From: Dictyoglomus thermophilum H-6-12 | Lineage (GTDB): Bacteria > Dictyoglomota > Dictyoglomia > Dictyoglomales > Dictyoglomaceae | DNA: 64,000 nt | Assembly: GCF_000020965.1 (NCBI RefSeq) | Contig: NC_011297.1 | Span: 1,522,525-1,586,524 of the forward strand | Direction: 5' to 3' | In this document: positions 1 through 64,000 of the stretch, one piece after another | How the letters are laid out: each line of letters opens with the position of its first letter | Numbering within the stretch: the first letter of the stretch is position 1 | Notes under the pieces: model-generated | Database searches by the model: none | What the model saw: only the letters and a program-made list of their open reading frames with translations | Told to the model about the DNA's origin: nothing | Program-made: the position numbers and the translations under genes

Positions 1-222
1 CATAGGAAAAAGTTCCACTTTTATTCCAGTCTTTTTACTCCATAAATTCCAAAACTCTACTGAAATTCCAACTAAATTCCCTTTTTCATCAATATACGTA
101 AAGGGAGGGTAGTCTTTATCGATTAAAACTTTTAATGGGTTTTGAGCATTAGCGTTAAAACTAACAAGAAGAGATATCAATAATAGTAATATTAACAAAT
201 TTTTAAAATCCTTAAATCTCAT
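1..222 (-). CDS. N-terminal part of a periplasmic solute-binding (SBP_bac_3-type) protein; C-terminal part lies outside the window
   Basis: Reading from 222 leftward gives a lysine-containing start, a hydrophobic signal segment (residues about 9-24) and an Ala-x-Ala-like cleavage region. It then continues as LKVLIDKDYPPFTYIDEKG, the classic opening of family 3 binding domains (amino-acid binding proteins and the sensor inputs of some kinases or cyclases). The frame stays open to base 1, so the rest of the gene is outside the window. An in-frame ATG at 234 would add four residues, and neither start has a well-spaced ribosome binding site. It could be a free ABC binding protein or the sensor domain of a signalling protein; the visible 74 residues cannot decide. 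Confidence 0.7.
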   Translation of the reverse strand, partial: MRFKDFKNLLILLLLISLLVSFNANAQNPLKVLIDKDYPPFTYIDEKGNLVGISVEFWNLWSKKTGIKVELFPM

Positions 223-254
223 CTTCTCACACATTTTTAAAAACTTTTTAAGTA

Positions 255-263
255 ATTATAACA
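255..263 (-). promoter_or_regulatory. Extended -10 promoter element for the binding-protein gene
   Basis: On the minus strand the sequence reads TGTTATAAT, an extended -10 (TGn followed by consensus TATAAT), 33 bases before the start at 222. The best upstream hexamer, TTGATG, is 19 bases away and weak, as is common for extended -10 promoters. Confidence 0.5.
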
Positions 264-310
264 AAAAAATGCTATACTACATCAATAATATATTTTAGTT
301 CTCTCAAAAT

Positions 311-1000
311 ATGATACTTTTTATATTAGGTCTTGCTCCAGGAGTAGCAATAGCCTGGTATGTATATAACAAAGACAGATGGAATAAAGAGCCATCAAGA
401 CTAATCTTTTGGTCCTTTGCTCTTGGAGTTCTTATATCCTTTCCTGCCGGTATATTTGAACTAATTGTAGAACCCCTTCTTCCTTTTAAAACTAAAAGCA
501 ATCTTGTTTCTCTTTTTTTATATTCTCTCTTAGGAGTTGCCTTAATAGAAGAAGGACTAAAGTATTATGTAATATACAAGTTTCTATATCCAAAAGAAGA
601 ATTTGATGAGCCTTTTGATGGAATAGTGTACTCAGTGATGGTAGGAATGGGGTTTGCTACCCTGGAGAACATCTTATACGTAACATCCGGTGGATATCTT
701 GTGGGAATTACAAGAGCTTTTCTTGCAGTTCCTGCCCACTTTGTTCTTGCTCTATTTATGGGCTACTCTTTTGGCCTTGCAAAATTCGGAATAAATCCCG
801 AAAAACATCTACTACAGGCCCTTTATTATCCCGTTTTTTGGCATGCTTTGTACGATTTCTTAATTTTCACTGAAAAATGGTATTTCTCAATTTTCATTTT
901 GGTGATAGTCTATGGAGTAGGAAGATGGATGTGGAAAAGGGGGCAAAAACTTATTATATTCACAACGGAGGAGAAAAATGATAAAAGCAGTTCTCTTTGA
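311..1000 (+). CDS. PrsW-family intramembrane metalloprotease
   Basis: This 229-residue protein is almost entirely membrane segments (about eight). It carries the family's polar signatures inside them: an EExxK-type motif (IEEGLKYY, about residue 79), a second Glu in FATLENILY, a conserved His in VPAHFVLALFMGYSFG, and a C-terminal HALYDF. These are the presumed metal and catalytic residues of PrsW proteins. In Bacillus PrsW cleaves anti-sigma factors; no anti-sigma or sigma gene is adjacent here, so the substrate is unknown. There is no clear ribosome binding site before the ATG. The gene overlaps the following HAD gene by 23 bases, indicating co-transcription. Confidence 0.75.
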   Translation: MILFILGLAPGVAIAWYVYNKDRWNKEPSRLIFWSFALGVLISFPAGIFELIVEPLLPFKTKSNLVSLFLYSLLGVALIEEGLKYYVIYKFLYPKEEFDEPFDGIVYSVMVGMGFATLENILYVTSGGYLVGITRAFLAVPAHFVLALFMGYSFGLAKFGINPEKHLLQALYYPVFWHALYDFLIFTEKWYFSIFILVIVYGVGRWMWKRGQKLIIFTTEEKNDKSSSL

Positions 1001-1691
1001 TCTGGATGGTACGCTCCTTATAAATGACCTTGATCTATTTATGAAAAACTATTTTTCTCTTTTAAGGGAAGACTTCAAAAAAATAGGTGATGAAAAAGAA
1101 CTTTTCAAAAATTTAAATATTGCCATTGAAAAAATGCTTCTAAATAAAGGGCCTAAAACCAATTATGAGGTATTCTGGGATGAGTTTACAAAACTTACAG
1201 GCAAAGATAGAAAAAATATGGAAGAATTCTTTAATAACTTCTACTCTCAAAAGTTCCCTCTTTTGAAAGACCTTTCGCAAGCGAGAACAAACTTCTACGC
1301 TAAAGAGGTTATTGAAAGAAGTTTTGAATTAGGATTAAAAGTTGTAATTGCTACCAATGCAGTATTTCCCATCATAGCTATAGAAGAAAGGCTTAGATGG
1401 GGAGAACTTCAAAATTATCCTTACGATCTGATAACCTCTATGGAGAAAATGCATTCCTGTAAGCCAAACGTGGAATATTACAAGGAAATTTTAGAGAAAA
1501 TCAATGTACCTCCAGAAAGAGCTATTATGGTAGGAAATGATATAAAGGAAGATTTGTCTGCCTCTAAATTAGGAATCCTCACCTTTTTATATAATCATGA
1601 AAATATTTTTCTTAACAATATTGAGTACAAGCCAGATTTTATTGGAACCTTAAAAGATTTTTTTGAAATCTTACCCCTTCTTGCTAAATAA
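978..1691 (+). CDS. HAD-superfamily hydrolase
   Basis: This 237-residue protein has the HAD phosphatase motifs in order: motif I DLDGT (residues 8-12, nucleophile Asp), motif II in VVIATNA, a lysine region CKPNVEYY, and motif III MVGNDIKEDL with acidic metal ligands. A helical cap of about 80 residues lies between motifs I and II, as in subfamily IA (phosphoglycolate phosphatase-like). The start ATG follows GGAGGAG and lies inside the end of the preceding gene, so translation is probably coupled. Substrate cannot be inferred from the sequence. Confidence 0.85.
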   Translation: MIKAVLFDLDGTLLINDLDLFMKNYFSLLREDFKKIGDEKELFKNLNIAIEKMLLNKGPKTNYEVFWDEFTKLTGKDRKNMEEFFNNFYSQKFPLLKDLSQARTNFYAKEVIERSFELGLKVVIATNAVFPIIAIEERLRWGELQNYPYDLITSMEKMHSCKPNVEYYKEILEKINVPPERAIMVGNDIKEDLSASKLGILTFLYNHENIFLNNIEYKPDFIGTLKDFFEILPLLAK

Positions 1692-1737
1692 AGTACTATA
1701 AATATAATAGTTTTCAAATCTTTTGGGAGGTGCAAAA

Positions 1738-1932
1738 ATGTTGAGTAAAATCTTAATAATCCTCTTTGGAATTGTATCTATAGTTTTAGGAGTATGGGGA
1801 CTAATAATTTGGTGGTCTTACTTTGTTAAGGCCCTCATGGCAGTAGTACCAATATTTCTTGTATTCTTAGGAATAATATTAATCATCTTCGGATACTCAG
1901 AATTGAAAGATCAACTTTCCAAAAAAGAATAA
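1738..1932 (+). CDS. Small two-helix membrane protein of unknown function
   Basis: This 64-residue protein has two long hydrophobic helices (about residues 4-26 and 33-55) and a charged C-terminal tail ending KDQLSKKE. I chose the ATG at 1738 over an in-frame upstream start because GGGAGG sits seven bases before it. It follows the HAD gene on the same strand and is closed by a hairpin at 1946-1964. I do not recognise the family; it resembles generic small inner-membrane proteins. Confidence 0.65.
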   Translation: MLSKILIILFGIVSIVLGVWGLIIWWSYFVKALMAVVPIFLVFLGIILIIFGYSELKDQLSKKE

Positions 1933-1945
1933 AATCTAATTTCAA

Positions 1946-1964
1946 GGGAGGGGTCAACCCTCCC
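1946..1964. terminator. Hairpin between convergent genes
   Basis: A 7-bp GC stem (GGGAGGG / CCCTCCC) with a 5-base loop lies between the small membrane protein and the convergent dehydrogenase gene. It has no T-tract on the plus strand, so its termination strength is uncertain. Confidence 0.55.
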
Positions 1965-1970
1965 AAGAAT

Positions 1971-2903
1971 TTAATATCCCAAATTTTTATTTACCACATT
2001 CAGCATTTTATCAATGTTAGGATAGTGCTTTAAGTTATGTATAAATATTTCCAGAAGCCTTTCATCATAATAGGGAGTCATGCCAGCTATGTGAGGAGTT
2101 ATAATTACATTTTCAAGATCCCATAGAGGACTTTCCTTAGGCAAAGGTTCATCATAAAACACATCAAGAAGAGCACATTGAATTTGTCCCTCTTTTAAAG
2201 CTTTAACTAAGTCTTCTTCTCTTACTGTCTTACCTCTACCCACATTAACAAGAATTGCATTCTTTTTCATCATTTTAAATTCTTTTTCTCCTATTAAGTC
2301 TCGGGTTTCAGGAGTTAAAGGTAAAACCAGCACAACAATATCCGATCTTTTTAATGCATCATGCAAGTTTTCATAAGATAAGAGCTCATCAGGCAAAAAT
2401 TCAACATCATCCCTTTTAGCTATATCTCTTTTCACTCCTATTACCTTCATACCAAAACCCTTTGCAATCCTTCCTATCTCCTGCCCTATTTTCCCATAAC
2501 CTATTATTCCCATAGTTTTTCCAGTAAGTTCATCACACCACTTTATTTCTTCCCTATTCCACCTTCTTTCAAATTTACCTTTTAGAGCTACATTTATTCT
2601 CCTTGTCCAAGAGAGAATAAGAGCAAAAACATGCTCAGCAATAGGCTTAGGATGAACACCACTGGCAGTAGTTATAATAATATCTGAGTTAATTAGATCT
2701 TCAAAAAGAATGTTATCTATACCTGCAGACGAAGATTGAATCCATCTAAGTTCCTTTGCTCTTTTAATATCCTCTCTTGAGATATGACCACCAAAAAATA
2801 CCTCTGCTTCCTCTATATTATCTACAATCTCCACATCTTCTCTTGCTTGTTTTATCATCTCCAAATATTCATCTTTTAAGGGATAATTTATGTATACTTT
2901 CAT
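1971..2903 (-). CDS. D-isomer-specific 2-hydroxyacid dehydrogenase (NAD-dependent)
   Basis: The 310-residue protein has an N-terminal catalytic half and a Rossmann domain with the glycine motif GIIGYGKIGQEIG (about residues 130-142). The family's catalytic residues are present in order: Arg in NVGRGKTV, Glu in YDEPLPKESPLW, and His in ITPHIAGMT. The family reduces 2-oxoacids to D-2-hydroxyacids (glyoxylate/hydroxypyruvate reductases, D-lactate and phosphoglycerate dehydrogenases). It has no C-terminal ACT domain, which argues against SerA. It is a single gene preceded by AAAGGAGG and divergent from cysS. The exact substrate is open. Confidence 0.88.
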   Translation of the reverse strand: MKVYINYPLKDEYLEMIKQAREDVEIVDNIEEAEVFFGGHISREDIKRAKELRWIQSSSAGIDNILFEDLINSDIIITTASGVHPKPIAEHVFALILSWTRRINVALKGKFERRWNREEIKWCDELTGKTMGIIGYGKIGQEIGRIAKGFGMKVIGVKRDIAKRDDVEFLPDELLSYENLHDALKRSDIVVLVLPLTPETRDLIGEKEFKMMKKNAILVNVGRGKTVREEDLVKALKEGQIQCALLDVFYDEPLPKESPLWDLENVIITPHIAGMTPYYDERLLEIFIHNLKHYPNIDKMLNVVNKNLGY

Positions 2904-2921
2904 TTTTTAATAATTCCTCCT

Positions 2922-2951
2922 TTGAATTTTTTTCTCATCTTATGTTATAAT
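2922..2951 (+). promoter_or_regulatory. cysS promoter predicting a leaderless transcript
   Basis: A TTGAAT box at 2922-2927 and a perfect TATAAT at 2946-2951, preceded by TG (extended -10), are separated by 18 bases. The expected start site, about seven bases after the -10, falls only about four bases before the cysS ATG at 2962. There is no Shine-Dalgarno sequence. Confidence 0.6.
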
Positions 2952-2961
2952 TTTATTCACT

Positions 2962-4359
2962 ATGGATCTTTACTTATATAATACACTAACAAAAAGAAAA
3001 GAAAAGTTTGAACCATTAAATCCACCCTATGTGGGGATGTACACCTGTGGTCCCACAGTATATAACTATGCCCACATAGGCAATCTTAGAACATACATAT
3101 TTGAAGACATTTTAAAAAGAGTATTAATATACAATGGTTATATAGTAAAACATGTGATGAATATTACTGATGTAGGACATCTCACCTCTGATGCCGATGA
3201 GGGAGAGGACAAAATAGAAAGAGAGGCAAAAAAGGAAAGAAGGAGTGCATGGGAGATTGCAGAGTTTTATACAGAAGCCTTTAAGAGAGATCTTAAAAAA
3301 TTAAATATCCTTGAACCTGATATATGGTGTAAAGCCACCGATCACATTCAAGATTTTATAGACCTAATACTTATCCTTGAAAGAAAAGGATATACTTATA
3401 GAACTTCTGATGGAATTTATTTCGATACATCAAAGGTCCCTGACTACGGAAAATTGGCAGGTCAAGATTTAGAAAACCTCCTCCCTGGAGCAAGAGTAGA
3501 GTACAATCCTGAAAAGAAAAACCCTACTGATTTTGCTCTATGGAAGTTCTCTCCAAAGGATGTAAAAAGGCAGATGGAATGGGATTCTCCCTGGGGAGTA
3601 GGATTTCCAGGATGGCATATTGAGTGTTCTGCGATGTCTACCAAATATTTGGGACAACCCTTTGACATACATTGTGGTGGTATAGATCATATCCCCATAC
3701 ATCATACCAATGAAATTGCCCAGTCAGAAGCAGCCTATGATAAGCCTATGGCAAAATATTGGCTCCATGGAGAATTTCTAATTATGGGCGAAAAAAGAAT
3801 GGGAAAATCGGAAGGCAATTTTATAACCTTGTCAGATTTAGAAGAAAAGGGATATCATCCTTTATCTTATAGATACTTTTGTCTCACAGCCCATTATAGA
3901 AGTCCATTAAAATTTACTTGGTCAGCTTTGGAGGCAGCTCAAAGAGCTCTATTCAGATTGTATGAAAATATGAAAAAATATCCCAAAGAAGAGGCTAAAT
4001 ATGATGAAAAGTATGAGGAAGAATTTCATAAAGCAATAAATGATGACCTTGACATGCCTAAAGCCCTGGCTATAACTTGGGAATTAGTCAAAGACGATAA
4101 ATTAGCTCCTGAGGTAAAAAGAGCAACTTTACTACAATTTGACAAAGTTTTAGGTCTTTCTCTTGACAATCCTCCAGAGATTAAAATAGAGATTCCTGAA
4201 GAGATCTGGAAGCTTGTAGAAGAGAGAGAATTAGCAAGAAAAAATAAGGATTGGGAAAAAGCTGACAGGATACGTGAGGAAATTAAAAATAGAGGATATA
4301 TAATTGAAGATACCCCACAAGGTCCAAGAATTAAAAAAGCTACACCTCTTACAAAATAA
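2962..4359 (+). CDS. cysS: Cysteinyl-tRNA synthetase
   Basis: The enzyme charges tRNA-Cys with cysteine. The 465-residue protein has the class I signatures: HIGN at residues 38-41 and a KMSKS-equivalent KRMGKSEGN near residue 277. The zinc/cysteine-binding residues are visible: Cys29 in YTCGPTVY, Cys in [10 protein letters not shown], and the [11 protein letters not shown] segment. Length is typical for bacterial CysRS. It has its own promoter and no ribosome binding site, so it is probably translated from a leaderless message. Its 3' end lies 5 bases from the convergent diguanylate cyclase gene. Confidence 0.97.
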
Positions 4360-4364
4360 GGATA

Positions 4365-5780
4365 TTATTTTTTATGCTTATACATCCTTTCATCAGCAAT
4401 TTTAACAAGAGTATCTAAACTTTCTCCATCCTTAGGATATTCAGCTACTCCATAGGTAAAACTTAAGTTAAATCCAAAAAAGTTTAAAATCTCAATTTCA
4501 AATTTATTCTTTATCCTTTCTAATATTCTTTCAGCCTTCTCTTTATCAACATTAACTAAAATAATACAAAACTCGTCTCCCCCATATCTTACTACAAAGT
4601 CATACTCTCTAAAGTTTCTTCTAAAAAATTCTGCCACCTCTATAAGAACTTTATCTCCTAGTTCATGCCCCCATCTATCATTTATCTCTTTAAAATTATC
4701 AAGATCTACAAATACTAAAACAAACGTATCATAGTTTCTTTTTATATACCCATATTTTTCCTCAAGAAATCTTCTATTATAAAGCCTTGTTAAAGGATCT
4801 AAATAGGTCAATTTTTCTGTTTCTTTCAACTCAAATATCAATTTTTCTTCTCTCTCTTTTATCTTAGAAATCATATGCTTAAAGACCTTAATAAAATCTC
4901 CAAATTCATCTTCTCTATCTTCCATGAGCTCTACATCATATTTACCATTGGCTATATTATGAGAAATATCTACAAGCCTCTCAAAAGGCTTAAAAATATG
5001 GTTTAACAAGATCTGCATAAAAACTATAGAAAAGAGCAAGATAACTCCTAAGGATATTCCCAAAATAGTAAGGAGTAGCTTATTAAACTCATACAAAGAA
5101 GGATCCTGTTTATCTATAACAATGTAAATTTCATTATTTAGGGGGATCGCTAAATGAATATGAGGATATCTATAATAATCTTCTAAAATAGACCTATTTG
5201 CCTGATTACTAAAAATAAAAGTGATTTTTGCATCTATAATTTTTTCTAATTCTCTTATATATTCACTATCAATCTTCTTAGCAAAAAGAAGATAGGCCCC
5301 ATAAAACTTCTTTATGTTTTCATCATAAACAGGCCCTACACCATATATGTAGAAATCCTTACTTAGTTTGATAATAGAGACTTTTATTTCCTTGGTCAAT
5401 TCTATTTTCTCTATGGGAAAACTAAAAGAAGAAGTTATAATTTTTCTATCCTCAGTAAATAGTATCACATCATATCCTAAGGTATCCTTCACCCAAGGAT
5501 TTAAATTAGATTTAATCCAAGTCTTATCTTTCTTAATAACTGCCCTTTCTCCAAGTTCCTTCCATAAAGAGTAATCTTTTATTTGTTTTTCTAAAGTCCA
5601 TTTTTCCAGTTCTATAATATATGAAATTACCCTTTTGTAAGAATTTATCTCCCTCTTTACCCTTTCTTTCAAATTCAAATTAAGCAAATAAGACGAGAGT
5701 CCAAAAATTGTAGAAATAATTATCAATATTATGAGAATTAATATTAGCGTTACTTTAACTCTAAAACTCTTTATTTTCAT
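4365..5780 (-). CDS. Membrane-bound diguanylate cyclase (periplasmic sensor, HAMP, GGDEF)
   Basis: This 471-residue protein makes the second messenger cyclic di-GMP. It has a first membrane helix (residues about 9-32), an extracytoplasmic region of about 210 residues resembling CHASE4-type sensors, a second helix (about 236-260), a HAMP-like linker with a short coiled coil, and a C-terminal GGDEF domain. The active-site loop is intact (RYGGDEF, about residue 400). An inhibitory-site RxxD (REYD) stands exactly five residues before it, so product feedback is likely. The sensed signal is unknown, and no c-di-GMP effector is visible nearby. Confidence 0.9.
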   Translation of the reverse strand: MKIKSFRVKVTLILILIILIIISTIFGLSSYLLNLNLKERVKREINSYKRVISYIIELEKWTLEKQIKDYSLWKELGERAVIKKDKTWIKSNLNPWVKDTLGYDVILFTEDRKIITSSFSFPIEKIELTKEIKVSIIKLSKDFYIYGVGPVYDENIKKFYGAYLLFAKKIDSEYIRELEKIIDAKITFIFSNQANRSILEDYYRYPHIHLAIPLNNEIYIVIDKQDPSLYEFNKLLLTILGISLGVILLFSIVFMQILLNHIFKPFERLVDISHNIANGKYDVELMEDREDEFGDFIKVFKHMISKIKEREEKLIFELKETEKLTYLDPLTRLYNRRFLEEKYGYIKRNYDTFVLVFVDLDNFKEINDRWGHELGDKVLIEVAEFFRRNFREYDFVVRYGGDEFCIILVNVDKEKAERILERIKNKFEIEILNFFGFNLSFTYGVAEYPKDGESLDTLVKIADERMYKHKK

Positions 5781-5862
5781 ATCTCTGCAGTGTCCTCTTC
5801 TAAATATTTATTGAAAATTATAACATGTCATTAATAAAATTATTTATGTTAAAATAATCTTT

Positions 5863-5949
5863 GGAGAGGTGGCCGAGTGGACGAAGGCGCTCGCCTCGAA
5901 AGCGAGTAGGCTAACTGCCTCGTGGGTTCGAATCCCACCCTCTCCGCCA
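5863..5949 (+). tRNA. tRNA-Ser (anticodon CGA)
   Basis: An 87-base type II tRNA. The acceptor stem is GGAGAGG (5863-5869) with CCTCTCC (5939-5945), G discriminator, and an encoded CCA at 5947-5949. The anticodon stem is CTCGC/GCGAG around the loop CTCGAAA, with anticodon CGA at 5897-5899 reading UCG. A long variable arm, as expected for serine, and a T-loop GTTCGAATC are present. A TAAAAT at 5850-5855 is a possible -10. The 3' end abuts a gene remnant. The whole 5781-6313 interval contains only this tRNA, the remnant and the next gene's promoter. Confidence 0.97.
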
Positions 5950-5950
5950 C

Positions 5951-6265
5951 CTTTTCTATAAAGATCCTCAAATTCCCTATCTCAAAAAAATTCCTGTTAT
6001 AATCCTTATTGGCTATGCTTTAAGTCCTATCGACCTCATTCCTGATTTTATTCCCATCCTTGGATATCTTGATGATTATATAATATTACCCTTAGGTATA
6101 TATCTTTGTTTTAAATTAATCCCAAAAGATAAGCTAAAAGAATATGAAGAATATGTGGAAAAACAAGATTTATTCTTAAGAAAGAACTGGATATTTGGTA
6201 TAATTATTCTTCTCTTCTGGATAATCATATTGTTATTTATATTAAAACGATTGCTTATAAGTTAA
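5951..6265 (+). pseudogene. 5'-truncated DUF1232 (YkvA-like) membrane protein joined to the tRNA-Ser 3' end
   Basis: One uninterrupted frame from the base after the tRNA CCA to TAA at 6263 encodes about 104 residues. These include the family core YALSPIDLIPDFIPILGYLDD, a helix-forming charged segment, and a C-terminal membrane helix. What is missing is the first 15-20 residues and any start codon: the frame holds no ATG, GTG or usable TTG before the core and runs back into the tRNA, where it stops at 5912-5914. The coding part looks undecayed, so the truncation is recent, or it uses a rare start. The promoter/operator of the next gene lies in its last codons. Confidence 0.75.
6243..6254. promoter_or_regulatory. 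LacI-type operator, xylan set (site 1)
   Basis: TAAAACGATTGC: a CG-centred imperfect palindrome whose right half (GCAATC on the other strand) matches the site at 38944. It overlaps the -35 of the isomerase promoter, a position suited to repression. Confidence 0.45.
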
Positions 6266-6279
6266 AGTTATTGTAAAAT
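6251..6279 (+). promoter_or_regulatory. Promoter of the xylose-isomerase-like gene
   Basis: TTGCTT (6251-6256) and TAAAAT (6274-6279) are spaced by 17 bases. An alternative extended -10, TGTTATAAA, lies at 6279-6287. A GGGAGGG ribosome binding site at 6300-6306 precedes the ATG at 6314. Confidence 0.5.
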
Positions 6280-6313
6280 GTTATAAAAATAAAAAACAGG
6301 GAGGGTTAAAAGT

Positions 6314-7420
6314 ATGCCTTTTGTAGATCACCGCGCACAAAAAATTAGAAGATCCAAAGAGGAACTCTTAAAACACATGCAAACTTTTAAATTAGATCTT
6401 AAATTCTCGGTAGGAATTTGGTACTTTACTCCTGGTGGTGGAAGATTCCATGAGCCTTACGTAGAACAAAAGAGTATACCAGAAAGAATCGAGATGGCTG
6501 CTGAAATGGCCAAATTTGGAGTAAAAGGAATTGAGGCCCACTATCCTGCAGAGGTAAACGAAGAAAATCTCCATCTATACAAACAACTAGAAAAAGAAGC
6601 AGGAATAAGACTCGTCGCTGTACCATTAAGCTTATTCTACGATAAAATTTTTGAGTTTGGCTCTCTCTCTAATCCCTACGAAAAATACAGAAAAGTAGCC
6701 TATGAAAGATTAGTAAATGGATTAAAACTAGTAAAAGAGGCTAACGCTGATATTTGCATTATTTGGCCTGGAATCGATGGATATACTTACTCTTATGGAC
6801 ATCTCTACTACCATATGTGGGACACTTTTGAAGAATTAGTAGCTCAGGCTATGGATGAAGTGCCTGGAGTACAGGTGGCAATAGAGCCAAAACCCTACGA
6901 ACCTGCTCCTAATAACATATACAGAACTACTGCTGATGGAATCCTTGCTGCAAGAGATATTGAGGCCAGGTTAAAAAATCCTGAAAACTTGAAGTTATTA
7001 CAGGAAGGACATGCCCTCGTAGGACTTAATCCAGAAGTAGGCCATGTAAGAATGGGATTTGAAGACCTACCATATGCCTATGCCAGAGTAGCAAGAGAAG
7101 GAAGACTATTCCATACTCATTGGAATAGCCAACCCTTAGGAAACTATGACCAGGATTTGAACATAGGAGTGGTTGATTGGGATTCCACCGAAGCTCTCCT
7201 ATATACTCTAAAGATGGTAGGATATCAAGGATACTTTGGAATAGACATAAACCCAGAAAGAATGCCTGTAATCAAAGCCATTGAAATCAATACTAAAGTC
7301 CTTCAAATCATGAATGAAAGAATTGAAAGATTACCTCATGATAGAATCATTGAGTGCTACTTTGATCCAGAAAATCATAGAGGTGAGCTTGAATTAATTC
7401 TTGCCGAAAATCATAAATAG
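6314..7420 (+). CDS. xylA: Xylose-isomerase-like TIM-barrel sugar isomerase
   Basis: The 368-residue protein matches class I (actinobacterial-type) xylose isomerases along its length. Visible equivalents are the catalytic-base His in KGIEAHYP, the metal ligand Glu and Lys in AIEPKPYEP, Glu and His in GLNPEVGHV, the two Asp of YDQDLNIG, and the last Asp in GIDINPERM. The metal ligand equivalent to Streptomyces Asp245 is His269 here (FHTHWN instead of FHIDLN). The likely reaction is aldose-ketose interconversion, D-xylose to D-xylulose, in the cytoplasm, but the changed site leaves room for another pentose or deoxysugar. It is a single gene with its own promoter and LacI-type operator and is closed by a strong terminator. 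Confidence 0.75.
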   Translation: MPFVDHRAQKIRRSKEELLKHMQTFKLDLKFSVGIWYFTPGGGRFHEPYVEQKSIPERIEMAAEMAKFGVKGIEAHYPAEVNEENLHLYKQLEKEAGIRLVAVPLSLFYDKIFEFGSLSNPYEKYRKVAYERLVNGLKLVKEANADICIIWPGIDGYTYSYGHLYYHMWDTFEELVAQAMDEVPGVQVAIEPKPYEPAPNNIYRTTADGILAARDIEARLKNPENLKLLQEGHALVGLNPEVGHVRMGFEDLPYAYARVAREGRLFHTHWNSQPLGNYDQDLNIGVVDWDSTEALLYTLKMVGYQGYFGIDINPERMPVIKAIEINTKVLQIMNERIERLPHDRIIECYFDPENHRGELELILAENHK

Positions 7421-7437
7421 ATCAAGGTTACCTTCTA

Positions 7438-7468
7438 AAGGGGAGAGGTAAGCCTCTCCCCTTAATTT
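7438..7468 (+). terminator. Rho-independent terminator after the isomerase gene
   Basis: An 11-bp perfect stem (AAGGGGAGAGG / CCTCTCCCCTT) with a TAAG loop is followed by AATTTTT. Confidence 0.85.
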
Positions 7469-7563
7469 TTAACCATTTTTTACTCATAGTCAAAAAGAAT
7501 TAAAATCTCAAATAAATAAGAGAATTTAGGTAAAAAATCATCAATTTTTAACCTTTTCCAATC

Positions 7564-7592
7564 TTGCACTATATGTTGGGTTATGTTATAAA
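7564..7592 (+). promoter_or_regulatory. nrdR-nrdD-nrdG promoter
   Basis: TTGCAC (7564-7569) and TATAAA (7587-7592), with a TG extension, are spaced by exactly 17 bases. The expected transcription start is near 7599, and AGTGGGGAGGG before 7627 serves as the ribosome binding site. Confidence 0.65.
7566..7581. promoter_or_regulatory. NrdR box 1 (overlaps the -35)
   Basis: GCACTATATGTTGGGT resembles the AT-rich NrdR box (CAC...ATAT...GTG-like). Its centre lies 32 bp, about three helical turns, from box 2, the arrangement typical of NrdR-repressed promoters. Confidence 0.6.
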
Positions 7593-7597
7593 TATAA

Positions 7598-7613
7598 CCA
7601 CAATATTTAGTGG
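7598..7613. promoter_or_regulatory. NrdR box 2 (at the transcription start)
   Basis: CCACAATATTTAGTGG has perfect CCAC/GTGG outer arms around an AT core, a close match to known NrdR boxes. It covers the predicted transcription start. Confidence 0.65.
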
Positions 7614-7626
7614 GGAGGGTAAAATT

Positions 7627-8079
7627 TTGAGATGTCCATTCTGTGGATATGAGGATACTTTTGTTATAGACACACGAGAAATCGAAGATCAAAGGGTAAT
7701 AAGAAGAAGAAGAGAGTGCCCTAACTGTAAGAATAGATTTACTACTTACGAAAGGATTGAAGAAAAACCCATAATGGTTATTAAAAAAGACGGGAGAAGA
7801 GAGCCTTTTGATAGGAATAAACTCTTAGCTGGACTTCAAAGGGCAGTGGTGAAAAGAAATATAGATAATGAAAAATTAGAAGCAATTATTGATGAAATTA
7901 TTGCAAACATAAGAAAACAGGGAATAAGCGAGATAACCTCTAAGGAGATTGGGAAAATGGTGTTAGAAAAACTAAAAGATCTTGATGCTGTTGCTTATGT
8001 AAGATTTGCATCTGTATATCAAGAATTTAGTTCTCTTGAAGAATTTGCAAAACTTTTATCTCAAATGAAAAAAGAATAA
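7627..8079 (+). CDS. nrdR: Transcriptional repressor NrdR
   Basis: NrdR senses ATP/dATP and represses ribonucleotide reductase genes. The 150-residue protein has the N-terminal zinc ribbon (CPFC near residue 3 and CPNC near residue 31) followed by an ATP-cone (KKDGRREPFDRNKL...). I place the start at TTG 7627, giving LRCPFCGYEDTFVIDTRE, the normal NrdR beginning. It follows GGGGAGGG by seven bases, and the length is normal. A longer frame from 7564 would start inside the promoter -35. It is first in an operon with nrdD and nrdG, and two NrdR-box-like sites upstream suggest it controls its own operon. Confidence 0.95.
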   Translation: MRCPFCGYEDTFVIDTREIEDQRVIRRRRECPNCKNRFTTYERIEEKPIMVIKKDGRREPFDRNKLLAGLQRAVVKRNIDNEKLEAIIDEIIANIRKQGISEITSKEIGKMVLEKLKDLDAVAYVRFASVYQEFSSLEEFAKLLSQMKKE

Positions 8080-8101
8080 ACAGTAAAAGGGGGCTTAGCT
8101 T

Positions 8102-9985
8102 ATGATTGGTAATCTGAATAACTTAATAAAAGAGTATTTAACAAGAGAAGATTGGAGAGTAAATGAAAACTCAAATATGGGTTATTCTCTCCAAGGATTA
8201 AACTACTACTTATATTCTTCTCTAATTGCAAGATATTGGCTTGAGGAAATATACCCCCAAGAAATATCTCGAGCACACCAAAATGGAGATTTTCACATTC
8301 ATGACTTGGGATCTCTTTCGGTTTATTGCGTTGGATGGGATCTTGAAGATTTACTCCTAAAGGGCTTTGGAGGGGTAGAAGGTAAGGTAGCAAGTAAACC
8401 TGCAAAACATTTTAGAACAGCCTTGGGTCAAATAGTAAACTTTATGTTTACTTTACAAGGAGAAGCAGCAGGAGCCATAGCCTTTTCTAATTTTGATACA
8501 TTCCTTGCTCCCTTCATAGCCTACGATGGTCTTACTTATAAGGAAGTAAAACAAGCCATGCAAGAGTTCATATTTAACTTAAACATACCTACAAGAACTG
8601 GCTTCCAAACACCCTTTACTAACCTAAGCTTTGACCTTGTAGTACCTCAAGATTTAAAAGACAAAAAAGTAATAATAGGAGGAGAAAGAAAAGAGGCTAC
8701 TTACGGAGAATTTCAAAGGGAGATGGATCTTTTAAACGAGGCTTTTGCAGAAGTAATGATAGAGGGAGATGCTAATGGAAGAATATTTACCTTCCCAATT
8801 CCTACTTATAGCATAACCAAAGATTTTCCATGGGATAAATCAAACCTTACAAAAATCTGGGAAATGACTGCTAAGTATGGAACTCCATACTTTTCTAACT
8901 TTGTAAATTCAGATATGGATCCTTCTGATGTAAGATCCATGTGTTGTAGATTGAGACTTGACAACTCTATGGTAAGACAGAGAGCTCTAAGCTTTACTTT
9001 AAATACCAACACAAAGAATGTGGATGAACTAAAACATAGAGGCGGAGGACTATTTGGAGCTAATCCCTTAACAGGAAGTATTGGTGTAGTAACTATCAAC
9101 ATGCCAAGACTGGGATATCTCTCGAAAACTGAGGAGGAATTTTTTGAAAGATTATCTTATCTTATGGAACTTGCAAAAGAAAGCTTAGAAATTAAGAGAC
9201 AAGTTATTGAAGATCTAACTCATAAAAACCTATATCCTTACTCCAAATATTACTTATCTGGAGTTTATGAGCTAACAGGACAATACTGGGGTAACCACTT
9301 TGCTACTATCGGACTTATCGGAATGCATGAGGCTTGTGTAAACTTCTTAGGAGAAGGAATAGAGACTTCTGCAGGAAGAGAATTTACCATAAAGGTATTG
9401 AAATTCATGAGAGAAAAATTAATAGAATTTCAGAAAGAGACAAACAATTTATACAACTTAGAAGCCACACCTGGAGAGGGCACTTCTTACAGACTTGCAA
9501 GGATAGACAAGAATAAATACCCTGACATTTATACTTCAGGAAGCAATGAACCTTTTTATACCAATTCTACTCAGCTTCCCGTAGATTACTCTGCAGATCC
9601 TTTTGAAGTCTTAGAACACCAAGATGAGATCCAAAGTCTCTACACAGGTGGTACAGTACTTCATATCTTTTTAGGAGAGGCATTAGAAGACATAGAAATG
9701 GTTAAAGAAGCAGTAAAATTAATCACTTCAAATTATAGACTTCCTTACTTTACCCTTACACCTACCTTCAGTATATGCCCAGAGCATGGCTATATAAGAG
9801 GGGCTCATGAAAAATGTCCAACTTGTGGAAAAGGAACAGAGATATACTCAAGAGTTGTAGGATATTACCGACCTGTAAAAAGTTGGAACAAAGGAAAGCA
9901 AGAAGAATTTAGGTTAAGAAAGACCTTTATTTTAGCATTAAAGGAGAGGAGAAAAATTGAAAATCTCAGGCTACCTGGGATTTAG
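8102..9985 (+). CDS. nrdD: Anaerobic (class III) ribonucleoside-triphosphate reductase
   Basis: A glycyl-radical enzyme that reduces ribonucleotides to deoxyribonucleotides without oxygen. The 627-residue chain lacks the N-terminal ATP-cone of the E. coli enzyme and so resembles the shorter Thermotoga type. Visible are the active-site Cys region SMCCRLRLD, a conserved Cys in YCVGWDLEDLL, a C-terminal zinc site (CPEHG and CPTCG, about residues 560-580), and the radical loop RVVGYYRP with Gly587. The tail beyond the glycine is about ten residues longer than usual because it overlaps nrdG by 29 bases. It needs NrdG for activation. Confidence 0.97.
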   Translation: MIGNLNNLIKEYLTREDWRVNENSNMGYSLQGLNYYLYSSLIARYWLEEIYPQEISRAHQNGDFHIHDLGSLSVYCVGWDLEDLLLKGFGGVEGKVASKPAKHFRTALGQIVNFMFTLQGEAAGAIAFSNFDTFLAPFIAYDGLTYKEVKQAMQEFIFNLNIPTRTGFQTPFTNLSFDLVVPQDLKDKKVIIGGERKEATYGEFQREMDLLNEAFAEVMIEGDANGRIFTFPIPTYSITKDFPWDKSNLTKIWEMTAKYGTPYFSNFVNSDMDPSDVRSMCCRLRLDNSMVRQRALSFTLNTNTKNVDELKHRGGGLFGANPLTGSIGVVTINMPRLGYLSKTEEEFFERLSYLMELAKESLEIKRQVIEDLTHKNLYPYSKYYLSGVYELTGQYWGNHFATIGLIGMHEACVNFLGEGIETSAGREFTIKVLKFMREKLIEFQKETNNLYNLEATPGEGTSYRLARIDKNKYPDIYTSGSNEPFYTNSTQLPVDYSADPFEVLEHQDEIQSLYTGGTVLHIFLGEALEDIEMVKEAVKLITSNYRLPYFTLTPTFSICPEHGYIRGAHEKCPTCGKGTEIYSRVVGYYRPVKSWNKGKQEEFRLRKTFILALKERRKIENLRLPGI

Positions 9986-10643
9986 TCTAATAGATTACCC
10001 TGGAATACCAAGCTTTGTAATATTTACACAGGGATGTAATTTTAAATGTCCCTTCTGCCATAATCCTGAGCTAATATCTCAAAGAAAGAAGGGACAATAC
10101 TCTGAGGAATTCATATTAGAAGAGATTGATAGAAGAAGAAAATTAATTAAAGGAGTTGTGATCACAGGAGGGGAGCCTACTCTTCAGGAGGATCTCCCCT
10201 CCTTTCTTTTTAAAATTAAGAAGAAAAGACTTCTAATAAAACTTGACACCAATGGTTCAAATCCAAAAATGCTTATAGAAATTATAAAAAGTAACCTTGT
10301 AGATTATGTAGCAATGGATTTCAAAACCTCCCCCTCTAAATATCACAAGGCCATAGGTCTAACAGAGAACGAGACAAAAAAATATCTCAAAAATATCTTT
10401 GAATCCTTAAAGATACTGAGAGAGAACAAAATAAAATTTGAAATAAGGACCACTGTGGTACCTGAAATTGTGGAAGAAGAAGATCTTATTGAAATAAGAA
10501 AAATAATTGGAGAAAATACTCTGTATTTTCTTCAGCCTTTTAAAAATGACAAAACCCTAAGTTACGAGTTTAAAAACAAAAATCCATATCCTGAAGAGAT
10601 GTTAGAGAAATACTCAGCTACCATAAAAAGCAAGTTAAGATAG
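9957..10643 (+). CDS. nrdG: Anaerobic ribonucleotide reductase activating protein (radical SAM)
   Basis: The enzyme uses S-adenosylmethionine and a [4Fe-4S] cluster to install the glycyl radical on NrdD. The 228-residue protein has CxxxCxxC at Cys27, Cys31 and Cys34, then ITGGEPTLQ (SAM binding). It starts at TTG 9957 within the end of nrdD, with AGGAGAGG upstream, so translation is coupled. Of the two NrdG subclasses, the SLIDYPG and GCNFKCPFCHNP segments fit the longer, Thermotoga-like one. Its 3' end overlaps the convergent MFS gene by 9 bases. Confidence 0.95.
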   Translation: MKISGYLGFSLIDYPGIPSFVIFTQGCNFKCPFCHNPELISQRKKGQYSEEFILEEIDRRRKLIKGVVITGGEPTLQEDLPSFLFKIKKKRLLIKLDTNGSNPKMLIEIIKSNLVDYVAMDFKTSPSKYHKAIGLTENETKKYLKNIFESLKILRENKIKFEIRTTVVPEIVEEEDLIEIRKIIGENTLYFLQPFKNDKTLSYEFKNKNPYPEEMLEKYSATIKSKLR

Positions 10644-11810
10644 TTTTGGTGTATTTGTGATCTTTCTAAGAACCAATAGACCAAATATAGTAGAAAGTAG
10701 CCCCTGAAGAAAATTAGCCCTATAACCTAAAATATCGATCAACACACCTGAGGTTAAGTAAGCAATAACCTGAGAAGCAGAAACTACTAACGTATTTATT
10801 CCTACTATACTTCCTTCTTTATCCTTTGGAATATAGCTAAGTATCAAACTGTAAGGAATTACTGTAAGAGAACCAAGGCTTATTCCATAAATCACCGAAG
10901 CTATAAAAGCCATATTTATCCTTTGAGCTTGCGAAAATAAAAAACTACTTATACCAAATAGAGCAAGAAAAATCGCTGAAAGCTTCTCTTTAGGAAACTT
11001 GTCAGCAATAAAACCTGAAAAAAAGGTAGACAAAGCCGTTAAAACCCCAAAAATAACTAACACAACTATATACTCACTTAAGGAAGCTGAAAGAGCATCT
11101 TGAAAGAAAAGTAATATAAAAGAGCTTACAGAGGAGATACCATACCAAACAAAAAATTGTAAAAGGAAAAGTGTGAACCAAAATCTTCCCTTTAAGAACT
11201 CTATGTTTACAGTAAAATTTTGGAGACTTACTTTACTCTCCTTCTCAGGTATAAAAAAGAAAATTATTGCAGACAAAAAAATACTCCACTTTAACAAAGC
11301 AAAAGTCAAGTTAGAAGCGTGAGAAATAACAACTATAAAAATATATACCCCTTGGAAAAATTGAGAGGCAAAATTTAGAACACCTGTAGCCCTTGCAAAA
11401 AAATCTCTGCTAAAAAGGTCAGGAACCAAAGTTTGATACAGTGAGATAGCAGAGTAAAAAAATACATAAGTTAAAGTTAAGTAGAGAAATAACTCTGTAA
11501 CATTTTTTGTCTTTTCTAAAAAATATATAGATAGAGAAAGAAAAAGAAGAGAAAAAACAATTAGATATTTTCTACCTTTTATTATTCTTTTTAACTTGTC
11601 CGATAAAAAACCTACAAAAGGTGGTATAAAGATACCTACTAAACTTCCCAAAGAAAGTAAAACTCCTATTTGGGACTTTGAAGCAACAAACTTGTTTATA
11701 AAAAATATCAAAGAAAAACCACGAAAAGCTTGAAAAAAGGAAAGACCAATTCCCCCAACACTCAGAAGCACTAAAATTTTTACAAAAAAATCTATCCTTA
11801 TACTCTTCAC
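10635..11810 (-). CDS. Major facilitator superfamily transporter
   Basis: The 391-residue protein has about twelve membrane helices. An MFS loop 2-3 signature-like segment (GFLSDKLKR) and its second-half counterpart (SGFIADKFPKEKL) point to two six-helix bundles. The start is GTG 11810, with no ribosome binding site; a TAAAAT -10 ends nine bases before it, so the message may be leaderless. Substrate is unknown. General resemblance is to sugar or drug/proton porters, and the gene has no functional partner nearby. Confidence 0.8.
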   Translation of the reverse strand: MKSIRIDFFVKILVLLSVGGIGLSFFQAFRGFSLIFFINKFVASKSQIGVLLSLGSLVGIFIPPFVGFLSDKLKRIIKGRKYLIVFSLLFLSLSIYFLEKTKNVTELFLYLTLTYVFFYSAISLYQTLVPDLFSRDFFARATGVLNFASQFFQGVYIFIVVISHASNLTFALLKWSIFLSAIIFFFIPEKESKVSLQNFTVNIEFLKGRFWFTLFLLQFFVWYGISSVSSFILLFFQDALSASLSEYIVVLVIFGVLTALSTFFSGFIADKFPKEKLSAIFLALFGISSFLFSQAQRINMAFIASVIYGISLGSLTVIPYSLILSYIPKDKEGSIVGINTLVVSASQVIAYLTSGVLIDILGYRANFLQGLLSTIFGLLVLRKITNTPKLS

Positions 11811-11819
11811 AATAGAGTA

Positions 11820-11825
11820 ATTTTA
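11820..11825 (-). promoter_or_regulatory. -10 element for the MFS gene (leaderless arrangement)
   Basis: TAAAAT on the minus strand ends nine bases before the GTG start. The -35 (TTCAAT, 17 bases upstream) is poor. No Shine-Dalgarno sequence is visible. Confidence 0.35.
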
Positions 11826-11855
11826 TCACTGATAGCAAAAATATTGAAGAGCTGG

Positions 11856-13262
11856 TTAAATTACATATACCTCAGAAATCAGTCTCTGGGCCGTCTCTAC
11901 CAAGTTATTTGAGGCATATCTTTTGGCATGATCTATAACTTTATCAATAATGCTATCAATTTTCTCTTTAGATAAAACTTGAGAAGCAAAATCTAAAATT
12001 ATTTTAATTGCCTCTTTCAAAAATGCTCTCAACTCTTCTTCTTGTGAGCTTGCAATATTTCTATAAAAATATGGGAAATTTTGCCTTGACTCTGAAGGAA
12101 GATAAGAGAATAAATGTTTAACATCAGATAGACTTTCTGAAATAAATCTATCCCATTCTTTTACAAACTCATCTCTCTTACCTGATTTCTCAAACTCTAA
12201 AATCATCTCCTGCCAAGACATGAAGAAGTAATTTAAAAGATCAAGCTTTATATTATCTCCTAAAGGTAATGTTAATTTCTTATCAAGGACAGATTTTATC
12301 AACTGAAGCTTTCTCAACTCTCCAAAAGGTAAGACGTTTTCCACATCTTTAAGGGTTCTTCTTCCATCAAGAGCCCATAGCACAATATTCTCTTCAATTA
12401 TGTCACTATATTTTATAGGTACATAAATTTTAGACATAAAAGGTTCCAGTTCTTGAGATAAGAATATAATCTTTCCTGTATCAATAACATTATTGATCTC
12501 GAGCTTCCTATAATTCTCTATAAAATGGAATACTTCTTTTATCACATTAAAATAATCATCAGGAGGAGCATCCTTAATTAAGGGGTAAACATTATACCAC
12601 TCCACTTTTTTATCCTTAGTAAGTATTTCAAAAACAAGTTTATAAGTAGTTAATTTATTCAATTGCTCAGACCATTTTTTTCTAAAATCCCGTTCATTCT
12701 CCTTCTCCAAGGTAAATACGAAGTATCTCCAGAAAGTGTAGGTCCAGAATAAGTTGATGTTATCATCAATTCTTAGAAGATTCTTATTCTTTCTCAATTT
12801 CTCAATTACCCTAAGAGTTCTATACTCTCCATAAGGAGAATTCAAAATTATATCCTTCGTTGATCTGATTCCATCAAATAGTTCGCCTACTTTTCTCTCT
12901 TCCTCCAATAAATTAGCAGCATTTACAAAGAGAAATATCAAATCTCCCAAATACTCCATCAAATCAATGTCTTTTGAAACATCTACTAAAATGTGAAGAG
13001 GATCAAGATTTAAATTAGACTTAGGAGCTTTTTCATCAGGATAAAAGGCAAAAGTCCCATCTTTCCAGAGAGCAAGATGTAAAACAGCCTCCTCATCTTC
13101 GCAGTTGTCTGCCTTAATATGCTTTATTTTTCCATCCTCAAAATACACATCAGTCTTTTTTTTATCTTTTGTAAGTTGTAATCTACCAGTCTTTCTGCTA
13201 AAGGATAATATCTCCATAACCTCCCACAAGGAGACACTCTTCAAATCTCCACTAAGTCCCAT
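11856..13262 (-). CDS. DUF4388 (PATAN-type) protein
   Basis: The first about 100 residues match DUF4388/PATAN regulatory domains: GDLKSVSLWEVMEILSFSRKTGRL, then VYFEDGKIKHI and a DGTFAFYP segment. The remaining about 365 residues are charged and mostly helical, with a repeated pattern of short modules (VGELFDGIRSTKDIIL and IVLWALDGRRTLKDVE) also typical of DUF4388-associated regions. No membrane segment, HTH or catalytic motif is evident. Such proteins are linked to two-component or GTPase signalling in other bacteria; none is adjacent. AAAGGGG precedes the ATG at 13262. Confidence 0.7.
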   Translation of the reverse strand: MGLSGDLKSVSLWEVMEILSFSRKTGRLQLTKDKKKTDVYFEDGKIKHIKADNCEDEEAVLHLALWKDGTFAFYPDEKAPKSNLNLDPLHILVDVSKDIDLMEYLGDLIFLFVNAANLLEEERKVGELFDGIRSTKDIILNSPYGEYRTLRVIEKLRKNKNLLRIDDNINLFWTYTFWRYFVFTLEKENERDFRKKWSEQLNKLTTYKLVFEILTKDKKVEWYNVYPLIKDAPPDDYFNVIKEVFHFIENYRKLEINNVIDTGKIIFLSQELEPFMSKIYVPIKYSDIIEENIVLWALDGRRTLKDVENVLPFGELRKLQLIKSVLDKKLTLPLGDNIKLDLLNYFFMSWQEMILEFEKSGKRDEFVKEWDRFISESLSDVKHLFSYLPSESRQNFPYFYRNIASSQEEELRAFLKEAIKIILDFASQVLSKEKIDSIIDKVIDHAKRYASNNLVETAQRLISEVYVI

Positions 13263-13294
13263 ACTTGTTCCCCTTTCTTTAACAATTTATAAAT

Positions 13295-13328
13295 AAGGGG
13301 AAGGCTCCCATTTTTGAACCTTCCCCTT
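13295..13328 (-). terminator. Terminator after the lipoprotein operon
   Basis: A 10-bp stem (AAGGGGAAGG / CCTTCCCCTT) has a 14-base loop and is followed on the minus strand by TATTTAT. It separates the lipoprotein gene from the DUF4388 gene. Confidence 0.6.
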
Positions 13329-13365
13329 ACCTTAAATTATATCACAACTTTAATATTAATTTAAG

Positions 13366-14040
13366 TTAGTTTAAATAAGTTCTAAAATATTTTGCAAACA
13401 AATCAAAAATCTCAGGAGTTATTCTAAAGCCTTGTTTTCCTTCCACTATTACCACATCATCAATATAAAAATCAAGATTGGGATTACTGGGGATCTCTAC
13501 ATATAAAGCTAAGTCAAGTATATTAACCCCAGCAGGTATCTGATAAGTCCCTGCAAGCTCTACCCATTTACCACCTGGCACCTCATTGTCATGCTTTATC
13601 CAATCATATTGAGTACTACTATCACTGTCATATTTTCTTCTCATTGTAATACCAACATGCTGTGGTAAATCTGAATTATGTTTTACCCATACAGATATAC
13701 TATAAACCTTACCTGGTTTCAAAATATCTTTTAATTGAATTTGAGCCCCGTTCCAACCTGCGGTTCTTCCTGTGACATATAAGCTATATTTCCCTGTATG
13801 AGCATCTTTATCCACTACAGCTACAGACACTCCCTCTCCATTAGGAGTCCACCCTTCAGTCTTTCCAGATTCAAAAGTAGTGATAAGAATAGCATTAGGC
13901 ACATTAGGAACTTCCTTTGCTACTTCCTTTACAGCTTCCTGAGGTACAGTAGTTTGTACAGCAGTCTCTTTAGGAGTACAACCAGCAATTATAAAAACAA
14001 ATCCTAACACTAAAAGGATGCTAAAAAGCTTTTTACACAT
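13366..14040 (-). CDS. Carbohydrate-binding lipoprotein (CBM4/9/22-like domain)
   Basis: The 224-residue protein has a signal peptide ending in a lipobox (FIIAGC, Cys21), a short Thr/Glu/Val-rich linker, and one beta-sandwich module (about residues 50-200). The module has the hallmarks of the CBM4/9/22 group: FESGKTEGW, GKYSLYVTGRTAGWNGAQI, LKPGKVYSISVWVKH and FYIDDVVI. CBM22-type modules bind xylan. It is the last gene of the importer operon, after a hairpin, so it probably captures oligo- or polysaccharide at the cell surface for the importer. There is no catalytic domain. Confidence 0.75.
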   Translation of the reverse strand: MCKKLFSILLVLGFVFIIAGCTPKETAVQTTVPQEAVKEVAKEVPNVPNAILITTFESGKTEGWTPNGEGVSVAVVDKDAHTGKYSLYVTGRTAGWNGAQIQLKDILKPGKVYSISVWVKHNSDLPQHVGITMRRKYDSDSSTQYDWIKHDNEVPGGKWVELAGTYQIPAGVNILDLALYVEIPSNPNLDFYIDDVVIVEGKQGFRITPEIFDLFAKYFRTYLN

Positions 14041-14071
14041 TTTGGCACCTCCTCCTCTCTAAATTTTTAAT

Positions 14072-14098
14072 AAGAGGGGGTTTTATACCCCCCCTCTT
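14072..14098 (-). terminator. Hairpin directly after the binding-protein gene
   Basis: A 9-bp stem (AAGAGGGGG / CCCCCTCTT) abuts the binding-protein stop codon and precedes the lipoprotein gene. It is followed on the minus strand by ATTAAAAATTT, so it may partially terminate transcription or stabilise the upstream message. Confidence 0.6.
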
Positions 14099-16015
14099 TT
14101 ACTGTTTAAAGAAAAATTGCTCAGGGAAAGAATTCAACTCAGATCTAAATGGGTCATCCCAAAGTATCCCATCTGGTACATTTCTTAGCTTGTTGTTCAC
14201 TATTACCAGTTGAGGAATACCTCCTACGGTTCCAATTATCCATATGTTCTTTCTATGTAAAGCTATAATCTGTCTTATAATTGTGTCTCTCCTTCTTGCG
14301 TCAACGGTTCTATTGAATTCATCCCATAGATCATAGATCTTTCTTATATCACCTGTAGGCTCCTCTCCTTCTTGTCCCTTAGTCCAATACCATCTTGCGT
14401 AAAGTGGTGCCCATGGCCCATCGGTCCATGTACCAAGAAGTCTTCCTGGAGATATGGCTACATTGCTCATTCTATCCAAAACCCAGACTCCTATTTCTAT
14501 ATCTCCCGAGTTACATTGAGTAGTATACAAACTCCTATCCACTTGCTTTATAATGGTCTTAATACCGATCGCTTCCCAATAACTCTTGATAAGCTCCATA
14601 GTACTCATATTAGCACTACCAGGATATGTGGTAAAACTTACCACAAGCTCAATTGGTTTTCCGTCAGGACCAATTCTAAATCCATCCTTACCAACTTTAA
14701 GTCCCATAGCATCAAGTAATATTTTGGCTCTTCCAGGATCATATTGAGCATATGCTTGAGCCCATGCCTTATCATAATAGGCGGAGCCTGGTGGAATAGC
14801 TGCCTGCATTGGCACTCCAAGTCCAAAGAATAAAATCTTGTTTATTTCTTCTCTATTTATGGCAAGAGAAAGTGCTTGTCTAAACCTCACATCCTGGAAT
14901 AACTTTCTTTTTACTGGATCCTTTACGTTTTGGTTCAAATATATGGCTGGGTCTGCACCTGTGCCTGTTCTCCATACAAGAATCCTATAATTACCTTTTT
15001 CTTTATTCTGCATAAATAACGTATAGTTAGGCAATCTCATGTGGCGAGCCTGAAAATCTATCTCTCCTGCCACAGCCTTCATATTAATCATCTCTGCATC
15101 ACTTACAAGATAATGAACTACTCTATCAATATAGGGCAATTGATTTCCCTCAGTGTCTACTACAGGATAGTATGGATTTCTCTCCATTACAAACGCTGGT
15201 TCATTGGGACTCTTACTTACAATCTTCCAAGGAGACATGGTAGGCAAATCAGGATTCTGAATATAATCGATCATAAACTGGAATAATTCATACCATTTAT
15301 TAAAACCTTTCTGCTTTGCGAGAGCCTCCAGCTTATCCTTTGGAGTATATTTCGGATGGAACTGCATTAAGTAATGTTTTGGAGCATAGAAAGCAAAAGA
15401 ACCTTTTGAGTTGTCAATAAACCATCCCTGGGTAGGGAAAGTATAAATAAACATTGGATTTGGATTCTTAAACTCAATTCTAAAAGTGTAATTATCTACT
15501 TTTACAAATTTAGCCCTAACACCATCTTGGACAAAAGCAGAAGGAAAAGTAGGAGTTAACTCTTCATTTCCAATTACATCCTCGTACCAGAATATTACAT
15601 CGTCGGTAGTCATAGGCTGACCATCGGACCACTTCAAACCCTCTCTTAACTTAAAAGTGAAAACTCTACCGTCTTTAGAAATTGTATATTTCTCTACCAA
15701 CCATGGAAGAATGGTCTTACTATCTGATGCCCATCTCATCAAGTTATTTGCATCATAGCAAATCTTAGCTATTCCCCATCTATCTCCAGGCCCCATCCAA
15801 GCTCTCCTAAGGGTTCCACCATAAACTCCTACTTCTTCTAAAGGTTTAACCACAATAGGATTCTTAGGTAATCTCTGCTCTACCGGTGGAAGTTTTCCTT
15901 CCTTTACAAGAGCGGCAGTCATAGGAGACTCATTATATTTTTTCTGTCCTACAATAGTGTTCCCAAAAATTAATATGAAGATTAAAAGAATGCTTAGGAA
16001 TTTAAAACATTTCAT
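14099..16015 (-). CDS. Extracytoplasmic solute-binding protein, family 5 (Dpp/Opp type), probably oligosaccharide
   Basis: The 638-residue protein has a Sec signal peptide (residues about 1-23) and family 5 landmarks: YGGTLRRA, FTFKLREGLKWSDGQPMTTDDVIFWYED, VRFRQALSLAINREEI. Family 5 proteins bind peptides, but in Thermotogales and related thermophiles many bind xylo- or gluco-oligosaccharides, and the long chain (over 600 residues) fits that group. The neighbourhood (CBM lipoprotein, LacI regulator) supports sugar. It is gene 5 of the operon 20187-13366. Confidence 0.85.
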   Translation of the reverse strand: MKCFKFLSILLIFILIFGNTIVGQKKYNESPMTAALVKEGKLPPVEQRLPKNPIVVKPLEEVGVYGGTLRRAWMGPGDRWGIAKICYDANNLMRWASDSKTILPWLVEKYTISKDGRVFTFKLREGLKWSDGQPMTTDDVIFWYEDVIGNEELTPTFPSAFVQDGVRAKFVKVDNYTFRIEFKNPNPMFIYTFPTQGWFIDNSKGSFAFYAPKHYLMQFHPKYTPKDKLEALAKQKGFNKWYELFQFMIDYIQNPDLPTMSPWKIVSKSPNEPAFVMERNPYYPVVDTEGNQLPYIDRVVHYLVSDAEMINMKAVAGEIDFQARHMRLPNYTLFMQNKEKGNYRILVWRTGTGADPAIYLNQNVKDPVKRKLFQDVRFRQALSLAINREEINKILFFGLGVPMQAAIPPGSAYYDKAWAQAYAQYDPGRAKILLDAMGLKVGKDGFRIGPDGKPIELVVSFTTYPGSANMSTMELIKSYWEAIGIKTIIKQVDRSLYTTQCNSGDIEIGVWVLDRMSNVAISPGRLLGTWTDGPWAPLYARWYWTKGQEGEEPTGDIRKIYDLWDEFNRTVDARRRDTIIRQIIALHRKNIWIIGTVGGIPQLVIVNNKLRNVPDGILWDDPFRSELNSFPEQFFFKQ

Positions 16016-16031
16016 AATTTTTACCTCCCCC

Positions 16032-17042
16032 TTAACTTATAGGCACACCACTTAAAGTTAATTCTTTAGCAAAATGGCATGCCACATAATGTTCATTGCC
16101 AACATCAATTAACTCAGGTCTCACCTCCCTACAGATATCCTTTGCGTAGTTGCATCTTGGATGGAAATAACAACCCAAAGGAGGATTGGAAGCATCAGGA
16201 ACCTCACCCTTTAGTAAAATTCTGCGAGTCTTAAGTTTAGGATCTGGTTTAGGAACCGCAGAAAGTAATGCTTCGGTATATGGATGCTTAGGACTTTCAA
16301 AAATTTCTTCCGTTTTTGCTAATTCTACAATCTTTCCTACATACATTACTGCTACTCTATCACATATATGCTCTACCACCGAAAGATCATGGGAAATAAA
16401 AAGATAAGTTAACTTAAATTCCTGCTGAAGATCCATAAGCAAGTTTAAAACTTGAGCTTGAATAGAAACGTCAAGAGCAGAAACAGGCTCGTCACAAACT
16501 ACAAGCTTAGGGTTTAAAGCAAGTGCTCTTGCAATACTTATCCTCTGTCTTTGTCCTCCCGAAAAAGCATGAGGATACCTCTTCATATATTCTGGTCTTA
16601 GGCCTACTTTTTTCATGAGATCTGCCACTCTATCATCAAGATCTTTGCCTTTTGCTATATTATTTACAATCAGAGGTTCTCCTATAATGTCCCTCACTGT
16701 CATTCGAGGGTTTAAAGATTTAAAAGGATCTTGAAATATCATTTGCATATATTTTCTTACATCTTTCAACTCTTTTGGAGAAAGCTTTGCCACATTTACC
16801 TCTTTTCCATCTATATGTAGTATTACATCCCCATCGGTAGGGTCATAAGCCCTCAAAATTACTTTTCCTGTAGTAGTCTTACCACAGCCAGACTCTCCTA
16901 CAAGGCCAAGCGTTTCTCCTTCTCTAATAAAAAAACTTATGTCATCCACAGCTCTTATTGTTGCTACTTTTTTCCTCAAAAAACCTTTGGTCACTGGAAA
17001 GTACTTTTTCAGATTTCTTACCTCTAATAACAAGTTATCCAT
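16032..17042 (-). CDS. Dpp/Opp-type ABC transporter ATPase (DppF-like)
   Basis: The 336-residue protein has Walker [10 protein letters not shown] (about residue 49), a Q-loop, signature [15 protein letters not shown], Walker [13 protein letters not shown], and an H-loop in [11 protein letters not shown]. The C-terminal oligopeptide-transporter extension carries the Cys-rich [11 protein letters not shown]...C pattern that binds an iron-sulfur cluster in this family. It pairs with the adjacent DppD-like ATPase, whose stop it overlaps by 8 bases. It energises import for the permeases encoded upstream. Confidence 0.92.
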
Positions 17043-18039
17043 GATTCTTCACCTCTCCATAAAGCAAACAACTTACTTTATGTCCTGGTTTCACCTCTAC
17101 AAGCTCTGGAATCCTTACATCACATAGACCTTTAATAAATTCAGGACATCTGGGATGAAAAGTACAACCTGTAGGAAGATTATAAGGATCTGGAACTATC
17201 CCTTTTATGGCTTTTAACCTTTTCCCCTTAACTTTCTTGCCAATTTTAGGAATAGATTCTAACAATGCTTTAGTATAAGGATGCATAGGACTGTAAAATA
17301 TCTCTTCCACTGGGGCGCTTTCTACAATTTTTCCTAAATACATTACAATAACCTCTTCAGCCATCTCAGCTATTACTCCTAAGTTATGAGTTATCATCAT
17401 AACAGCCATGCCAAATTGTTTTTGTAACTCTTTAAGAAGTTCAAGGATTTGAGCTTGTATAGTAACATCCAAATTTGTGGTCGGCTCATCTGCTATAAGG
17501 AGCCTTGGTCTACAAGAGAGCGCCATTGCAATCATAGCCCTCTGAAGCATTCCCCCACTAAACTGATGAGGATACTCGTCAATTCTCAGCTCAGGCCTTG
17601 GTATTCCTGCAATCCTCATTAAATCAATTACTGCTTCTCTTGCGGATTTTTTATCTAATTTTTGATGAAGCATTATAGCTTCCATTATTTGTTCTCCTAC
17701 AGTGTGTACAGGAGAAAAAGAAGCACCTGGCTCCTGAAATATCATAGCTATCTCTTTCCCTCTAATACTTCTTATTTCGTCTCCCTTAGGATCTAATTTT
17801 GCTATATCTATGACTTGTCCATCTTTGTATAACAAAATCTCTCCTTGAATCTTACTTCTTGGACCTGTAAGTTTTAAAATGGAAAGCGCAGTTACACTTT
17901 TCCCACATCCTGATTCTCCCACTACTCCAAGGGTTCTTCCAGGCTTAATCTCAAAACTTATCCCATCCACAGCTCTTACCGTACCCTCATCTAATACGAA
18001 ATAAGTTTTTAAATCCTTAACCTCTAAGAGTTTATCCAT
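17035..18039 (-). CDS. Dpp/Opp-type ABC transporter ATPase (DppD-like)
   Basis: The 334-residue protein has Walker [10 protein letters not shown], signature [16 protein letters not shown], Walker [13 protein letters not shown], and the family C-terminal extension ([11 protein letters not shown]...C) with four Cys spaced for a [4Fe-4S] cluster. The signature line begins FSGGM rather than FSGGQ, usual for DppD. It follows GGGAGG and overlaps the next ATPase gene, so the two subunits are made together. Confidence 0.92.
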
Positions 18040-18051
18040 CTCAATTCCTCC

Positions 18052-19188
18052 CTACCTTGCATAAGGATCTGCAGCATCTCTCAAACCATCACCCACAAAG
18101 TTAAAAGAGAGCACCACCAAAATCACAAAGAGTACAGGTAGCAATAGCCAAGGAGCTAAAGCTACAGTCCTAAAATTTTGAGCATCCTGTATTAAAACAC
18201 CCCAACTTATGGCAGGAGGTCTTATACCTAACCCTAAGAAGCTTAGGGAGGTCTCACCTATTATCATGCTGGGTATGGATAAGGTTAAAGAGGCTATAAT
18301 GTGACTTAGAAAAGAAGGAAGTAAATGTCTAAAGATTATCCTTCTCTCACTTGCTCCAGCAAGTTTTGCAGCAGTTACAAAATCTTCCTCACGGAGGGAT
18401 AGAAACTTACTCCTTACCTCCCTTGCCAATCCAGTCCAGCCAATAAAAGAAAGAATTATAGATATAGCAAAATACACTTTTACAGGAGACCAGTTAGCAG
18501 GAACAGCAGCTGAAAGAGCCATCCAGAGAGGTAGGGTAGGAATACTGCGCAATATTTCTATTATTCGTTGAATAATGATATCAAAAGGACCCCCATAATA
18601 CCCTGAGATTCCTCCTATAATGATGCCAAAAAGAAAGCTTAAAAATATCCCTACAAGCCCTACCGTAGTAGATATGCGGGTTCCATATATAACTCTAGAA
18701 AATACATCTCTTCCTAAACTATCAGTTCCAAAAAGAAATATGTGTCCACCCTCTTCCACTCCAAAAAGATGTATATTTGTTCTAAATAAGCCCAAAAGCT
18801 TATATTCATGCCCCCTTACAAAAAATTTTATATTATACTTTCTAGATTTATCCTCAGTATAAATTCTTCTTAATGTATTGGGATCTACCTCCATTTTATA
18901 TGCGTATACAAAAGGTCTCAGGTGAATTCCCTGCTCATCTACAAAATGGATCCTTTGAGGAGGAGCAAGAACATACCTTACATCATACTTATAGGGATCA
19001 TAAGGTGCAAAAAACTCACAAAAAGCTGCAATAATATAAAAAATTATTAAAACTACTAAGCCGATGATGGCGAGCTTATTTCTTCTAAATCTCCACCACA
19101 TCAACTTCCATTGAGAGGCAACATAAATCTTCTCTTCTTTTTCAGGTATTTCTTCTATAAATTCCTCTTTCCTTTCAATCTCCGCCAT
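18052..19188 (-). CDS. Dpp/Opp-type ABC permease (DppC-like) with enlarged outer loop
   Basis: The 378-residue protein has a charged cytoplasmic N-terminus, a first helix (about residues 37-60), then an extracytoplasmic stretch of about 100 residues before LFGTDSLGRDVFSR. That stretch is much longer than in ordinary DppC proteins (about 300 residues in total). The permease core has the EAA loop (AAKLAGASERRIIFRHLLP) contacting the ATPases, and five further helices. The enlarged loop may contact the unusually long binding protein. It pairs with the DppB-like permease encoded upstream. Confidence 0.9.
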   Translation of the reverse strand: MAEIERKEEFIEEIPEKEEKIYVASQWKLMWWRFRRNKLAIIGLVVLIIFYIIAAFCEFFAPYDPYKYDVRYVLAPPQRIHFVDEQGIHLRPFVYAYKMEVDPNTLRRIYTEDKSRKYNIKFFVRGHEYKLLGLFRTNIHLFGVEEGGHIFLFGTDSLGRDVFSRVIYGTRISTTVGLVGIFLSFLFGIIIGGISGYYGGPFDIIIQRIIEILRSIPTLPLWMALSAAVPANWSPVKVYFAISIILSFIGWTGLAREVRSKFLSLREEDFVTAAKLAGASERRIIFRHLLPSFLSHIIASLTLSIPSMIIGETSLSFLGLGIRPPAISWGVLIQDAQNFRTVALAPWLLLPVLFVILVVLSFNFVGDGLRDAADPYAR

Positions 19189-19203
19189 TTTTGCACATCC
19201 CCC

Positions 19204-20187
19204 TTATTCATACCTTACACGAGGATCTACCCAAGCAAGAAGTAAGTCGGATATTAAAGTGCCTAACATTGTTAGAAAACTTAACATAAGTAAAAAAGCC
19301 CCAGCCAAATACATATCTTGATTCCTCAAAGCTTCAAGAAGCAAAGGGCCAGAAGTAGGGAGATTTAAAACTATAGCTGTAATTTCAGCTCCTGAAACAA
19401 GGAATGGAAGAGACCAACCAACAGTACTTATAAAAGGAATCATAGCAACCCTTAAAGGATACTTAAATATTACTTTCCATTCCTTCAAACCTTTTGCCCT
19501 GGCTGTCAAAACATAGGGTTTATTTATCTCATCCAGAAGATTTGCCCTCAAAGTTCTTATCATTCCAGCAGTATTTGCTAATCCGATAATCACCACAGGC
19601 ACCCATATATGTTTTAACATATCTACAAACTTAGCAAAACTCCATTTAGCCTCTAAATATTCTGGCGAAAAAAGCCCTGTCAGATTTTGGCCAAAGTAAG
19701 CATAAGCAACCCAGAGAAGAATCAAAGCAACCATAAAAGCAGGTACCGAAAGTCCAATATAACCTAAAAAGGTAAAAAGATAATCGCCAAAAGAATATTG
19801 ATGAGTGGCAGAATAGGTACCTATCAGAAAACCTACTACCCAGATAAAAATAAGGGTAAAAAGAGATATAACAAAGGTAATAGCAAGTCTTTCACCTATA
19901 AGCTCACTAACTGGTCTATTATATAGTAAAGATCTTCCAAAATCTCCATGCAAAACATTCCAAATCCAAAGAAGATACTGCTCCCATATAGGTTTATCAA
20001 GGCCATACTGTTTTTTAAGAGCTTCTATAGTCTCCAAATTCACCGATTCACCACTCGTGGCAAGCTGAGCAATATATGAAGTTAAAAAATCACCAGGAGG
20101 AAGTTGAATAACTACAAAGACAATTATGGATACAAAGAAAAGAGTCAATAACATATAGAGAATTCTTCTTATCAGATATTCCTTCAC
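19204..20187 (-). CDS. Dpp/Opp-type ABC permease (DppB-like)
   Basis: The 327-residue protein has an N-terminal helix, the DppB signature LPPGDFLTSYIAQ, an extracytoplasmic KKQYGLDKPIWEQYLLW segment, and the EAA loop (TARAKGLKEWKVIFKYPLR). About six helices are present. The start is GTG 20187 behind GGGGAGG; a nearby ATG is closed by a stop codon. It is the first gene of the importer operon, downstream of a promoter and two LacI-type operators. Confidence 0.92.
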   Translation of the reverse strand: MKEYLIRRILYMLLTLFFVSIIVFVVIQLPPGDFLTSYIAQLATSGESVNLETIEALKKQYGLDKPIWEQYLLWIWNVLHGDFGRSLLYNRPVSELIGERLAITFVISLFTLIFIWVVGFLIGTYSATHQYSFGDYLFTFLGYIGLSVPAFMVALILLWVAYAYFGQNLTGLFSPEYLEAKWSFAKFVDMLKHIWVPVVIIGLANTAGMIRTLRANLLDEINKPYVLTARAKGLKEWKVIFKYPLRVAMIPFISTVGWSLPFLVSGAEITAIVLNLPTSGPLLLEALRNQDMYLAGAFLLMLSFLTMLGTLISDLLLAWVDPRVRYE

Positions 20188-20250
20188 TTCATTGTCCTCC
20201 CCTTATTGAGAGAGTAATTTTTTTACCCCTTAAAAAATATTTCGTTTAAT

Positions 20251-20273
20251 AAAAACGTTTGCTAATCGTTTTG
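20251..20273. promoter_or_regulatory. Two overlapping LacI-type operators, xylan set (sites 2a and 2b)
   Basis: AAAAACGTTTGC (20251-20262) and CTAATCGTTTTG (20262-20273) are CG-centred and 11 bp apart, on the same helix face. They lie just downstream of the -10 of the importer promoter, in the gap between that operon and the divergent LacI gene. Confidence 0.55.
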
Positions 20274-20278
20274 TTTAA

Positions 20279-20307
20279 AATATACATTATATTTTTAAAA
20301 AAGTCAA
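20279..20307 (-). promoter_or_regulatory. Promoter of the importer operon
   Basis: On the minus strand TTGACT (20307-20302) and TATATT (20284-20279) are spaced by 17 bases. The operators cover the predicted transcription start. Confidence 0.6.
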
Positions 20308-20435
20308 CCCTTAGAAAAAGCAAGAAAATTCTTGAAATATTCTTAAAAAATTCATAGAATAAAAAAAATTCATTATAGTATTTATGTAAAATTTAAATTT
20401 ATGACTTAAAAATAAAAAGGAGGAGCGTTGGAAGA

Positions 20436-21464
20436 ATGAGAAAAAGGGAAAATAAATCACCAACAATGAAAGATGTAGCCAGGCTCGCTGGCGTTTCTAT
20501 AAGTACAGTATCACATGTCATAAACAAGACCAGATATGTGGAACCTGAAACAAGAGAAAAAGTTTATCAAGCAATAAAAACTTTAGGGTATAGACCTAAC
20601 ATTCTTGCTAGCAGTTTAAGAAAGAGAGTAACTAACACTATTGGTTTGATTATTTCTAATATTACAAACCTTTTCTATCCTGAGGTAGTGCGGGGAGTTG
20701 AAGACCTTTTAGCAAAATATAATTATAACCTTATTTTATGTAACTCTGACGAAGATGTGGAAAAAGAGAAAAACTACATAGAGGTTTTATTTAGTAGAAG
20801 AGTAGATGGACTTATAATTACTCCTAGCAAAAGTAGTGAGACAAGAGAAAATCTTGACCTCTTTAGAGAAAAGAATATTCCTGTAGTCCTTGTGGACAGA
20901 AAAATTGAGGGATTAGAAGAAGATGTTGTTCTTGCGGATAACATAGAAGGGACATATGAAGCAATAAGTTATCTCATAAGCTTAGGACATAAAAGAATAG
21001 GAATAATAACAGGTCCATTAGATACAACTACAGGTTGTGAAAGACTCGAAGGATATTTAAAAGCCTTAGAAGATAAGGGGATTAAGAAGGATGATAACCT
21101 TATATACGAAGGAGACTTCAAAAAAGAAGGTGGTTATAAGGGAGTAGAAGCTCTACTTAACATAAACAATCCACCCACCGCTATATTTACCAGCAATAAC
21201 CTTATGGCCTTAGGTGCTCTTAAAAAGATAACAGAACTTGGATTAAAAATACCTCAGGATCTTTCTTTAATATCCTTTGATGACATGGACTGGTTCCCGT
21301 ATTTCTCTCCTCCTCTAACTGCAGTCTATCAGCCAGCCTATGAATTGGGCGAAACTGCAGTAAAATTACTTTTCGAAAGATTAAAGAGAGGAAGAAAAAA
21401 AAGAAAAGAGGTAAGATTACCTACAAAGTTAATTATAAGAGAATCTTGTGCACCCCCTAAATAG
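20436..21464 (+). CDS. LacI-family transcriptional regulator (candidate xylan regulator)
   Basis: The 342-residue protein has a helix-turn-helix MKDVARLAGVSISTVSHVIN (residues about 11-30) and a complete hinge helix YRPNILASSLRKR, including the leucine that pries open the central CG step of LacI operators. The periplasmic-binding-protein-like ligand domain follows (GLIISNITNLFYPEVVRGVE, TAIFTSNNLMALGALK). AAGGAGGAG lies 11 bases before the ATG; a shorter form starting at MKDVARLAG is possible. It is divergent from the importer operon, and CG-centred operators lie between them. Similar sites elsewhere suggest it acts on several xylan genes. Confidence 0.92.
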   Translation: MRKRENKSPTMKDVARLAGVSISTVSHVINKTRYVEPETREKVYQAIKTLGYRPNILASSLRKRVTNTIGLIISNITNLFYPEVVRGVEDLLAKYNYNLILCNSDEDVEKEKNYIEVLFSRRVDGLIITPSKSSETRENLDLFREKNIPVVLVDRKIEGLEEDVVLADNIEGTYEAISYLISLGHKRIGIITGPLDTTTGCERLEGYLKALEDKGIKKDDNLIYEGDFKKEGGYKGVEALLNINNPPTAIFTSNNLMALGALKKITELGLKIPQDLSLISFDDMDWFPYFSPPLTAVYQPAYELGETAVKLLFERLKRGRKKRKEVRLPTKLIIRESCAPPK

Positions 21465-21475
21465 TTTGAACTACA

Positions 21476-21970
21476 ATGAAGGTTTATGAGGCCTACTTAG
21501 ATATAGAAACTACAGGATTAAGTCCTATATACTCAGACATTACTGTAATTGGAATATACCTTGAAAATTCAGAAGATTCTATCTTTATTCAACTTATTGG
21601 AGATGACATCACTCCATATAACTTATCTTATATTATGGAGAAGGTTCACACTATATACACCTATAATGGGTCTCGATTTGATCTGCCCTTTATCAATGCT
21701 AAACTGGGAATAAATTTAGAAGATTATGCCTTTCATGAGGATCTTATGTATAGATGCTGGAAAAGAGGATTATATGGAGGTCTAAAAAAGGTAGAAGAAA
21801 GATTGGGAATTGAGAGAAAATTAAAAGAGGTAGATGGAAGAATGGCAGTAATACTCTGGTATAAATATATCAGGCACAATGACATCAATGCACTAAGATT
21901 ACTACTAGAGTACAATAAAGAGGATGTCATGAACTTAAAAATATTAAAGGAGAAACTATACAGTTTTTAG
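21476..21970 (+). CDS. RNase H-like (DEDD exonuclease fold) protein, YprB-like
   Basis: The 164-residue protein shows the exonuclease motifs: LDIETTGL (Exo I, residues about 8-15), TYNGSRFDLPF (Exo II), and YNKEDVMNLKIL (Exo III) with the final Asp. This fits the RNase_H_2/YprB family of predicted 3'-5' exonucleases. It lies 11 bases after the LacI gene, with no obvious ribosome binding site, so it is probably translated by coupling. The 3' end overlaps the convergent radical SAM gene by 4 bases. Confidence 0.75.
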   Translation: MKVYEAYLDIETTGLSPIYSDITVIGIYLENSEDSIFIQLIGDDITPYNLSYIMEKVHTIYTYNGSRFDLPFINAKLGINLEDYAFHEDLMYRCWKRGLYGGLKKVEERLGIERKLKEVDGRMAVILWYKYIRHNDINALRLLLEYNKEDVMNLKILKEKLYSF

Positions 21971-22947
21971 TCTTTAATCCAACATTGATAATCCTCTTCA
22001 AAAATATCCGAAAAAAGGGAAAAAGAAAGAGCTCTACATCCAATACAATCCTCTACATTACATAAATGACACTTTCCCTTTAAATTATCTTTAGTAAATT
22101 CAGCCCTAAATTTCAAAATCCTCTCATATACATCAGAAAAACTTTCATTAGTTAAATTTCCCAGTACTATAGGAAACCTTCTACAAGGATAGACATCTCC
22201 ATTGGGCATTATGGCACAAGATTCTCCTAAATTACAAAGAGCTCCAAGGATTCTGTTTTCTTCAAAATCAATGTAAAAGGCCCTATAAGGCAGTAAATCT
22301 TCTGGGGCAAGATCTGCCCATGTAGCAACTCTATCAACTACCTCATACCATTCGTCAGACCCTAAAACCATGTCCTTTATCTTTAAGCCTTCCCCAATAG
22401 GTATAAATCTCTCTAAAATAAAACCCTTTGCCCCCAAAGTCTGTGCCAACCTATACATATCATCCAATTCTCTATAATTGTATTTTGCAATGGTAAACAT
22501 AAAAAGAAAATCATATCTGAGATTTTTTAAATTACCAACAACTCTTTGAAAATTCCCTCTACCTCTTATCAAATCATTGGTTTCTTCCTTTGCTCCTTCA
22601 AGAGAAACCTTAATATACTTTAGCTTTTCATAACTTTCTTCTATTACCTTGTTAGGTGATAGTATCCCGTTAGTTATGATGTTTATTTCGTGTACAATAT
22701 CTACCTTATTTAGAGTTTTTAAAATTTGATTAAGATGAGGATAAATGAGTGGTTCTCCACCTGTAAGATTTACAGAAAGCCTATCAAAACCTTCTTTTTT
22801 CAAAAAAGTAGCTATATCTTCAATAATATGAACTAACTTCTCAAAAGGAAGCTCCCTGCTCCTATCAAAATTTTCTTGGTAACAATGTCGACACCTTAAA
22901 TTACAAAAATCTGTTATATGCCACTGAAAAGAAAATTCTTTAATCAT
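21967..22947 (-). CDS. Radical SAM/SPASM-domain enzyme of unknown substrate
   Basis: The 326-residue protein has the cluster motif CxxxCxxC at Cys15, Cys19 and Cys22 (CNLRCRHC), a GGEP motif (LTGGEPLIY), and a C-terminal SPASM region rich in Cys (CNLGESC, GDVYPCRRF, KCHLCNVEDCIGC and a final Cys near the end) for auxiliary [4Fe-4S] clusters. SPASM enzymes modify peptides or mature enzymes. No small precursor peptide is recognisable, though a Cys-rich 64-residue protein is encoded divergently. A TTG six bases upstream (22953) is an alternative start. Confidence 0.88.
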   Translation of the reverse strand: MIKEFSFQWHITDFCNLRCRHCYQENFDRSRELPFEKLVHIIEDIATFLKKEGFDRLSVNLTGGEPLIYPHLNQILKTLNKVDIVHEINIITNGILSPNKVIEESYEKLKYIKVSLEGAKEETNDLIRGRGNFQRVVGNLKNLRYDFLFMFTIAKYNYRELDDMYRLAQTLGAKGFILERFIPIGEGLKIKDMVLGSDEWYEVVDRVATWADLAPEDLLPYRAFYIDFEENRILGALCNLGESCAIMPNGDVYPCRRFPIVLGNLTNESFSDVYERILKFRAEFTKDNLKGKCHLCNVEDCIGCRALSFSLFSDIFEEDYQCWIKD

Positions 22948-22961
22948 GATCAAAAAACCTT

Positions 22962-22970
22962 TGATATAAT
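22962..22970 (+). promoter_or_regulatory. Extended -10 for the DUF6485 gene
   Basis: TGATATAAT, a perfect extended -10, gives a start near 22977 and a short leader containing AGGAGGTG before the ATG at 22994. No convincing -35 is present. Confidence 0.55.
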
Positions 22971-22993
22971 AACCAGAGATAGGAGGTGATAAA

Positions 22994-23188
22994 ATGGCTG
23001 AGTGTAGAATTGAAAAGAACTTGAAAAATTGTAATTGTACTTATGAACCATGTCCCAGAAAAGGCATTTGTTGTGAATGTCTCGCCTATCATCGCAGCCA
23101 TGGAGAACTTCCTGCATGTTATTTTCCTCCTGAAGTAGAAAAAACCTATGATAGATCTATTAGAAGATTTGTATCCCTATACAAATAA
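22994..23188 (+). CDS. DUF6485 small cysteine-rich protein
   Basis: The 64-residue protein has eight cysteines in the pattern C...C-x-C....C....CC.C......C ([19 protein letters not shown], then ELPACYFP) and a conserved end [11 protein letters not shown] recognise it as DUF6485, found in many anaerobes. The Cys spacing suggests zinc or iron-sulfur binding, and function is unknown. A strong ribosome binding site (AGGAGGTG) and its own promoter support real expression. It is divergent from the radical SAM/SPASM gene. Confidence 0.8.
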
Positions 23189-23210
23189 GGGAGGATCTTC
23201 AATCCTCCCT
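23188..23210. terminator. Convergent terminator overlapping both gene ends
   Basis: A perfect 9-bp stem (AGGGAGGAT / ATCCTCCCT) with loop CTTCA begins in the DUF6485 stop codon. It contains the stop codon of the convergent cation efflux gene (23199-23201) in its loop. Confidence 0.65.
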
Positions 23211-24119
23211 CTCCCCTCTTGGATCCACATGCACTGTAACCTGTGAATTTTCAATCTTTGCTTTGATCTCATCCTGTACCCTTAAAGCTAAGTCATGAGC
23301 TTCCTTTACTGTTAGGTTATTATCTACCTCTATGTGTAGAGTAATATATTTTTCATTTTGATAATCATGTACTGATAGGTCATGATAATTTAAAACTCCA
23401 GGAGTATTTATTACAATATCGTCAATCTTTTTCACAAGTTCATCACTTGGAGCCTCTCCAATCAAAAAATTAGTTGCACTTTTTATAAGATCTACACCTA
23501 CCCATGCAATAAGGAGAGAGACAAAAACTCCCAAAATACCATCAAGCCTATAAAATCCTAATTTACTTCCCACAAGTCCTATTGCTACAAGAAGGGTCGC
23601 AATAGCATCACTTCTATGGTGCCATGCATCGGCAATTAATGTGGTAGCATCAAATTTTTTACCTAAGTAGATAGAAAATCTTGCCATCCATTCTTTGAAT
23701 AAAAAGGAGATTATTAAAAGAATGAAAATTAATAAGTCAAACTCAACTTTTTGAGGTTTTAGCAACCTATTAAAGGAGGATAAAACAAGATCATAAGCAA
23801 CGATCAGCAGTAAGAATGCAATTATAAGAGTAGCTATTTGCTCTATTCTACCATGTCCATATGGATGCTCCTTATCTGCAGGTTTGCTCCCTAACTTAAA
23901 GCCAAGAATAACAACAATCGAAGTTAGTACATCAGATAGAGAATGAAAAGCATCTGCAATTAATGAAATACTACCCAAATAAAGTCCAGAGAAATATTTA
24001 AACAAAAACAAAATGAAATTACCTATTATGCTTACCCAACCTTCTAAGTATCCGGCATATTTTTTACTATATCCCTTTTTACTTAAAATCTTTTTTACTA
24101 TCCACTCATTAAAATTCAT
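23199..24119 (-). CDS. Cation diffusion facilitator family transporter
   Basis: The 306-residue protein has six membrane helices and the two metal-site motifs of the CDF family: LIADAFHSLSD in helix 2 and IADAWHHRSDA in helix 5. A cytoplasmic C-terminal metallochaperone-like domain follows (about residues 215-306, with HDLSVHDYQNEKYITLHIEVD). These exporters exchange Zn, Fe, Co or Mn for protons. The acidic/His pairs (Asp-His, His-Asp) are compatible with zinc or iron. The stop codon lies in the loop of a hairpin shared with the convergent gene. Confidence 0.92.
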   Translation of the reverse strand: MNFNEWIVKKILSKKGYSKKYAGYLEGWVSIIGNFILFLFKYFSGLYLGSISLIADAFHSLSDVLTSIVVILGFKLGSKPADKEHPYGHGRIEQIATLIIAFLLLIVAYDLVLSSFNRLLKPQKVEFDLLIFILLIISFLFKEWMARFSIYLGKKFDATTLIADAWHHRSDAIATLLVAIGLVGSKLGFYRLDGILGVFVSLLIAWVGVDLIKSATNFLIGEAPSDELVKKIDDIVINTPGVLNYHDLSVHDYQNEKYITLHIEVDNNLTVKEAHDLALRVQDEIKAKIENSQVTVHVDPRGERED

Positions 24120-24140
24120 AATTGCCTCTCCTCAAACAAA

Positions 24141-24170
24141 AAGCTTCCTACTCTAAAAAGTAGGAAGCTT
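24141..24170 (-). terminator. Rho-independent terminator of the alpha-glucuronidase operon
   Basis: A 12-bp perfect stem (AAGCTTCCTACT / AGTAGGAAGCTT) with a 6-base loop is followed on the minus strand by TTTGTTT. It lies downstream of the UroD-like gene. Confidence 0.8.
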
Positions 24171-24237
24171 GTACACCTTTCTAACATAAATTATACAAAG
24201 AACAATTATATTCCTTTTAATAATTTATGTCAAAAAA

Positions 24238-25287
24238 TTAAAGATTAAAATCTTTTAATGCATCAATCATAGCCCTTATATTTTCTCCTGGAGTTCCAGG
24301 AGATACTCCACCTCCAGCAGAAAGAATTATCCCTCTCTTCATTCCATAATCTCTCAACACTCTCTCTACACTCCTTTTTACATCCTCTTTGCTTCCATTG
24401 ACCAATACATCTAAAGGAGGAATGTTACCCATTAGACAAATCTTGCCTTGGGTTAAATTATAAACATCTTTTATGTTCTGTAAGTGAGTAAAGTTAAATA
24501 TATTAATACCAAGATCTGGTAAATATTTATAGTAAACGTTATTATTCGTATCATTATGGTAAATTTTTATAGGATAATCAAAGCTTGAGAATATTTTTTT
24601 AAGGTACGGATGCGCAAATTCAAGATAATCCTCTTCTGAGAAAAATCCTACAATATCATCAAGTACGAGTATTCCCTCTACATCATGAAGAACCTCTATT
24701 TGAGCAGTAAGAAAATCAATTACCAAACTGGTAACTACCTCAAGAAGTTTTTTGGCCTCCTCAGGATATAATTTCACTGAAACTAAAAATTCTGTAACAC
24801 CCATCAAATGGGAGGCAATTGCAAAAGGCCCTCTGGCAGCAACAATCTTTATCTTCTCTCCCATTTCTTTCACTTTAGGCTCAATATATCTATAGTATTC
24901 AAGAACAATAGGCATAAAACCATCTGTCTTAGGATTTGGCTTTTTTAAATTATTAACAAAATCAGGCAGATCATCGGCAGATTTCAATATTGGCTCTATG
25001 TTAGGAGTGGCATCAGGTTTAAAAATAATCTTAGCCCCAAACCCAGAAGGCTCTTGTGCCATTCCAAACTCTACCCAAAAGTCAGGGATAAAAATAACCT
25101 CAGGAAATCTTTTCTTAATCTCTCTGTAAGCCTCAAGCCATATATCAGGAATAAAGTAAAACTGCATATGGGGAATACCTAAGTAACCAGGAATCCAGGG
25201 ACTATCTACAATGAGAGCAATAGGAATCTCCTTAGGTTCTTTTAGATTTGCACAATCCAATAAAATTTGCCAATCCTTTTCTCTCAC
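24238..25287 (-). CDS. UroD-superfamily protein (uroporphyrinogen decarboxylase / MtaA fold), function unknown
   Basis: The 349-residue TIM-barrel protein has UroD-superfamily landmarks, such as ILVLDDIVGFFSEEDYLEFAHPYLKKI and the end GTPGENIRAMIDAL. The zinc ligands of methyltransferase relatives are not kept: the His-x-Cys region reads YHNDTNNN, and the second Cys region reads SAGGGVSPG. It is therefore neither a clear haem enzyme nor a clear corrinoid methyltransferase. It starts at GTG behind GGGAGG and directly follows the GH67 gene, so a role in handling (methyl)glucuronic acid is possible but unproven. Confidence 0.7.
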   Translation of the reverse strand: MREKDWQILLDCANLKEPKEIPIALIVDSPWIPGYLGIPHMQFYFIPDIWLEAYREIKKRFPEVIFIPDFWVEFGMAQEPSGFGAKIIFKPDATPNIEPILKSADDLPDFVNNLKKPNPKTDGFMPIVLEYYRYIEPKVKEMGEKIKIVAARGPFAIASHLMGVTEFLVSVKLYPEEAKKLLEVVTSLVIDFLTAQIEVLHDVEGILVLDDIVGFFSEEDYLEFAHPYLKKIFSSFDYPIKIYHNDTNNNVYYKYLPDLGINIFNFTHLQNIKDVYNLTQGKICLMGNIPPLDVLVNGSKEDVKRSVERVLRDYGMKRGIILSAGGGVSPGTPGENIRAMIDALKDFNL

Positions 25288-25302
25288 CCTTATATACCTC
25301 CC

Positions 25303-27369
25303 TTAAGGATATATTTTTCTACCTTTTTCGTCAGGTATTCCTGTCCTTCTAAAGAAATATGTATTTATAACATCTCTCCATTCTTTTGCATGTTCTACCT
25401 GCATATTCAATCTTTGTAAAACCCTTTCATATGTCTTATCATCAATCTTACCCTTAAGCTCAATCCATCTTCTTCTAATCTCTTCTGCCTCTTCTACCCC
25501 TTCAAAATGCAAATCATAATAAGTCTGAAGCAAAGTTTTTCCTGACTTTAACCTATAATTATAAGGTACTCTATGGAAAAATAATAAAAGCTCTTCAGGA
25601 CAAGTATCTATGCTATCATAAATTTCCCTCCAGGGAGAGTGATACTGAAGAGTATACCCTGTACCTCTTGAAGATCTGTCAACACCTATTGCTTCGTAAT
25701 TTGCTCTGTGATAAGTGCCCCATTTTGAGTATTCATATCCCTCAGGATTAGGCCCATAGTGATGCCCTGGATTTACCATCCATCCAAGTCCTAAAGGAGT
25801 AGTATACTTTTCATAAGCCTTATGGGAATTTAATAACATATATGATATGTTCTCAACCACTTTTTCATCATCTCCAAAAGTTAACTTTATCCATCTCTCT
25901 ACAATTTTTTCTATCTTCTCATCAGGATTCCAAGCCAACTCTCCAAAAGTGTACAAATTAGCTTGAGCAAGGTCATGTCCTGTCCAATTAATATTATCCC
26001 CTACATTTGACACTCCTGCCATACCATTATTTTTTATTTTAAAAACACTTCCCTTTAATATTTCTTTTACTTCTGATCCCTTCCCCTTTGCATAAGTATC
26101 AAATTCAAGAATCTCTTTCCACAAGACACCTAAATAGCATAAATGTATTTGTTGCCCTGTATATTCTTGAGTTATTTGCAATTCTAATATTTGATTAGTT
26201 TGTTCAAGTCCTCCAAAAAGGGGATTTACAGGCTCTCTAACTTGAAAATCCATAGGTCCATATTTTATTTGCACTATGACATTATCCATAAATTTACCAT
26301 CAAGAGGCTTAAAATTATCATAAGCAGCTTTTGCTCTATCAGTTTTCACATCTCTCCAATCTTGCAGACAATTATAAACAAAGGCTCTCCATATAACAAA
26401 CCCACCATAGGGTTCTAAAGCCTCTCCTAACATATTTGCTCCATCAGCATGAGTCCTGCCGTACATGTGAGGCCCTGGATTAAATTCCGAGTCAGCCTTT
26501 ACTAAAAAACCACCAAAATCTGGAATATACTCGTATATTTCATCGACTTTAGTCTTCCACCATAACGAGACTCTCTTATCAAGAGGATCAGCAGTATTTA
26601 AACCACCAAGGTATATAGGAGAAGCAAAATTAATAGAAAGATAAATCTTAATACCATAAGCCGAAAAAATCTTAGCAAGTTCTTTTAATTTTTTTAAATA
26701 AGGTATTGTCAACAATTCTACCTCTTTTTTCTTCACATTAACATTGTTAATAACTATCCCATTAATTCCAATTGATGACAGCAATCTTGCATAGTCTTTA
26801 GTTCTATCATTAATAATTATTTTATTATCCTTAAAAAATATAGAGTTTCCCGCATATCCCCTTTCCACACTTCCATCAAGGTTGTCCCAATGATTCAAAA
26901 TTCTAAATTTCAAAGAAGGATTACTCAAAAAATTTATTTTATCTATATCTTCACCCAGCTTTAACTTCTCAATTAATTTAAATACTCCGTAAATAAGGCC
27001 AACGTACTCCTTAGCAGTAAGTATCAAAATACTATTTTCTCCAAACTCAACTTTCTTAATTAAAAACCCTTCCTCTCCTAAAGAAAATTCAAATTCATCA
27101 AGACCTTTTAAAACTTTCCTAACATCCGATAATTTTCCAATTAATACAAAATTAGAAGTGTTTGCAAATGTGTTCCTAAAAATTTTAGGTTTAATACCTA
27201 AAGAATAGGTTAGAAAATCTCTTAATTCCTTCAAAGGCAAATTCAAGCTATTATCCCCCAGAACAACAATATTACCAAAGATCCTTCTATACTTATCTCG
27301 ATACTTGTTAAGATCAGTATATTCTAACCAACACATGCTATAAGGTTTAATTTCAGCCATAAAATTCAC
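25303..27369 (-). CDS. aguA: Alpha-glucuronidase, GH67
   Basis: The enzyme removes (4-O-methyl)glucuronic acid from xylo-oligosaccharides. At 688 residues it has normal GH67 length. Visible catalytic residues in their usual spacing are the acid Glu in [10 protein letters not shown] (about 294), Asp in [11 protein letters not shown] (about 372), and Glu in QITQEYTGQ (about 401). There is no signal peptide, so it is cytoplasmic and acts on imported aldouronic acids. The start is GTG 27369; an ATG four codons in is an alternative. A long leader of about 120 bases follows the promoter. It is co-transcribed with the UroD-like gene. Confidence 0.95.
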
Positions 27370-27493
27370 ATTCCTCCCTTTTTACATTTTCAAAAATAAA
27401 AAGGAAAAAATATAATTAAAACTAACATCTTTAATTTTATTTTTGAACATTATTGCTACCCCCTTGGTTCAATAATCATAGTGTTTGTTTTAC

Positions 27494-27523
27494 ATTATAC
27501 ATTATTTAAAATCGTTCATGCAA
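27494..27523 (-). promoter_or_regulatory. Promoter of the alpha-glucuronidase operon
   Basis: On the minus strand TTGCAT (27523-27518) and a perfect TATAAT (27499-27494) are spaced by 18 bases. The operator overlaps the -35/spacer. Confidence 0.5.
27508..27519. promoter_or_regulatory. LacI-type operator, xylan set (site 3)
   Basis: AAAATCGTTCAT is CG-centred. The adjoining TCATGCAA is shared with the region around site 4 at 38944. It is the weakest palindrome of the four. Confidence 0.4.
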
Positions 27524-27648
27524 ATGTTTTAAAAAGAAATATAGTAACACTTTAATATATTAGTAAACAAAACTAAAAATCTATTTCTATACATTTTATT
27601 AAAAAAGTAGTAAAATAATAATCAAAAAAAGATAGAGGTGAGACAAAT

Positions 27649-28764
27649 ATGCCCTTGAAAGTGACGAAAATAGACGAATATATAACAGTTCTTCAAACTC
27701 CTGACTATCCTTTTACATCAAACAGTTATCTAATTACTTTAAAAAACAAAGAGGAGAAAGTAAATATACTAGTAGATCCTACTCCTCAGCAGTATTTTAA
27801 AGATTTAGTGTTATCTCTAAATGAACTTATAGGTGGGGTAGAAAACTTAGATATTATCTTTTTGAACCATCAAGATCCTGATCTTTCATCATCAATAGCT
27901 CCCCTTATGGACATGAGCAAAAATTCTATACTCATCACTTCTGAAGATACATGGCGACTTATAAGATTTTATGGTTTAAACCGAGAAAGATTCCAACCTA
28001 TAGAGTATTTTCCTAATAGAAGAGTAATTCTAAAAACCGACGATACTTTAGAATTTATTCACACACCTTTCTGCCATTTTAGAGGAGCATGGATGCTATA
28101 TATACCCGAAAGAAAAGCCCTATTCTCGGGAGATCTACTTGGAGGATTATCAAGTAAAGAGCCAAATGGTATATATGCTACAGAAAACTCTTGGGAAGGT
28201 ATAAAGTTATTCCACGAGATATATATGCCCTCAAAAGAGGCCCTTAGGCTCGCAGTAGATAAAATAGGTAGATTAACTCCTCTTCCTGAACTTATTCTAC
28301 CTCAACATGGAGATATAATTAGAAAAAATCTAATACTTGATTTTTTGGCAAAACTTAATGATCTTGAGGTTGGATTGGATTACCTCAAAAAACATGAGGA
28401 ACAACACCAAACTTATTTGTTTGCATTCAATGAAATCTTACAGAATATTAAAAATAGTTATCCAAACCGAGATAAATTAATGCAAAAGTTAAAAGAATTA
28501 AATTCTTCTCCATTCTTCCCAGAGCTTATTCACTTTGAAAATGGAGTTGCAACAGAATTTAGAATTCAGCCAGAAACAGCCCTTGAATTGCTTTTTGAAA
28601 AATTCAAAGAAGATGCAAAACCAGAAGAAAAAGAAAACCTCAGAATTGATATAATAAAAACTCTTAGGAAGTATAATTTAGAGATACCTGAAGGAATTCT
28701 CACAGAAAGACAAAGAACTACAGAAAGTCCGTTAAGAAGGTTGTTCAAAATCTTTCAGAGGTGA
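27649..28764 (+). CDS. Metallo-beta-lactamase-fold protein, oxygen-binding diiron (ODP/FprA-like) family
   Basis: The 371-residue protein has an MBL domain (residues about 1-225) with metal motifs modified as in flavodiiron-type proteins: NHQDPDLSSS in place of HxHxDH, then a His in HTPFCHFRGAW, Asp in FSGDLLGG, and His in LPQHGDII. There is no C-terminal flavodoxin domain; a helical tail of about 140 residues follows. Relatives bind O2 at a diiron centre and may protect anaerobes from oxygen. A ribosome binding site (GAGGTG) precedes the ATG, and it is followed six bases later by an FmdB-type gene. Confidence 0.75.
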   Translation: MPLKVTKIDEYITVLQTPDYPFTSNSYLITLKNKEEKVNILVDPTPQQYFKDLVLSLNELIGGVENLDIIFLNHQDPDLSSSIAPLMDMSKNSILITSEDTWRLIRFYGLNRERFQPIEYFPNRRVILKTDDTLEFIHTPFCHFRGAWMLYIPERKALFSGDLLGGLSSKEPNGIYATENSWEGIKLFHEIYMPSKEALRLAVDKIGRLTPLPELILPQHGDIIRKNLILDFLAKLNDLEVGLDYLKKHEEQHQTYLFAFNEILQNIKNSYPNRDKLMQKLKELNSSPFFPELIHFENGVATEFRIQPETALELLFEKFKEDAKPEEKENLRIDIIKTLRKYNLEIPEGILTERQRTTESPLRRLFKIFQR

Positions 28765-28770
28765 GATCAT

Positions 28771-28968
28771 ATGCCTATATATGAATATAGATGTAAAGAT
28801 TGTGGAGAAAAATTTGAAAGATTAATAATGGGAGAGGAAAAAATAACATGCCCTAAATGTGGTAGTGAAAACGTTATGAAATTACTATCACTTTTTGCAA
28901 CCCAAGGACTTTCTTCAGGATCCTCTTGCTCTTCTTGTTCAGGAGGAAGCTGTAGTTCTTGTAGATAA
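28771..28968 (+). CDS. FmdB-family zinc-ribbon protein
   Basis: The 65-residue protein begins MPIYEYRCKDCGEKFE and continues KITCPKCGSENV, the CxxC...CxxC zinc ribbon of the FmdB/CxxC_CXXC_SSSS family. The expected Ser/Gly/Cys-rich tail is present (SSGSSCSSCSGGSCSSC). Function is unknown; it was originally linked to regulation of formamidase and amidase genes. It lies immediately after the MBL-fold gene in one operon. Confidence 0.9.
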   Translation: MPIYEYRCKDCGEKFERLIMGEEKITCPKCGSENVMKLLSLFATQGLSSGSSCSSCSGGSCSSCR

Positions 28969-28974
28969 AAACGA

Positions 28975-28999
28975 AAGGGAGAGCTTAAAACTCTCCCTT
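28975..28999. terminator. Convergent terminator
   Basis: A 9-bp stem (AAGGGAGAG / CTCTCCCTT) with a 7-base loop is followed by AAAATTT on the plus strand. It touches the stop codon of the convergent DUF362 gene. Confidence 0.7.
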
Positions 29000-30107
29000 A
29001 AAATTTAATAAGTTCGTATTCTCTTTTTCCAAGTCCTATTTCTTCAGCATACTTTAATTGCCAACTCCAATCTATATTAGGATGTACAGCCCTCAACTTA
29101 TCCTCTCCAGGATTAAATCCAGATTTTAAGGCAGTATTGCTTAATCCAATTTGGTTATTTATAAGATCAGAAGAAGCTTGATCTATGGCTACAATATCCC
29201 AACCCCCTAAAATTCCCACATCAGGTACTAAATTTGCATCGTGCCAACCTGCGCAATCACAATCAGGCGAAACATCCATAACAAAATTAATAAAGGCATA
29301 TTTAGGCTCTTTCTGCTTTAAAATACCATAAGTAAACTCAGCCATCTTCTCCTGAAGCCCAATGGCAGATTCATTCCATAAGATTTTTATGGCAGAGGTA
29401 GGACACACCACAGCACACTCTCCACATCCTATACAAAGATCAGGTCTTGTCAAAACTGACTTCTTATTTACCATTTCTAATGCTCCTGTGGGACAATGAG
29501 TGACACATCTTCTACAACCTATACATAAATTAGGATTAGGATTTGGCTTAAATTGAGCATGTTGCATCTGCTTCCCCGATCTCGGAGCGCATCCCATACC
29601 CACATTTTTTATAGCTCCCCCTAATCCTGTGGACATATGACCTTTCACATGGGTTAATACTAAAAGGAAATCAGCATCATATATGGCACCTGCAACCTTT
29701 ACCTTCTTAAAATGTTTCAAGTTAACCTCAACTTCTTTGTAATAATCCCCGTTAATACCATCTGCTATTATTAAGGGCGCCCCAACCGAGGAGTAACCAA
29801 AACCGTTATATATAGCAGACTCTAAATGATCAACAGCATTTGCACGTCCACCTTTGTACAAAGTATTGGCATCGGTAAGAAAGGGTTTTCCTCCTAATTC
29901 CCTGACGGCCTCTACAGCTTGCCTTACAAAAATAGGCCTTATAAAAGCATGGTTTCCTGGTTCACCAAAAGTAAGCTTGATTGCTACAATATCTCCTTTT
30001 TCTAATCTACCTTCTATTAACTTCTTTGTTAGCCTTTTAATTTTACGCACCAAAGATTCATTTTCATTTGTAGCCCTCATTGATACAAAATATAAAGGTG
30101 CTTTCAT
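28998..30107 (-). CDS. DUF362 protein with two [4Fe-4S] ferredoxin motifs
   Basis: The 369-residue protein consists of a DUF362 domain split around a ferredoxin insert with two clusters (LCIGCRRCVTHCPTGAL and LCIGCGECAVVCPTSAI, about residues 185-235). Conserved DUF362 segments include LTHVKGHMSTGLGGAIKNVGMGCAPRSGK. Related proteins occur widely in anaerobes, with unknown redox roles. I start it at ATG 30107, because the earlier ATG at 30125 overlaps the GCAGGAGG ribosome binding site. The stop of the macro-domain gene lies just upstream, so the two form an operon. Confidence 0.88.
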   Translation of the reverse strand: MKAPLYFVSMRATNENESLVRKIKRLTKKLIEGRLEKGDIVAIKLTFGEPGNHAFIRPIFVRQAVEAVRELGGKPFLTDANTLYKGGRANAVDHLESAIYNGFGYSSVGAPLIIADGINGDYYKEVEVNLKHFKKVKVAGAIYDADFLLVLTHVKGHMSTGLGGAIKNVGMGCAPRSGKQMQHAQFKPNPNPNLCIGCRRCVTHCPTGALEMVNKKSVLTRPDLCIGCGECAVVCPTSAIKILWNESAIGLQEKMAEFTYGILKQKEPKYAFINFVMDVSPDCDCAGWHDANLVPDVGILGGWDIVAIDQASSDLINNQIGLSNTALKSGFNPGEDKLRAVHPNIDWSWQLKYAEEIGLGKREYELIKF

Positions 30108-30124
30108 TGCCAAAACCTCCTGCA

Positions 30125-30673
30125 TTATATGGATTTTAAGGCATCTACAAATAATGTAGGTATCTCGTCACCTATTCCAATAAAATGTATTTCCTCAAAA
30201 ACTCCAGGATTATCTTTTAAAAATTCTACTACTTTATTAACAATTATTTTAGTCCCTAACTGAGGCGGAAAACCAAAAATCCCACAACTTACTGCTGGTA
30301 TACTCAAGCTCTTAATATTTTTTTCTTTTGCTAAAGTGAGAACACTCTCAATAGCCTTTTCTAACTTTTTCTCCTCGTCTCCCTCTCCCCATCTTGGACC
30401 CACAGTATGAATTACATATTTAGCCTTAAGTTTTCCTGCGGAAGTGATAGTAGCGGAACCAACAGGCAATGGACCATACTTTTCTACATATTCATCGCTT
30501 TCTTTTTGTATTACCTCTCCACCAGCTCTTACAATAGCCCCTGCTACTCCTCCCCCATGTTTCAAATAAGAGTTTGCCGCATTTACTATAGCCTCAACCT
30601 CTTCTTGAGTAATATCACCCTTAACCACCTTTAACTTTACACCATTAATTTCTCTTTCATATAAAACATCCAT
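30125..30673 (-). CDS. Macro-domain protein (ADP-ribose binding/hydrolysis)
   Basis: The 182-residue single macro domain has the binding motifs KGDITQEEVEAIVNAAN, LKHGGGVAGAIVRAGG, and AVSCGIFGFPP. This is the MacroD/YmdB-like type that removes ADP-ribose from proteins or O-acetyl-ADP-ribose. I prefer ATG 30673 (GGAGG eight bases upstream) over ATG 30679, which is too close to the ribosome binding site. The start region is one arm of a perfect 17-bp inverted repeat that could block translation of read-through transcripts. It is followed by the DUF362 gene. Confidence 0.9.
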   Translation of the reverse strand: MDVLYEREINGVKLKVVKGDITQEEVEAIVNAANSYLKHGGGVAGAIVRAGGEVIQKESDEYVEKYGPLPVGSATITSAGKLKAKYVIHTVGPRWGEGDEEKKLEKAIESVLTLAKEKNIKSLSIPAVSCGIFGFPPQLGTKIIVNKVVEFLKDNPGVFEEIHFIGIGDEIPTLFVDALKSI

Positions 30674-30734
30674 GCCCATTCACCTCCATAAAGTTCATAT
30701 AGTAAATTATATCAATAAGGTGAATGGGCATGGA
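30669..30734. repeat. Perfect 17-bp inverted repeat covering the macro-domain ribosome binding site and start codon
   Basis: TCCATGCCCATTCACCT at 30669-30685 and AGGTGAATGGGCATGGA at 30718-30734 are exact reverse complements around a 32-base spacer. On the minus-strand transcript the later arm contains the Shine-Dalgarno and both candidate ATGs. The upstream arm lies 12 bases after the ABC ATPase stop codon. Confidence 0.9.
30706..30714 (-). promoter_or_regulatory. Extended -10 promoter inside the inverted-repeat loop
   Basis: TGATATAAT on the minus strand is a perfect extended -10, predicting a start near 30699. Such a transcript would lack the upstream arm of the inverted repeat and leave the ribosome binding site free. 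Confidence 0.55.
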
Positions 30735-30746
30735 CTTAGAAAATGA

Positions 30747-31703
30747 TTAAGTATATAAATAACACTTAACTAATCTACCATCTACCTCTACATCAGGCAC
30801 TGGATTCTTACATTTTTCCATTCTATATTGACATCTACTTATAAATTTACAACCCTTCATCTGATATTCTTCCTCTTCCAGAGTAAGAATCTTTATATCC
30901 TTAGTCCATTTCTTCTTAGGATCTGGCTCTGGTATAGATTCCTTAAGAAGCATTGTGTATGGATGTTTTGGATCCATCAACACCTTTTCTACAGGTCCTA
31001 TTTCTACTATCTCTCCCCTAAACATTATAGCTATTTTATCACTTACATAGTAAGCAGTAGCAAGATCATGAGTAATATAAAGAACACTTACCCCCCTTTT
31101 TTCTTTAAGATCTTTAAATAAGTTTACTATTGACATTCTTAGAGACGCATCAACCATAGAAACAGGCTCGTCAGCAACAAGTAGAGTCGGATTTGTCAAA
31201 AGGGATCTTGCTATAGAAATTCTCTGTAATTGTCCTCCTGAAAACTCACTAGGGTATTTGTCTTTTACTTCATTCCATGTTAATCCCACAAGATTTAATG
31301 CAGACTCTATAACTTCTTCAGGCTTTTCGCTTATACCAAAATTTCTTACAGTCTCTATCAAGTAATTACTAACTCTCCTCAACGGGTTAAAGGTCTCAAA
31401 GGGGTTTTGGAATACTGCCTGTACTTCTTTTCTTAATACATTATTAGACTTTTCCTTCTGCAATTCAAACATATCTTTTCCCTTGTATAATATCCTACCA
31501 CTAGTAGGCTCTAAAAAGCCAAGTATTATCTTCGCTACTGTTGTTTTCCCACTTCCACTCTCACCTGCTAATGTAAATATTTCGGAGTTTCCTATCTCAA
31601 AGTTTACATTATTTACAGCTCTAATCCTTATCCTGGAAAATACACTTCCAATAGTAAACACCTTATTTAAATTTTCAACTTTTAAAAGTAATTCTTGTTT
31701 CAT
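30747..31703 (-). CDS. Dpp/Opp-type ABC transporter ATPase (DppF-like)
   Basis: The 318-residue protein has Walker A AGESGSGKTTVAK, signature FSGGQLQRISIARSL, Walker B LLVADEPVSMVD, and a C-terminal extension with a reduced Cys pattern (KGCKFISRCQYRMEKC...C). I start it at ATG 31703 (MKQELLLK), behind AAAGGAGAGG. The longer frame would start upstream of this ribosome binding site. It is the last gene of the importer operon that begins with the binding protein at 38847. Confidence 0.92.
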   Translation of the reverse strand: MKQELLLKVENLNKVFTIGSVFSRIRIRAVNNVNFEIGNSEIFTLAGESGSGKTTVAKIILGFLEPTSGRILYKGKDMFELQKEKSNNVLRKEVQAVFQNPFETFNPLRRVSNYLIETVRNFGISEKPEEVIESALNLVGLTWNEVKDKYPSEFSGGQLQRISIARSLLTNPTLLVADEPVSMVDASLRMSIVNLFKDLKEKRGVSVLYITHDLATAYYVSDKIAIMFRGEIVEIGPVEKVLMDPKHPYTMLLKESIPEPDPKKKWTKDIKILTLEEEEYQMKGCKFISRCQYRMEKCKNPVPDVEVDGRLVKCYLYT

Positions 31704-31705
31704 GG

Positions 31706-32692
31706 CTATTCCCTCTCCTTTGAATATAAAAAGCAAGCAACTCTGTGATTTGAATCTATGTTAACAAGCTTGGGAACAAAATTCCTACAATCTTCCGTTG
31801 CATAATTACATCTTGGATGAAATCTACATCCTTGTGGAGGATTCAATAATGAAGGTGGAGCACCTGGTGCACTAACCTTATATGATTTATCCCCTATCTT
31901 AGGTAGAGCTCCTATAAGGTACTTTGTATATGGATGCTCTGGTTTCTCAAAAATGATTTCTGTCGGTGCTTCTTCCACAATCTTTCCTGCATACATAATA
32001 GCTATCCTATCGGATATACTTGCATGAACTCCCATATCGTGGGTAACAAGTATTATGGTATTTTTAAGATTCTTCTGTATGTCTTTTAATAACTGAATTA
32101 CCGCTCTTTGGGCAACCACATCAAGAGCTGTAGAAGGTTCATCAGCAACGATTATTCTAGGAGTTAAAACCGTAGCAAGAGCTATAGTCACTCTCTGCCT
32201 CATACCTCCAGAAAGTTGATGAGGATAAGCATTTAATATTTTAGTAGGCAAACCTAAAAGAGTTAGATAATCTTCTATATGTTTTCTCCATTTAGTTCTA
32301 TCTGAAATATCTTCATGAGAACCTATAAAATCCCAGAAAGAATCAATTATTTTAGTAACAGGGTTCAGCACACTCATAGATCCTTGAGGAATATATGAAA
32401 TATATTTCCACCTTATCTTATCTAATTCTCCGTTAAGAGAAAAGACATCTTTTAATTCACCATTTATTTTGTAATATACCTTTCCATCTATAACATTTAA
32501 GGGCGGTTCTACCATTCCATACAAGGTTTTTATCAAGGTACTCTTACCACATCCAGATTCTCCCGCAATTCCATATATTTCATTTTCTTTTATATTTATA
32601 TCTACCCCATCTACTGCTCTTACAGATTTTAATTCTCCACCTATATCCAATAAATAATAAGCCTTTAAATTTTCTGCTCTTAGAATTTCCAT
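31706..32692 (-). CDS. Dpp/Opp-type ABC transporter ATPase (DppD-like)
   Basis: The 328-residue protein has Walker [14 protein letters not shown], signature LSGGMRQRVTIALATV, Walker B IIVADEPSTALD, and a C-terminal [15 protein letters not shown] extension suited to an iron-sulfur cluster. It lies two bases upstream of the DppF-like start and four bases after the permease, indicating tight coupling. Confidence 0.92.
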   Translation of the reverse strand: MEILRAENLKAYYLLDIGGELKSVRAVDGVDINIKENEIYGIAGESGCGKSTLIKTLYGMVEPPLNVIDGKVYYKINGELKDVFSLNGELDKIRWKYISYIPQGSMSVLNPVTKIIDSFWDFIGSHEDISDRTKWRKHIEDYLTLLGLPTKILNAYPHQLSGGMRQRVTIALATVLTPRIIVADEPSTALDVVAQRAVIQLLKDIQKNLKNTIILVTHDMGVHASISDRIAIMYAGKIVEEAPTEIIFEKPEHPYTKYLIGALPKIGDKSYKVSAPGAPPSLLNPPQGCRFHPRCNYATEDCRNFVPKLVNIDSNHRVACFLYSKERE

Positions 32693-32696
32693 TTCA

Positions 32697-33557
32697 TCAC
32701 TCCTTTATAACTCTTATTCTTTGAATTCTTGTACGTGGATCAAGATATTCACTTATACCAACTGAAAGTAAATATAAACTTACAAAAAGAAACACCGAGG
32801 TCACAACAGGAGTAAATAGCCACCACCAAAGTCCTAAAAGTAAAGCTTGATAGCTTAATGCCCATTGAAGCATAGTACCTAAGGTTGGTATTTCCAAGTT
32901 AGTCAAACCAAGAATAGCAAGGGTCATTTCCATACCAATAGCCCAAGACATATTATTTATGAGAGTTGAAAAGACAATAGGTATGACAAAGGGAAAATAT
33001 TCTTTAAAAACAAGACTTAAAGTCTTAGAGCCAGAAAGAAGTGCAGTATAAGTAAAATCTCTTTCTCTTAAACTTAATATTTGAGACCTTATAACTCTTG
33101 CATCCCAACTCCAACCAAAGAAACTCAAAATCAAGCCTAATCCTATAAAACTTAATCTTCCTTTTATTAAGGATGAAATCAATATCAAAATAGGAAGCAA
33201 TGGCAAAACGAGGAAGCTATCGTTTATGCCCATAAGAACTCTATCTATACTGCCACCCCTATAGCCAGCCACCAGCCCCACAATTATAGCTATGATTCTT
33301 GAAAAGAAAGCTGCTATTATCGCTATTGTCAAAGAATTCCTTACAGCAAAAGTCAACTGCCAGAAAACATCTTGCCCTTGAGAATTAGTCCCTAAAATAT
33401 GCTGAAGGGAAGGAGGCATATCTCTTGGGACAAGATTCCATCTTGTAGGATCATAAGGAGAAAAGAAAGACAGTATGGCTAAGAAGAGAATAATACATAT
33501 GATTATAAAACCTAATCTAAACTTTCCATCTCGCAGTAAATCCCTTAATACTCCCAT
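32697..33557 (-). CDS. Dpp/Opp-type ABC permease (DppC-like)
   Basis: The 286-residue protein has six helices, the N-terminal FFSPYDPTRWN and LGTNSQGQDVFWQ motifs of DppC, and an EAA loop (ALLSGSKTLSLVFKEYFPF). Unlike the DppC-like permease at 18052 it has no enlarged outer loop. It is in the same operon as the GH3 enzyme and the binding protein at 36967. Confidence 0.9.
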   Translation of the reverse strand: MGVLRDLLRDGKFRLGFIIICIILFLAILSFFSPYDPTRWNLVPRDMPPSLQHILGTNSQGQDVFWQLTFAVRNSLTIAIIAAFFSRIIAIIVGLVAGYRGGSIDRVLMGINDSFLVLPLLPILILISSLIKGRLSFIGLGLILSFFGWSWDARVIRSQILSLRERDFTYTALLSGSKTLSLVFKEYFPFVIPIVFSTLINNMSWAIGMEMTLAILGLTNLEIPTLGTMLQWALSYQALLLGLWWWLFTPVVTSVFLFVSLYLLSVGISEYLDPRTRIQRIRVIKE

Positions 33558-33585
33558 AGCTATTACCTCTTTTTCCTTATAGTTT

Positions 33586-34587
33586 TTATCTATATCTTAC
33601 CCTTGGATCAAATAACGGATACAAAAGATCAATAATAAGAATGAAAGAAGAAATACCTATAATTGATATAGTAGCAATTCCCATTATTAAATTAAAATCT
33701 CCAGTAGCAATGGCATTATATAAGAGTGTACCCATACCAGGGTAAGAAAAAACAATCTCAGTAATTAACGCCCCACTAAAAATTTGCCCCATAGAAAGGG
33801 CCAAATTGGTAACCTGAGGAAGCATAGCATTTCTTATTACATATTTAAAGGCAATTATTCTCTTTTTAATACCACCAGCCTTTGCATATGTAACAAAGTC
33901 TTCCTTTACAATATTAGATACAATAAGTCTCATGGTTTGCAAAGTCACTGCAATTCCTAAGATCATCATAGATATTAAAGGTAAGAAGGCATACCTAAAA
34001 AGCTCTAAAATAAAGTGTAAGCTAAAACTGGGCCTTACTCCAATAGGCATTCCACCACCTAAGGGGAACCATTTTAGGATATATGCAAAAACCACAAGAA
34101 TTATAAGTGCAAAAACATAATAAGGAATAGGGCGAATAAACATAGCTATTCCTTCAAGTATTCTCGCCCATTTTTTATCATAATAAAATCCTACAATTCC
34201 CCCTAAAATATTACCAATAATCCAAGATAAAAATGTACTTACAGTCAAAAGACCAACAGTCCAAGGTAGGGAATCTCCAATAAGTTTTATTACTGGAATT
34301 GGAAATCTAAATAGTGATGGACCAAAATCGCCCTTAAAAAGCCTTACCCAAAAATTAACATACTGTTCAAATAAACTTCCTTTTAAACCATAAAGTTCTT
34401 TTAGGGATTCTGTCATCTGCTCTACAGCTTTAGGATCAAGGTAAGTACCCATCTTCATTATTGTACTAATCATCTGTTGAACAGGATCTACAGGAGTAAA
34501 CCTTGGCACAAAGAATACAATAGTTACCCCCACAAAAATTACAAGCAAGTACTGTAAAAATCTTGGTATTAAATACTTTTTAAGCAA
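33586..34587 (-). CDS. Dpp/Opp-type ABC permease (DppB-like)
   Basis: The 333-residue protein has an N-terminal helix and FFVPRFTPVDPVQQMI signature, about six helices, and an EAA loop (YAKAGGIKKRIIAFKYVIRNA). It starts at TTG 34587 with GGAGGTG well placed upstream. The preceding GH3 stop codon lies 40 bases upstream. Confidence 0.9.
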   Translation of the reverse strand: MLKKYLIPRFLQYLLVIFVGVTIVFFVPRFTPVDPVQQMISTIMKMGTYLDPKAVEQMTESLKELYGLKGSLFEQYVNFWVRLFKGDFGPSLFRFPIPVIKLIGDSLPWTVGLLTVSTFLSWIIGNILGGIVGFYYDKKWARILEGIAMFIRPIPYYVFALIILVVFAYILKWFPLGGGMPIGVRPSFSLHFILELFRYAFLPLISMMILGIAVTLQTMRLIVSNIVKEDFVTYAKAGGIKKRIIAFKYVIRNAMLPQVTNLALSMGQIFSGALITEIVFSYPGMGTLLYNAIATGDFNLIMGIATISIIGISSFILIIDLLYPLFDPRVRYR

Positions 34588-34611
34588 TTTTTCACCTCCA
34601 TAAAATTTTTG

Positions 34612-34637
34612 AAATTATTTTACTAAATTATTTTACT
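34612..34637. repeat. Tandem 13-bp duplication at the GH3 stop codon
   Basis: AAATTATTTTACT occurs twice in immediate succession (34612-34624, 34625-34637). The GH3 stop codon (34628-34630) lies in the second copy. Confidence 0.7.
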
Positions 34638-36898
34638 ATAAAAAAGCCCTTTAATCTTATATCCTCTGAAGAGCTCCCAATTAAAACCTCAAACCTTCCA
34701 GGCTCTACTACAAGCTCCATATCCATACTTAAAAACTCAAGATCTCTTCTATTAAGTTTAAAAGAAACTGTCTTTCTTTCTCCTACATCAAGCGTTACCC
34801 TTTCAAATCTCTTAAGCTCTTTTATTGGTCTCGCTACACTTGCAAACTCATCATGCAGATAAAGCTGAACCACCTCATCTCCTTTGTATTTGCCTATATT
34901 CTCAATATCAAAGGTTATTACAACTTCGCCATCTCTTGGAATCTCCTCAGGGGTTATACGCAAATTGCTATACTTAAAATCCGTATAAGAAAGCCCATAT
35001 CCAAAAGGAAAGAGATATTGATTTCCCCTTAAATCTACATAATCATCAACCCTACCTGAAGGTTTATGATTGTAATAAAGAGGCAACTGGCTTGAATACT
35101 TAGGAAAAGATATTGGCAATTTTCCTCCCGGATTATAATCCCCAAAAAGCACATCAGCTATAGCATTACCGCCTTCTTCTCCTGGGTACCATGCCTCTAT
35201 TACCGCTTGTACTTTATCAATCCAGTTCATCATAGTTATAGCACTACCATTTATGAGCACTACAATTACTGGAGTATTTGTATTACAAATCTCCTTTATA
35301 AGATCTTCTTGTACTCCTGGCAAATTAAGATTATGTCTATCTCTTTGTTCTCCTTCTGTCTCAGGAACAGAATTCCCCATAAATAAAATCGCCACATCAC
35401 TTTTTTGAGCTATCTTAATAGCCTCATCAAATCCAGATTTAGAAGTATCATTTAATCCGCAACCTTCAGCAAAATAAACTTTGACTTTATCTCCAAGCTT
35501 ATTCTTTATACCTTCAAGAGGAGTAACTACCTTTACTCCATAACCACTATATCCTCCTAACCTCGGTACAGCCGCATTTGGCCCAATAACCGCTATGGAT
35601 CTTATATCTTTATTTAATGGTAAAATTCCTTCATTTTTCAGAAGCACTATAGACTCTCGTGCAACTCTTAAGGCTAATTCTCTATGTTCACTACAATCAT
35701 TTATTCTCTCTGCATAATCGGGATCTACAAATGGATTATCAAAAAGCCCAATCCAAAACTTTACTCTTAAAACTCTCCTTACTGCTTCATCGAGGGTATC
35801 TTGAGATAACTTACTCTCTCTAATAAGACCTGGAATCTCTTCAAAACAGTCACTATCAGGAAGTTCCATATCCAGTCCTGCTTCTAAGGAAAGCTTTGCT
35901 GCTTCAGCTTTTGACTCAGCTACTTTATGTTTTGTCATCAAATGAAGCACTGAAAAGTAATCTGAAACTACATATCCCTTGAATCCCCATTCCTTCCTCA
36001 AAATCCTTGTTAATAGCCATTTATTTGAAGAACATGGAATGCCATCAAGGGAATTATAAGCAGCCATAAGAGATAAAGCTCCTGCCTCCTCTATACTTGC
36101 CCTGAAAGCTGGAAAATATATTTCTCTCAAAAGCCTCTCAGAGAAATGTATAGGATAGCTATCCCTTCCACCGTCCCCCACAAAATTTGCCACAAAATGC
36201 TTTGGAGTAGCAATAACCCCCTGTTCTTGAACCCCTTTTATATATGCCACGGCCATCCTAGAAGCAAGGTATGGATCTTCCCCATAAGTTTCTTCCGTTC
36301 TACCACATCTAGGATCTCTTGCAATATTTATAGTAGGTGATAAAACCTGATGTATTCCTCTTGATCTCGTTTCTTTACCAATAGCAGTAGCAACCTGATA
36401 TATAAGCTCTGGATTCCAAGTACTTGCCATTCCTATGGCTTGAGGGAAAATGGTAGATCCTTTTGCCATACATCCATGCAAAGCTTCATCATGTATCAAT
36501 ATGGGAATTTTAACTCTACTATTTTCCAGTACATACTTCTGAATTTCATTCGCAAATTGAGCACTTTCCCTAGGAGACATAGATCTCAAAGCACAACTAA
36601 GCTCACCTATCGGATACTTTTTTTCTACTCCCTCTAAAACTACTTCTTTCCACATTTTTTTCCATAATGTTTTTGTCATTCCTTCAGCTAATTCTCTGTT
36701 ACTATAAAAATTAAAAATAAAGCCCATAATTTTTTCTTTAAGTTCAGGCCTTAGTTCCGAGAAAAAATCTTCTAAAAGTAATTTTCCAATAACTTTGGAA
36801 ATAGATATACTTCTTGCTTTTAATTGGGCTACTTTTTCGTCTAAACTCATACTTGAAAGCAAAGATTCTATCTTTTCTTCAATTTTTTCCTTTTCCAT
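34628..36898 (-). CDS. GH3 beta-glycosidase (beta-xylosidase or beta-glucosidase)
   Basis: The 756-residue protein has the GH3 N-terminal barrel with the nucleophile Asp in YVVSDYFSV (about residue 312), the KHF motif (ATPKHFVANF), a second alpha/beta domain (LLKNEGILPL...VAILFMGN), and a C-terminal fibronectin-like domain (about 640-756). There is no signal peptide, so it acts in the cytoplasm. It lies between a binding protein and permeases and carries an extended N-terminus of about 130 residues before the HDEALHG segment, as in many GH3 beta-xylosidases. Context (GH67, shared operator type) favours xylo-oligosaccharides; beta-glucosidase activity is possible. Confidence 0.9.
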   Translation of the reverse strand: MEKEKIEEKIESLLSSMSLDEKVAQLKARSISISKVIGKLLLEDFFSELRPELKEKIMGFIFNFYSNRELAEGMTKTLWKKMWKEVVLEGVEKKYPIGELSCALRSMSPRESAQFANEIQKYVLENSRVKIPILIHDEALHGCMAKGSTIFPQAIGMASTWNPELIYQVATAIGKETRSRGIHQVLSPTINIARDPRCGRTEETYGEDPYLASRMAVAYIKGVQEQGVIATPKHFVANFVGDGGRDSYPIHFSERLLREIYFPAFRASIEEAGALSLMAAYNSLDGIPCSSNKWLLTRILRKEWGFKGYVVSDYFSVLHLMTKHKVAESKAEAAKLSLEAGLDMELPDSDCFEEIPGLIRESKLSQDTLDEAVRRVLRVKFWIGLFDNPFVDPDYAERINDCSEHRELALRVARESIVLLKNEGILPLNKDIRSIAVIGPNAAVPRLGGYSGYGVKVVTPLEGIKNKLGDKVKVYFAEGCGLNDTSKSGFDEAIKIAQKSDVAILFMGNSVPETEGEQRDRHNLNLPGVQEDLIKEICNTNTPVIVVLINGSAITMMNWIDKVQAVIEAWYPGEEGGNAIADVLFGDYNPGGKLPISFPKYSSQLPLYYNHKPSGRVDDYVDLRGNQYLFPFGYGLSYTDFKYSNLRITPEEIPRDGEVVITFDIENIGKYKGDEVVQLYLHDEFASVARPIKELKRFERVTLDVGERKTVSFKLNRRDLEFLSMDMELVVEPGRFEVLIGSSSEDIRLKGFFIVK

Positions 36899-36936
36899 TT
36901 CCCAATTACTCCTTACTTCAATTTCTTTAATTTTTT

Positions 36937-36956
36937 AGCCCCCCTTTCGGGGGGCT
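36937..36956. terminator. Hairpin after the binding-protein gene; U-tract only on the opposite strand
   Basis: An 8-bp stem (AGCCCCCC / GGGGGGCT) with loop TTTC lies 10 bases after the binding-protein stop. The run of T follows it on the plus strand (TTTTTTATTTTT), where no gene reads. On the coding strand it is followed by A/T sequence without a U-run. Confidence 0.65.
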
Positions 36957-36966
36957 TTTTTTATTT

Positions 36967-38847
36967 TTACTTCCTTCCTGTTGGCTTTAAGAAAGGTAGC
37001 ATGTACTTAAAGTTGGGCCAATGATGGTATGGTATACAGTATGGATTTTCTTGAGTTGGATAATTGGTCCAATAGTATTCGTTGTAACATGCAATGCCAG
37101 GATAAGAACAAGTTGGAATTCCTGCCATCTCCTCAAATGCAATCTTTAATCCTTCCATTCCTAACATCCTTACTTTGAGACTGTTCCAATCAGTCTTTGC
37201 CAATTCTTCTATTACTTTATCCATACGAGGATTGCTCCATCTGCTTGGATGACCAAAAGTTCTATCACCTATAGGTCTCACATACTCTGATCTCCATGCA
37301 TTGAAAGTTCTGTACATATCAGGATGTCCACCCCATGGTTCAGTGGCTGGCCAATCAGAACATGCATCGAAATTACCATACTGTAGCAATGTTGGTCTTT
37401 GCTCTGTAGTTACCACTTCTACATCAATACCAAATTTCTTCCACTGTTGAGCAGCTGCAAAACCATTCCTAAAGTCTGGATGAGATGGGTTAGTATGAGC
37501 AAGAATAGTCATCTTCCATGGTTTACCATCTGGCAATAACCACTTACCATCTTTATCTCTCTTGAAGCCATTTTTTATAAGTAGCTTTTCTGCAATATCA
37601 GGTGCATATTTGAACCATCCAATTCCAAAGATCTCTCTTATAACTTTTGGATCAGTAGGTACCTTATATCCTCTCTTTCTTGCATATTCTGCAAGTCTCA
37701 TAGGAGCGTCAGGATCAAATACTTTAAACTTCTGTCCATCTACTGTTATTGTGAAATTCTTCAACCAACTCTCTAATGGTTCATAATACCATTTTATATA
37801 AGCTGGTGTTGGTGGAACAAGAAGAGCTCCCATAGTTGCAGCACCATCAAAGGCTGTAGCAAGGAAATCTACAATATCAATAGATAAAGTTAACGCCCAT
37901 CTTACTTCTTTATTATTATATGGTTCTTTAGCTGTATTGAAGTAAATTCCAGTAATACATGGATCTACATTTACAATATATGGGAAATCTTTCATGTAAG
38001 CCCTTGCATATTTATTGGTTTGAAGCACAGATCTAAGACCTTCCATAGTAAGATCTGCCATGTCAAGTTGATTATTATTGACTGCAAGCACTTGCTTCTC
38101 TGTTGGACCTGCATAGAAGAACAATACATATTTAGGTTGAGGCATTCCAAATAATTTTCCTGTTGGTGTTCTTTGCCAATCGTCTCTCCTCTTCCAGAGA
38201 ATCCAATAACCACCTGGATCATAGCTGTCTACTACGTATGGACCAGAGCTTACTGGAGGATTGAAAGTAAAGGAGGCTGGATCTTTTACCTTCTCGAAGA
38301 TATGTTTAGGAAGTGGTCTACAAGCACCCCATCTATCAAGGAAATAAGTATGGAATCTTGCATTAGGCTCCTTCAGAGTTATTCTTACTGTATATTTATC
38401 AACTTTAGTAATTTTATCTACTTCTTGGAAAGATGCATGATATGCCATAGCTGGATTGCTTTTTGCAAGTTCAATGTGATATATAAGGTCATCGGCGGTA
38501 ATTTCTACTCCATCGCTCCAATAGCATCCAGATCTTAGTTTAATAGTTAAAGTCTTGAAATCATTGCTATACTGAGGAGCAGAAGCTGCCAAAGCATTAA
38601 TCACTTTACCTGTTGCAGGATCTACAATCCAAAGAGGCTCAAGCATTAATTGTTGAATACCCCTATCAGGAGTTATCCAAGAAGATGTCCAAGAGTTAAA
38701 ATTATCAGGCGCTACAATTCTACCAGTTAAGATATTTGCAATCAGTGTTTCATTTCTTGGAACATTGGGAGCAAGTTGAGAAAAACCTACTTGAGACAAC
38801 ATTAAGAAAATCAATAAAAATAGGGAAACAAATACAAACTTCCTCAT
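36967..38847 (-). CDS. Extracytoplasmic solute-binding protein, family 5 (Dpp/Opp type), probably xylo-oligosaccharide
   Basis: The 626-residue protein has a Sec signal peptide (cleavage near residue 23) and family 5 signatures (LKTLTIKLRSGCYWSDGVEITADDLIYHIE, KEVRWALTLSIDIVDFL). It is exported and delivers substrate to the importer encoded downstream (33586-30747). It is first in an operon with a GH3 glycosidase, behind a promoter with consensus -35 and -10 boxes and a CG-centred operator. Aromatic-rich stretches (many Trp and Tyr) suit sugar stacking. Confidence 0.87.
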   Translation of the reverse strand: MRKFVFVSLFLLIFLMLSQVGFSQLAPNVPRNETLIANILTGRIVAPDNFNSWTSSWITPDRGIQQLMLEPLWIVDPATGKVINALAASAPQYSNDFKTLTIKLRSGCYWSDGVEITADDLIYHIELAKSNPAMAYHASFQEVDKITKVDKYTVRITLKEPNARFHTYFLDRWGACRPLPKHIFEKVKDPASFTFNPPVSSGPYVVDSYDPGGYWILWKRRDDWQRTPTGKLFGMPQPKYVLFFYAGPTEKQVLAVNNNQLDMADLTMEGLRSVLQTNKYARAYMKDFPYIVNVDPCITGIYFNTAKEPYNNKEVRWALTLSIDIVDFLATAFDGAATMGALLVPPTPAYIKWYYEPLESWLKNFTITVDGQKFKVFDPDAPMRLAEYARKRGYKVPTDPKVIREIFGIGWFKYAPDIAEKLLIKNGFKRDKDGKWLLPDGKPWKMTILAHTNPSHPDFRNGFAAAQQWKKFGIDVEVVTTEQRPTLLQYGNFDACSDWPATEPWGGHPDMYRTFNAWRSEYVRPIGDRTFGHPSRWSNPRMDKVIEELAKTDWNSLKVRMLGMEGLKIAFEEMAGIPTCSYPGIACYNEYYWTNYPTQENPYCIPYHHWPNFKYMLPFLKPTGRK

Positions 38848-38943
38848 ACAACAACCCCCTCTTCTACAGAAATTGAATCAATAATTGAAACTTAGCTTTA
38901 ACTTTTAGAAAAAACACCTCCTTCCCTTAAGAAAAACAATCAT

Positions 38944-38955
38944 GCAATCGTTTCA
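38944..38955. promoter_or_regulatory. LacI-type operator, xylan set (site 4)
   Basis: GCAATCGTTTCA is CG-centred and close to the GCAAACGTTTGC type. It lies just downstream of the -10, over the predicted transcription start. Confidence 0.55.
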
Positions 38956-38960
38956 ATAAT

Positions 38961-38988
38961 ATTATAACTAAAATTTTAATTGTGTCAA
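38961..38988 (-). promoter_or_regulatory. Promoter of the binding protein/GH3/importer operon
   Basis: On the minus strand a perfect TTGACA (38988-38983) and perfect TATAAT (38966-38961) are spaced by 16 bases. It is the strongest-looking promoter of the xylan set, consistent with high expression under repressor control. Confidence 0.7.
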
Positions 38989-39028
38989 TCAAGGCAAAAG
39001 TTTATTTATGAAACTAAGTTTTTCTAAT

Positions 39029-39058
39029 TTGACAATAGTAAGTAGAAGAGAGTATAAT
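39029..39058 (+). promoter_or_regulatory. Promoter of the radical SAM gene at 39107
   Basis: Perfect TTGACA (39029-39034) and TATAAT (39053-39058) are spaced by 18 bases. AGGGGAGGTGG precedes the start codon. Confidence 0.65.
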
Positions 39059-39106
39059 TTACTACAATAAATTTTGGTTATTTTGGATATTTAGGGGAGG
39101 TGGACT

Positions 39107-40495
39107 ATGAGTAACAAAAATTTAAGGCTTAAAATGTATTTAGGGGATATGTTATTCGAATCAATATTTAAGTATGTAGCCAAGGATTACAAAAGAAGAA
39201 TCCCAAAACTTATAAATTTGGTAAAAAGATTCAGTCCTGATGAAGGAACAGACAAAATTATAAGGATTGTAGAGGAGTATCTTCAAAAAGATCCTGCTGT
39301 TCAGCGATTAATACACAGAGTTTTTACTGACTATGATCCTAATTATGCATCGAGAATATTCGCAAATGTAATATTAAATGTAGGATTTTTCTGGATATAT
39401 TTTAACAACCAAAATTCAAAAAGAGACATACCAACTCCATATACCATATTGATAAGCCCTACTATGAGATGTAATTTACAATGTTTAGGATGTTATGCAG
39501 GTAATTATACTAAAAATGATGACCTTCCTCCAGAAATAGTTGAAAGAATAATAAAAGAAGGAGAAGAGATTGGTACATACTTTTATACCATTCTTGGAGG
39601 CGAACCTTTTGTATATCCAGATCTTTTAGATATAGTGAACAGACACCCAAGATCAGTATTTCAAATATTTACAAACGCGACTCTCTTAGATGAAAGGAAA
39701 ATAGAAAGATTTTGGAAGAGCAAAAATGTGGTACCTGTATTATCAATAGAGGGAGGAAAAGAAGAAACAGATTATAGACGAGGAGTAGGAGTGTATGAAA
39801 AAGTAGTGAATGCAATGGATCTTCTGAAAAAAGCCGGAATTCCTTTTGGATATTCTATAACTCTTACAAGAAACAATTTTGACGCTGTAACAAAGCCAGA
39901 ATTCTATCAATGGCTTGCTGACAAAGGTGCATTCTTTGGTTGGACATTCCTCTACATGCCCGTTGGGAAAGATGATGATCCATCATTAATGCCTACTCCC
40001 GAGCAAAGAGCAGAATACGGAAAATTTATAAGAAGAATAAGAGGACATCTACCTATATATCCAATGGACTTCTGGAATGATGCTCCATATGTAGGTGGTT
40101 GCATAGCAGGTGGGACAAGATATTTACATATCAACCATAAAGGAGAAGTAGAACCCTGCATATTTGCACACTTTGCAGTAGATAATATCAAAGAAAAACC
40201 CCTTGTAGAAGTCCTTAATTCGCAATTTTTCAGAGAAATAAGGAAAAGACAACCTTTTCATGAAAACTTACTTCTTCCTTGTATGATTATAGATTCTCCT
40301 TGGATCTTAAGAGAGATTGTACAAAAAACTGGTGCTCACCCAACCCACCCTGGAGCTGACGATGTAATTACTAAATTTGCCCCAATACTTGATGAATATG
40401 CAAAAGGCGTAAGAAAGGCTCTAAATCCAATATGGGTTGAGGAATTTAATAAGCCACTTCCTAAGGAAGAAAAAGAGAAGGCAGGAGTTGAGTAA
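39107..40495 (+). CDS. Radical SAM/SPASM-like enzyme with long N-terminal domain
   Basis: The 462-residue protein has about 115 N-terminal residues before the radical SAM domain, helical and containing a hydrophobic segment NVILNVGFFWIYF. The cluster motif is CNLQCLGC (about residue 124), followed by LGGEPFVYPDL. The C-terminal half has SPASM-like Cys (GGCIAGGTRYLHINHKG, VEPCIF, LLPCMI). I do not recognise the substrate. It is co-transcribed with a winged-helix membrane protein (2-base gap), and the hydrophobic N-terminal stretch suggests work at the membrane. A perfect consensus promoter implies substantial expression. Confidence 0.85.
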   Translation: MSNKNLRLKMYLGDMLFESIFKYVAKDYKRRIPKLINLVKRFSPDEGTDKIIRIVEEYLQKDPAVQRLIHRVFTDYDPNYASRIFANVILNVGFFWIYFNNQNSKRDIPTPYTILISPTMRCNLQCLGCYAGNYTKNDDLPPEIVERIIKEGEEIGTYFYTILGGEPFVYPDLLDIVNRHPRSVFQIFTNATLLDERKIERFWKSKNVVPVLSIEGGKEETDYRRGVGVYEKVVNAMDLLKKAGIPFGYSITLTRNNFDAVTKPEFYQWLADKGAFFGWTFLYMPVGKDDDPSLMPTPEQRAEYGKFIRRIRGHLPIYPMDFWNDAPYVGGCIAGGTRYLHINHKGEVEPCIFAHFAVDNIKEKPLVEVLNSQFFREIRKRQPFHENLLLPCMIIDSPWILREIVQKTGAHPTHPGADDVITKFAPILDEYAKGVRKALNPIWVEEFNKPLPKEEKEKAGVE

Positions 40496-40497
40496 AT

Positions 40498-41082
40498 ATG
40501 AGTCTTACCGAAAGAAGAAGACAATTTTTGGAAACTTTAAAGACCTTATATGAAAAAAATAAAAGGCCTATACATTATGCAGAAATTGCAAAAGAACTTT
40601 CGGTAAGCCCAGCAACAGCCTATGACATAATGCAGATTCTTTACAAAGAAGGCTATATAGATGCAATATACCTTGAAAATTCTGTAAAAAATAAAAAAGG
40701 AAGAGGAAAAATATTTTTTAAACCCAAAGAATATGAAGAATCTGAAAAGTTTATGACAAATTTTCAAGAACTAAAAAGATATCCTTTTGCGATTGCTATA
40801 ATACTTTCCATTATGTTAACAATATTAAAAGATATTAAATTTTCTAAAGATCTAAGATCCATGATTGGTTTGCTAATAGGATTGTTACAATCTAACTTAG
40901 AATTAATTCTTGTTTTACTTCCGATCTTAATAATAGGATATGCAGGTAAAAAAATTTATGAGATCATACCTAATAATAAAATAAAAACCTATTTTGAAGA
41001 ATATATCAATTCCATAAACCAACTAGCAATAGAAGAAAAGAAAGTATTACTCAATTTTATCTTGAATATTCTTGAGATCTAA
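40498..41082 (+). CDS. Membrane protein with N-terminal winged-helix domain
   Basis: The 194-residue protein begins with a winged helix-turn-helix (RPIHYAEIAKELSVSPATAYDIMQILYKEGYI, residues about 22-55, MarR/Rrf2-like), a basic wing (KNKKGRGKIFFKP), then two hydrophobic segments (about 96-110 and 125-150) and an amphipathic tail. It is a putative membrane-tethered DNA-binding regulator. It starts two bases after the radical SAM gene. Its last 36 bases overlap the end of the convergent glycosyltransferase gene. Confidence 0.65.
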   Translation: MSLTERRRQFLETLKTLYEKNKRPIHYAEIAKELSVSPATAYDIMQILYKEGYIDAIYLENSVKNKKGRGKIFFKPKEYEESEKFMTNFQELKRYPFAIAIILSIMLTILKDIKFSKDLRSMIGLLIGLLQSNLELILVLLPILIIGYAGKKIYEIIPNNKIKTYFEEYINSINQLAIEEKKVLLNFILNILEI

Positions 41083-42216
41083 ATACCTTCTCCTTCGTGA
41101 GGAGGAATGGAGATTTTTATATCTCGCATTCTGAAAAAGCCTTCTCCATTCCTCCCTAAGAGGTTCTAAAGTAAGAAAATCCCTCCTCATACGTGGGGGT
41201 TTATTAAGTATTTCCTTATAAACTTCCACCATCATATTTGCCACGTTTTCCGCATTATACTCCTTTGCAAGTCTTAAAGCTCTTTTTTGATACTCTTCTC
41301 TAAAAGATAAATCCTGATAAAGATTTAAGATATAGTTCTTAAATTCCTCATCATTCTTAGCTGGTATATACCAATCCCTATATGGCTCTCTATATTCTGG
41401 ATTATCTCTAAGAAGAAGAGGAAGTCCGCAAGATGCTGCTTCTAGAACAGCCATTGGAAAATTCTCCTGATAAGATGGGAAGAAAAATATATCTGCAGCA
41501 TTTAGGTAAATTGGCATTTCTTCATAAGGTATAAGGCCTGTAAAAATAACATTAGGAGGAGCCTTTTTTATCTTTTCATTCATCTCTATATAACCTGCTG
41601 TAAGCACTGAAAAGGGCTGTCCACCTACCCACACAAATTTAATGAAGGGTAAACTATTAGCCACTTCTAAAAAGGTATCAACACCTTTTCGGGGTTGAAT
41701 CTGTCCAGAACAAATAGCCACAAAATCTTCCTCGGAAAGCCCAAGTCTTCTCCTTCCTTCCATACGCAGTTCTTGACTCTTATAAAATCTTTCTAAGTTT
41801 ACAGGATTAGGGACAAAAACTATAGGAGCTTTCACTCCAATCTCCTCTAATTCCTCTTTTACTTTAGGAGAAACGGCAATTACCATGTCAGCTAAGTTAT
41901 AATATCTCACCAAGTATGAAGTAAAAAGAGGAAGCCACAAGTTTGAAAGAATAAAACTACCCAAAACTGATTCTGGAACTACATGGGCACTAATTACCAA
42001 TCTCCTTCCAGTGAGAAGCCCTTTACTTATAGCATAAGGTCCTGGAGTATGAAGATGTGCAATATCAAATAAACCATTTGCATTAAGAAAAACTTCCACA
42101 TCATCTCTCTTCTTAAGAGCCTCTGTTAATACCAGAGTTGCAGTATAAACCCCCTGCCCCTTTACTTCCCATGCTTGAGCCTCGGAGACGATATTTACAG
42201 TTATTTTATTTCCCAT
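41047..42216 (-). CDS. GT4-family glycosyltransferase
   Basis: The 389-residue protein has a GT-B fold. The C-terminal domain has the GT4 signatures VPNPVNLERF, ICSGQIQPRKGVDTFLEVA, and the nucleotide-sugar-binding E-x7-E region ENFPMAVLEAASCGLP. The N-terminal domain (HLHTPGPYAIS) resembles diacylglycerol glucosyltransferases, so a glycolipid product is plausible but not certain. A basic C-terminal tail (SSSRRRRYLD) could bind membrane surface. It follows the Nif3-like gene by four bases. Confidence 0.85.
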   Translation of the reverse strand: MGNKITVNIVSEAQAWEVKGQGVYTATLVLTEALKKRDDVEVFLNANGLFDIAHLHTPGPYAISKGLLTGRRLVISAHVVPESVLGSFILSNLWLPLFTSYLVRYYNLADMVIAVSPKVKEELEEIGVKAPIVFVPNPVNLERFYKSQELRMEGRRRLGLSEEDFVAICSGQIQPRKGVDTFLEVANSLPFIKFVWVGGQPFSVLTAGYIEMNEKIKKAPPNVIFTGLIPYEEMPIYLNAADIFFFPSYQENFPMAVLEAASCGLPLLLRDNPEYREPYRDWYIPAKNDEEFKNYILNLYQDLSFREEYQKRALRLAKEYNAENVANMMVEVYKEILNKPPRMRRDFLTLEPLREEWRRLFQNARYKNLHSSSRRRRYLDLKNIQDKIE

Positions 42217-42220
42217 AGTC

Positions 42221-43180
42221 CTACTCCCCCACCCTTGAGACCCTTATAAATCCAGAACAGTTCAATATTTCAATTCCTCTTAACTCAAGGTTGTCCAAAA
42301 GAATATTCATACCAAGAGAATCAGAAGCCATATGCCCAGCTATAACTACGTTTATATGGTGTTTCTCCGCCTCTTTACGATGTTCTTCACTCATATGCAT
42401 TCCAACTATGGTACCAACCCCTACCTCCGCAAGTTTTGATATTACCTCTACAGGGCCCTCTGTTCCTCCAGTCATATCTACAAAGATCTTCCCTGCTCTA
42501 TTCTTAGGATTACCAACAAGTATTTTAGGGGGATTATTTCTCTTACTTGCTTCTCTATACTCTGGTATATCTTCTAAAAGTTCTATAACCTCTTGTAAAT
42601 TATATGGGGTTTTAACATCAAAAAGTTTCTGTAAATAAGTAGCAACACAGTTGTCTGCTGGTGTATGACAGCACATAAAAGGTACTTCAAGAAGTCTTGC
42701 TGCATCAACGCTCTTATTGTGATTAGCAGGCATCACTTTTCTTTCAACTTCTGAAATCCTAGGATATAAGACACCCTCTGCATAATTTATTGGAACCCCT
42801 ATCTTAGCCAGTAAATCCTCTTGAAGATGCATTACCTCATAAAAATTAGCATAAGCATAGCCTGCAGGATGGTGAGATATAACAAGATCTATTTCTTTTC
42901 CGTTTCTTCCTAATTCTTTTGCAAGCAAAATCTCAGAGGTATCAATATCTATTCCCACAAGAACTCTCTTAACTTCTTTGTTAGGATCACCATTCAATAT
43001 TCTAGTATCAGCATAGGGATTTCTTAGCTTTTCTAAATCGAATCTTTCTTTCTCTTTATCACTTAATTTTTCATAATCTTTTTTTGTTCTCTCTAAAATC
43101 TCTTGAACCTTATCCCAACCTCTGGGATCATTTTTCATGCCCAAATCTACAAATAATTCATATATCTCTCTTACATTCAT
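42221..43180 (-). CDS. Nif3-like dinuclear-metal protein
   Basis: The 319-residue protein shows the NIF3/DUF34 metal-binding motifs: VGIDIDTSE, ISHHPAG (about residue 108), CHTPADN, and a C-terminal GHMASDSLGMN. Members form hexameric rings with two-metal sites; a link to GTP cyclohydrolase I-like activity is known only for some. An extra N-terminal segment of about 55 residues precedes the core. I start it at ATG 43180 behind GAGGAGG; the frame's first ATG (43207) lies upstream of that site. It shares an operon with the GT4 gene. Confidence 0.85.
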   Translation of the reverse strand: MNVREIYELFVDLGMKNDPRGWDKVQEILERTKKDYEKLSDKEKERFDLEKLRNPYADTRILNGDPNKEVKRVLVGIDIDTSEILLAKELGRNGKEIDLVISHHPAGYAYANFYEVMHLQEDLLAKIGVPINYAEGVLYPRISEVERKVMPANHNKSVDAARLLEVPFMCCHTPADNCVATYLQKLFDVKTPYNLQEVIELLEDIPEYREASKRNNPPKILVGNPKNRAGKIFVDMTGGTEGPVEVISKLAEVGVGTIVGMHMSEEHRKEAEKHHINVVIAGHMASDSLGMNILLDNLELRGIEILNCSGFIRVSRVGE

Positions 43181-43263
43181 AAGTCTATCCTCCTCAGAAT
43201 CAAGCATTACGAGAAAAACTGAACATTAATATTATAACAGATAAAAACTTTTCCTTAAAAATA

Positions 43264-43293
43264 AAAGGGGAGGACTCTAAAATCCTCCCCTTT
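43264..43293 (-). terminator. Rho-independent terminator of the arabinose operon
   Basis: An 11-bp perfect stem (AAAGGGGAGGA / TCCTCCCCTTT) with an 8-base loop is followed on the minus strand by TATTTTTAAGG. It ends the operon that includes the isomerase gene. Confidence 0.8.
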
Positions 43294-43321
43294 CTAAATC
43301 TTATTTAAGTAATTAACTTAC

Positions 43322-44812
43322 TTAAGAAATAAAAGGATTTTCTTCAGGATACCTTTGGCCTTCAGGTAAGTTATAATATATTTCTTTTATTCCTAGCAAT
43401 TTTAATACCTCATATATGTATTTTCCTACATGTTTAAAGCCAACTGCTGTATGATGCGGAAATCTCTTTTCTAATAAAACATACCTATAGAATCGACCCA
43501 TCTCCTTTATCGCAAAGACGCCAATTCCTCCAAAGGATTTAGGATCTATATCTAAGATTTCACCCTCCGCAAGATAAGATATCAATTTTGCATCAGGAGT
43601 TGCATGAATTCTAAAAATTAGTGTTTCTCCAGGTCTCAATCTCCCTTCTAATGTTCCTCTTGTAATATCCGGCTCTTTTCCTGGTTCTAAGAGCCTATGC
43701 ATAATCAACTGATATTTAATAGCACCATTAATAAGACAACAAGAAGGTGTATTTCCACAATGAAATCCCATAAAAAGGTCTGTTGGTTTATAACCCTTTT
43801 CCTTTATTTTATCTTTATTTTCCTCTATCAAGTCATAAGGAACAGTATTATTAACATCAAGAAGGGTAGCTGGTACTTCACTTACATTGTAAATAATATA
43901 TTCACTGAGGGCCCCATAAACATCTACTTCACATGCTACTGGAATCCCTCTACTCGCAAGTCTTGAGTTAACATAGCAAGGGACAAAACCAAAATATTTT
44001 TCAAAGGCAGGCCAACATTTATTGGCAAATATACCAAACTGAGAAGCCCCCAAATTCTTCTCCATAAAATCAGTTAAAGCTATCTCATATTGAGCAAGTT
44101 TTCTTAAAAGTTCCGGATAGGTATTTCCTGTTCCAAGCTCTTTTGCCATATCCTCCATAACCTGTGGAATTCTAGGATCATTTTCTGCCTGCCTGTATAT
44201 ATCGTAAAGATCTAATTCGCTATTTTCCATTATGGAAATACCAAGGTCATACAAGGGTTTAATAGGAGTGTGCATAGTAACAAAATCTTGTGGCCTTGGT
44301 CCAAAGGAGAATATCTTCAAATTCTTTAGAGCAAGAACTGCCCTTGCAATAGGTATAAAATCTTTTATCATATCTGCTATCTCTGACGGAATTCCTACTG
44401 GATAATGAGGTATATATACATGCCTATTCCTTAAACCCAAATTATAACTCAAGCTTAAAAATCCACAATAAGCATCGCCTCTCCCACCATAAAGATCTTT
44501 ACCCGTTTCCTCTGCTGCAGCAACAGCCATCACAGGTCCATCAAACTTCTGGGCAAGGAGTGAAGTTGGACCTTCAGGGCCAAAATTACCAAGATATATT
44601 ACCAAAGCATTAACTTCTTTTTCTTTTATTTCTTTTAAAGCCTTTAATACGTCGTTTTCGTTCTCAATGATAGTTTCCAAATTAATAATAGGAATATTCT
44701 TCTTGACACACTCTTCCACAACCTTATTCCTTCTATTTCTTGAAAGATCAATAGGGAAACAGTCTCTACTCACCGCAATTATGCCTAATTTAACTTCAGG
44801 AACATTTTTCAT
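43322..44812 (-). CDS. FucI/AraA-type sugar isomerase, candidate L-arabinose isomerase
   Basis: The 496-residue protein is of the L-fucose isomerase-like fold. Metal-site candidates are Glu in CEVDVYGALSEY (about 294), Asp in ATLLDVNNT (about 317), and His in GFHCGNTP and PHHTAVGFKHVG. I start at ATG 44812, because the longer frame (44836) contains the GGGAGG ribosome binding site in its first codons. It lies between araD and the terminator, and no canonical AraA is in the window. An L-arabinose to L-ribulose role is inferred; fucose-like or D-arabinose substrates are alternatives. Confidence 0.75.
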   Translation of the reverse strand: MKNVPEVKLGIIAVSRDCFPIDLSRNRRNKVVEECVKKNIPIINLETIIENENDVLKALKEIKEKEVNALVIYLGNFGPEGPTSLLAQKFDGPVMAVAAAEETGKDLYGGRGDAYCGFLSLSYNLGLRNRHVYIPHYPVGIPSEIADMIKDFIPIARAVLALKNLKIFSFGPRPQDFVTMHTPIKPLYDLGISIMENSELDLYDIYRQAENDPRIPQVMEDMAKELGTGNTYPELLRKLAQYEIALTDFMEKNLGASQFGIFANKCWPAFEKYFGFVPCYVNSRLASRGIPVACEVDVYGALSEYIIYNVSEVPATLLDVNNTVPYDLIEENKDKIKEKGYKPTDLFMGFHCGNTPSCCLINGAIKYQLIMHRLLEPGKEPDITRGTLEGRLRPGETLIFRIHATPDAKLISYLAEGEILDIDPKSFGGIGVFAIKEMGRFYRYVLLEKRFPHHTAVGFKHVGKYIYEVLKLLGIKEIYYNLPEGQRYPEENPFIS

Positions 44813-44832
44813 TTTAATACACCTCCCATTTT

Positions 44833-45522
44833 TCATTTTTGTCCGTATATCTCATGAAATCTCGTATACCACTTTTCAATCTCGCTATCAGGAAGAGGCT
44901 CAGGTTTCCCTAAAGAAAGAGCAAAATAACAAGTCTTTGCTATTTCTTCCACCATAACTGCATATTTTAGAGCTTCGGTAGGCGTTCTTCCAAAGGTAAA
45001 TACTCCATGGTTCTTCAAAAGTACCACAGGTACAAAAGAAGAGTGTTTTTTAACCCAAGATGGCCTATCATCCTTATTTATAACTTCAAGAAGAGCATTT
45101 CCTACATCCTCAAGAGGTAGAGGAGATGCATACCTCCCTACAGGTATTTCTTCCCCAAAATAATCAGCATGAGAAGTAAGATATACAGGAATCGGCTTTC
45201 CAAGAAGGGCAAAGGCAGTAGCATAAGGAGAATGAGTGTGAACAATACCACCTATATCCTTTCTATTCCTATAAACTACTAAATGAGATAGGGTATCCAC
45301 AGAAGGTTGAAGCTCCCCTTCAACAATATTACCCTCGAGATCTACAATTACCATATTTTCTGGCGAAAGATTTTCATATTTTACTCCACTGGGTTTTATA
45401 ACCACATAATTAGTCTTTGGATCTCTACCGCTAACATTTCCACTGGTCATAACCACCAAATTATTTTTAGGAAGTTCCATATTCATTCTATAAACTTCTT
45501 CTCGCAACTCTTTCAAAAGCAT
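44833..45522 (-). CDS. araD: L-ribulose-5-phosphate 4-epimerase
   Basis: A class II aldolase/epimerase that converts L-ribulose 5-phosphate to D-xylulose 5-phosphate. The 229 residues include the phosphate-binding TSGNVSGRD and KPSGVKY segments, zinc ligands in VHTHSPYATAFA and a later His in LKNHGVFTFG, and a C-terminal Tyr/Glu region. Length and motif order fit AraD. It follows the GH51 gene by 6 bases and precedes the isomerase gene by 20. No kinase (AraB) is present in the window. Confidence 0.93.
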   Translation of the reverse strand: MLLKELREEVYRMNMELPKNNLVVMTSGNVSGRDPKTNYVVIKPSGVKYENLSPENMVIVDLEGNIVEGELQPSVDTLSHLVVYRNRKDIGGIVHTHSPYATAFALLGKPIPVYLTSHADYFGEEIPVGRYASPLPLEDVGNALLEVINKDDRPSWVKKHSSFVPVVLLKNHGVFTFGRTPTEALKYAVMVEEIAKTCYFALSLGKPEPLPDSEIEKWYTRFHEIYGQK

Positions 45523-45528
45523 ATTACC

Positions 45529-47088
<1,560 letters not shown>

Positions 47089-47093
47089 TCAAA

Positions 47094-48083
47094 TTAAGTT
47101 GACTCTCTAATTATCAATTTAGGCTCAAAAGTATGTTGTATAAAATTTTTATTCTCAGAATCCAACAATTCCAACAAAATTTTAGCAGCTTTAACTCCCA
47201 TCTCAAATCTAGAAATATCAATAGTAGTTAACGGTGGGTCTAAAAGTTCGGTATAATCCAAATTATCGCATCCTACAACAGCCATATCCTCGGGAATTCT
47301 TAACCCTATACTTTTTAAGACTTTGACCACTTCTAGAGCAATTGAATCACAAAAACAAAAAATTGCAGTAGGCCTATTTCTATTTGATAATACAGATTCC
47401 AAAATAGGCTTGACTTCCACATTAGGAGCTAAAGAATAGATAAACTTTGCATTTACTGAAAGACCTGCCTCTTTCAATGCCTCTTTATACCCCTCTAACC
47501 TTAGCTTAGCACTTGAACTTTTCCATGAATTAAGAAACAATATTTTTCTATGTCCCTTTTCAAGTAAATGTTCCGTGGCAATCTTTCCAACTTTAAAATC
47601 ATCGGCAACAACAAAATTTACATTACTCTCTTTAACTCGTCTTGCCACCAAAACAAAGGGTATTTGGTGTTCAATCAGATATTTGACATTTTCAGATTCA
47701 TACTCAACTGGGGCTAAAATTAACCCATCAACTCTCTGTTCTATCAAAGTTAAAATAGCCTCTCTCTCCTTTTTAGGATCCTCATTAGAATTATACAGAG
47801 CTAAAGTATATCCTCTAGAAGCTAAAACGCTTTCTATTCCTGTAACTACAGTAGCATAAAAGGGATTCAATAATGTAGTTATAACTATCCCTACTTTTTT
47901 AGTTTTTCCAGAAATAAGACTTCTTGCAAGAGAATTAGGGATATAGCCTAAACTCTTTGCTGCTTTCAAAACCCTCCTTCTAGTTGTAGGACTTACTTCT
48001 CCTTTATTATTAAGAACCCGAGATACGGTAGCTATACCCACTCCTGCAAGTTTAGCTACATCTCTTATAGTTACACGTTTCAT
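47094..48083 (-). CDS. LacI-family transcriptional regulator (arabinan cluster)
   Basis: The 329-residue protein has HTH RDVAKLAGVGIATVSRVLNNKG at the N-terminus, a canonical hinge helix (YIPNSLARSLISGKTKK), and a ligand-binding domain (GIVITTLLNPFYATVVTGIES, FVVADDFKVGKIATEHLL). Its promoter contains an ACTAAAATTTATACT site over the -10, so it may be autoregulated or controlled by the other LacI protein. It heads the operon with abfA, araD and the isomerase gene, and is likely an arabinose or arabino-oligosaccharide sensor. Confidence 0.92.
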   Translation of the reverse strand: MKRVTIRDVAKLAGVGIATVSRVLNNKGEVSPTTRRRVLKAAKSLGYIPNSLARSLISGKTKKVGIVITTLLNPFYATVVTGIESVLASRGYTLALYNSNEDPKKEREAILTLIEQRVDGLILAPVEYESENVKYLIEHQIPFVLVARRVKESNVNFVVADDFKVGKIATEHLLEKGHRKILFLNSWKSSSAKLRLEGYKEALKEAGLSVNAKFIYSLAPNVEVKPILESVLSNRNRPTAIFCFCDSIALEVVKVLKSIGLRIPEDMAVVGCDNLDYTELLDPPLTTIDISRFEMGVKAAKILLELLDSENKNFIQHTFEPKLIIREST

Positions 48084-48107
48084 TGGCCTCTCCCTATTCT
48101 ATTTTTT

Positions 48108-48122
48108 ACTAAAATTTATACT
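48108..48122. promoter_or_regulatory. Arabinan-set operator (site B)
   Basis: ACTAAAATTTATACT overlaps the -10 of the LacI promoter. It matches the palindrome at 56488 at 12 of 15 positions. Confidence 0.45.
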
Positions 48123-48143
48123 ATAAATTTATTTTGAATTCAA
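48115..48143 (-). promoter_or_regulatory. Promoter of the LacI/abfA/araD/isomerase operon
   Basis: On the minus strand TTGAAT (48143-48138) and TATAAA (48120-48115) are spaced by 17 bases. Confidence 0.55.
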
Positions 48144-48160
48144 GAAGAAATCGATTCTAA

Positions 48161-50968
48161 TTACTCAACAATTAATTCAAGAATATTAGAAACAATTTCA
48201 AATCCATTAATACTTACCTTTCCCCATATCTTTAATCTATTATCTTTCGGAGCCTTTTTCAAAAGTAAGATATCATATAAACCTGTAACAGGATCATAGA
48301 TAAACTCTGCTGTATCTTTCTGATCTACCTCGAAATAAACCAAAGCAGAACTCATATCGATATTAGTCCCGTCGCTCATCAAACCAGCCTCAACTATCAA
48401 TCTTAGTGTATCACCTACTTTTAAATAGTTTTTACTACTCCTAATGGAAAAGACAGTAGGTTTTGGAAAGTCCGTAGGTTTTGTTCTTATTCTAATAATA
48501 GTTACGGAATAAGGGATAAACCGGTAATTAAATTCTTTAGAGACATTTATCAATTTAGAGTTCGGAATAAGTTTTTGAGGATTTGCTATATTATTTTCAT
48601 CTCTTGGACTTCCATTTATCCATGAAACAAGAGCCTTTGGATGAATGTATTTTAGCCCCTCAAGCTTTATAAGACAATTAACCTCTTCCGAAGATGGGTT
48701 TACAACTTTTATTATCAAATCAGAGGTTTCTTTATCAATACTTGTAGTCAAATAAATAGGACCAAGTTTTGGGTTTACTTCTATCACAAAATCAGGTTCA
48801 TCCTTAGATAAAAAATCACTATTTTTAATATATAGCTTCATCCGATTACCCTCGACTACCATCTTCACATTGTACCACTCATTAGATCTTAGATTTGTCC
48901 TATAAAAAGGAGTAAGCTGATAATCCACTCCATCATAAGTTAACTTTGCATAGGCATAATTACTATCAATATACCAAGCAACATAGTTTTTACTGTCTTT
49001 TAAGAAGTTATAAATGATAAATTTATCATTGAAGTTTTTAAACATTACCTTAAAATTGATCGAGTATTTTCCCTTCAAAGATTTAGTTTTTAAATAAATA
49101 AGAGAAGGCTCCTCCACGTTAGAAGAATTTAAAATACCTTTGTTGACACTAAACTTACCACTTAAAATTTTCCAGTTATTCAAGTTTGTAAATAAATCTT
49201 TGTAAATTATTCCTCCTTTAGAGTCTAATAAACTGAAATCTTTGAAAAAAGTATTACCCAATGACCCTAAACCAATATAGCCAGAAAAATCAAAAATTTC
49301 TCCATCCCTCTTAAAGAGATGGGAATAAACAGTGTAATCTCCCAAATTTTGACTAAACAGCCTCCAGACATAGTAATTCACAGAACCATAAGCCAAAGAA
49401 TTAGTAAACCAAATAAAGTTAGGTTGCCATTGAGTATAACCAAATTTACCAAATAATGGCGCGTAAGATACCATTTTAACGATGTCAGAATTTTCCTCTA
49501 TGGCTGTTAAATAAGAGGCTTCTGCAAGAGCTGATCTAAGAGAATTTAATCTTGAGTAGTCATGAGCAGCAAGCTCTCCAATAAATACCTTTGGCATATT
49601 TCTATCATAGTTATCATAACGATGTATGTTCTGATAAAACCAGGCCGGAGATTTATAAATATGTTCATCAATAATATCAGGTCTTTCGGATGGAGAAAGC
49701 CTCCTTAGCCAATCCATTGCATTTAAATAATTTTCGTCATCTGGCGCAGGTCCAACGCAACCTATAAGTTTAAGATCTGAGAACTTATTCTTTAAAGCTA
49801 AGTGAAAATATGGATACCTTTCAAAATATGGAGCTCCCCATTGTTCATTCCCTATGCTAATCATTTTTAGATTAAAAGGTTCTGGATGTCCCATTTCTCT
49901 TCTTTTACTTCCCCAGACTGTTTGAGGAGATCCATTAGCAAATTCAACAAGATCCAAGGCATCCTGAACAAATTCATTTAACTTACTCAAAGGAATATAT
50001 GTTGCCCCTCTTGCCTGACAAGTCATTCCAGCATTAAGAACTGGTACAGGTTCCGCGCCTAAATACTCCGAAAGAAGAAAATATTCAAAAAAACCAAGAC
50101 CAAAAGATTGATGATAGTAAGGATAACGCTGACTATACCAAAGATTATAAGTAAGTTTCCTTTCTTCAGGCTTTCCTATAGTATTCTTCCATCTATACAT
50201 GTTCCCAATGCTATCACCTTCCACAATACAACCTCCAGGGAACCTTAAGAATCCCGGCTTAAAATCTTTTAAGAATTTTACTAAATCATTTCTCAATATA
50301 CCCTTCCATGCATTTCTTGGAAACAAACTAACCATATCTATATACAAATCTCCAGGCCCCATAACTTTAATTACAAGCATTCCTTTTTCAGTAGTTTTAG
50401 AGGGAACTAAAGTGACTTCATATTTTTCCCAATTTTCAGAGCTTATCTGTAAATCTCTAGAGTCTAAAACCTCTTCATTTTCATTCACTAAGAGTATTCT
50501 GACAGTTCCTTTGAAATTTTTAGCTCTAGAAAACATTGAAAAATAGTATTCATCGTCTTGTATAAAAAACATACCATCAAAACCTTTATTTTCAACTCCC
50601 AATCCATCAACTCCAGGATTATCCACATGAATATGCAAATAGTTAAGATTATTTTTATTTAAAGGATCAGATGATTCTATGGATACCGTTCCTTGAGAGT
50701 CTTTAGAAAATAGTTTCTCCCAAGCATAAAATTTATTATCTGTAAACTTATTATAAAATTCAAAAGAACCATTTTGAATTAAGTTTGCATATATTCCTCC
50801 GTCAGCCGCATAATTAATATCCTCAAAAAACAAGCCATAAAGAATTGGACTTATTTGAACACCTTGCTTGTCAGCATTTACTTCAATGATGTACTCAGTT
50901 TTATCTCCATAAGTGACAACTAATAAAAGGAATATCAACATAAGGAAAATATTAAACATTCTCATCAT
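48161..50968 (-). CDS. Large secreted multidomain GH51 alpha-L-arabinofuranosidase
   Basis: The 935-residue protein has a signal peptide (residues about 1-22). A CBM4/9-like insert (NGSFEFYNKFTDNKFYAWE, about 65-215) is followed by the GH51 barrel with acid Glu in ISIGNEQWG (about 374) and nucleophile Glu in VFIGELAAHD (about 464), then a concanavalin-like module (about 610-790) and a C-terminal beta/Ig-like domain (about 830-935). Start ATG 50968 is six bases after GGGAGG; the ATG at 50974 touches it. It probably releases arabinose side chains outside the cell. It lies downstream of the permease genes. Confidence 0.88.
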   Translation of the reverse strand: MMRMFNIFLMLIFLLLVVTYGDKTEYIIEVNADKQGVQISPILYGLFFEDINYAADGGIYANLIQNGSFEFYNKFTDNKFYAWEKLFSKDSQGTVSIESSDPLNKNNLNYLHIHVDNPGVDGLGVENKGFDGMFFIQDDEYYFSMFSRAKNFKGTVRILLVNENEEVLDSRDLQISSENWEKYEVTLVPSKTTEKGMLVIKVMGPGDLYIDMVSLFPRNAWKGILRNDLVKFLKDFKPGFLRFPGGCIVEGDSIGNMYRWKNTIGKPEERKLTYNLWYSQRYPYYHQSFGLGFFEYFLLSEYLGAEPVPVLNAGMTCQARGATYIPLSKLNEFVQDALDLVEFANGSPQTVWGSKRREMGHPEPFNLKMISIGNEQWGAPYFERYPYFHLALKNKFSDLKLIGCVGPAPDDENYLNAMDWLRRLSPSERPDIIDEHIYKSPAWFYQNIHRYDNYDRNMPKVFIGELAAHDYSRLNSLRSALAEASYLTAIEENSDIVKMVSYAPLFGKFGYTQWQPNFIWFTNSLAYGSVNYYVWRLFSQNLGDYTVYSHLFKRDGEIFDFSGYIGLGSLGNTFFKDFSLLDSKGGIIYKDLFTNLNNWKILSGKFSVNKGILNSSNVEEPSLIYLKTKSLKGKYSINFKVMFKNFNDKFIIYNFLKDSKNYVAWYIDSNYAYAKLTYDGVDYQLTPFYRTNLRSNEWYNVKMVVEGNRMKLYIKNSDFLSKDEPDFVIEVNPKLGPIYLTTSIDKETSDLIIKVVNPSSEEVNCLIKLEGLKYIHPKALVSWINGSPRDENNIANPQKLIPNSKLINVSKEFNYRFIPYSVTIIRIRTKPTDFPKPTVFSIRSSKNYLKVGDTLRLIVEAGLMSDGTNIDMSSALVYFEVDQKDTAEFIYDPVTGLYDILLLKKAPKDNRLKIWGKVSINGFEIVSNILELIVE

Positions 50969-51000
50969 TAACATCCTCCCAAGAGAAAAAACTGTATCCT

Positions 51001-51861
51001 CTACTTAACAACTCCTCCCAAAGAAATTCCTCTCAACAAATACCTATGAAACAGTACAAAAATTAATAAAACAGGCGCTACAGAAATAAAAGCAGCAGCC
51101 ATAGTAGGACCTATACCCCTATAAGGATCTCCCCAACCAGCACTAAATCTCACAAGAGCTATAGGTAATGTAAATTTATCAGAAGTTGTAAGCACTAGTA
51201 ATGGCCACAAAAAACTATTCCAAGAACCTAAAAAAGTCATCAATGCAAGAGTAACTAATGCTGGTCTAATAAGTGGAACAGCAATAGTTATAAGAAATCT
51301 TAATCTACTACAGCCATCAATAAAAGCTACCTCTTCAAGTTCCTTAGGAATTCCTAACATATATTGACGAAGCATAAATACTCCAAAAGTACCTCCTAAT
51401 CCAGGCAAAATGAGTGCAGAAAAAGTGTTCATAAGATTTAAACTATGAATTATAAAATAATTTGGAACCAAAAAGAGGATACCAGGAAAAGCAAGAATAG
51501 CTACATAAGCCCAAAATATCAGCTTTTGGCCTGGAAATTCAATTCTTGAAAGAGCATAAGCAGCAGGGGTAGCAACTACTAATCCAGCTATGGTAGCTAT
51601 AATTGCCACAATTACACTATTCTTAAAAGCATTAGCAACACTTATCCCACCAGCAGGACTCCAAACAGTTAAGTAATTTTCAATAGTAAAAGGTTTTGGA
51701 ATCCACTGCGGTTTAACCTCCGCTACTGCAACGGGCGTAGGTTTAAAAGAGGTTGATAACATCCAAAAAATAGGAATAAACCAAATAATACCAATAACAC
51801 AAATCACAAGAGAAAAAATAATAGTCTTAATTTCCTTCTTTATTCTCCACCATGCTTTCAT
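51001..51861 (-). CDS. CUT1-type ABC sugar permease (MalG/AraQ-like)
   Basis: The 286-residue protein has six helices, a first helix followed by the periplasmic FTIENYLTVWSP segment, and the EAA motif (EEVAFIDGCSRLRFLITIAVPLIRPAL) that contacts the ATPase. It pairs with the permease at 51868 and the binding protein at 55094. No ATPase gene accompanies them; the family typically borrows an MsmK-like ATPase encoded elsewhere. Confidence 0.92.
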   Translation of the reverse strand: MKAWWRIKKEIKTIIFSLVICVIGIIWFIPIFWMLSTSFKPTPVAVAEVKPQWIPKPFTIENYLTVWSPAGGISVANAFKNSVIVAIIATIAGLVVATPAAYALSRIEFPGQKLIFWAYVAILAFPGILFLVPNYFIIHSLNLMNTFSALILPGLGGTFGVFMLRQYMLGIPKELEEVAFIDGCSRLRFLITIAVPLIRPALVTLALMTFLGSWNSFLWPLLVLTTSDKFTLPIALVRFSAGWGDPYRGIGPTMAAAFISVAPVLLIFVLFHRYLLRGISLGGVVK

Positions 51862-51867
51862 AATTTA

Positions 51868-52773
51868 TTACACCTCCGCAGACTTGATCGACCGAGTTAA
51901 CAACGCCAATTGAACTGCGCTAAAAGCCACAATAACTATAAAAATATACCAGGAAATTGCTGCTGCTCTTCCTAACTGTTGTCTCTCAAATCCAACGAGA
52001 TACAAATAGTAAACTATAGTTCGTGTAGATCCTGCAGGACCGCCTCCTGTAAGTATATATACTTGATCAAACAGTCCAAAAGCTAGTAGTACATGACGAG
52101 CTACATCAAAAAACATTACATTTCTTATCCAAGGCAACGTAATATGTATGAATTGCTGCCAAGAATTAGCTCCATCAAGTTTTGCTGCTTCGTACTGCTC
52201 AGGTGGAATTCTTTGAAGAGCCCCTAAATAAAGAAGAACACTAAAACCAACAATCCACCATGCAGTGATAATAATAATCCAAGTCCACGCCATTTGAGGA
52301 GTTTTAAACCATGAGGTTGCAGTATGGATTATACCTATTTTTTGAAGATAATAATTTGCCAAAGCTTGAGGTTGTGAACCTAATATCCATCGCCATGAAA
52401 ACAAAATCCCTATTGAACCAAAAAAAGTAGGAGAAACAAAAGCAGTTAATGCCCACAATTTACCATAAAATCTCTTGTTAAGTAAAATAGCAAGAATTAT
52501 TCCAAGAGCAACTATCAATGGAACACTGATAATTGCAAACATAATAGTATTTTTTAAAGAGTCCCAAAATCTTGGATCTTCCCAAACCCTTTTAAAATTT
52601 TCTAATCCAACAAAGCGAGCTTTTCCGATAATCTTCCAATCGTGAAAGCTTATGACTATTCCATATAGCAATGGCAGTACAATAAAAATTACAAAAAAAA
52701 TAAAATGAGGTAGAAGAAATAAATAAGCTTCTAACGTATCACGTAATCGCTTCTTTGATATTTTCTTACTCAT
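51868..52773 (-). CDS. CUT1-type ABC sugar permease (MalF/AraP-like)
   Basis: The 301-residue protein has six to seven helices, the MalF-type VGLENFKRVWEDPRFWDSLKNTIMF segment, and an EAA loop (QYEAAKLDGANSWQQFIHITLPW). It is probably the arabino-oligosaccharide importer, given flanking GH43 and GH51 genes. The genes for the binding protein and this permease are separated by two enzyme/surface-protein genes, which is unusual. Confidence 0.92.
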   Translation of the reverse strand: MSKKISKKRLRDTLEAYLFLLPHFIFFVIFIVLPLLYGIVISFHDWKIIGKARFVGLENFKRVWEDPRFWDSLKNTIMFAIISVPLIVALGIILAILLNKRFYGKLWALTAFVSPTFFGSIGILFSWRWILGSQPQALANYYLQKIGIIHTATSWFKTPQMAWTWIIIITAWWIVGFSVLLYLGALQRIPPEQYEAAKLDGANSWQQFIHITLPWIRNVMFFDVARHVLLAFGLFDQVYILTGGGPAGSTRTIVYYLYLVGFERQQLGRAAAISWYIFIVIVAFSAVQLALLTRSIKSAEV

Positions 52774-52802
52774 TAATGTTCCCTCCTATCAGCTCTGTCT
52801 AT

Positions 52803-52832
52803 TAAAGCCCCCTCAATAATGAGGGGGCTTTA
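52803..52832. terminator. Long hairpin after the LamG-like gene
   Basis: The perfect stem TTAAAGCCCCCTC / GAGGGGGCTTTAA (about 12-13 bp) with loop AATAAT lies two bases after the LamG gene stop, before the permease start. The coding strand continues TAGACAG, with no U-run. Confidence 0.6.
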
Positions 52833-52834
52833 AC

Positions 52835-53584
52835 CTACTTAGAGTAAGAATTGTATAGATCTAATACTTCTTTCTCAGTTAAAGGTTTGTCGTATATTTT
52901 AAGTTCATCGAAAATTCCTCTTAAGGGAGGATCCCAATAATTCACACCAACCGCAAAAGTTCCACCAGGTTTTAAACTAAATACATCAGGGACAAGTCCT
53001 TCAGGGTTAGGCTGTCCATTAATTTGAACTTTTGATATCATTTGTTTACCATTAACATATACTTTTGCCTTTCCTTTATCAACGACAATGACTATATGGT
53101 ACCATTTCCCTGTTTGCAAATTCTCTGAAAATAAACCATCATACCAAATATCTTTTACATCGTCTCTTGCCCAAAGCAAAGTTCCCTGAGGCCATCCAAA
53201 AGGTACAAAACTAATCCAGTGAAAAGCCCCTTGATCATCAACATATACTCCAAAAAATGTTGTAGTATGCATAGTGAAAGTCTCTATATTCACCCAGAAA
53301 GATACACTGTAATCATAATCTTTGATCAAATCATCGGGTAATAGTATTCCTCTTCTTCCATTTAGAAGTAGCGCCTTCCCCTTGATTCCATCTGTATACT
53401 CTATATCTTTAGCTGAAATGTTTATTTTAGCACCTACTATTCTCCCTTCAGGAAAATGTCCCGTAACATCTTTCAAGTTTCCATCAAAAGGGAAATAAGC
53501 AATTAAACCATCTTCCTGTCCAAAACCAACAATTAAAACAAAAATCAAAGAAATCAGCAAACCTAATAAAAATTTAACCTTCAT
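52835..53584 (-). CDS. Secreted LamG/concanavalin-like domain protein
   Basis: The 249-residue protein has a signal peptide (residues about 1-22) followed by one Laminin-G-3-type jelly roll: LIAYFPFDGNLKDVTG, GKALLLNGRRGILLP, YSVSFWVNIETF, GKWYHIVIVVDKGKAKVYVNG, and the ending GIFDELKIYDKPLTEKEVLDLY. These modules bind carbohydrate or occur in glycosidases. No catalytic domain is present, so it is probably an arabinan-binding surface protein. It lies between GH43 and the permease genes. Confidence 0.82.
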   Translation of the reverse strand: MKVKFLLGLLISLIFVLIVGFGQEDGLIAYFPFDGNLKDVTGHFPEGRIVGAKINISAKDIEYTDGIKGKALLLNGRRGILLPDDLIKDYDYSVSFWVNIETFTMHTTTFFGVYVDDQGAFHWISFVPFGWPQGTLLWARDDVKDIWYDGLFSENLQTGKWYHIVIVVDKGKAKVYVNGKQMISKVQINGQPNPEGLVPDVFSLKPGGTFAVGVNYWDPPLRGIFDELKIYDKPLTEKEVLDLYNSYSK

Positions 53585-53620
53585 TTTAAAACCCCCTTTA
53601 TTTTTAATTTTTTATTTTTT

Positions 53621-55036
53621 TTATTTTTTAATACCCCACACTGAAACTCCATTCTTAGACACACAAGAAAAAGTTACTGTCTTTTTAAGAGACATGGGAT
53701 CCCACTGGGATAAGATCACACCTTTATAAGTTTCAAAACTATTATCCATTTTTATTTCCAAAGTGATATATTTATCTTTTAATTCCCACTTACCAGCAAG
53801 TTCTCCAGAAATTGAGCCATCTGCATTCAAGAAAATATTAATTGGGGTTTTTATATCTCCAGTAATATCTTTTCCATGATCAATAAAGAGATATTCTCCT
53901 ACAACATTATTAACATCTAATTTTGAAATAGTTTCTCCTCCATAAGGGAAAGGAGCTATTACAGGCCAACCTTCTGAATTGAAAAACATCTGATGAACTC
54001 TTAAAGTAAAGAATTCACCTCTTCCGGGAAATCTTGTATGAAAAACTATAAAATATTTACCTGTCTCTTGTTCATAATAAGCCGAGTTATGTCCAGGAGA
54101 GACATATCCAAAAGTCAAGATACTCCGAGGATTGTTCCTATTTAAATTAAAATTTCCAATTAATTTTACCCCATAGTCTGCTAGTTTTACTTTATCTCTT
54201 CCTACCGCTTCTGCCATATCCTTACCTTGAGAGTCCAAATAAGGTCCATCTGGATTTTTTGATCTTGCAACTCTTATGTTATAACCACCCTTAGAGTCTA
54301 ATCCCCCAAAGCTTAAAAAGAGATAATAATAACCTGTTTCAGGATTATATAGAATAAAGGATCCTTCCATAGGAGCATGATTTCCGCCGGCAATCTTTTT
54401 CCCATATCCCTGATTAGGAAGAGGAAAACCTGTTTTAGGATCTAACTTGATAATATAGATTCCTCCAAAATATGATCCATAGCTCATCCATAAATTTCCA
54501 TCTTTATCATAGAACACATGAGGATCAATACAATTGGGATGTTTTTGAGGATTGTATTGAGTACCATCTGGAGCTAAACCTTCTTCAAAACGTATACCTG
54601 ACTTTAGTATGATTTTTAAATTCCTATAGGGCCCTTCTATATTATCGGAAACTGCTACTCCAATGGCAGATCTAAAAGATCCAAAAGTACTAACACAATA
54701 ATACATATAGTATTTGCCATCTAAAAGCCGTATTACACAAGGTGCCCACACATCAGGCGCAGGAGTTTCGGCCCACTCAAAAGCTTCAGAAAGTTCCTTA
54801 GAAATATTAGGGATTATCTTATTATCATCACTGAGACTAGAATTTACTATCTGCCATACCATAAGATCTTTAGATTTTGCTACTGCAAGATGCGACCCAA
54901 AAACATAATATGAATCCTCTGCTTTAATTATTGCAGGATCATGAACAGAAGCCCAAATTTGTAAAGGCACTTCTTCTGTAGCTGAAAATGCAGTACTCAG
55001 TAAAGCAATTAAAAATATTAAAAACAAATGTTTCAT
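53621..55036 (-). CDS. Secreted endo-1,5-alpha-L-arabinanase, GH43 (Abn2-like)
   Basis: The 471-residue protein has a signal peptide (residues about 1-19) and a five-bladed propeller with the catalytic triad of GH43: Asp in VHDPAII (about 33), Asp in NCIDPHVF (about 171), and Glu in APMEGSFIL (about 223). A C-terminal beta-barrel domain (about 360-471) follows. Length, domain order and residue positions closely fit the Bacillus subtilis Abn2 type. It hydrolyses arabinan outside the cell to feed the adjacent importer. Confidence 0.92.
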   Translation of the reverse strand: MKHLFLIFLIALLSTAFSATEEVPLQIWASVHDPAIIKAEDSYYVFGSHLAVAKSKDLMVWQIVNSSLSDDNKIIPNISKELSEAFEWAETPAPDVWAPCVIRLLDGKYYMYYCVSTFGSFRSAIGVAVSDNIEGPYRNLKIILKSGIRFEEGLAPDGTQYNPQKHPNCIDPHVFYDKDGNLWMSYGSYFGGIYIIKLDPKTGFPLPNQGYGKKIAGGNHAPMEGSFILYNPETGYYYLFLSFGGLDSKGGYNIRVARSKNPDGPYLDSQGKDMAEAVGRDKVKLADYGVKLIGNFNLNRNNPRSILTFGYVSPGHNSAYYEQETGKYFIVFHTRFPGRGEFFTLRVHQMFFNSEGWPVIAPFPYGGETISKLDVNNVVGEYLFIDHGKDITGDIKTPINIFLNADGSISGELAGKWELKDKYITLEIKMDNSFETYKGVILSQWDPMSLKKTVTFSCVSKNGVSVWGIKK

Positions 55037-55058
55037 AAATCTTTCCCTCCATAAAGAG

Positions 55059-55084
55059 AGGGAGGAGTTTTTTTCCTCCTCCCT
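55059..55084. terminator. Hairpin after the binding-protein gene
   Basis: A 9-bp stem (AGGGAGGAG / CTCCTCCCT) with an 8-base loop lies 9 bases after the binding-protein stop and upstream of the GH43 ribosome binding site. Confidence 0.6.
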
Positions 55085-55093
55085 ATAAATAGC

Positions 55094-56350
55094 TTACTTT
55101 TTTCCTGCCCAGTAATCTTCTATTATTGGCATAACTTCTTCTGCTGCCATCTCCATTGCTTTTTCTGGAGTTAATTTTCTTGTTATTAATACATCTTCTA
55201 AATAAGTTGCTATTGTATCTACTATTTCAGAAATATATGGGAACATTTGGAAAGTCTTCACATAAGGTAATTGTTGAGCTATTGTGTATATATATGGGAG
55301 TTTATCTTTTAATTCTTTACTTGTTGCTATAGATTTTCTTGCAGGTGTTTGTCCAGCCGCATACCATTCAATAGCATGATCCCAAAGATACTTCACCCAT
55401 GTCATAGCAGCCTTTAATACTTGTGGGTCTTCCACCATTACTTTCGGTAAAGCTAACACATGAGATCCACCAAATACTGCCCTATGAGTTCCAAATAGTG
55501 GCGCTGGTGCTGCTCCAAAATTCTCTTTCAAAACACCTTTCCAAGCCGTAGATGTCCATACTCCTGTAATTAATACACTTGATTGCCCACTCTCAAAAGC
55601 AGGCCCTGGATCTACAGAAGATTTAGGAAGATATCCTTTATCTTGAAAACTCATAAGAAGCCGTAATGCCTTTGCTCCCGCCTCCTGAAATGCCGGTTTC
55701 TTAAAGTCTGGAGTTAATAAATCTCCTCCAAATTGCCACATTAAATGTACCCACAACCAGCTCCAGGTAGGATTTTCATAGTACGGAGTAACACCTTTAG
55801 GAGTGACCTTTTTAAGTGCTTCCATTGCTTTTTCAAATTCAGCTCTAGTCCTTGGTGGTTTGTCAGGATCTAATCCTGCTTTTGCAAAATTTCCCCTATT
55901 ATATGCCATATAGAATATCCAACAATCTAAGGGAATTCCATATATCTTATCCCCATTTACAATTCCTTTGAGCAGTTCTGGATAAACATCCTTAATATCT
56001 ATCCCATATTGTTTCAATTCTTTTTCTGTAAAAGTTTTAAATTGATCTTGCTCAATAAAAAGAGGCATATCAGGTTTTCTTATAAACAAAACTTGCGGAG
56101 CTTGCTTTGTAGCAATTCCTGTGGATAACTTTGTTTTGTATTCCAAAGAATTTACTAAAACAAGGTGTACAACTTCTATATCAGGATGTTCTTTATTAAA
56201 GTTAGCAATAATTTTATCCATATAAGCTCCATCTGCTCCTCCAAGCGGTGTCATAAAGGTCAGAGTTATTTTCTTAGCCTGTCCCAAACTTATTACTATT
56301 AGAATCAGTAAACTTACTAACATGATTAAACTTAATTTTTTGATTCTCAT
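55094..56350 (-). CDS. Extracytoplasmic sugar-binding protein (SBP family 1, CUT1)
   Basis: The 418-residue protein has a signal peptide (residues about 1-25) and family 1 pattern: ITLTFMTPLGGADGAYMDKIIANFNKEHPDIEVV, GDKIYGIPLDCWIFYMAYN, and Trp-rich sugar-stacking regions. It probably delivers arabino-oligosaccharides to permeases 52773-51001. It is first in an operon with GH43, LamG, two permeases and the secreted GH51. A leader of over 100 bases holds two palindromes. Confidence 0.9.
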   Translation of the reverse strand: MRIKKLSLIMLVSLLILIVISLGQAKKITLTFMTPLGGADGAYMDKIIANFNKEHPDIEVVHLVLVNSLEYKTKLSTGIATKQAPQVLFIRKPDMPLFIEQDQFKTFTEKELKQYGIDIKDVYPELLKGIVNGDKIYGIPLDCWIFYMAYNRGNFAKAGLDPDKPPRTRAEFEKAMEALKKVTPKGVTPYYENPTWSWLWVHLMWQFGGDLLTPDFKKPAFQEAGAKALRLLMSFQDKGYLPKSSVDPGPAFESGQSSVLITGVWTSTAWKGVLKENFGAAPAPLFGTHRAVFGGSHVLALPKVMVEDPQVLKAAMTWVKYLWDHAIEWYAAGQTPARKSIATSKELKDKLPYIYTIAQQLPYVKTFQMFPYISEIVDTIATYLEDVLITRKLTPEKAMEMAAEEVMPIIEDYWAGKK

Positions 56351-56451
56351 CCTTTAAACCCCCTTTAATTTCTAAGCATCATTTAAAAACAAATCTAAGT
56401 TTTTTTAAAAACCTTTTTCTTTTATTTTGTCACCCCCTTAACTTAACTTTA

Positions 56452-56467
56452 CTGGAAAGGTTTCCAG
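56452..56467. promoter_or_regulatory. Perfect 16-bp operator-like palindrome
   Basis: CTGGAAAGGTTTCCAG has perfect 7-bp arms around GG, about 100 bases before the binding-protein start. It has the symmetry expected of a LacI-family operator but no central CG. Confidence 0.5.
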
Positions 56468-56487
56468 AAACACATAAAACAAAATTT

Positions 56488-56502
56488 ACTAAAATTTTTA
56501 GT
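56488..56502. promoter_or_regulatory. Arabinan-set operator (site A)
   Basis: ACTAAAATTTTTAGT is a perfect palindrome about one central T. Similar sequences occur at 48108 and 59800. Confidence 0.45.
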
Positions 56503-56561
56503 TTAATTTTAAATCAAAGGTATTTAGATTGTCAAGTATTTTTTAAAACCAAAACCAGTAA

Positions 56562-57407
56562 TTAATATTTCACAGCTCCAAAAGTAAGTCCTCTCAAAAG
56601 ATATCTTTGCATAGTAAAAGAGAAGATTACTGCTGGAAGCATAGTAACGATGCCTGCAGCTGCCAATGGTCCCCAAGCTATTCTCCAACCTGTAATATAT
56701 CTTCCAAGATATACAGGCAAAGTTTGAGAATTTGCAGTACTTGTTAGAATTAAAGCAAGAAGAAATTCTCCCCAGCAAGTAACAAAACTCAGAGTCATCA
56801 TTGCAGCAAGTCCTGGAGCACTAAGAGGCAAAACTACATGAAAGAATGTACTTAACGATGAAGCTCCATCTATATATGCTGCTTCATCTAGTTCTTTAGG
56901 TATTCCATTAAAGAAAGAAATCAAAACCCAAGTACTAAAAGGAATAGTAAATATAAGATATACCATAACAAGAGCAGTCCAAGTATCAAGCAACCTTAAA
57001 TTTTTAAAGAGAATGTATAAGGGTAGAGCGGAGGCAATAGGAGGTAACATCCTAATAGAAATTATCCAATTAGCAAACTTTCTACCTCCGGTCTTGAATC
57101 GTGATATAGAATAGGCAGCCAGAGCAGAAATGATAACAGCAAGAATAGAGGTTATCAAAGATATTACAGTACTGTTTCTAAGGTAAGGTGTTATATTCTC
57201 AATAGAAGTTGTTGTACTTCCATAAAAACTTCCTCCACCAGTAAAATTCTCCAATGTTAAGGTCCTTGGAAAGATCATGGGAGGCCATGTAAACCAATCA
57301 CTTGCAGGCTTAAAAGCAGTTATAATAAGCCAATATACTGGAAAAAGGAAAAAAACAAGAATAACTAAAAGAATTAACCATTTAACAGAATATAATAGAT
57401 ATTTCAT
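56562..57407 (-). CDS. CUT1-type ABC sugar permease (MalG-like)
   Basis: The 281-residue protein has six helices, the FPRTLTLENFTGGG periplasmic segment after helix 1, and an EAA loop (DEAAYIDGASSLSTFFHVVLPLSAPGLAAM). It forms the second CUT1 importer of the region with the permease at 57420 and the binding protein at 58364. Again, no ATPase is encoded nearby. Confidence 0.92.
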   Translation of the reverse strand: MKYLLYSVKWLILLVILVFFLFPVYWLIITAFKPASDWFTWPPMIFPRTLTLENFTGGGSFYGSTTTSIENITPYLRNSTVISLITSILAVIISALAAYSISRFKTGGRKFANWIISIRMLPPIASALPLYILFKNLRLLDTWTALVMVYLIFTIPFSTWVLISFFNGIPKELDEAAYIDGASSLSTFFHVVLPLSAPGLAAMMTLSFVTCWGEFLLALILTSTANSQTLPVYLGRYITGWRIAWGPLAAAGIVTMLPAVIFSFTMQRYLLRGLTFGAVKY

Positions 57408-57419
57408 AGTTTTAACCCC

Positions 57420-58298
57420 CTATAACTCCAAATATTCCCAAAGCCTCATTGTCCTTATAAGTATATTTGTTAGAATTGTTACTAAAATAAGGAGTAAAAT
57501 ACTTAAAGCTGAGGCATATCCTACATCCCATCCAAAAGATACCCCTACTTTATATATATAGAAACTGAGAGTATGGGTAGCATAACCTGGTCCACCAAAA
57601 CTTGTCATATAAACAATATCAAACATTCTCAAGATATCTATTAGCCTTAAGATTATTAATATCCAGAAAAGAGGCCTAAGAAATGGAAACTCAATATACC
57701 TAAAAATAACCCATCTATTTCCACCATCAACTTTTGCAGCTTCAATTAGATCCGTAGGAACTGTTTGTAATCCTGCATACAGAACTAAGAAAATAAAAGG
57801 AGTCCATTGCCATATATCCATTATGACTACGGCAATCCTTGCGAAAAATGGATCTCCAAACCAAGCAATTTTATTCACTCTAAAAAGACTTAATAGATAA
57901 TTGACTGGACCGTATTCATAATTAAAAAGCATCTTCCATATAACTCCTACAACTACTGCAGGAATCATCATAGGTAAAAGCAAAGAACTTCTCACAATCT
58001 TTTCACCAACCAAGTTTTGTATAAATAAAGCGATAAATCCTCCTAAAATAATTTCGATAGGTAGAGCCAATAATACAAGTAAAAAAGTAAATTCCAAAGT
58101 AGAATGGACACCTTCATCCTTAAAGGCTTTAATATAATTCTCTAATCCAACAAAATAGGGAGCTTTCCATTCTGCTAAATTGTAATGCATAAAAGAAATA
58201 ACTATCATGTAGATAAAGGGGAAAATAGTAAGTAATAAAAACACAAACACAAGAGGCATAACCATAAGTATCGCTGTCCGTCTTGTTCCTTTATCCAT
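57420..58298 (-). CDS. CUT1-type ABC sugar permease (MalF-like)
   Basis: The 292-residue protein has six helices, the VGLENYIKAFKDEGVHSTLEFTF segment, and an EAA loop (LIEAAKVDGGNRWVIFRYIEFPFLRPL). It is encoded between a binding-protein gene and its MalG-like partner. A hairpin separates it from the binding-protein gene. Confidence 0.92.
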   Translation of the reverse strand: MDKGTRRTAILMVMPLVFVFLLLTIFPFIYMIVISFMHYNLAEWKAPYFVGLENYIKAFKDEGVHSTLEFTFLLVLLALPIEIILGGFIALFIQNLVGEKIVRSSLLLPMMIPAVVVGVIWKMLFNYEYGPVNYLLSLFRVNKIAWFGDPFFARIAVVIMDIWQWTPFIFLVLYAGLQTVPTDLIEAAKVDGGNRWVIFRYIEFPFLRPLFWILIILRLIDILRMFDIVYMTSFGGPGYATHTLSFYIYKVGVSFGWDVGYASALSILLLILVTILTNILIRTMRLWEYLEL

Positions 58299-58332
58299 TA
58301 AATTTCCCCCTATCCTTAATTTTTAATTAATA

Positions 58333-58353
58333 GGGGGAGCATTAAGCTCCCCC
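58333..58353. terminator. Hairpin after the binding-protein gene
   Basis: An 8-bp stem (GGGGGAGC / GCTCCCCC) with loop ATTAA lies 10 bases after the binding-protein stop. It has no U-run on the coding strand. Confidence 0.6.
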
Positions 58354-58363
58354 CAAAAGCTTA

Positions 58364-59707
58364 TTACTTACCAGATAGGATATTCATCCACTGTTCGGCC
58401 AGTTTATTGAGTTCTTCTACAGTATTAGGTCTTTTACCCATCAAAATTTCAGAGAATACTCCTACAGTAACATCCTCAAGTTTAGGCTCTTCAGGAATCC
58501 TTGGACGATGTGATTGAGTCTTTATGGTCTGTAAGAACACAGATACTCTGGGATCCGCTTTTCTAACCTCGGGATCTCTTACAGTAGAAAGTCTTGAAGG
58601 TGCTACTCCGTATTTTATAAATTTAATCTTGTCATTTTCTTTATTAGTTGCAAATTGAATAAACATGAAGGCTTCTCTCTTATTTTTGCTTGCAATGTTT
58701 AATCCAAGAGCCCAATTTCCACTCACAGAATGTCCACCAGGCATTACTGCGACGCCTACTTTTTTATCGATGGGTTGTAGAGCAGAAGATGTCTTGAAAG
58801 TTGCCCACACTCCAGTCCATTGTGGAACCATAGCTACAGTTCCTCTTGCAAAGTATTCTAATGTTTCACCATAATCAGATCCAAGAGGATCAGGGCTATA
58901 AGGCATTAAAGCCTTCATAGTCTCAAGGGCTTTTACCCCTTCAGGAGAGTTAAAGGCTGGTTTTTTATCGGAGGTGAAGTAATCTCCATAATCAAGATCT
59001 ACAGGACCCCATTTCTTCAAACCTTCCTGACTTCTCCTATAAGGAGCAAAGTACAACAAGTACATATAGAATAATGTATGGGTTCTTGGGAACATAAGAG
59101 CTATACCATACTCTGTAGGAGAATTAGGATTAAATTTCTTTGTGAAAAATTTTGCAACCTCAACAGTCTCTTCCCAAGTCTTTGGAACTTTGAGGTCTTT
59201 TCCAAACATCTTCTTAAATTCTGCTTTTAACTTAGAATCATTGAAGAGATCTTTACGATAATAGAAAAGCATAGTATTGCAATAAAAAGGTATACCTATA
59301 TTCTTTCCTGCCCACATACCAGCTATATGCCATATGGTAGGATCAAAATCCTTCATGTCCCAATTAGGATCTACAAGATCGGGATTTTGTTTTCTAAACT
59401 CATTCAAATCTACAAATCCTTTTGCTACTGCTCCTGCTGTCATAACGTCCCAAGTTGCTACATCAAAAGCCCCAGTTCCACTTGCCACATCAGCTAACAT
59501 CCTTGGATAAAGTACTTCCCAAGATATAGGTGTTACCTGTACTTTTATGTTAGGATATTTTTGCATAAATCTTTGAGCAATATCTTGCAAAGCATCAGCA
59601 TTATCAGGTGATGACCACACATTTAAAACCACTTGTTTTTGAGCATATCCCCCAACAATTAATAATAGAAACAAAGCAACAGAAATTAAAATCAAAAACC
59701 TTTTCAT
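58364..59707 (-). CDS. Extracytoplasmic sugar-binding protein (SBP family 1, CUT1)
   Basis: The 447-residue protein has a signal peptide (residues about 1-22) and family 1 signatures (VVLNVWSSPDNADALQDIAQRFMQKYPNIKVQV, KNIGIPFYCNTMLFYYRKDLF). I start it at ATG 59707 (MKRFLILISV) behind AAAGGGGAGGG, because the longer frame from 59746 would add 13 residues ahead of the signal peptide. Its ligand is probably a sugar of the arabinan or related pathway. Divergent LacI gene and operator lie upstream. Confidence 0.9.
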   Translation of the reverse strand: MKRFLILISVALFLLLIVGGYAQKQVVLNVWSSPDNADALQDIAQRFMQKYPNIKVQVTPISWEVLYPRMLADVASGTGAFDVATWDVMTAGAVAKGFVDLNEFRKQNPDLVDPNWDMKDFDPTIWHIAGMWAGKNIGIPFYCNTMLFYYRKDLFNDSKLKAEFKKMFGKDLKVPKTWEETVEVAKFFTKKFNPNSPTEYGIALMFPRTHTLFYMYLLYFAPYRRSQEGLKKWGPVDLDYGDYFTSDKKPAFNSPEGVKALETMKALMPYSPDPLGSDYGETLEYFARGTVAMVPQWTGVWATFKTSSALQPIDKKVGVAVMPGGHSVSGNWALGLNIASKNKREAFMFIQFATNKENDKIKFIKYGVAPSRLSTVRDPEVRKADPRVSVFLQTIKTQSHRPRIPEEPKLEDVTVGVFSEILMGKRPNTVEELNKLAEQWMNILSGK

Positions 59708-59799
59708 AAATAACCCTCCCCTTTGAGAAAATTTGGAAAAACTCAAATGAGATTCAAGAAGGTTTACAAAATTACTTTATCGCCCCCCTTAAAAATTTT

Positions 59800-59814
59800 A
59801 CTAGAAATTTCACT
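59800..59814. promoter_or_regulatory. Arabinan-set operator (site C)
   Basis: ACTAGAAATTTCACT contains the perfect GAAATTTC core. It lies on the predicted transcription start of the binding-protein operon, between that operon and the divergent LacI gene. Confidence 0.5.
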
Positions 59815-59818
59815 AAAT

Positions 59819-59847
59819 AATATAACACTAATAATTTTTAAAGTCAA
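59819..59847 (-). promoter_or_regulatory. Promoter of the second CUT1 importer operon
   Basis: On the minus strand TTGACT (59847-59842) and TATATT (59824-59819) are spaced by 17 bases. A second TTGACT lies 14 bases upstream in a short direct repeat. Confidence 0.6.
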
Positions 59848-59871
59848 CTTTTAAAAGTCAAGTTTAACCTG

Positions 59872-59900
59872 TTGACTACTAATTAAAATAATTGTATATT
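59872..59900 (+). promoter_or_regulatory. Promoter of the LacI gene at 59944
   Basis: TTGACT (59872-59877) and TATATT (59895-59900) are spaced by 17 bases. AAGGTGAG precedes the ATG at 59944. Confidence 0.6.
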
Positions 59901-59943
59901 TTAAGTAAAATTTTAATAGTTCTGTTTTAAAAAGGTGAGAGTA

Positions 59944-60954
59944 ATGAAAAGAGAAAGTACAAAGAAAAAGGTTACATTAAAAGATATTGCAAAGGCTGCT
60001 GGTGTATCCGTATCGGCAGTCTCTTTCGCACTAAATAATAAAGGTTCCCTTAATCCTGAAACCAAAACAAGAATCTTGAAAATTGCTCAGGAACTTGGTT
60101 ATAGTCCTGAGAGAGAGATTAAAAAAACTTATACTATAGGACTTGTAATAAGCGATGTTACAAACCCCTTCTATCCAGCTGTGGTAATAGGGGTTGAGAG
60201 TGTCTTATTAAAACATGGATATAGCCTATTCTTATGCAATACTGATTACGACCCTGAGCTTGGATGCACCTCTATAAAAAGGTTTATAGATAGAAATGTA
60301 GATGGAGTAATAATAATGACTAACAGATTGGATGATTCAGTGATAGAACTTCTAAAATTGTACGAAATTCCTGTATTAGTCTTTGATAGAAATATAGAAG
60401 GTCTTGATGTTAGTGGGCTATTAGTAGATTTTCAATCAGGCATATCCGAAGCCGTTACCCATCTTGTTAACTTAGGACATACAGATATAGCCATAATTAC
60501 AGGTCCTCTTGATTTAGAAACAGCCCAAGCAAGACTCAGAGCCTTTAAAATGGCTCTTAAAAGATACAACATTGACTTACCCGAAGACAGGATCTTTGAA
60601 GGAGACTTTAAAATGAGAAGCGGCGAAGAAGCCATGAAAAAAATTCTAAAACTTGATCCAAGACCTACTGCTGTTTTTGCATCTAATGATATGATGGCTA
60701 TTGGTGCTTTAAGGGAGGCTCAAAACCAAGGAATAAGAATACCAGAAGATATGTCCATTGTGGGACTTGATGATATTATGATGGCCTCCTATGTCAATCC
60801 TCCCTTAACTACCGTAGTCTTTCCTCAACAAGAAGTAGGAACAAAGGCGGCAGAATTAATATTGAGAGCAATAGAAAAAGGAGAAAAAGCTGTATCTTAT
60901 ATCCATACTTACCTTGTAATTAGAAAATCTACAGGCCCTGCGCCAATTAAATAA
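59944..60954 (+). CDS. LacI-family regulator with a shortened hinge region
   Basis: The 336-residue protein has HTH TLKDIAKAAGVSVSAVSFALNNKG and a typical ligand-binding domain (GLVISDVTNPFYPAVVIGVES, TAVFASNDMMAIGALREA). Between them it reads GYSPEREIKKTYTIG. This is about five residues shorter than the other two LacI proteins here and lacks the P-N-x-x-A-x-x-L hinge helix whose leucine inserts at the central CG of classic operators. ATG 59944 is preferred over GTG 59935, which overlaps the ribosome binding site. It is divergent from the second CUT1 operon, its likely target. Confidence 0.9.
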   Translation: MKRESTKKKVTLKDIAKAAGVSVSAVSFALNNKGSLNPETKTRILKIAQELGYSPEREIKKTYTIGLVISDVTNPFYPAVVIGVESVLLKHGYSLFLCNTDYDPELGCTSIKRFIDRNVDGVIIMTNRLDDSVIELLKLYEIPVLVFDRNIEGLDVSGLLVDFQSGISEAVTHLVNLGHTDIAIITGPLDLETAQARLRAFKMALKRYNIDLPEDRIFEGDFKMRSGEEAMKKILKLDPRPTAVFASNDMMAIGALREAQNQGIRIPEDMSIVGLDDIMMASYVNPPLTTVVFPQQEVGTKAAELILRAIEKGEKAVSYIHTYLVIRKSTGPAPIK

Positions 60955-60958
60955 AAGA

Positions 60959-61744
60959 CTACGAAAGTTCTTTAGCAAAAAGAGCAGCCCCTAAGGCTCC
61001 AATTATCTGAGGCTCCTCAGGAACTTTTATATTTACTCCCATCAAATCTTCTAATGCCCTAACTACTCCAATATTTTTAGCTACTCCTCCACTCATAACT
61101 ACTTCCATCTCTATGCCTACTCTCTTAGCAAGTGAAAATGCTCTTTTGGCCACTGAATAGTTTATCCCTTTTATAATCTTTTCCTTAGGAACTCCTTCAG
61201 AGATCAAAGTTATTATTTCAGATTCTGCAAAAACAGTACATATATTAGTTATCTCAACATGCTCTAAAGTCCTAAGGTGTACTTCTCCAAATCCATCAAG
61301 AGAGATTTGAAGTACTTTAGACATTATTTCCAAAAAACGTCCAGTTCCTGCTGCACATTTATCATTCATCACAAAATCAACCACAGCACCATTTTTACCT
61401 ATTTTTATTACTTTACTATCCTGTCCTCCTATATCTATTACCGTCCTTACATTAGGAAACAAAAAACTTATTCCTTTAGCATGACAGGATATCTCAGTTT
61501 TAGTTTTTTGAGTAAAATCTACTTTTACTCTTCCATAACCAGTTGCAACAATATTATTAATATTATCTAAAGAAAGGTTATGGGTTTTTAACAAGTCATA
61601 AATTAAATCTAAAGCAGTTTTATTCCCATCAGGACCTGTCTCCTTTATAGAGTATCCTAAAATCTTATCCCCTGATCCATCATAGGAAAGCAGAACCACT
61701 TTTGTAGTAGCAGAACCTATATCCACACCTAAAAAATATTTCAT
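60959..61744 (-). CDS. BcrAD/HgdC-type ATP-dependent activase ([4Fe-4S] at dimer interface)
   Basis: The 261-residue protein is of the ASKHA fold: phosphate loops GVDIGSATTKV and VIDIGGQDSKV, adenosine loop MSGGVAKN. The two bridging cysteines are in NDKCAAGTGRF (about Cys129) and TNICTVFAESE (about Cys167), matching HgdC positions. Such proteins inject electrons, driven by ATP, into 2-hydroxyacyl-CoA dehydratases or benzoyl-CoA reductases. It overlaps the dehydratase-like gene by 4 bases and is the last gene of that operon. Confidence 0.93.
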   Translation of the reverse strand: MKYFLGVDIGSATTKVVLLSYDGSGDKILGYSIKETGPDGNKTALDLIYDLLKTHNLSLDNINNIVATGYGRVKVDFTQKTKTEISCHAKGISFLFPNVRTVIDIGGQDSKVIKIGKNGAVVDFVMNDKCAAGTGRFLEIMSKVLQISLDGFGEVHLRTLEHVEITNICTVFAESEIITLISEGVPKEKIIKGINYSVAKRAFSLAKRVGIEMEVVMSGGVAKNIGVVRALEDLMGVNIKVPEEPQIIGALGAALFAKELS

Positions 61745-62967
61745 GATATCACCTCTAAAAAGGCTTCTACTCTTGTTTTAATCTGTTCCTTTGGAAAATT
61801 AAGCTCATCCACCAGATCTCCATCAATAACTATCGAAGGAATACCCTCTGATACAAGCTTTTGCCTAATTATATAGGCTGGAACAGATCCTTGTCTACAT
61901 CCCCACTGATTAAAAATTATTACCCCATCAGCTTTATATTTTTCCACATTCTCCAAAGCCGTATTTACTCTATCTTCTAAAGTTGAGAATGCTTTAAAAT
62001 TTACCAACTTTTTGGCAAGAGATTCAAAGGGATTGCTCACATCAAGTTTCTCCCAGGAGATAGAGGTAGATTCTTCAAAAACAATATATGCACCCTTGCT
62101 ATTCAACCATTGAAAGAAATCTGTTTTAAAATAAGGACCAAGGTGCATCCAATATAATCTTACCTTTGGCTCTATTATATCTCCCCTTTTTATTCTTTCT
62201 TTTATTTCATCTCTAAGACTTTTAAAAAACTCAACTCCATATTTAGAGCCAAAAACAGAAAAAATCATTCCTGCATAATCTAAAAAGTTTTTACCATCCA
62301 TTACTACATACTCTCTCCTAAGATCTTTTATCTCTTCAAAATATTTATAAGCCTCATTAGATAAAGTAATAGCCTTTTTAAGCCTATTTATTCCGTCTTT
62401 CACTCCAAGCCTCTTAGTAAGGTTATAGTACAACATTTCAATTTGGGAGGCCAAGTAATCTATATCTTCATAAGAATCTATTATGTAAATCTCTCCTCCA
62501 TTTAGATCTTTTGTAAGAGCAAAAGAAAATACAGGAGAAAAACACGGTTTTGTATAGCTTACTAAAAAATCAGGCGTGGGAAAAATTTTTAGTTTTGATA
62601 ATCCTACAACTCCCCTATGTACACTACATACATCAGAATTCCCTAAAATTGCCTCACTCTCAGAAAGAGCCCTTCTTATTAAACCAAAAGCAGCCAAAAA
62701 ACCTGCTGCCACCTCCGGAAGAAGAGGATACATATCAAGGGCATAAAATATCTCTGAAGGGGCAAAAATATTCATCATAATTTTTTTACTTTTCTTACTG
62801 TAAACATGCTTTACAAGATCTAATGCATATAAATAAGAAATTTTGGTTACCTTATCTTCCCTATATTTTGCTCTAATGAACATTCTTGCCCCCAAATAGA
62901 AAAGGGGAAAATTCACAGCACTCTTTATAATATTTGATTTCTCATAAATTATTTTTTCTACGTTCAT
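61741..62967 (-). CDS. 2-hydroxyacyl-CoA dehydratase-like subunit (HgdB/DUF-type), larger
   Basis: The 408-residue protein is of the HgdA/HgdB/BcrB/C fold. Cys are at NSDVCSVHRG, YTKPCFSPVFS, and FNQWGCRQGS, candidates for [4Fe-4S] ligands. The usual N-terminal cluster Cys is replaced in IFAPSEIFYALD. The C-terminal KTRVEAFLEVIS resembles the end of its partner (RTRVEAFMEMI), showing that the two subunits are homologues. It overlaps both neighbours (26 and 4 bases), so the three are made together. Substrate is unknown. Confidence 0.85.
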   Translation of the reverse strand: MNVEKIIYEKSNIIKSAVNFPLFYLGARMFIRAKYREDKVTKISYLYALDLVKHVYSKKSKKIMMNIFAPSEIFYALDMYPLLPEVAAGFLAAFGLIRRALSESEAILGNSDVCSVHRGVVGLSKLKIFPTPDFLVSYTKPCFSPVFSFALTKDLNGGEIYIIDSYEDIDYLASQIEMLYYNLTKRLGVKDGINRLKKAITLSNEAYKYFEEIKDLRREYVVMDGKNFLDYAGMIFSVFGSKYGVEFFKSLRDEIKERIKRGDIIEPKVRLYWMHLGPYFKTDFFQWLNSKGAYIVFEESTSISWEKLDVSNPFESLAKKLVNFKAFSTLEDRVNTALENVEKYKADGVIIFNQWGCRQGSVPAYIIRQKLVSEGIPSIVIDGDLVDELNFPKEQIKTRVEAFLEVIS

Positions 62968-63961
62968 AGATCATCTCCATGAAAGCTTCAACTCTTGTTC
63001 TTATTTGTCCCTTATTTCCCAGGGTATAATCGTCTTCGATTAAAAGAACTGGAAGATCTAAACCTTTTAAAGCCTCTCTTAATCTTCCTACTTGATAAAT
63101 GAGGGGATCACAAAACTTCAAAAGATAAATAATAACACCATCAATATTTCCTTTTAAATCTTTGATCAAATTGATTCTCTTTTCCTGATCTAAATTTCTC
63201 ACACAGGTAACCCTTCTAAGATAGTACTTAGAAAGGGCATAAAATGGATCTTCATGATAATTTTTAATCTCTTCTAAAGAATTTCCCCCAAAACAAGCAT
63301 CAAGATATATAACTTCAATACCTAATTCACTCAAATAATTGACAAAATCAAGGGGAAACATTGAAGAAAGCAAATAAACTCTTAACCCATTACTATTCCT
63401 TATAGGTCTAGAAGAAGTAAAAGAATTCCCTGTAAGGAGAGAAAGAATAAAGAGGGGATCTCCTAACCTATTTCTTTTAATCTCCCTTCTCAAAGAATTA
63501 TAAAAATCAATTACTTCTACAAGTTTTTCAAACTTTATATCTTCGCTAAGATCTTGATAAAATGCTTTAAGTTCCTCTGAAAAATATCTCACAGCTTCCT
63601 CATCTCTATTAAATGGGATTTTTAAAAAGTAAATTTTTTCAGAAATATCTAAATTTCTCCAACATTCGTATATTCTCTTTGAAGAATCACAACCATCGGT
63701 GAGGACAACCTTTTCCAATCTTAATTCATTTCTTAAAATATACTCATTTACATTCCTAATATATGGACAAAAATATTTTGGATATAATTCATCGGTTCTT
63801 TCGGGATATGATTGGGGAAAAATCAAAGGAAGGGGATTAAAATCTGAAGCAGAAATAATCTCAGGGGGTACGTAGGAACACATATATCCCACGTAACCCC
63901 CCAAATTAATTTTCTCTTTTATATAAGAATAGTAACTATAATAATCACTCAACTCCTCCAT
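62942..63961 (-). CDS. 2-hydroxyacyl-CoA dehydratase-like subunit (HgdB-like), smaller
   Basis: The 339-residue protein begins with YVGYMCSYVPPEIISASDFNPLPL, a typical HgdB-family entry with its first cluster Cys (about residue 28). It continues with LTDGCDSSKRIYECW and LKFCDPLIYQV, giving a full three-Cys set. It is the first gene of the trio, with an extended -10 only nine bases before the ATG (leaderless arrangement). No CoA-transferase or acyl-CoA dehydrogenase gene is adjacent, so the classical amino-acid fermentation role is not supported. Confidence 0.85.
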   Translation of the reverse strand: MEELSDYYSYYSYIKEKINLGGYVGYMCSYVPPEIISASDFNPLPLIFPQSYPERTDELYPKYFCPYIRNVNEYILRNELRLEKVVLTDGCDSSKRIYECWRNLDISEKIYFLKIPFNRDEEAVRYFSEELKAFYQDLSEDIKFEKLVEVIDFYNSLRREIKRNRLGDPLFILSLLTGNSFTSSRPIRNSNGLRVYLLSSMFPLDFVNYLSELGIEVIYLDACFGGNSLEEIKNYHEDPFYALSKYYLRRVTCVRNLDQEKRINLIKDLKGNIDGVIIYLLKFCDPLIYQVGRLREALKGLDLPVLLIEDDYTLGNKGQIRTRVEAFMEMIYERRKNNL

Positions 63962-63970
63962 TTAAGAAAA

Positions 63971-63979
63971 ATTATATCA
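63971..63979 (-). promoter_or_regulatory. Extended -10 for the dehydratase-like operon (leaderless arrangement)
   Basis: TGATATAAT on the minus strand ends nine bases before the ATG at 63961, so the transcript should begin within about four bases of the start codon. The sequence beyond shows no clear -35 before the window ends. Confidence 0.5.
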
Positions 63980-64000
63980 CAAAAACTACTTTACTCCTTT

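Follow-up and report, generated by a model that had tools for sequence, protein, structure and literature searches.

Dictyoglomus probably possesses a regulon for xylan and xylo-oligosaccharides that is governed by a LacI-family protein, encoded at position 20436 of the 64-kb stretch of the chromosome (1,959,987 bases in all) of the thermophile D. thermophilum that was analyzed here and is referred to as the window. Candidate operators with a central CG are enriched before xylan genes and are conserved between species. Comparative sequence evidence is the basis throughout: the sites, their conservation, the gene neighborhoods and the match of the recognition segment are established by the analysis, and it is from such evidence that we infer binding, repression, an inducer and co-regulation by the protein at 20436.

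Candidate operators and their genes

Five LacI-type 12-mers had been listed in the first-pass annotation, and all are present where it placed them, at 6243 (ttAAAACGATTGC), 20251 (AAAAACGTTTGC), 20262 (CTAATCGTTTTG), 27508 (AAAATCGTTCAT) and 38944 (GCAATCGTTTCA). Its account of the neighboring genes likewise holds, namely GH67, GH3, two Opp-type importers, a CBM_4_9 lipoprotein and the LacI protein. The sites at 20251 and 20262 form a paired overlapping operator, AAAACGTTTGCTAATCGTTTT (20252..20272), with two CG centers 11 bp apart, situated between lacI (20436..21464, plus strand) and an Opp-type importer operon (14099..20187, minus strand) that encodes two permeases, two ATPases and an SBP_bac_5 binding protein and ends with the CBM_4_9 lipoprotein gene (13366..14040, minus strand). 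This pair lies just downstream of the importer promoter, which reads TTGACT-17-TATATT on the minus strand. At 38944 the operator GAAACGATTGCATGATTGTTTT (38933..38955, minus strand) combines a strong core with a degenerate second core 12 bp off; it stands directly behind a perfect TTGACA-16-TATAAT and precedes genes for an SBP_bac_5 binding protein (SBP), a GH3 glycosidase and a second Opp-type importer (30747..38847, minus strand).

The operator AAAACGATTGC (6244..6254, plus strand) is found before the gene for a xylose-isomerase-like TIM-barrel protein (6314..7420, plus strand). The best PDB matches of this protein are xylose isomerases, at 81 bits, and it scores far below the xylose isomerase cut-off (TIGR02631, 85.8 versus 447 bits); its identity as a true xylA product and its substrate are uncertain. 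Upstream of the GH67 alpha-glucuronidase gene (25303..27369, minus strand) lies a weaker candidate operator, AAAATCGTTCATGCAAATGTTTTA (27508..27531, minus strand), which is without the diagnostic GC, having no TTGC half-site, and is the weakest of the sites first listed. A URO-D-type (methyltransferase-like) gene (24238-25287) adjoins GH67, and such a gene is also encountered beside GH67/CBM genes in the relative G006; a part for its product in demethylating methyl-glucuronoxylan is no more than speculation.

All of these sites had been described as overlapping promoters or lying just downstream of them. The description stands for 38944 and for 20251/20262, where -35 and -10 boxes are clear; the promoters assigned at 6243 and 27508 are less convincing. 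Most other sites found in this work likewise follow a -10-like sequence.

One further CG-centered site, missing from the earlier list, is located at 48149..48156 between a second LacI gene (47094) and an arabinofuranosidase gene. It is probably outside the xylan regulon and part of a separate arabinose-type regulon. The site before the D. turgidum lacI gene orthologous to that at 47094 reads AAAAACGTTTTTATAAAA.

Conservation in relatives

The relative G001 (1,855,560 bases) is taken to be D. turgidum; gene calls in the relatives were mechanical. The isomerase element AAACGATTG is kept in all six of the six genomes compared, which represent two genera; the DNA upstream of it has diverged and cannot be aligned. 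The relatives retain AAAACGATTG before the isomerase gene. The operator at 38944 can be followed through four genomes, being kept in D. turgidum and G003 and having a similar counterpart in G004. For the importer pair three genomes are informative: it is identical in D. turgidum and has changed inner letters in G002 (AAACGCTTTGCAATCGTTT), where the importer genes are no longer between lacI and the CBM lipoprotein gene. In G004 a GCAATCGTTTG site precedes the start of the lacI orthologue by about 44 bp; the G006 orthologue is positioned apart from the xylan genes, and no site precedes it.

The pair of cores at GH67 recurs before the GH10-GH67 genes of D. turgidum as AAAATCGTTTATACAAATGTTTTT. 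In that genome the stretch between operator and GH67 encodes a GH10 xylanase of 1044 residues that carries CBM9 and CBM_4_9 domains (L116:7540-10674); this xylanase is absent from the D. thermophilum GH67 locus. Sites are also kept in D. turgidum at the GH11, xylulokinase, CE4 and GH3 genes and at both extra SBP genes, and the GC-type element appears elsewhere before GH39 (G002), GH3 (G004), and CBM and transketolase genes (G006). An esterase orthologue directly follows GH11 in D. turgidum; this fits the literature (PMC5167688), where a feruloyl esterase and a secreted xylanase are annotated under the adjacent numbers Dtur_0242 and Dtur_0243.

Distribution across the genome

The genome was scanned with consensus patterns combined with footprinting. 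The 1.96-Mb genome contains six copies of the strict pattern AAACGNTTGC, two inside genes and four in promoters, namely those of the isomerase gene, the importer/lacI region, the SBP/GH3/importer operon and an SBP gene at genome position 21877, whose product is 74% identical to the D. turgidum counterpart of the binding protein of the window's importer. The looser core AAWCGWTT occurs 66 times, 31 of them intergenic by simple gene calls, and once nine intergenic occurrences in repeated sequence are left out there remain 22 sites at 20 loci.

Xylan- or xylose-type genes are found behind 11 of these 20 loci, and five of the other nine adjoin other lacI genes. The xylan-type loci comprise the isomerase, importer and SBP/GH3/importer promoters, two more SBP genes, a GH11 xylanase gene with a double site (genome position 1933110), and genes for xylulokinase (site at 778302; the protein scores 621 bits against a curated cut-off of 380), GH3, a CE4-type deacetylase, an esterase and a CBM9 protein, the CE4-type deacetylase and the CBM9 gene being counted as xylan-type by our own judgment. 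No site was found in the stretches directly upstream of the GH10 and GH39 genes of D. thermophilum. Enrichment before xylan genes, which the first-pass annotation had proposed to check with a position weight matrix, is thus borne out by consensus patterns and footprinting. Its suggestion of a coordinated set of genes within 32 kb fares less evenly: xylan-type genes do carry the sites, but since the looser core also precedes the GH11, xylulokinase, GH3, CE4, esterase and CBM9 genes, the predicted regulon extends genome-wide and well beyond a single 32-kb block.

Simple counts of CG-centered sites are inflated by repeats containing AAACGTTTGT. AAWCGWTT-type sites at genome positions 48643-50170 and 178618-181592 recur in such repeats (L072:3100-6200, L068:2440-3980), which from their appearance may be CRISPR-type repeats. 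One repeated context, TTGAAGATAAAACGTTT, is present at 229133, 238004 and 264156, within about 35 kb (L074:2434, L075:2505, L078:2457). Intergenic sites in either kind of repeat are those omitted from the locus count above. Just outside the window, LacI-like ligand-binding domains without a helix-turn-helix (HTH) are encoded at G000:C1:1591906-1592751 and 1594093-1594941, within extended open frames (725 and 1082 residues).

The candidate regulator

The LacI protein at 20436 was favored as regulator from the outset, a choice strengthened by a recognition segment that is unique among the 11 LacI proteins of the genome and by GC-flanked sites before the lacI genes of its Chloroflexota homologues. 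Its family is evident from matches to PF00356 (76.5 bits, cut-off 27) and PF13377 (128.8 bits), and predicted operators with a central CG lie near the promoters of genes linked to it. The segment TVSHVINKTR is present in this protein alone, the other ten carrying TVSRVLN, TVSRVIN, TVSRALN, TVSFVLN, AVSFALN or TVSNVIH; it aligns to PurR without change and is invariant in all six orthologues of the 20436 protein. A PurR/RbsR-like recognition segment is therefore found together with a GC-flanked, CG-centered predicted operator. PurR-type sites read GCAAACGTTTGC in a table compiled for H. influenzae (PMC3739930), which supplies both the CG center and the TTGC half-site seen in the Dictyoglomus sites, and the occurrence of TVSHVINKTR in the 20436 protein fits such a half-site.

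The Chloroflexota homologues (40-45% identity), which are of the same recognition type, provide a link between this type of protein and the motif that does not depend on Dictyoglomus. Before their own lacI genes stand GC-flanked pairs with a 12-bp spacing, reading GCGCAAACGATTGCGCAATCGTTTGCGC at L177 (457-476) and GTAAGCGTTTACGCAAGCGCTTACGC at L183 (5997-6016), and the pair at L216 has a weaker upstream member (482-510). At L177, genes for a PfkB kinase and an ABC transporter follow lacI. These comparisons support the protein at 20436 as the best candidate regulator of the sites. Its effector pocket has DTTTG where PurR has ERNTG, and the position corresponding to Arg190, which serves purine binding in PurR, is not Arg. 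Because this Arg is missing and the protein also falls below the cut-offs for PurR (NF007979, 317 versus 501 bits) and RbsR (307 versus 531 bits), a purine co-repressor would be unlikely.

A possible alternative, to be entertained tentatively, is that several LacI proteins share the sites, the GC-type operators (isomerase, importer, SBP/GH3) belonging to 20436 and the AT-type ones (GH67, GH11, xylulokinase, CE4, GH3) to paralogues or a global carbon regulator. Sites of the form AAAACGWTTT do flank other lacI genes (15730, 497966, 1843837 and, in the window, 48149), and a similar core is found at the arabinofuranosidase/LacI(47094) locus in both Dictyoglomus species. However, the AT-type sites too fall mainly on xylan genes, a second core 12 bp away is also present at several AT-type sites (GH67, GH11 and CE4 of D. 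turgidum), and a LacI gene of another subtype is not seen beside them. With 20436 as the preferred repressor of the regulon, plain AAAACGTTTT-type sites could still serve other LacI paralogues as well, and for these the assignment of a regulator is not certain.

Paired cores and the proposed mode of control

Second cores are over-represented at a distance of 12 bp, with z values of about 6 on one side (+12) and about 5 on the other relative to mononucleotide-shuffled flanks. Many of them are degenerate, some promoters have none, and the spacing may be 11, 12 or 13 bp; the importer promoter has the strongest pair, with the cores 11 bp apart. As the sites overlap, a simple row of two independent dimers was discarded as an explanation of the pair.

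The recurrence of a second core 11-13 bp away could also mean that a regulator outside the LacI family reads a 20-24-bp dyad, AAAACG-N9/10-CGTTTT, as a single site; a ROK-family XylR of the kind that controls the same gene set in Thermotoga maritima (PMC3750489) would be an example. Such a reading is improbable, given that the spacing varies and many second cores are degenerate or lacking, that every single core bears the LacI signature, and that LacI relatives in the Chloroflexota have paired cores before their own genes.

For the LacI protein at 20436 the following scheme is proposed. The protein would act as a PurR/RbsR-like dimer on CG-centered operators with at least one TTGC half-site, for which the consensus would be AAAACGWTTGC and the ideal operator GCAAACGWTTGC. 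As most operators coincide with the -10 box or follow it closely, a repressor bound there would prevent initiation until released by a xylan-derived inducer; that the operators follow -35/-10 or -10-like sequences makes an initiation block with release by such a sugar the most likely mode. Many promoters have a further core, for the most part degenerate, 12 bp off (11 at the importer). It is conceivable, albeit rather unlikely, that this LacI branch, in Dictyoglomota and Chloroflexota alike, in fact recognizes as its unit two overlapping cores 11-12 bp apart with their middle TTGC half-sites in common, occupied either by a pair of overlapping dimers or by a single dimer alternating between two registers, for graded repression.

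Chance occurrence of the core

Over the window as a whole AAWCGWTT is not over-represented, with five occurrences against 2.7 expected and 15% of shuffles reaching five. All five, that at 48149 among them, are confined to non-coding DNA, which makes up 6.5% of the window and in which 0.28 would be expected; none of 1000 shuffles reaches five there. For the stricter AAACGNTTGC the window has three copies where 0.08 would be expected, a count that no shuffle reaches. A loose 14-mer with three mismatches does not discriminate, giving 389 forward and 362 reverse matches against 386 and 394 for the control. The plain 8-mer count is thus insufficient, and it is position, flanks and conservation that rule out chance placement for AAWCGWTT. 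That the sites are AT-rich chance matches chosen by eye, as the unremarkable total might suggest, is very improbable, the cores being all intergenic, kept across species and enriched at xylan genes, and this reading is refuted for 6243, 20251/20262 and 38944; at 27508 (AATCGTTC), which fits neither AAWCGWTT nor AAACGNTTGC, the comparison with D. turgidum is the sole evidence against it.

Significance

The Dictyoglomus case adds a further example to the well-known LacI-type control of xylan genes, and no published regulon of this kind for the Dictyoglomota was found in the literature searched. It offers a xylan regulon open to experimental test in a phylum that is exploited for its heat-stable hydrolases, proposes a function for one LacI protein, and would tie unlinked genes for GH11, xylulokinase, CE4, GH3 and extra binding proteins to one pathway.

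Comparison with known systems

The best PDB and NCBIfam matches of the 20436 protein are with PurR/RbsR of Escherichia coli and its relatives, PurR being the best PDB match. With PurR it shares the recognition segment, the TTGC half-site and the central CG; the difference is that its predicted sites are at sugar genes rather than purine genes.

Overlapping LacI-family operators are known at 110 operons, GntR at gntKU being an example with sites about 13 bp apart (PMC4052901), so that the Dictyoglomus arrangement is not new in kind. Both consist of two CG-centered sites that overlap by a few bases, whereas in Dictyoglomus the spacing is 11-12 bp and the second core is often degenerate.

Two further parallels are xylan regulators, of which the first is the closest system known. 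XynR of Anaerocellum (Caldicellulosiruptor) bescii is a LacI-family protein, its binding measured by FP and BLI, that controls xylan genes at several loci, with targets including xylulokinase, the xyl3A beta-xylosidase, xylanases, alpha-glucuronidase and ABC transporters; no Dictyoglomus orthologue of XynR is listed in that work (PMC8579813, PMC12285236). The two systems, compared here by operators and targets, have in common a LacI-family regulator, CG-centered operators and a very similar gene set. They differ in that the XynR operator flanks are GAAANCG / GTAAACG (GAAANCGNTTTC-like) and without TTGC, and in that xylA is under a ROK-type XylR in A. bescii. The XylR of Thermotoga maritima, also of the ROK family, controls xylA, xylB, xylanases, glucuronidase and xylo-oligosaccharide importers (PMC3750489), nearly the same functions under a protein family unrelated to that of 20436. 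The comparison suggests that in Dictyoglomus a PurR/RbsR-like branch of the LacI family takes the role played by XynR in the Caldicellulosiruptorales and by the ROK-type XylR in Thermotoga.

What the first reader, a model, noticed from the sequence alone, without database searches (positions are those of the whole stretch)
59944..60954. LacI regulator without a hinge helix, next to operators without a central CG
Seen: residues between the HTH and ligand domains are about five shorter than in the other two LacI proteins, with no PNxxAxxL segment. Known: in LacI/PurR the hinge leucine inserts at the central CG. The palindromic sites in this cluster (56488, 48108, 59800) have no central CG, which would fit a hinge-less way of binding.
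Basis: partly seen in the sequence, partly recalled or inferred. Interest (0 to 1): 0.55.

Follow-up and report, generated by a model that had tools for sequence, protein, structure and literature searches.

The report
Arabinose repressor lacking the hinge helix
A sugar-gene repressor of the LacI family in a heat-loving bacterium lacks the helix its relatives use to pry DNA open, and the DNA sites it probably binds lack the CG step that this helix normally grips.

Summary
The LacI-family protein at 59944-60954 has 11 residues between HTH and sensor domain, against 16 in the window's other two LacI proteins, and no PNxxAxxL hinge. Six of six orthologues found lack the motif, so it is not a sequencing error.

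The three noted sites are 21-bp elements: two TTTASTAAA 9-mers 12 bp apart, no central CG. Such sites recur in seven genomes at arabinofuranosidase-araD, transporter, araB and regulator promoters, mostly at or overlapping the -10 box. Likeliest: a hinge-less arabinose repressor (AraR). That this protein binds the sites is inferred, not shown.

The principle is not new: Francke et al. 2008 reported that EbgR-like LacI regulators lack the hinge Ala/Leu and use CG-less TTTASTAAA operators; the E. coli ebgR-ebgA gap carries the full 21-mer. New here is the same pairing in a protein without EbgR-like sequence hallmarks, though common origin with EbgR-like proteins is not rejected. A survey agrees: CG-centred palindromes lie upstream of 23 of 46 non-redundant hinge-bearing LacI genes and 1 of 19 hinge-less ones.

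The parts
59944..60954 (+). Hinge-less LacI-family regulator, 336 aa (proposed AraR repressor of L-arabinose/arabinan use)
   Evidence: PF00356 57 bits, PF13377 130 bits; orthologues in 6 of 7 genomes of its phylum, own included
59974..60108 (+). HTH domain (residues 11-55); recognition helix reads VSVSAVSFALN, F in place of the usual R
   Evidence: PF00356 match 11-55; alignment A1
60103..60135 (+). Shortened linker SPEREIKKTYT (residues 54-64), no hinge motif
   Evidence: AlphaFold2 coil at 51-63, block pLDDT 73; 47094 under the same procedure helix 51-58, block pLDDT only 60
59797..59817 (-). Operator of the divergent transporter operon, starts 1 bp after its -10 box
59819..59847 (-). Promoter TTGACT-N17-TATATT of the transporter operon
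   Evidence: sequence; similar promoters in G003-G006
59872..59909 (+). Regulator's own promoter TTGACT-N17-TATATT followed at once by one operator 9-mer TTAAGTAAA (1 mismatch); possible autoregulation
   Evidence: read from the sequence; aligned in G003 and G002
56485..56505 (-). Operator starting 0 bp after the -10 (TTGACA-N18-TAAAAT) before the 55094-56350 binding-protein gene; perfect ACTAAAA-T-TTTTAGT core
   Evidence: this copy was seen in the own genome only
48105..48125 (-). Operator overlapping the likely -10 of the 47094-LacI / arabinofuranosidase / araD operon
   Evidence: 18 of 21 site columns invariant in 7 genomes against 6 of 45 around it
47094..48083 (-). Second LacI regulator, normal hinge; rival binder of the 48105 site
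45529..47064 (-). Arabinosylfuranosidase, regulon member
   Evidence: NCBIfam NF051901 745.7 bits, cut-off 625
44833..45522 (-). L-ribulose-5-phosphate 4-epimerase (araD), regulon member
   Evidence: NCBIfam NF005123 285.8 bits, cut-off 251
43322..44836 (-). Isomerase-like protein (L-fucose isomerase C-terminal domain), possible arabinose isomerase
   Evidence: PF02952
56562..59707 (-). ABC sugar transporter (binding protein and two permeases), regulon member
   Evidence: binding protein PF01547; the two permeases judged by eye

Best explanation
59944 is a LacI-family repressor of arabinose and arabinan use (call it AraR) that works without a hinge helix. Its dimer recognises a 21-bp operator made of two TTTASTAAA 9-mers, 12 bp centre to centre, with A/T-rich triplets and never CG in the middle. 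Bound at or just after the -10 box, it blocks RNA polymerase at the arabinofuranosidase-araD, transporter and araB promoters and probably its own; a sugar ligand in the core domain releases it. Shown: the missing hinge motif, the conserved sites, the arabinose genes beside them, and the overlap with promoter-like sequences. Inferred: that this protein binds the sites, that it is a dimer spanning both 9-mers, that it represses, and that arabinose or a derivative is the inducer.
For: Hinge motif absent in 6 of 6 orthologues found. AlphaFold2 gives coil at 51-63 (block pLDDT 73) and gives 47094 a helix at 51-58 (block pLDDT 60). Of 10 places with <=1 mismatch to the 21-mer in 7 genomes, 8 are promoters of arabinose genes or of 59944; the other 2 are one spot in a coding gene shared by G005 and G006. 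Footprint in 7 genomes. Operator 0-1 bp after the best -10 at the 59944-divergent promoter in own, G003, G004, G005, G006 and at 56485; at the arabinofuranosidase promoter a -10 overlapping the operator is among the two best in 7 of 7. The site stays beside 59944 when the divergent gene is araB-like instead of the transporter (G005). 47094 has no close match in G004 (99% complete, best 41%), where two sites persist; the EbgR-like paralogue was found only in G000. 59944 is missing only from G001 (86% complete), whose syntenic contig ends in the third gene before it. No CG-centred palindrome above 3 of 6 pairs upstream of 6 orthologues.
Against: No binding or expression data. Genome-wide, <=2-mismatch sites are hardly enriched (50 against 37 for the reversed pattern, 7 genomes). 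No chance expectation was computed for the promoter fits; in G003 and G005 a -10 ending right at the arabinofuranosidase operator scores as well as the overlapping one, and at araB no good promoter was found. In G002 the place aligned with the 59797 site has 4 mismatches, and a 2-mismatch site lies about 275 bp upstream. One site lies at 47094's own gene and is kept in G001, where 59944 was not found. 59944's recognition helix differs from EbgR's although the operators match. Conservation at the arabinofuranosidase promoter is partly owed to the -10 box.
Confidence: 0.68

Rival explanations
1. The sites belong to the hinge-bearing LacI at 47094, and 59944 binds something else.
For: The 48105 site is about 20 bp upstream of the 47094 gene in four genomes (own, G001, G002, G003), and G001 is the one where 59944 was not found. 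47094 also exists, elsewhere, in G005 and G006 and could act in trans.
Against: 47094 has no close match in G004, which keeps two sites; at its places in G005 and G006 no site with <=2 mismatches was found; in G002 and G003 its upstream region has a perfect CG-centred TAAAAACGTTTTTA, the sort of operator its hinge predicts (absent upstream of the other four orthologues).
Confidence: 0.13
2. On geometry, compatible with the best explanation otherwise: each TTTASTAAA is a complete operator for one dimer, and the 12-bp pair is two operators in tandem rather than one 21-bp site.
For: EbgR-like operators in print are single 9-mers (PMC2329647 Table 3); single exact 9-mers precede several EbgR-like genes (L187, L188, L190), and EbgR-like pairs with <=1 mismatch occur at 11, 12, 13, 21 and 25 bp (1, 3, 1, 1, 1 cases). 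Three 9-mers in 12-bp register occur in G005 and G004.
Against: At the arabinofuranosidase promoter both 9-mers are kept in 7 genomes; a 12-bp step leaves little room for two dimers (inference). The constancy of 12 bp elsewhere is partly built into my search pattern.
Confidence: 0.3
3. A shorter hinge (PEREIKKT) still folds to a helix on DNA and enters the minor groove at an A/T step.
For: Linker folding on DNA is known for LacI (recalled); G005/G006 have two more residues; pLDDT in the linker block is only 73.
Against: No Ala/Leu at the hinge positions; the same method predicts a helix in 47094, though at block pLDDT 60.
Confidence: 0.15
4. The sites are bound by the EbgR-like regulator of this genome (145.9 kb) or by an unrelated factor.
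For: The sites match the 21-mer between E. coli ebgR and ebgA.
Against: The EbgR-like gene has no orthologue in the other 6 genomes (best 34-38% in five, none at E<=1e-45 in the 72%-complete G002), and these keep the sites.
Confidence: 0.06

Closest known systems
EbgR-like LacI regulators (EbgR of E. coli; LacR, GalR, RafR of lactic acid bacteria), Francke et al. 2008, PMC2329647 (passages and section 7 read)
   Same: No hinge Ala/Leu, no central CG, operator core TTTASTAAA; E. coli ebgR-ebgA carries TTTAGTAAAAATTTTACTAAA and Klebsiella TTTAGTAAAAGTTTTACTAAA, the same 12-bp pair.
   Different: 59944 lacks the EbgR-like insertion before helix 3 and the recognition-helix Arg; its core is 22-33% identical to seven of them but 40-42% to four hinge-bearing paralogues; NCBIfam EbgR model 116.9 bits against a cut-off of 330. 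Not all EbgR-like loci show the 9-mer: an exact copy was in 10 of 14 fetched stretches.
CytR of E. coli (PMC3454398, passages read; Jorgensen 1998 seen only as a title in its reference list)
   Same: LacI-family member described as having a flexible, unstructured linker and relaxed half-site spacing, with direct repeats among its sites.
   Different: CytR acts with CRP; no CRP partner site was looked for here; operator sequence differs.
Canonical LacI/PurR/RbsR/CcpA
   Same: HTH and sensor domain; RbsR and PurR are the best NCBIfam matches (237 and 232 bits, under their cut-offs).
   Different: Hinge motif and CG-centred operator absent.

Membership tests
LacI/GalR family | LacI-type HTH plus periplasmic-binding-protein-like sensor domain | tested here: met
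   PF00356 57 bits (cut-off 27), PF13377 130 bits (cut-off 26.5)
LacI/GalR family, canonical (CcpA-like) members | Hinge helix with PNxxAxxL | tested here: not met
LacI/GalR family, canonical (CcpA-like) members | Even palindromic operator with central CG | tested here: not met
   0 of 16 listed sites hold CG (assuming 59944 binds them); no CG-centred palindrome above 3 of 6 pairs upstream of 6 orthologues
EbgR-like subfamily | Hinge Ala/Leu absent | tested here: met
EbgR-like subfamily | TTTASTAAA operator without central CG | tested here: met
   (assuming 59944 binds these sites)
EbgR-like subfamily | Insertion before helix 3 and Arg in the recognition helix | tested here: not met
   SFALNNKGSLNPETK in 59944 against, for example, SRVLNDDPTLNVKEETK in EbgR
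EbgR-like subfamily | Common descent of the core domain | tested here: inconclusive
   Seven EbgR-like rows form a 100/100 clade without 59944, yet AU does not reject 59944 with them (p 0.62, held-together tree even 7 log units better than the quick tree; p 0.44)
EbgR-like subfamily | NCBIfam EbgR equivalog score | tested here: not met
   116.9 bits, cut-off 330
CytR-type flexible-linker binding | Unstructured linker allowing variable half-site spacing | not testable with these tools
   spacing is 12 bp in the sites found, but the search pattern fixed it
L-arabinose repressor | Responds to L-arabinose | not testable with these tools
   regulon content only

The most novel reading that the evidence does not exclude
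59944 lost its hinge independently of the EbgR-like subfamily, and both lineages converged on the same TTTASTAAA pair at 12 bp although their recognition helices differ; losing the hinge would then by itself switch LacI regulators to a second, CG-free mode of operator recognition.
Probability: 0.3. Interest if true: 0.6.

Novelty: new variant of a known kind. Interest (0 to 1): 0.4.

Why it matters
LacI is the textbook example of a repressor whose hinge helices fold on DNA and open the central CG. A conserved, hinge-less relative with a defined regulon, and a hinge-bearing LacI in the same cluster as an internal control, makes the question 'what does the hinge do?' testable in a natural pair. 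It also adds a further case to the published link between missing hinge and missing CG, and a count over about a hundred genes that supports the link.

Tried and rejected
Sequencing error: rejected, the short linker recurs in 6 orthologues from separate assemblies. Chance sites: unlikely in the window and by gene context, though genome-wide counts at <=2 mismatches are near control level (50 against 37). EbgR-like paralogue as binder: rejected as the general explanation. Independent origin of hinge loss: not shown. For the other hinge-less, non-EbgR-like proteins (L040, L041, L097, L110, L112, L170, L179) no exact TTTASTAAA was found upstream; L040 has ATGTAATTTTACAT in its promoter spacer but its G006 relative L041 does not have it in the stretch held; L179 has a CG-centred AATTTTCGAAAATT, against the rule if it is truly hinge-less. 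A search of 290 genomes with the HTH-plus-linker profile listed over a hundred matches; of the loci it gave, I read the linkers of 22 of 24 (L161-L184) and saw only L170 and L179 without a hinge motif; the matches without a locus were not read. Solved structures: by names and titles alone no hinge-less LacI-DNA complex was recognised; linker lengths were not checked. Paper searches for a Dictyoglomus or LacI-type arabinose regulator and for hinge-less LacI or the operator string showed no report on this protein in the listings shown; several were capped.

Limits of the survey: loci were gathered by similarity to 59944 and to EbgR-like proteins, not at random; a pattern set hinge status and I overruled it by eye for L097, L135, L179 and L189 (to hinge-less) and L119-L124 and L162 (to hinge); L191 was missed by the script; genes with under 150 bp upstream were dropped. 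Upstream stretches were about 310 bp ending before the HTH (250 bp before the start codon for 59944). Of the six 59944 orthologues, four entered. 103 rows were collapsed to 65 at 65% identity. At the stricter 6-of-6 threshold the difference is not significant (8 of 46 against 1 of 19, p 0.26).

Full report
WHAT IS THERE. The ORF at 59935/59944-60954 encodes a LacI-family regulator: PF00356 at residues 11-55 and a sugar-binding sensor domain. The window lies at 1,522,525-1,586,524 of a 1.96-Mb single-contig genome with 11 LacI proteins. G002, a genome of the same genus, has a contig (C182, 4,505 bases) that agrees in length and in its 94% match with a public record titled uncultured Dictyoglomus sp., so I take the genus to be Dictyoglomus. 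Between the HTH and the sensor domain 59944 reads SPEREIKKTYT, 11 residues; the other two LacI proteins of the window have 16, and 9 of the genome's 11 keep P[NS]xxAxxL.

IT IS NOT AN ERROR. Orthologues were found in 6 of the 7 genomes held for the phylum, counting the own one; the other five are 82-96% identical to 59944. All six lack the hinge motif; two (G005, G006) have a linker two residues longer. The seventh genome, G001, is 86% complete, and its contig C115 ends inside the orthologue of 62942, the third gene from 59944 in the own genome, so the absence may be a gap in the assembly.

STRUCTURE. AlphaFold2 with a 38-row alignment gave mean pLDDT 91.8 and coil at residues 51-63. The same rows plus 47094, with 47094 as target, gave a helix at 51-58, the expected hinge. 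Confidence in both stretches is modest: the block 51-60 has pLDDT 73 in 59944 and 60 in 47094. Single-chain prediction says nothing of folding on DNA. Foldseek's best solved matches are RbsR, PurR and CcpA with operators.

THE SITES. Each fits TTTASTAAA-N3-TTTASTAAA with two mismatches; no other place in the window does, and shuffles give 0.06 (pattern written after the sites were seen). Over 7 genomes there are 10 places with at most one mismatch: 8 are promoters of arabinose genes or of 59944, 2 are the same spot inside one coding gene of G005 and G006. At two mismatches the excess is small: 50 places against 37 for the reversed pattern. The sites stand upstream of the arabinofuranosidase-araD operon (7 of 7 genomes), between 59944 and its divergent transporter or araB-like gene (own, G003-G006; in G002 the aligned place has 4 mismatches and a 2-mismatch site lies about 275 bp upstream), upstream of araB elsewhere (own, at 1,588,251, 1.7 kb beyond the window; G003; G001), and at 56485 (own only). 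By NCBIfam the arabinosylfuranosidase, araD and the own L-ribulokinase pass their cut-offs; the GH43 arabinanase-like protein is under its NCBIfam cut-off but over Pfam's. The araB-like genes of the other genomes were recognised by eye. In 16 listed sites no CG occurs; the central triplet is ATT, AAT, AAC, ATC or GTA.

CONSERVATION AND PROMOTER GEOMETRY. In the aligned arabinofuranosidase promoters of 7 genomes, 18 of 21 site columns are invariant against 6 of 45 others; the S of the first 9-mer swaps between C and G. Part of this block is the likely -10 box. At the promoter facing away from 59944 the operator starts 0-1 bp after the best-scoring -10 (TTGACW, 17-bp spacer) in own, G003, G004, G005 and G006, and 0 bp after it at 56485 (18-bp spacer). 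At the arabinofuranosidase promoter a -10 overlapping the operator is one of the two best in 7 of 7; in G003 and G005 one that ends right at the operator scores as well. No chance expectation was computed for these fits. The regulator's own promoter, read, has TTGACT-N17-TATATT followed at once by TTAAGTAAA. Such positions suit a repressor (inference). At araB no convincing promoter was found.

WHO BINDS. Three candidates exist in the own genome. The EbgR-like protein has no orthologue in the other six genomes (best 34-38% in five, nothing at E<=1e-45 in G002). 47094 has a normal hinge, no close match in G004 (99% complete; best 41%), and in G005 and G006 lies elsewhere, where no site with <=2 mismatches was found; in G002 and G003, not in the other four, it is preceded by a perfect CG-centred TAAAAACGTTTTTA. 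59944 is present in six genomes and keeps the site beside it when the divergent gene is araB-like instead of the transporter (G005). It is the best candidate; this is inference.

IS HINGE LOSS TIED TO LOSS OF CG? In about 250-310 bp upstream of LacI genes, CG-centred palindromes with at least 5 of 6 pairs were found in 42 of 78 hinge-bearing genes (10.3 expected from first-order random sequences), 1 of 14 EbgR-like (1.1 expected), 1 of 7 other hinge-less and 0 of 6 orthologues of 59944 (0.08 expected). Non-redundant: 23 of 46 against 1 of 19, Fisher p 0.0005; in AT-rich regions 13 of 31 against 1 of 17, p 0.009; at 6 of 6 pairs 8 of 46 against 1 of 19, p 0.26, not significant. An exact TTTASTAAA is upstream of 0 of 78 hinge-bearing and 11 of 25 hinge-less genes, the latter 8 EbgR-like and 3 orthologues of 59944. 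The sample was gathered by similarity and the classes were partly set by eye.

COMPARISON WITH WHAT IS KNOWN. Francke et al. 2008 (PMC2329647; passages and section 7 read) split LacI regulators into CcpA-like and EbgR-like, state that EbgR-like ones lack the hinge Ala and Leu and that this coincides with operators lacking the central CG, and list TTTASTAAA operators for LacR and GalR. Ravcheev et al. 2014 (PMC4052901; passages) report 1251 of 1303 LacI-TF motifs as even palindromes, 1173 with CG, and odd ones for 4%, such as LacR, GalR and EbgR. I found a perfect match to the 21-mer between ebgR and ebgA of E. coli, and again in Klebsiella. In 14 EbgR-like loci an exact 9-mer was present in 10; near-perfect pairs lay 12 bp apart in 3 cases and at 11, 13, 21 and 25 bp in one each.

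IS 59944 EBGR-LIKE? It lacks their insertion and recognition-helix Arg, scores 116.9 bits on the EbgR model whose cut-off is 330 while RbsR and PurR score 237 and 232, also under cut-off, and its core is closest to hinge-bearing Dictyoglomus-family paralogues (40-42%, against 22-33%). EbgR-like rows form a fully supported clade without it. But the AU test does not reject grouping them (p 0.62, the grouped tree scoring 7 log units better than the quick tree; p 0.44 with the careful tree), so one or two losses remain open. L040/L041, also without a hinge motif, group with nine hinge-bearing paralogues (95/85), which suggests a separate loss, though holding them with the EbgR-like rows and 59944 is only nearly rejected (p 0.06).

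VERDICT. A real, conserved, hinge-less LacI regulator, most likely a repressor, with a coherent arabinose regulon and CG-free sites; a new variant of a known kind.

Noticed in passing
window 56452-56467: CTGGAAAGGTTTCCAG, a palindrome with perfect 7-bp arms and GG in the centre, downstream of the 56485 operator in the same promoter; may be a site of another LacI-family regulator.
   Followed up: partly
L042 6022-6035 (G003) and L051 199-212 (G002): Perfect CG-centred palindrome TAAAAACGTTTTTA upstream of the hinge-bearing 47094 orthologues of two genomes, absent upstream of the other four.
   Followed up: partly
L047 6808-6840 (G005) and L049 6576-6608 (G004): Three operator-like 9-mers in a row at 12-bp steps before the arabinofuranosidase operon.
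   Followed up: no
G000:C1:145893-146882 (L010): EbgR-like LacI regulator found only in this genome of the seven; it might cross-bind the arabinose sites since the operator type is the same.
   Followed up: partly
G000:C1:1592065-1594941, just past the window: Open frames of 725 and 1082 residues that match the sensor domain of 59944 but not its HTH; similar ones in other genomes of the phylum.
   Followed up: no
   Followed up: partly
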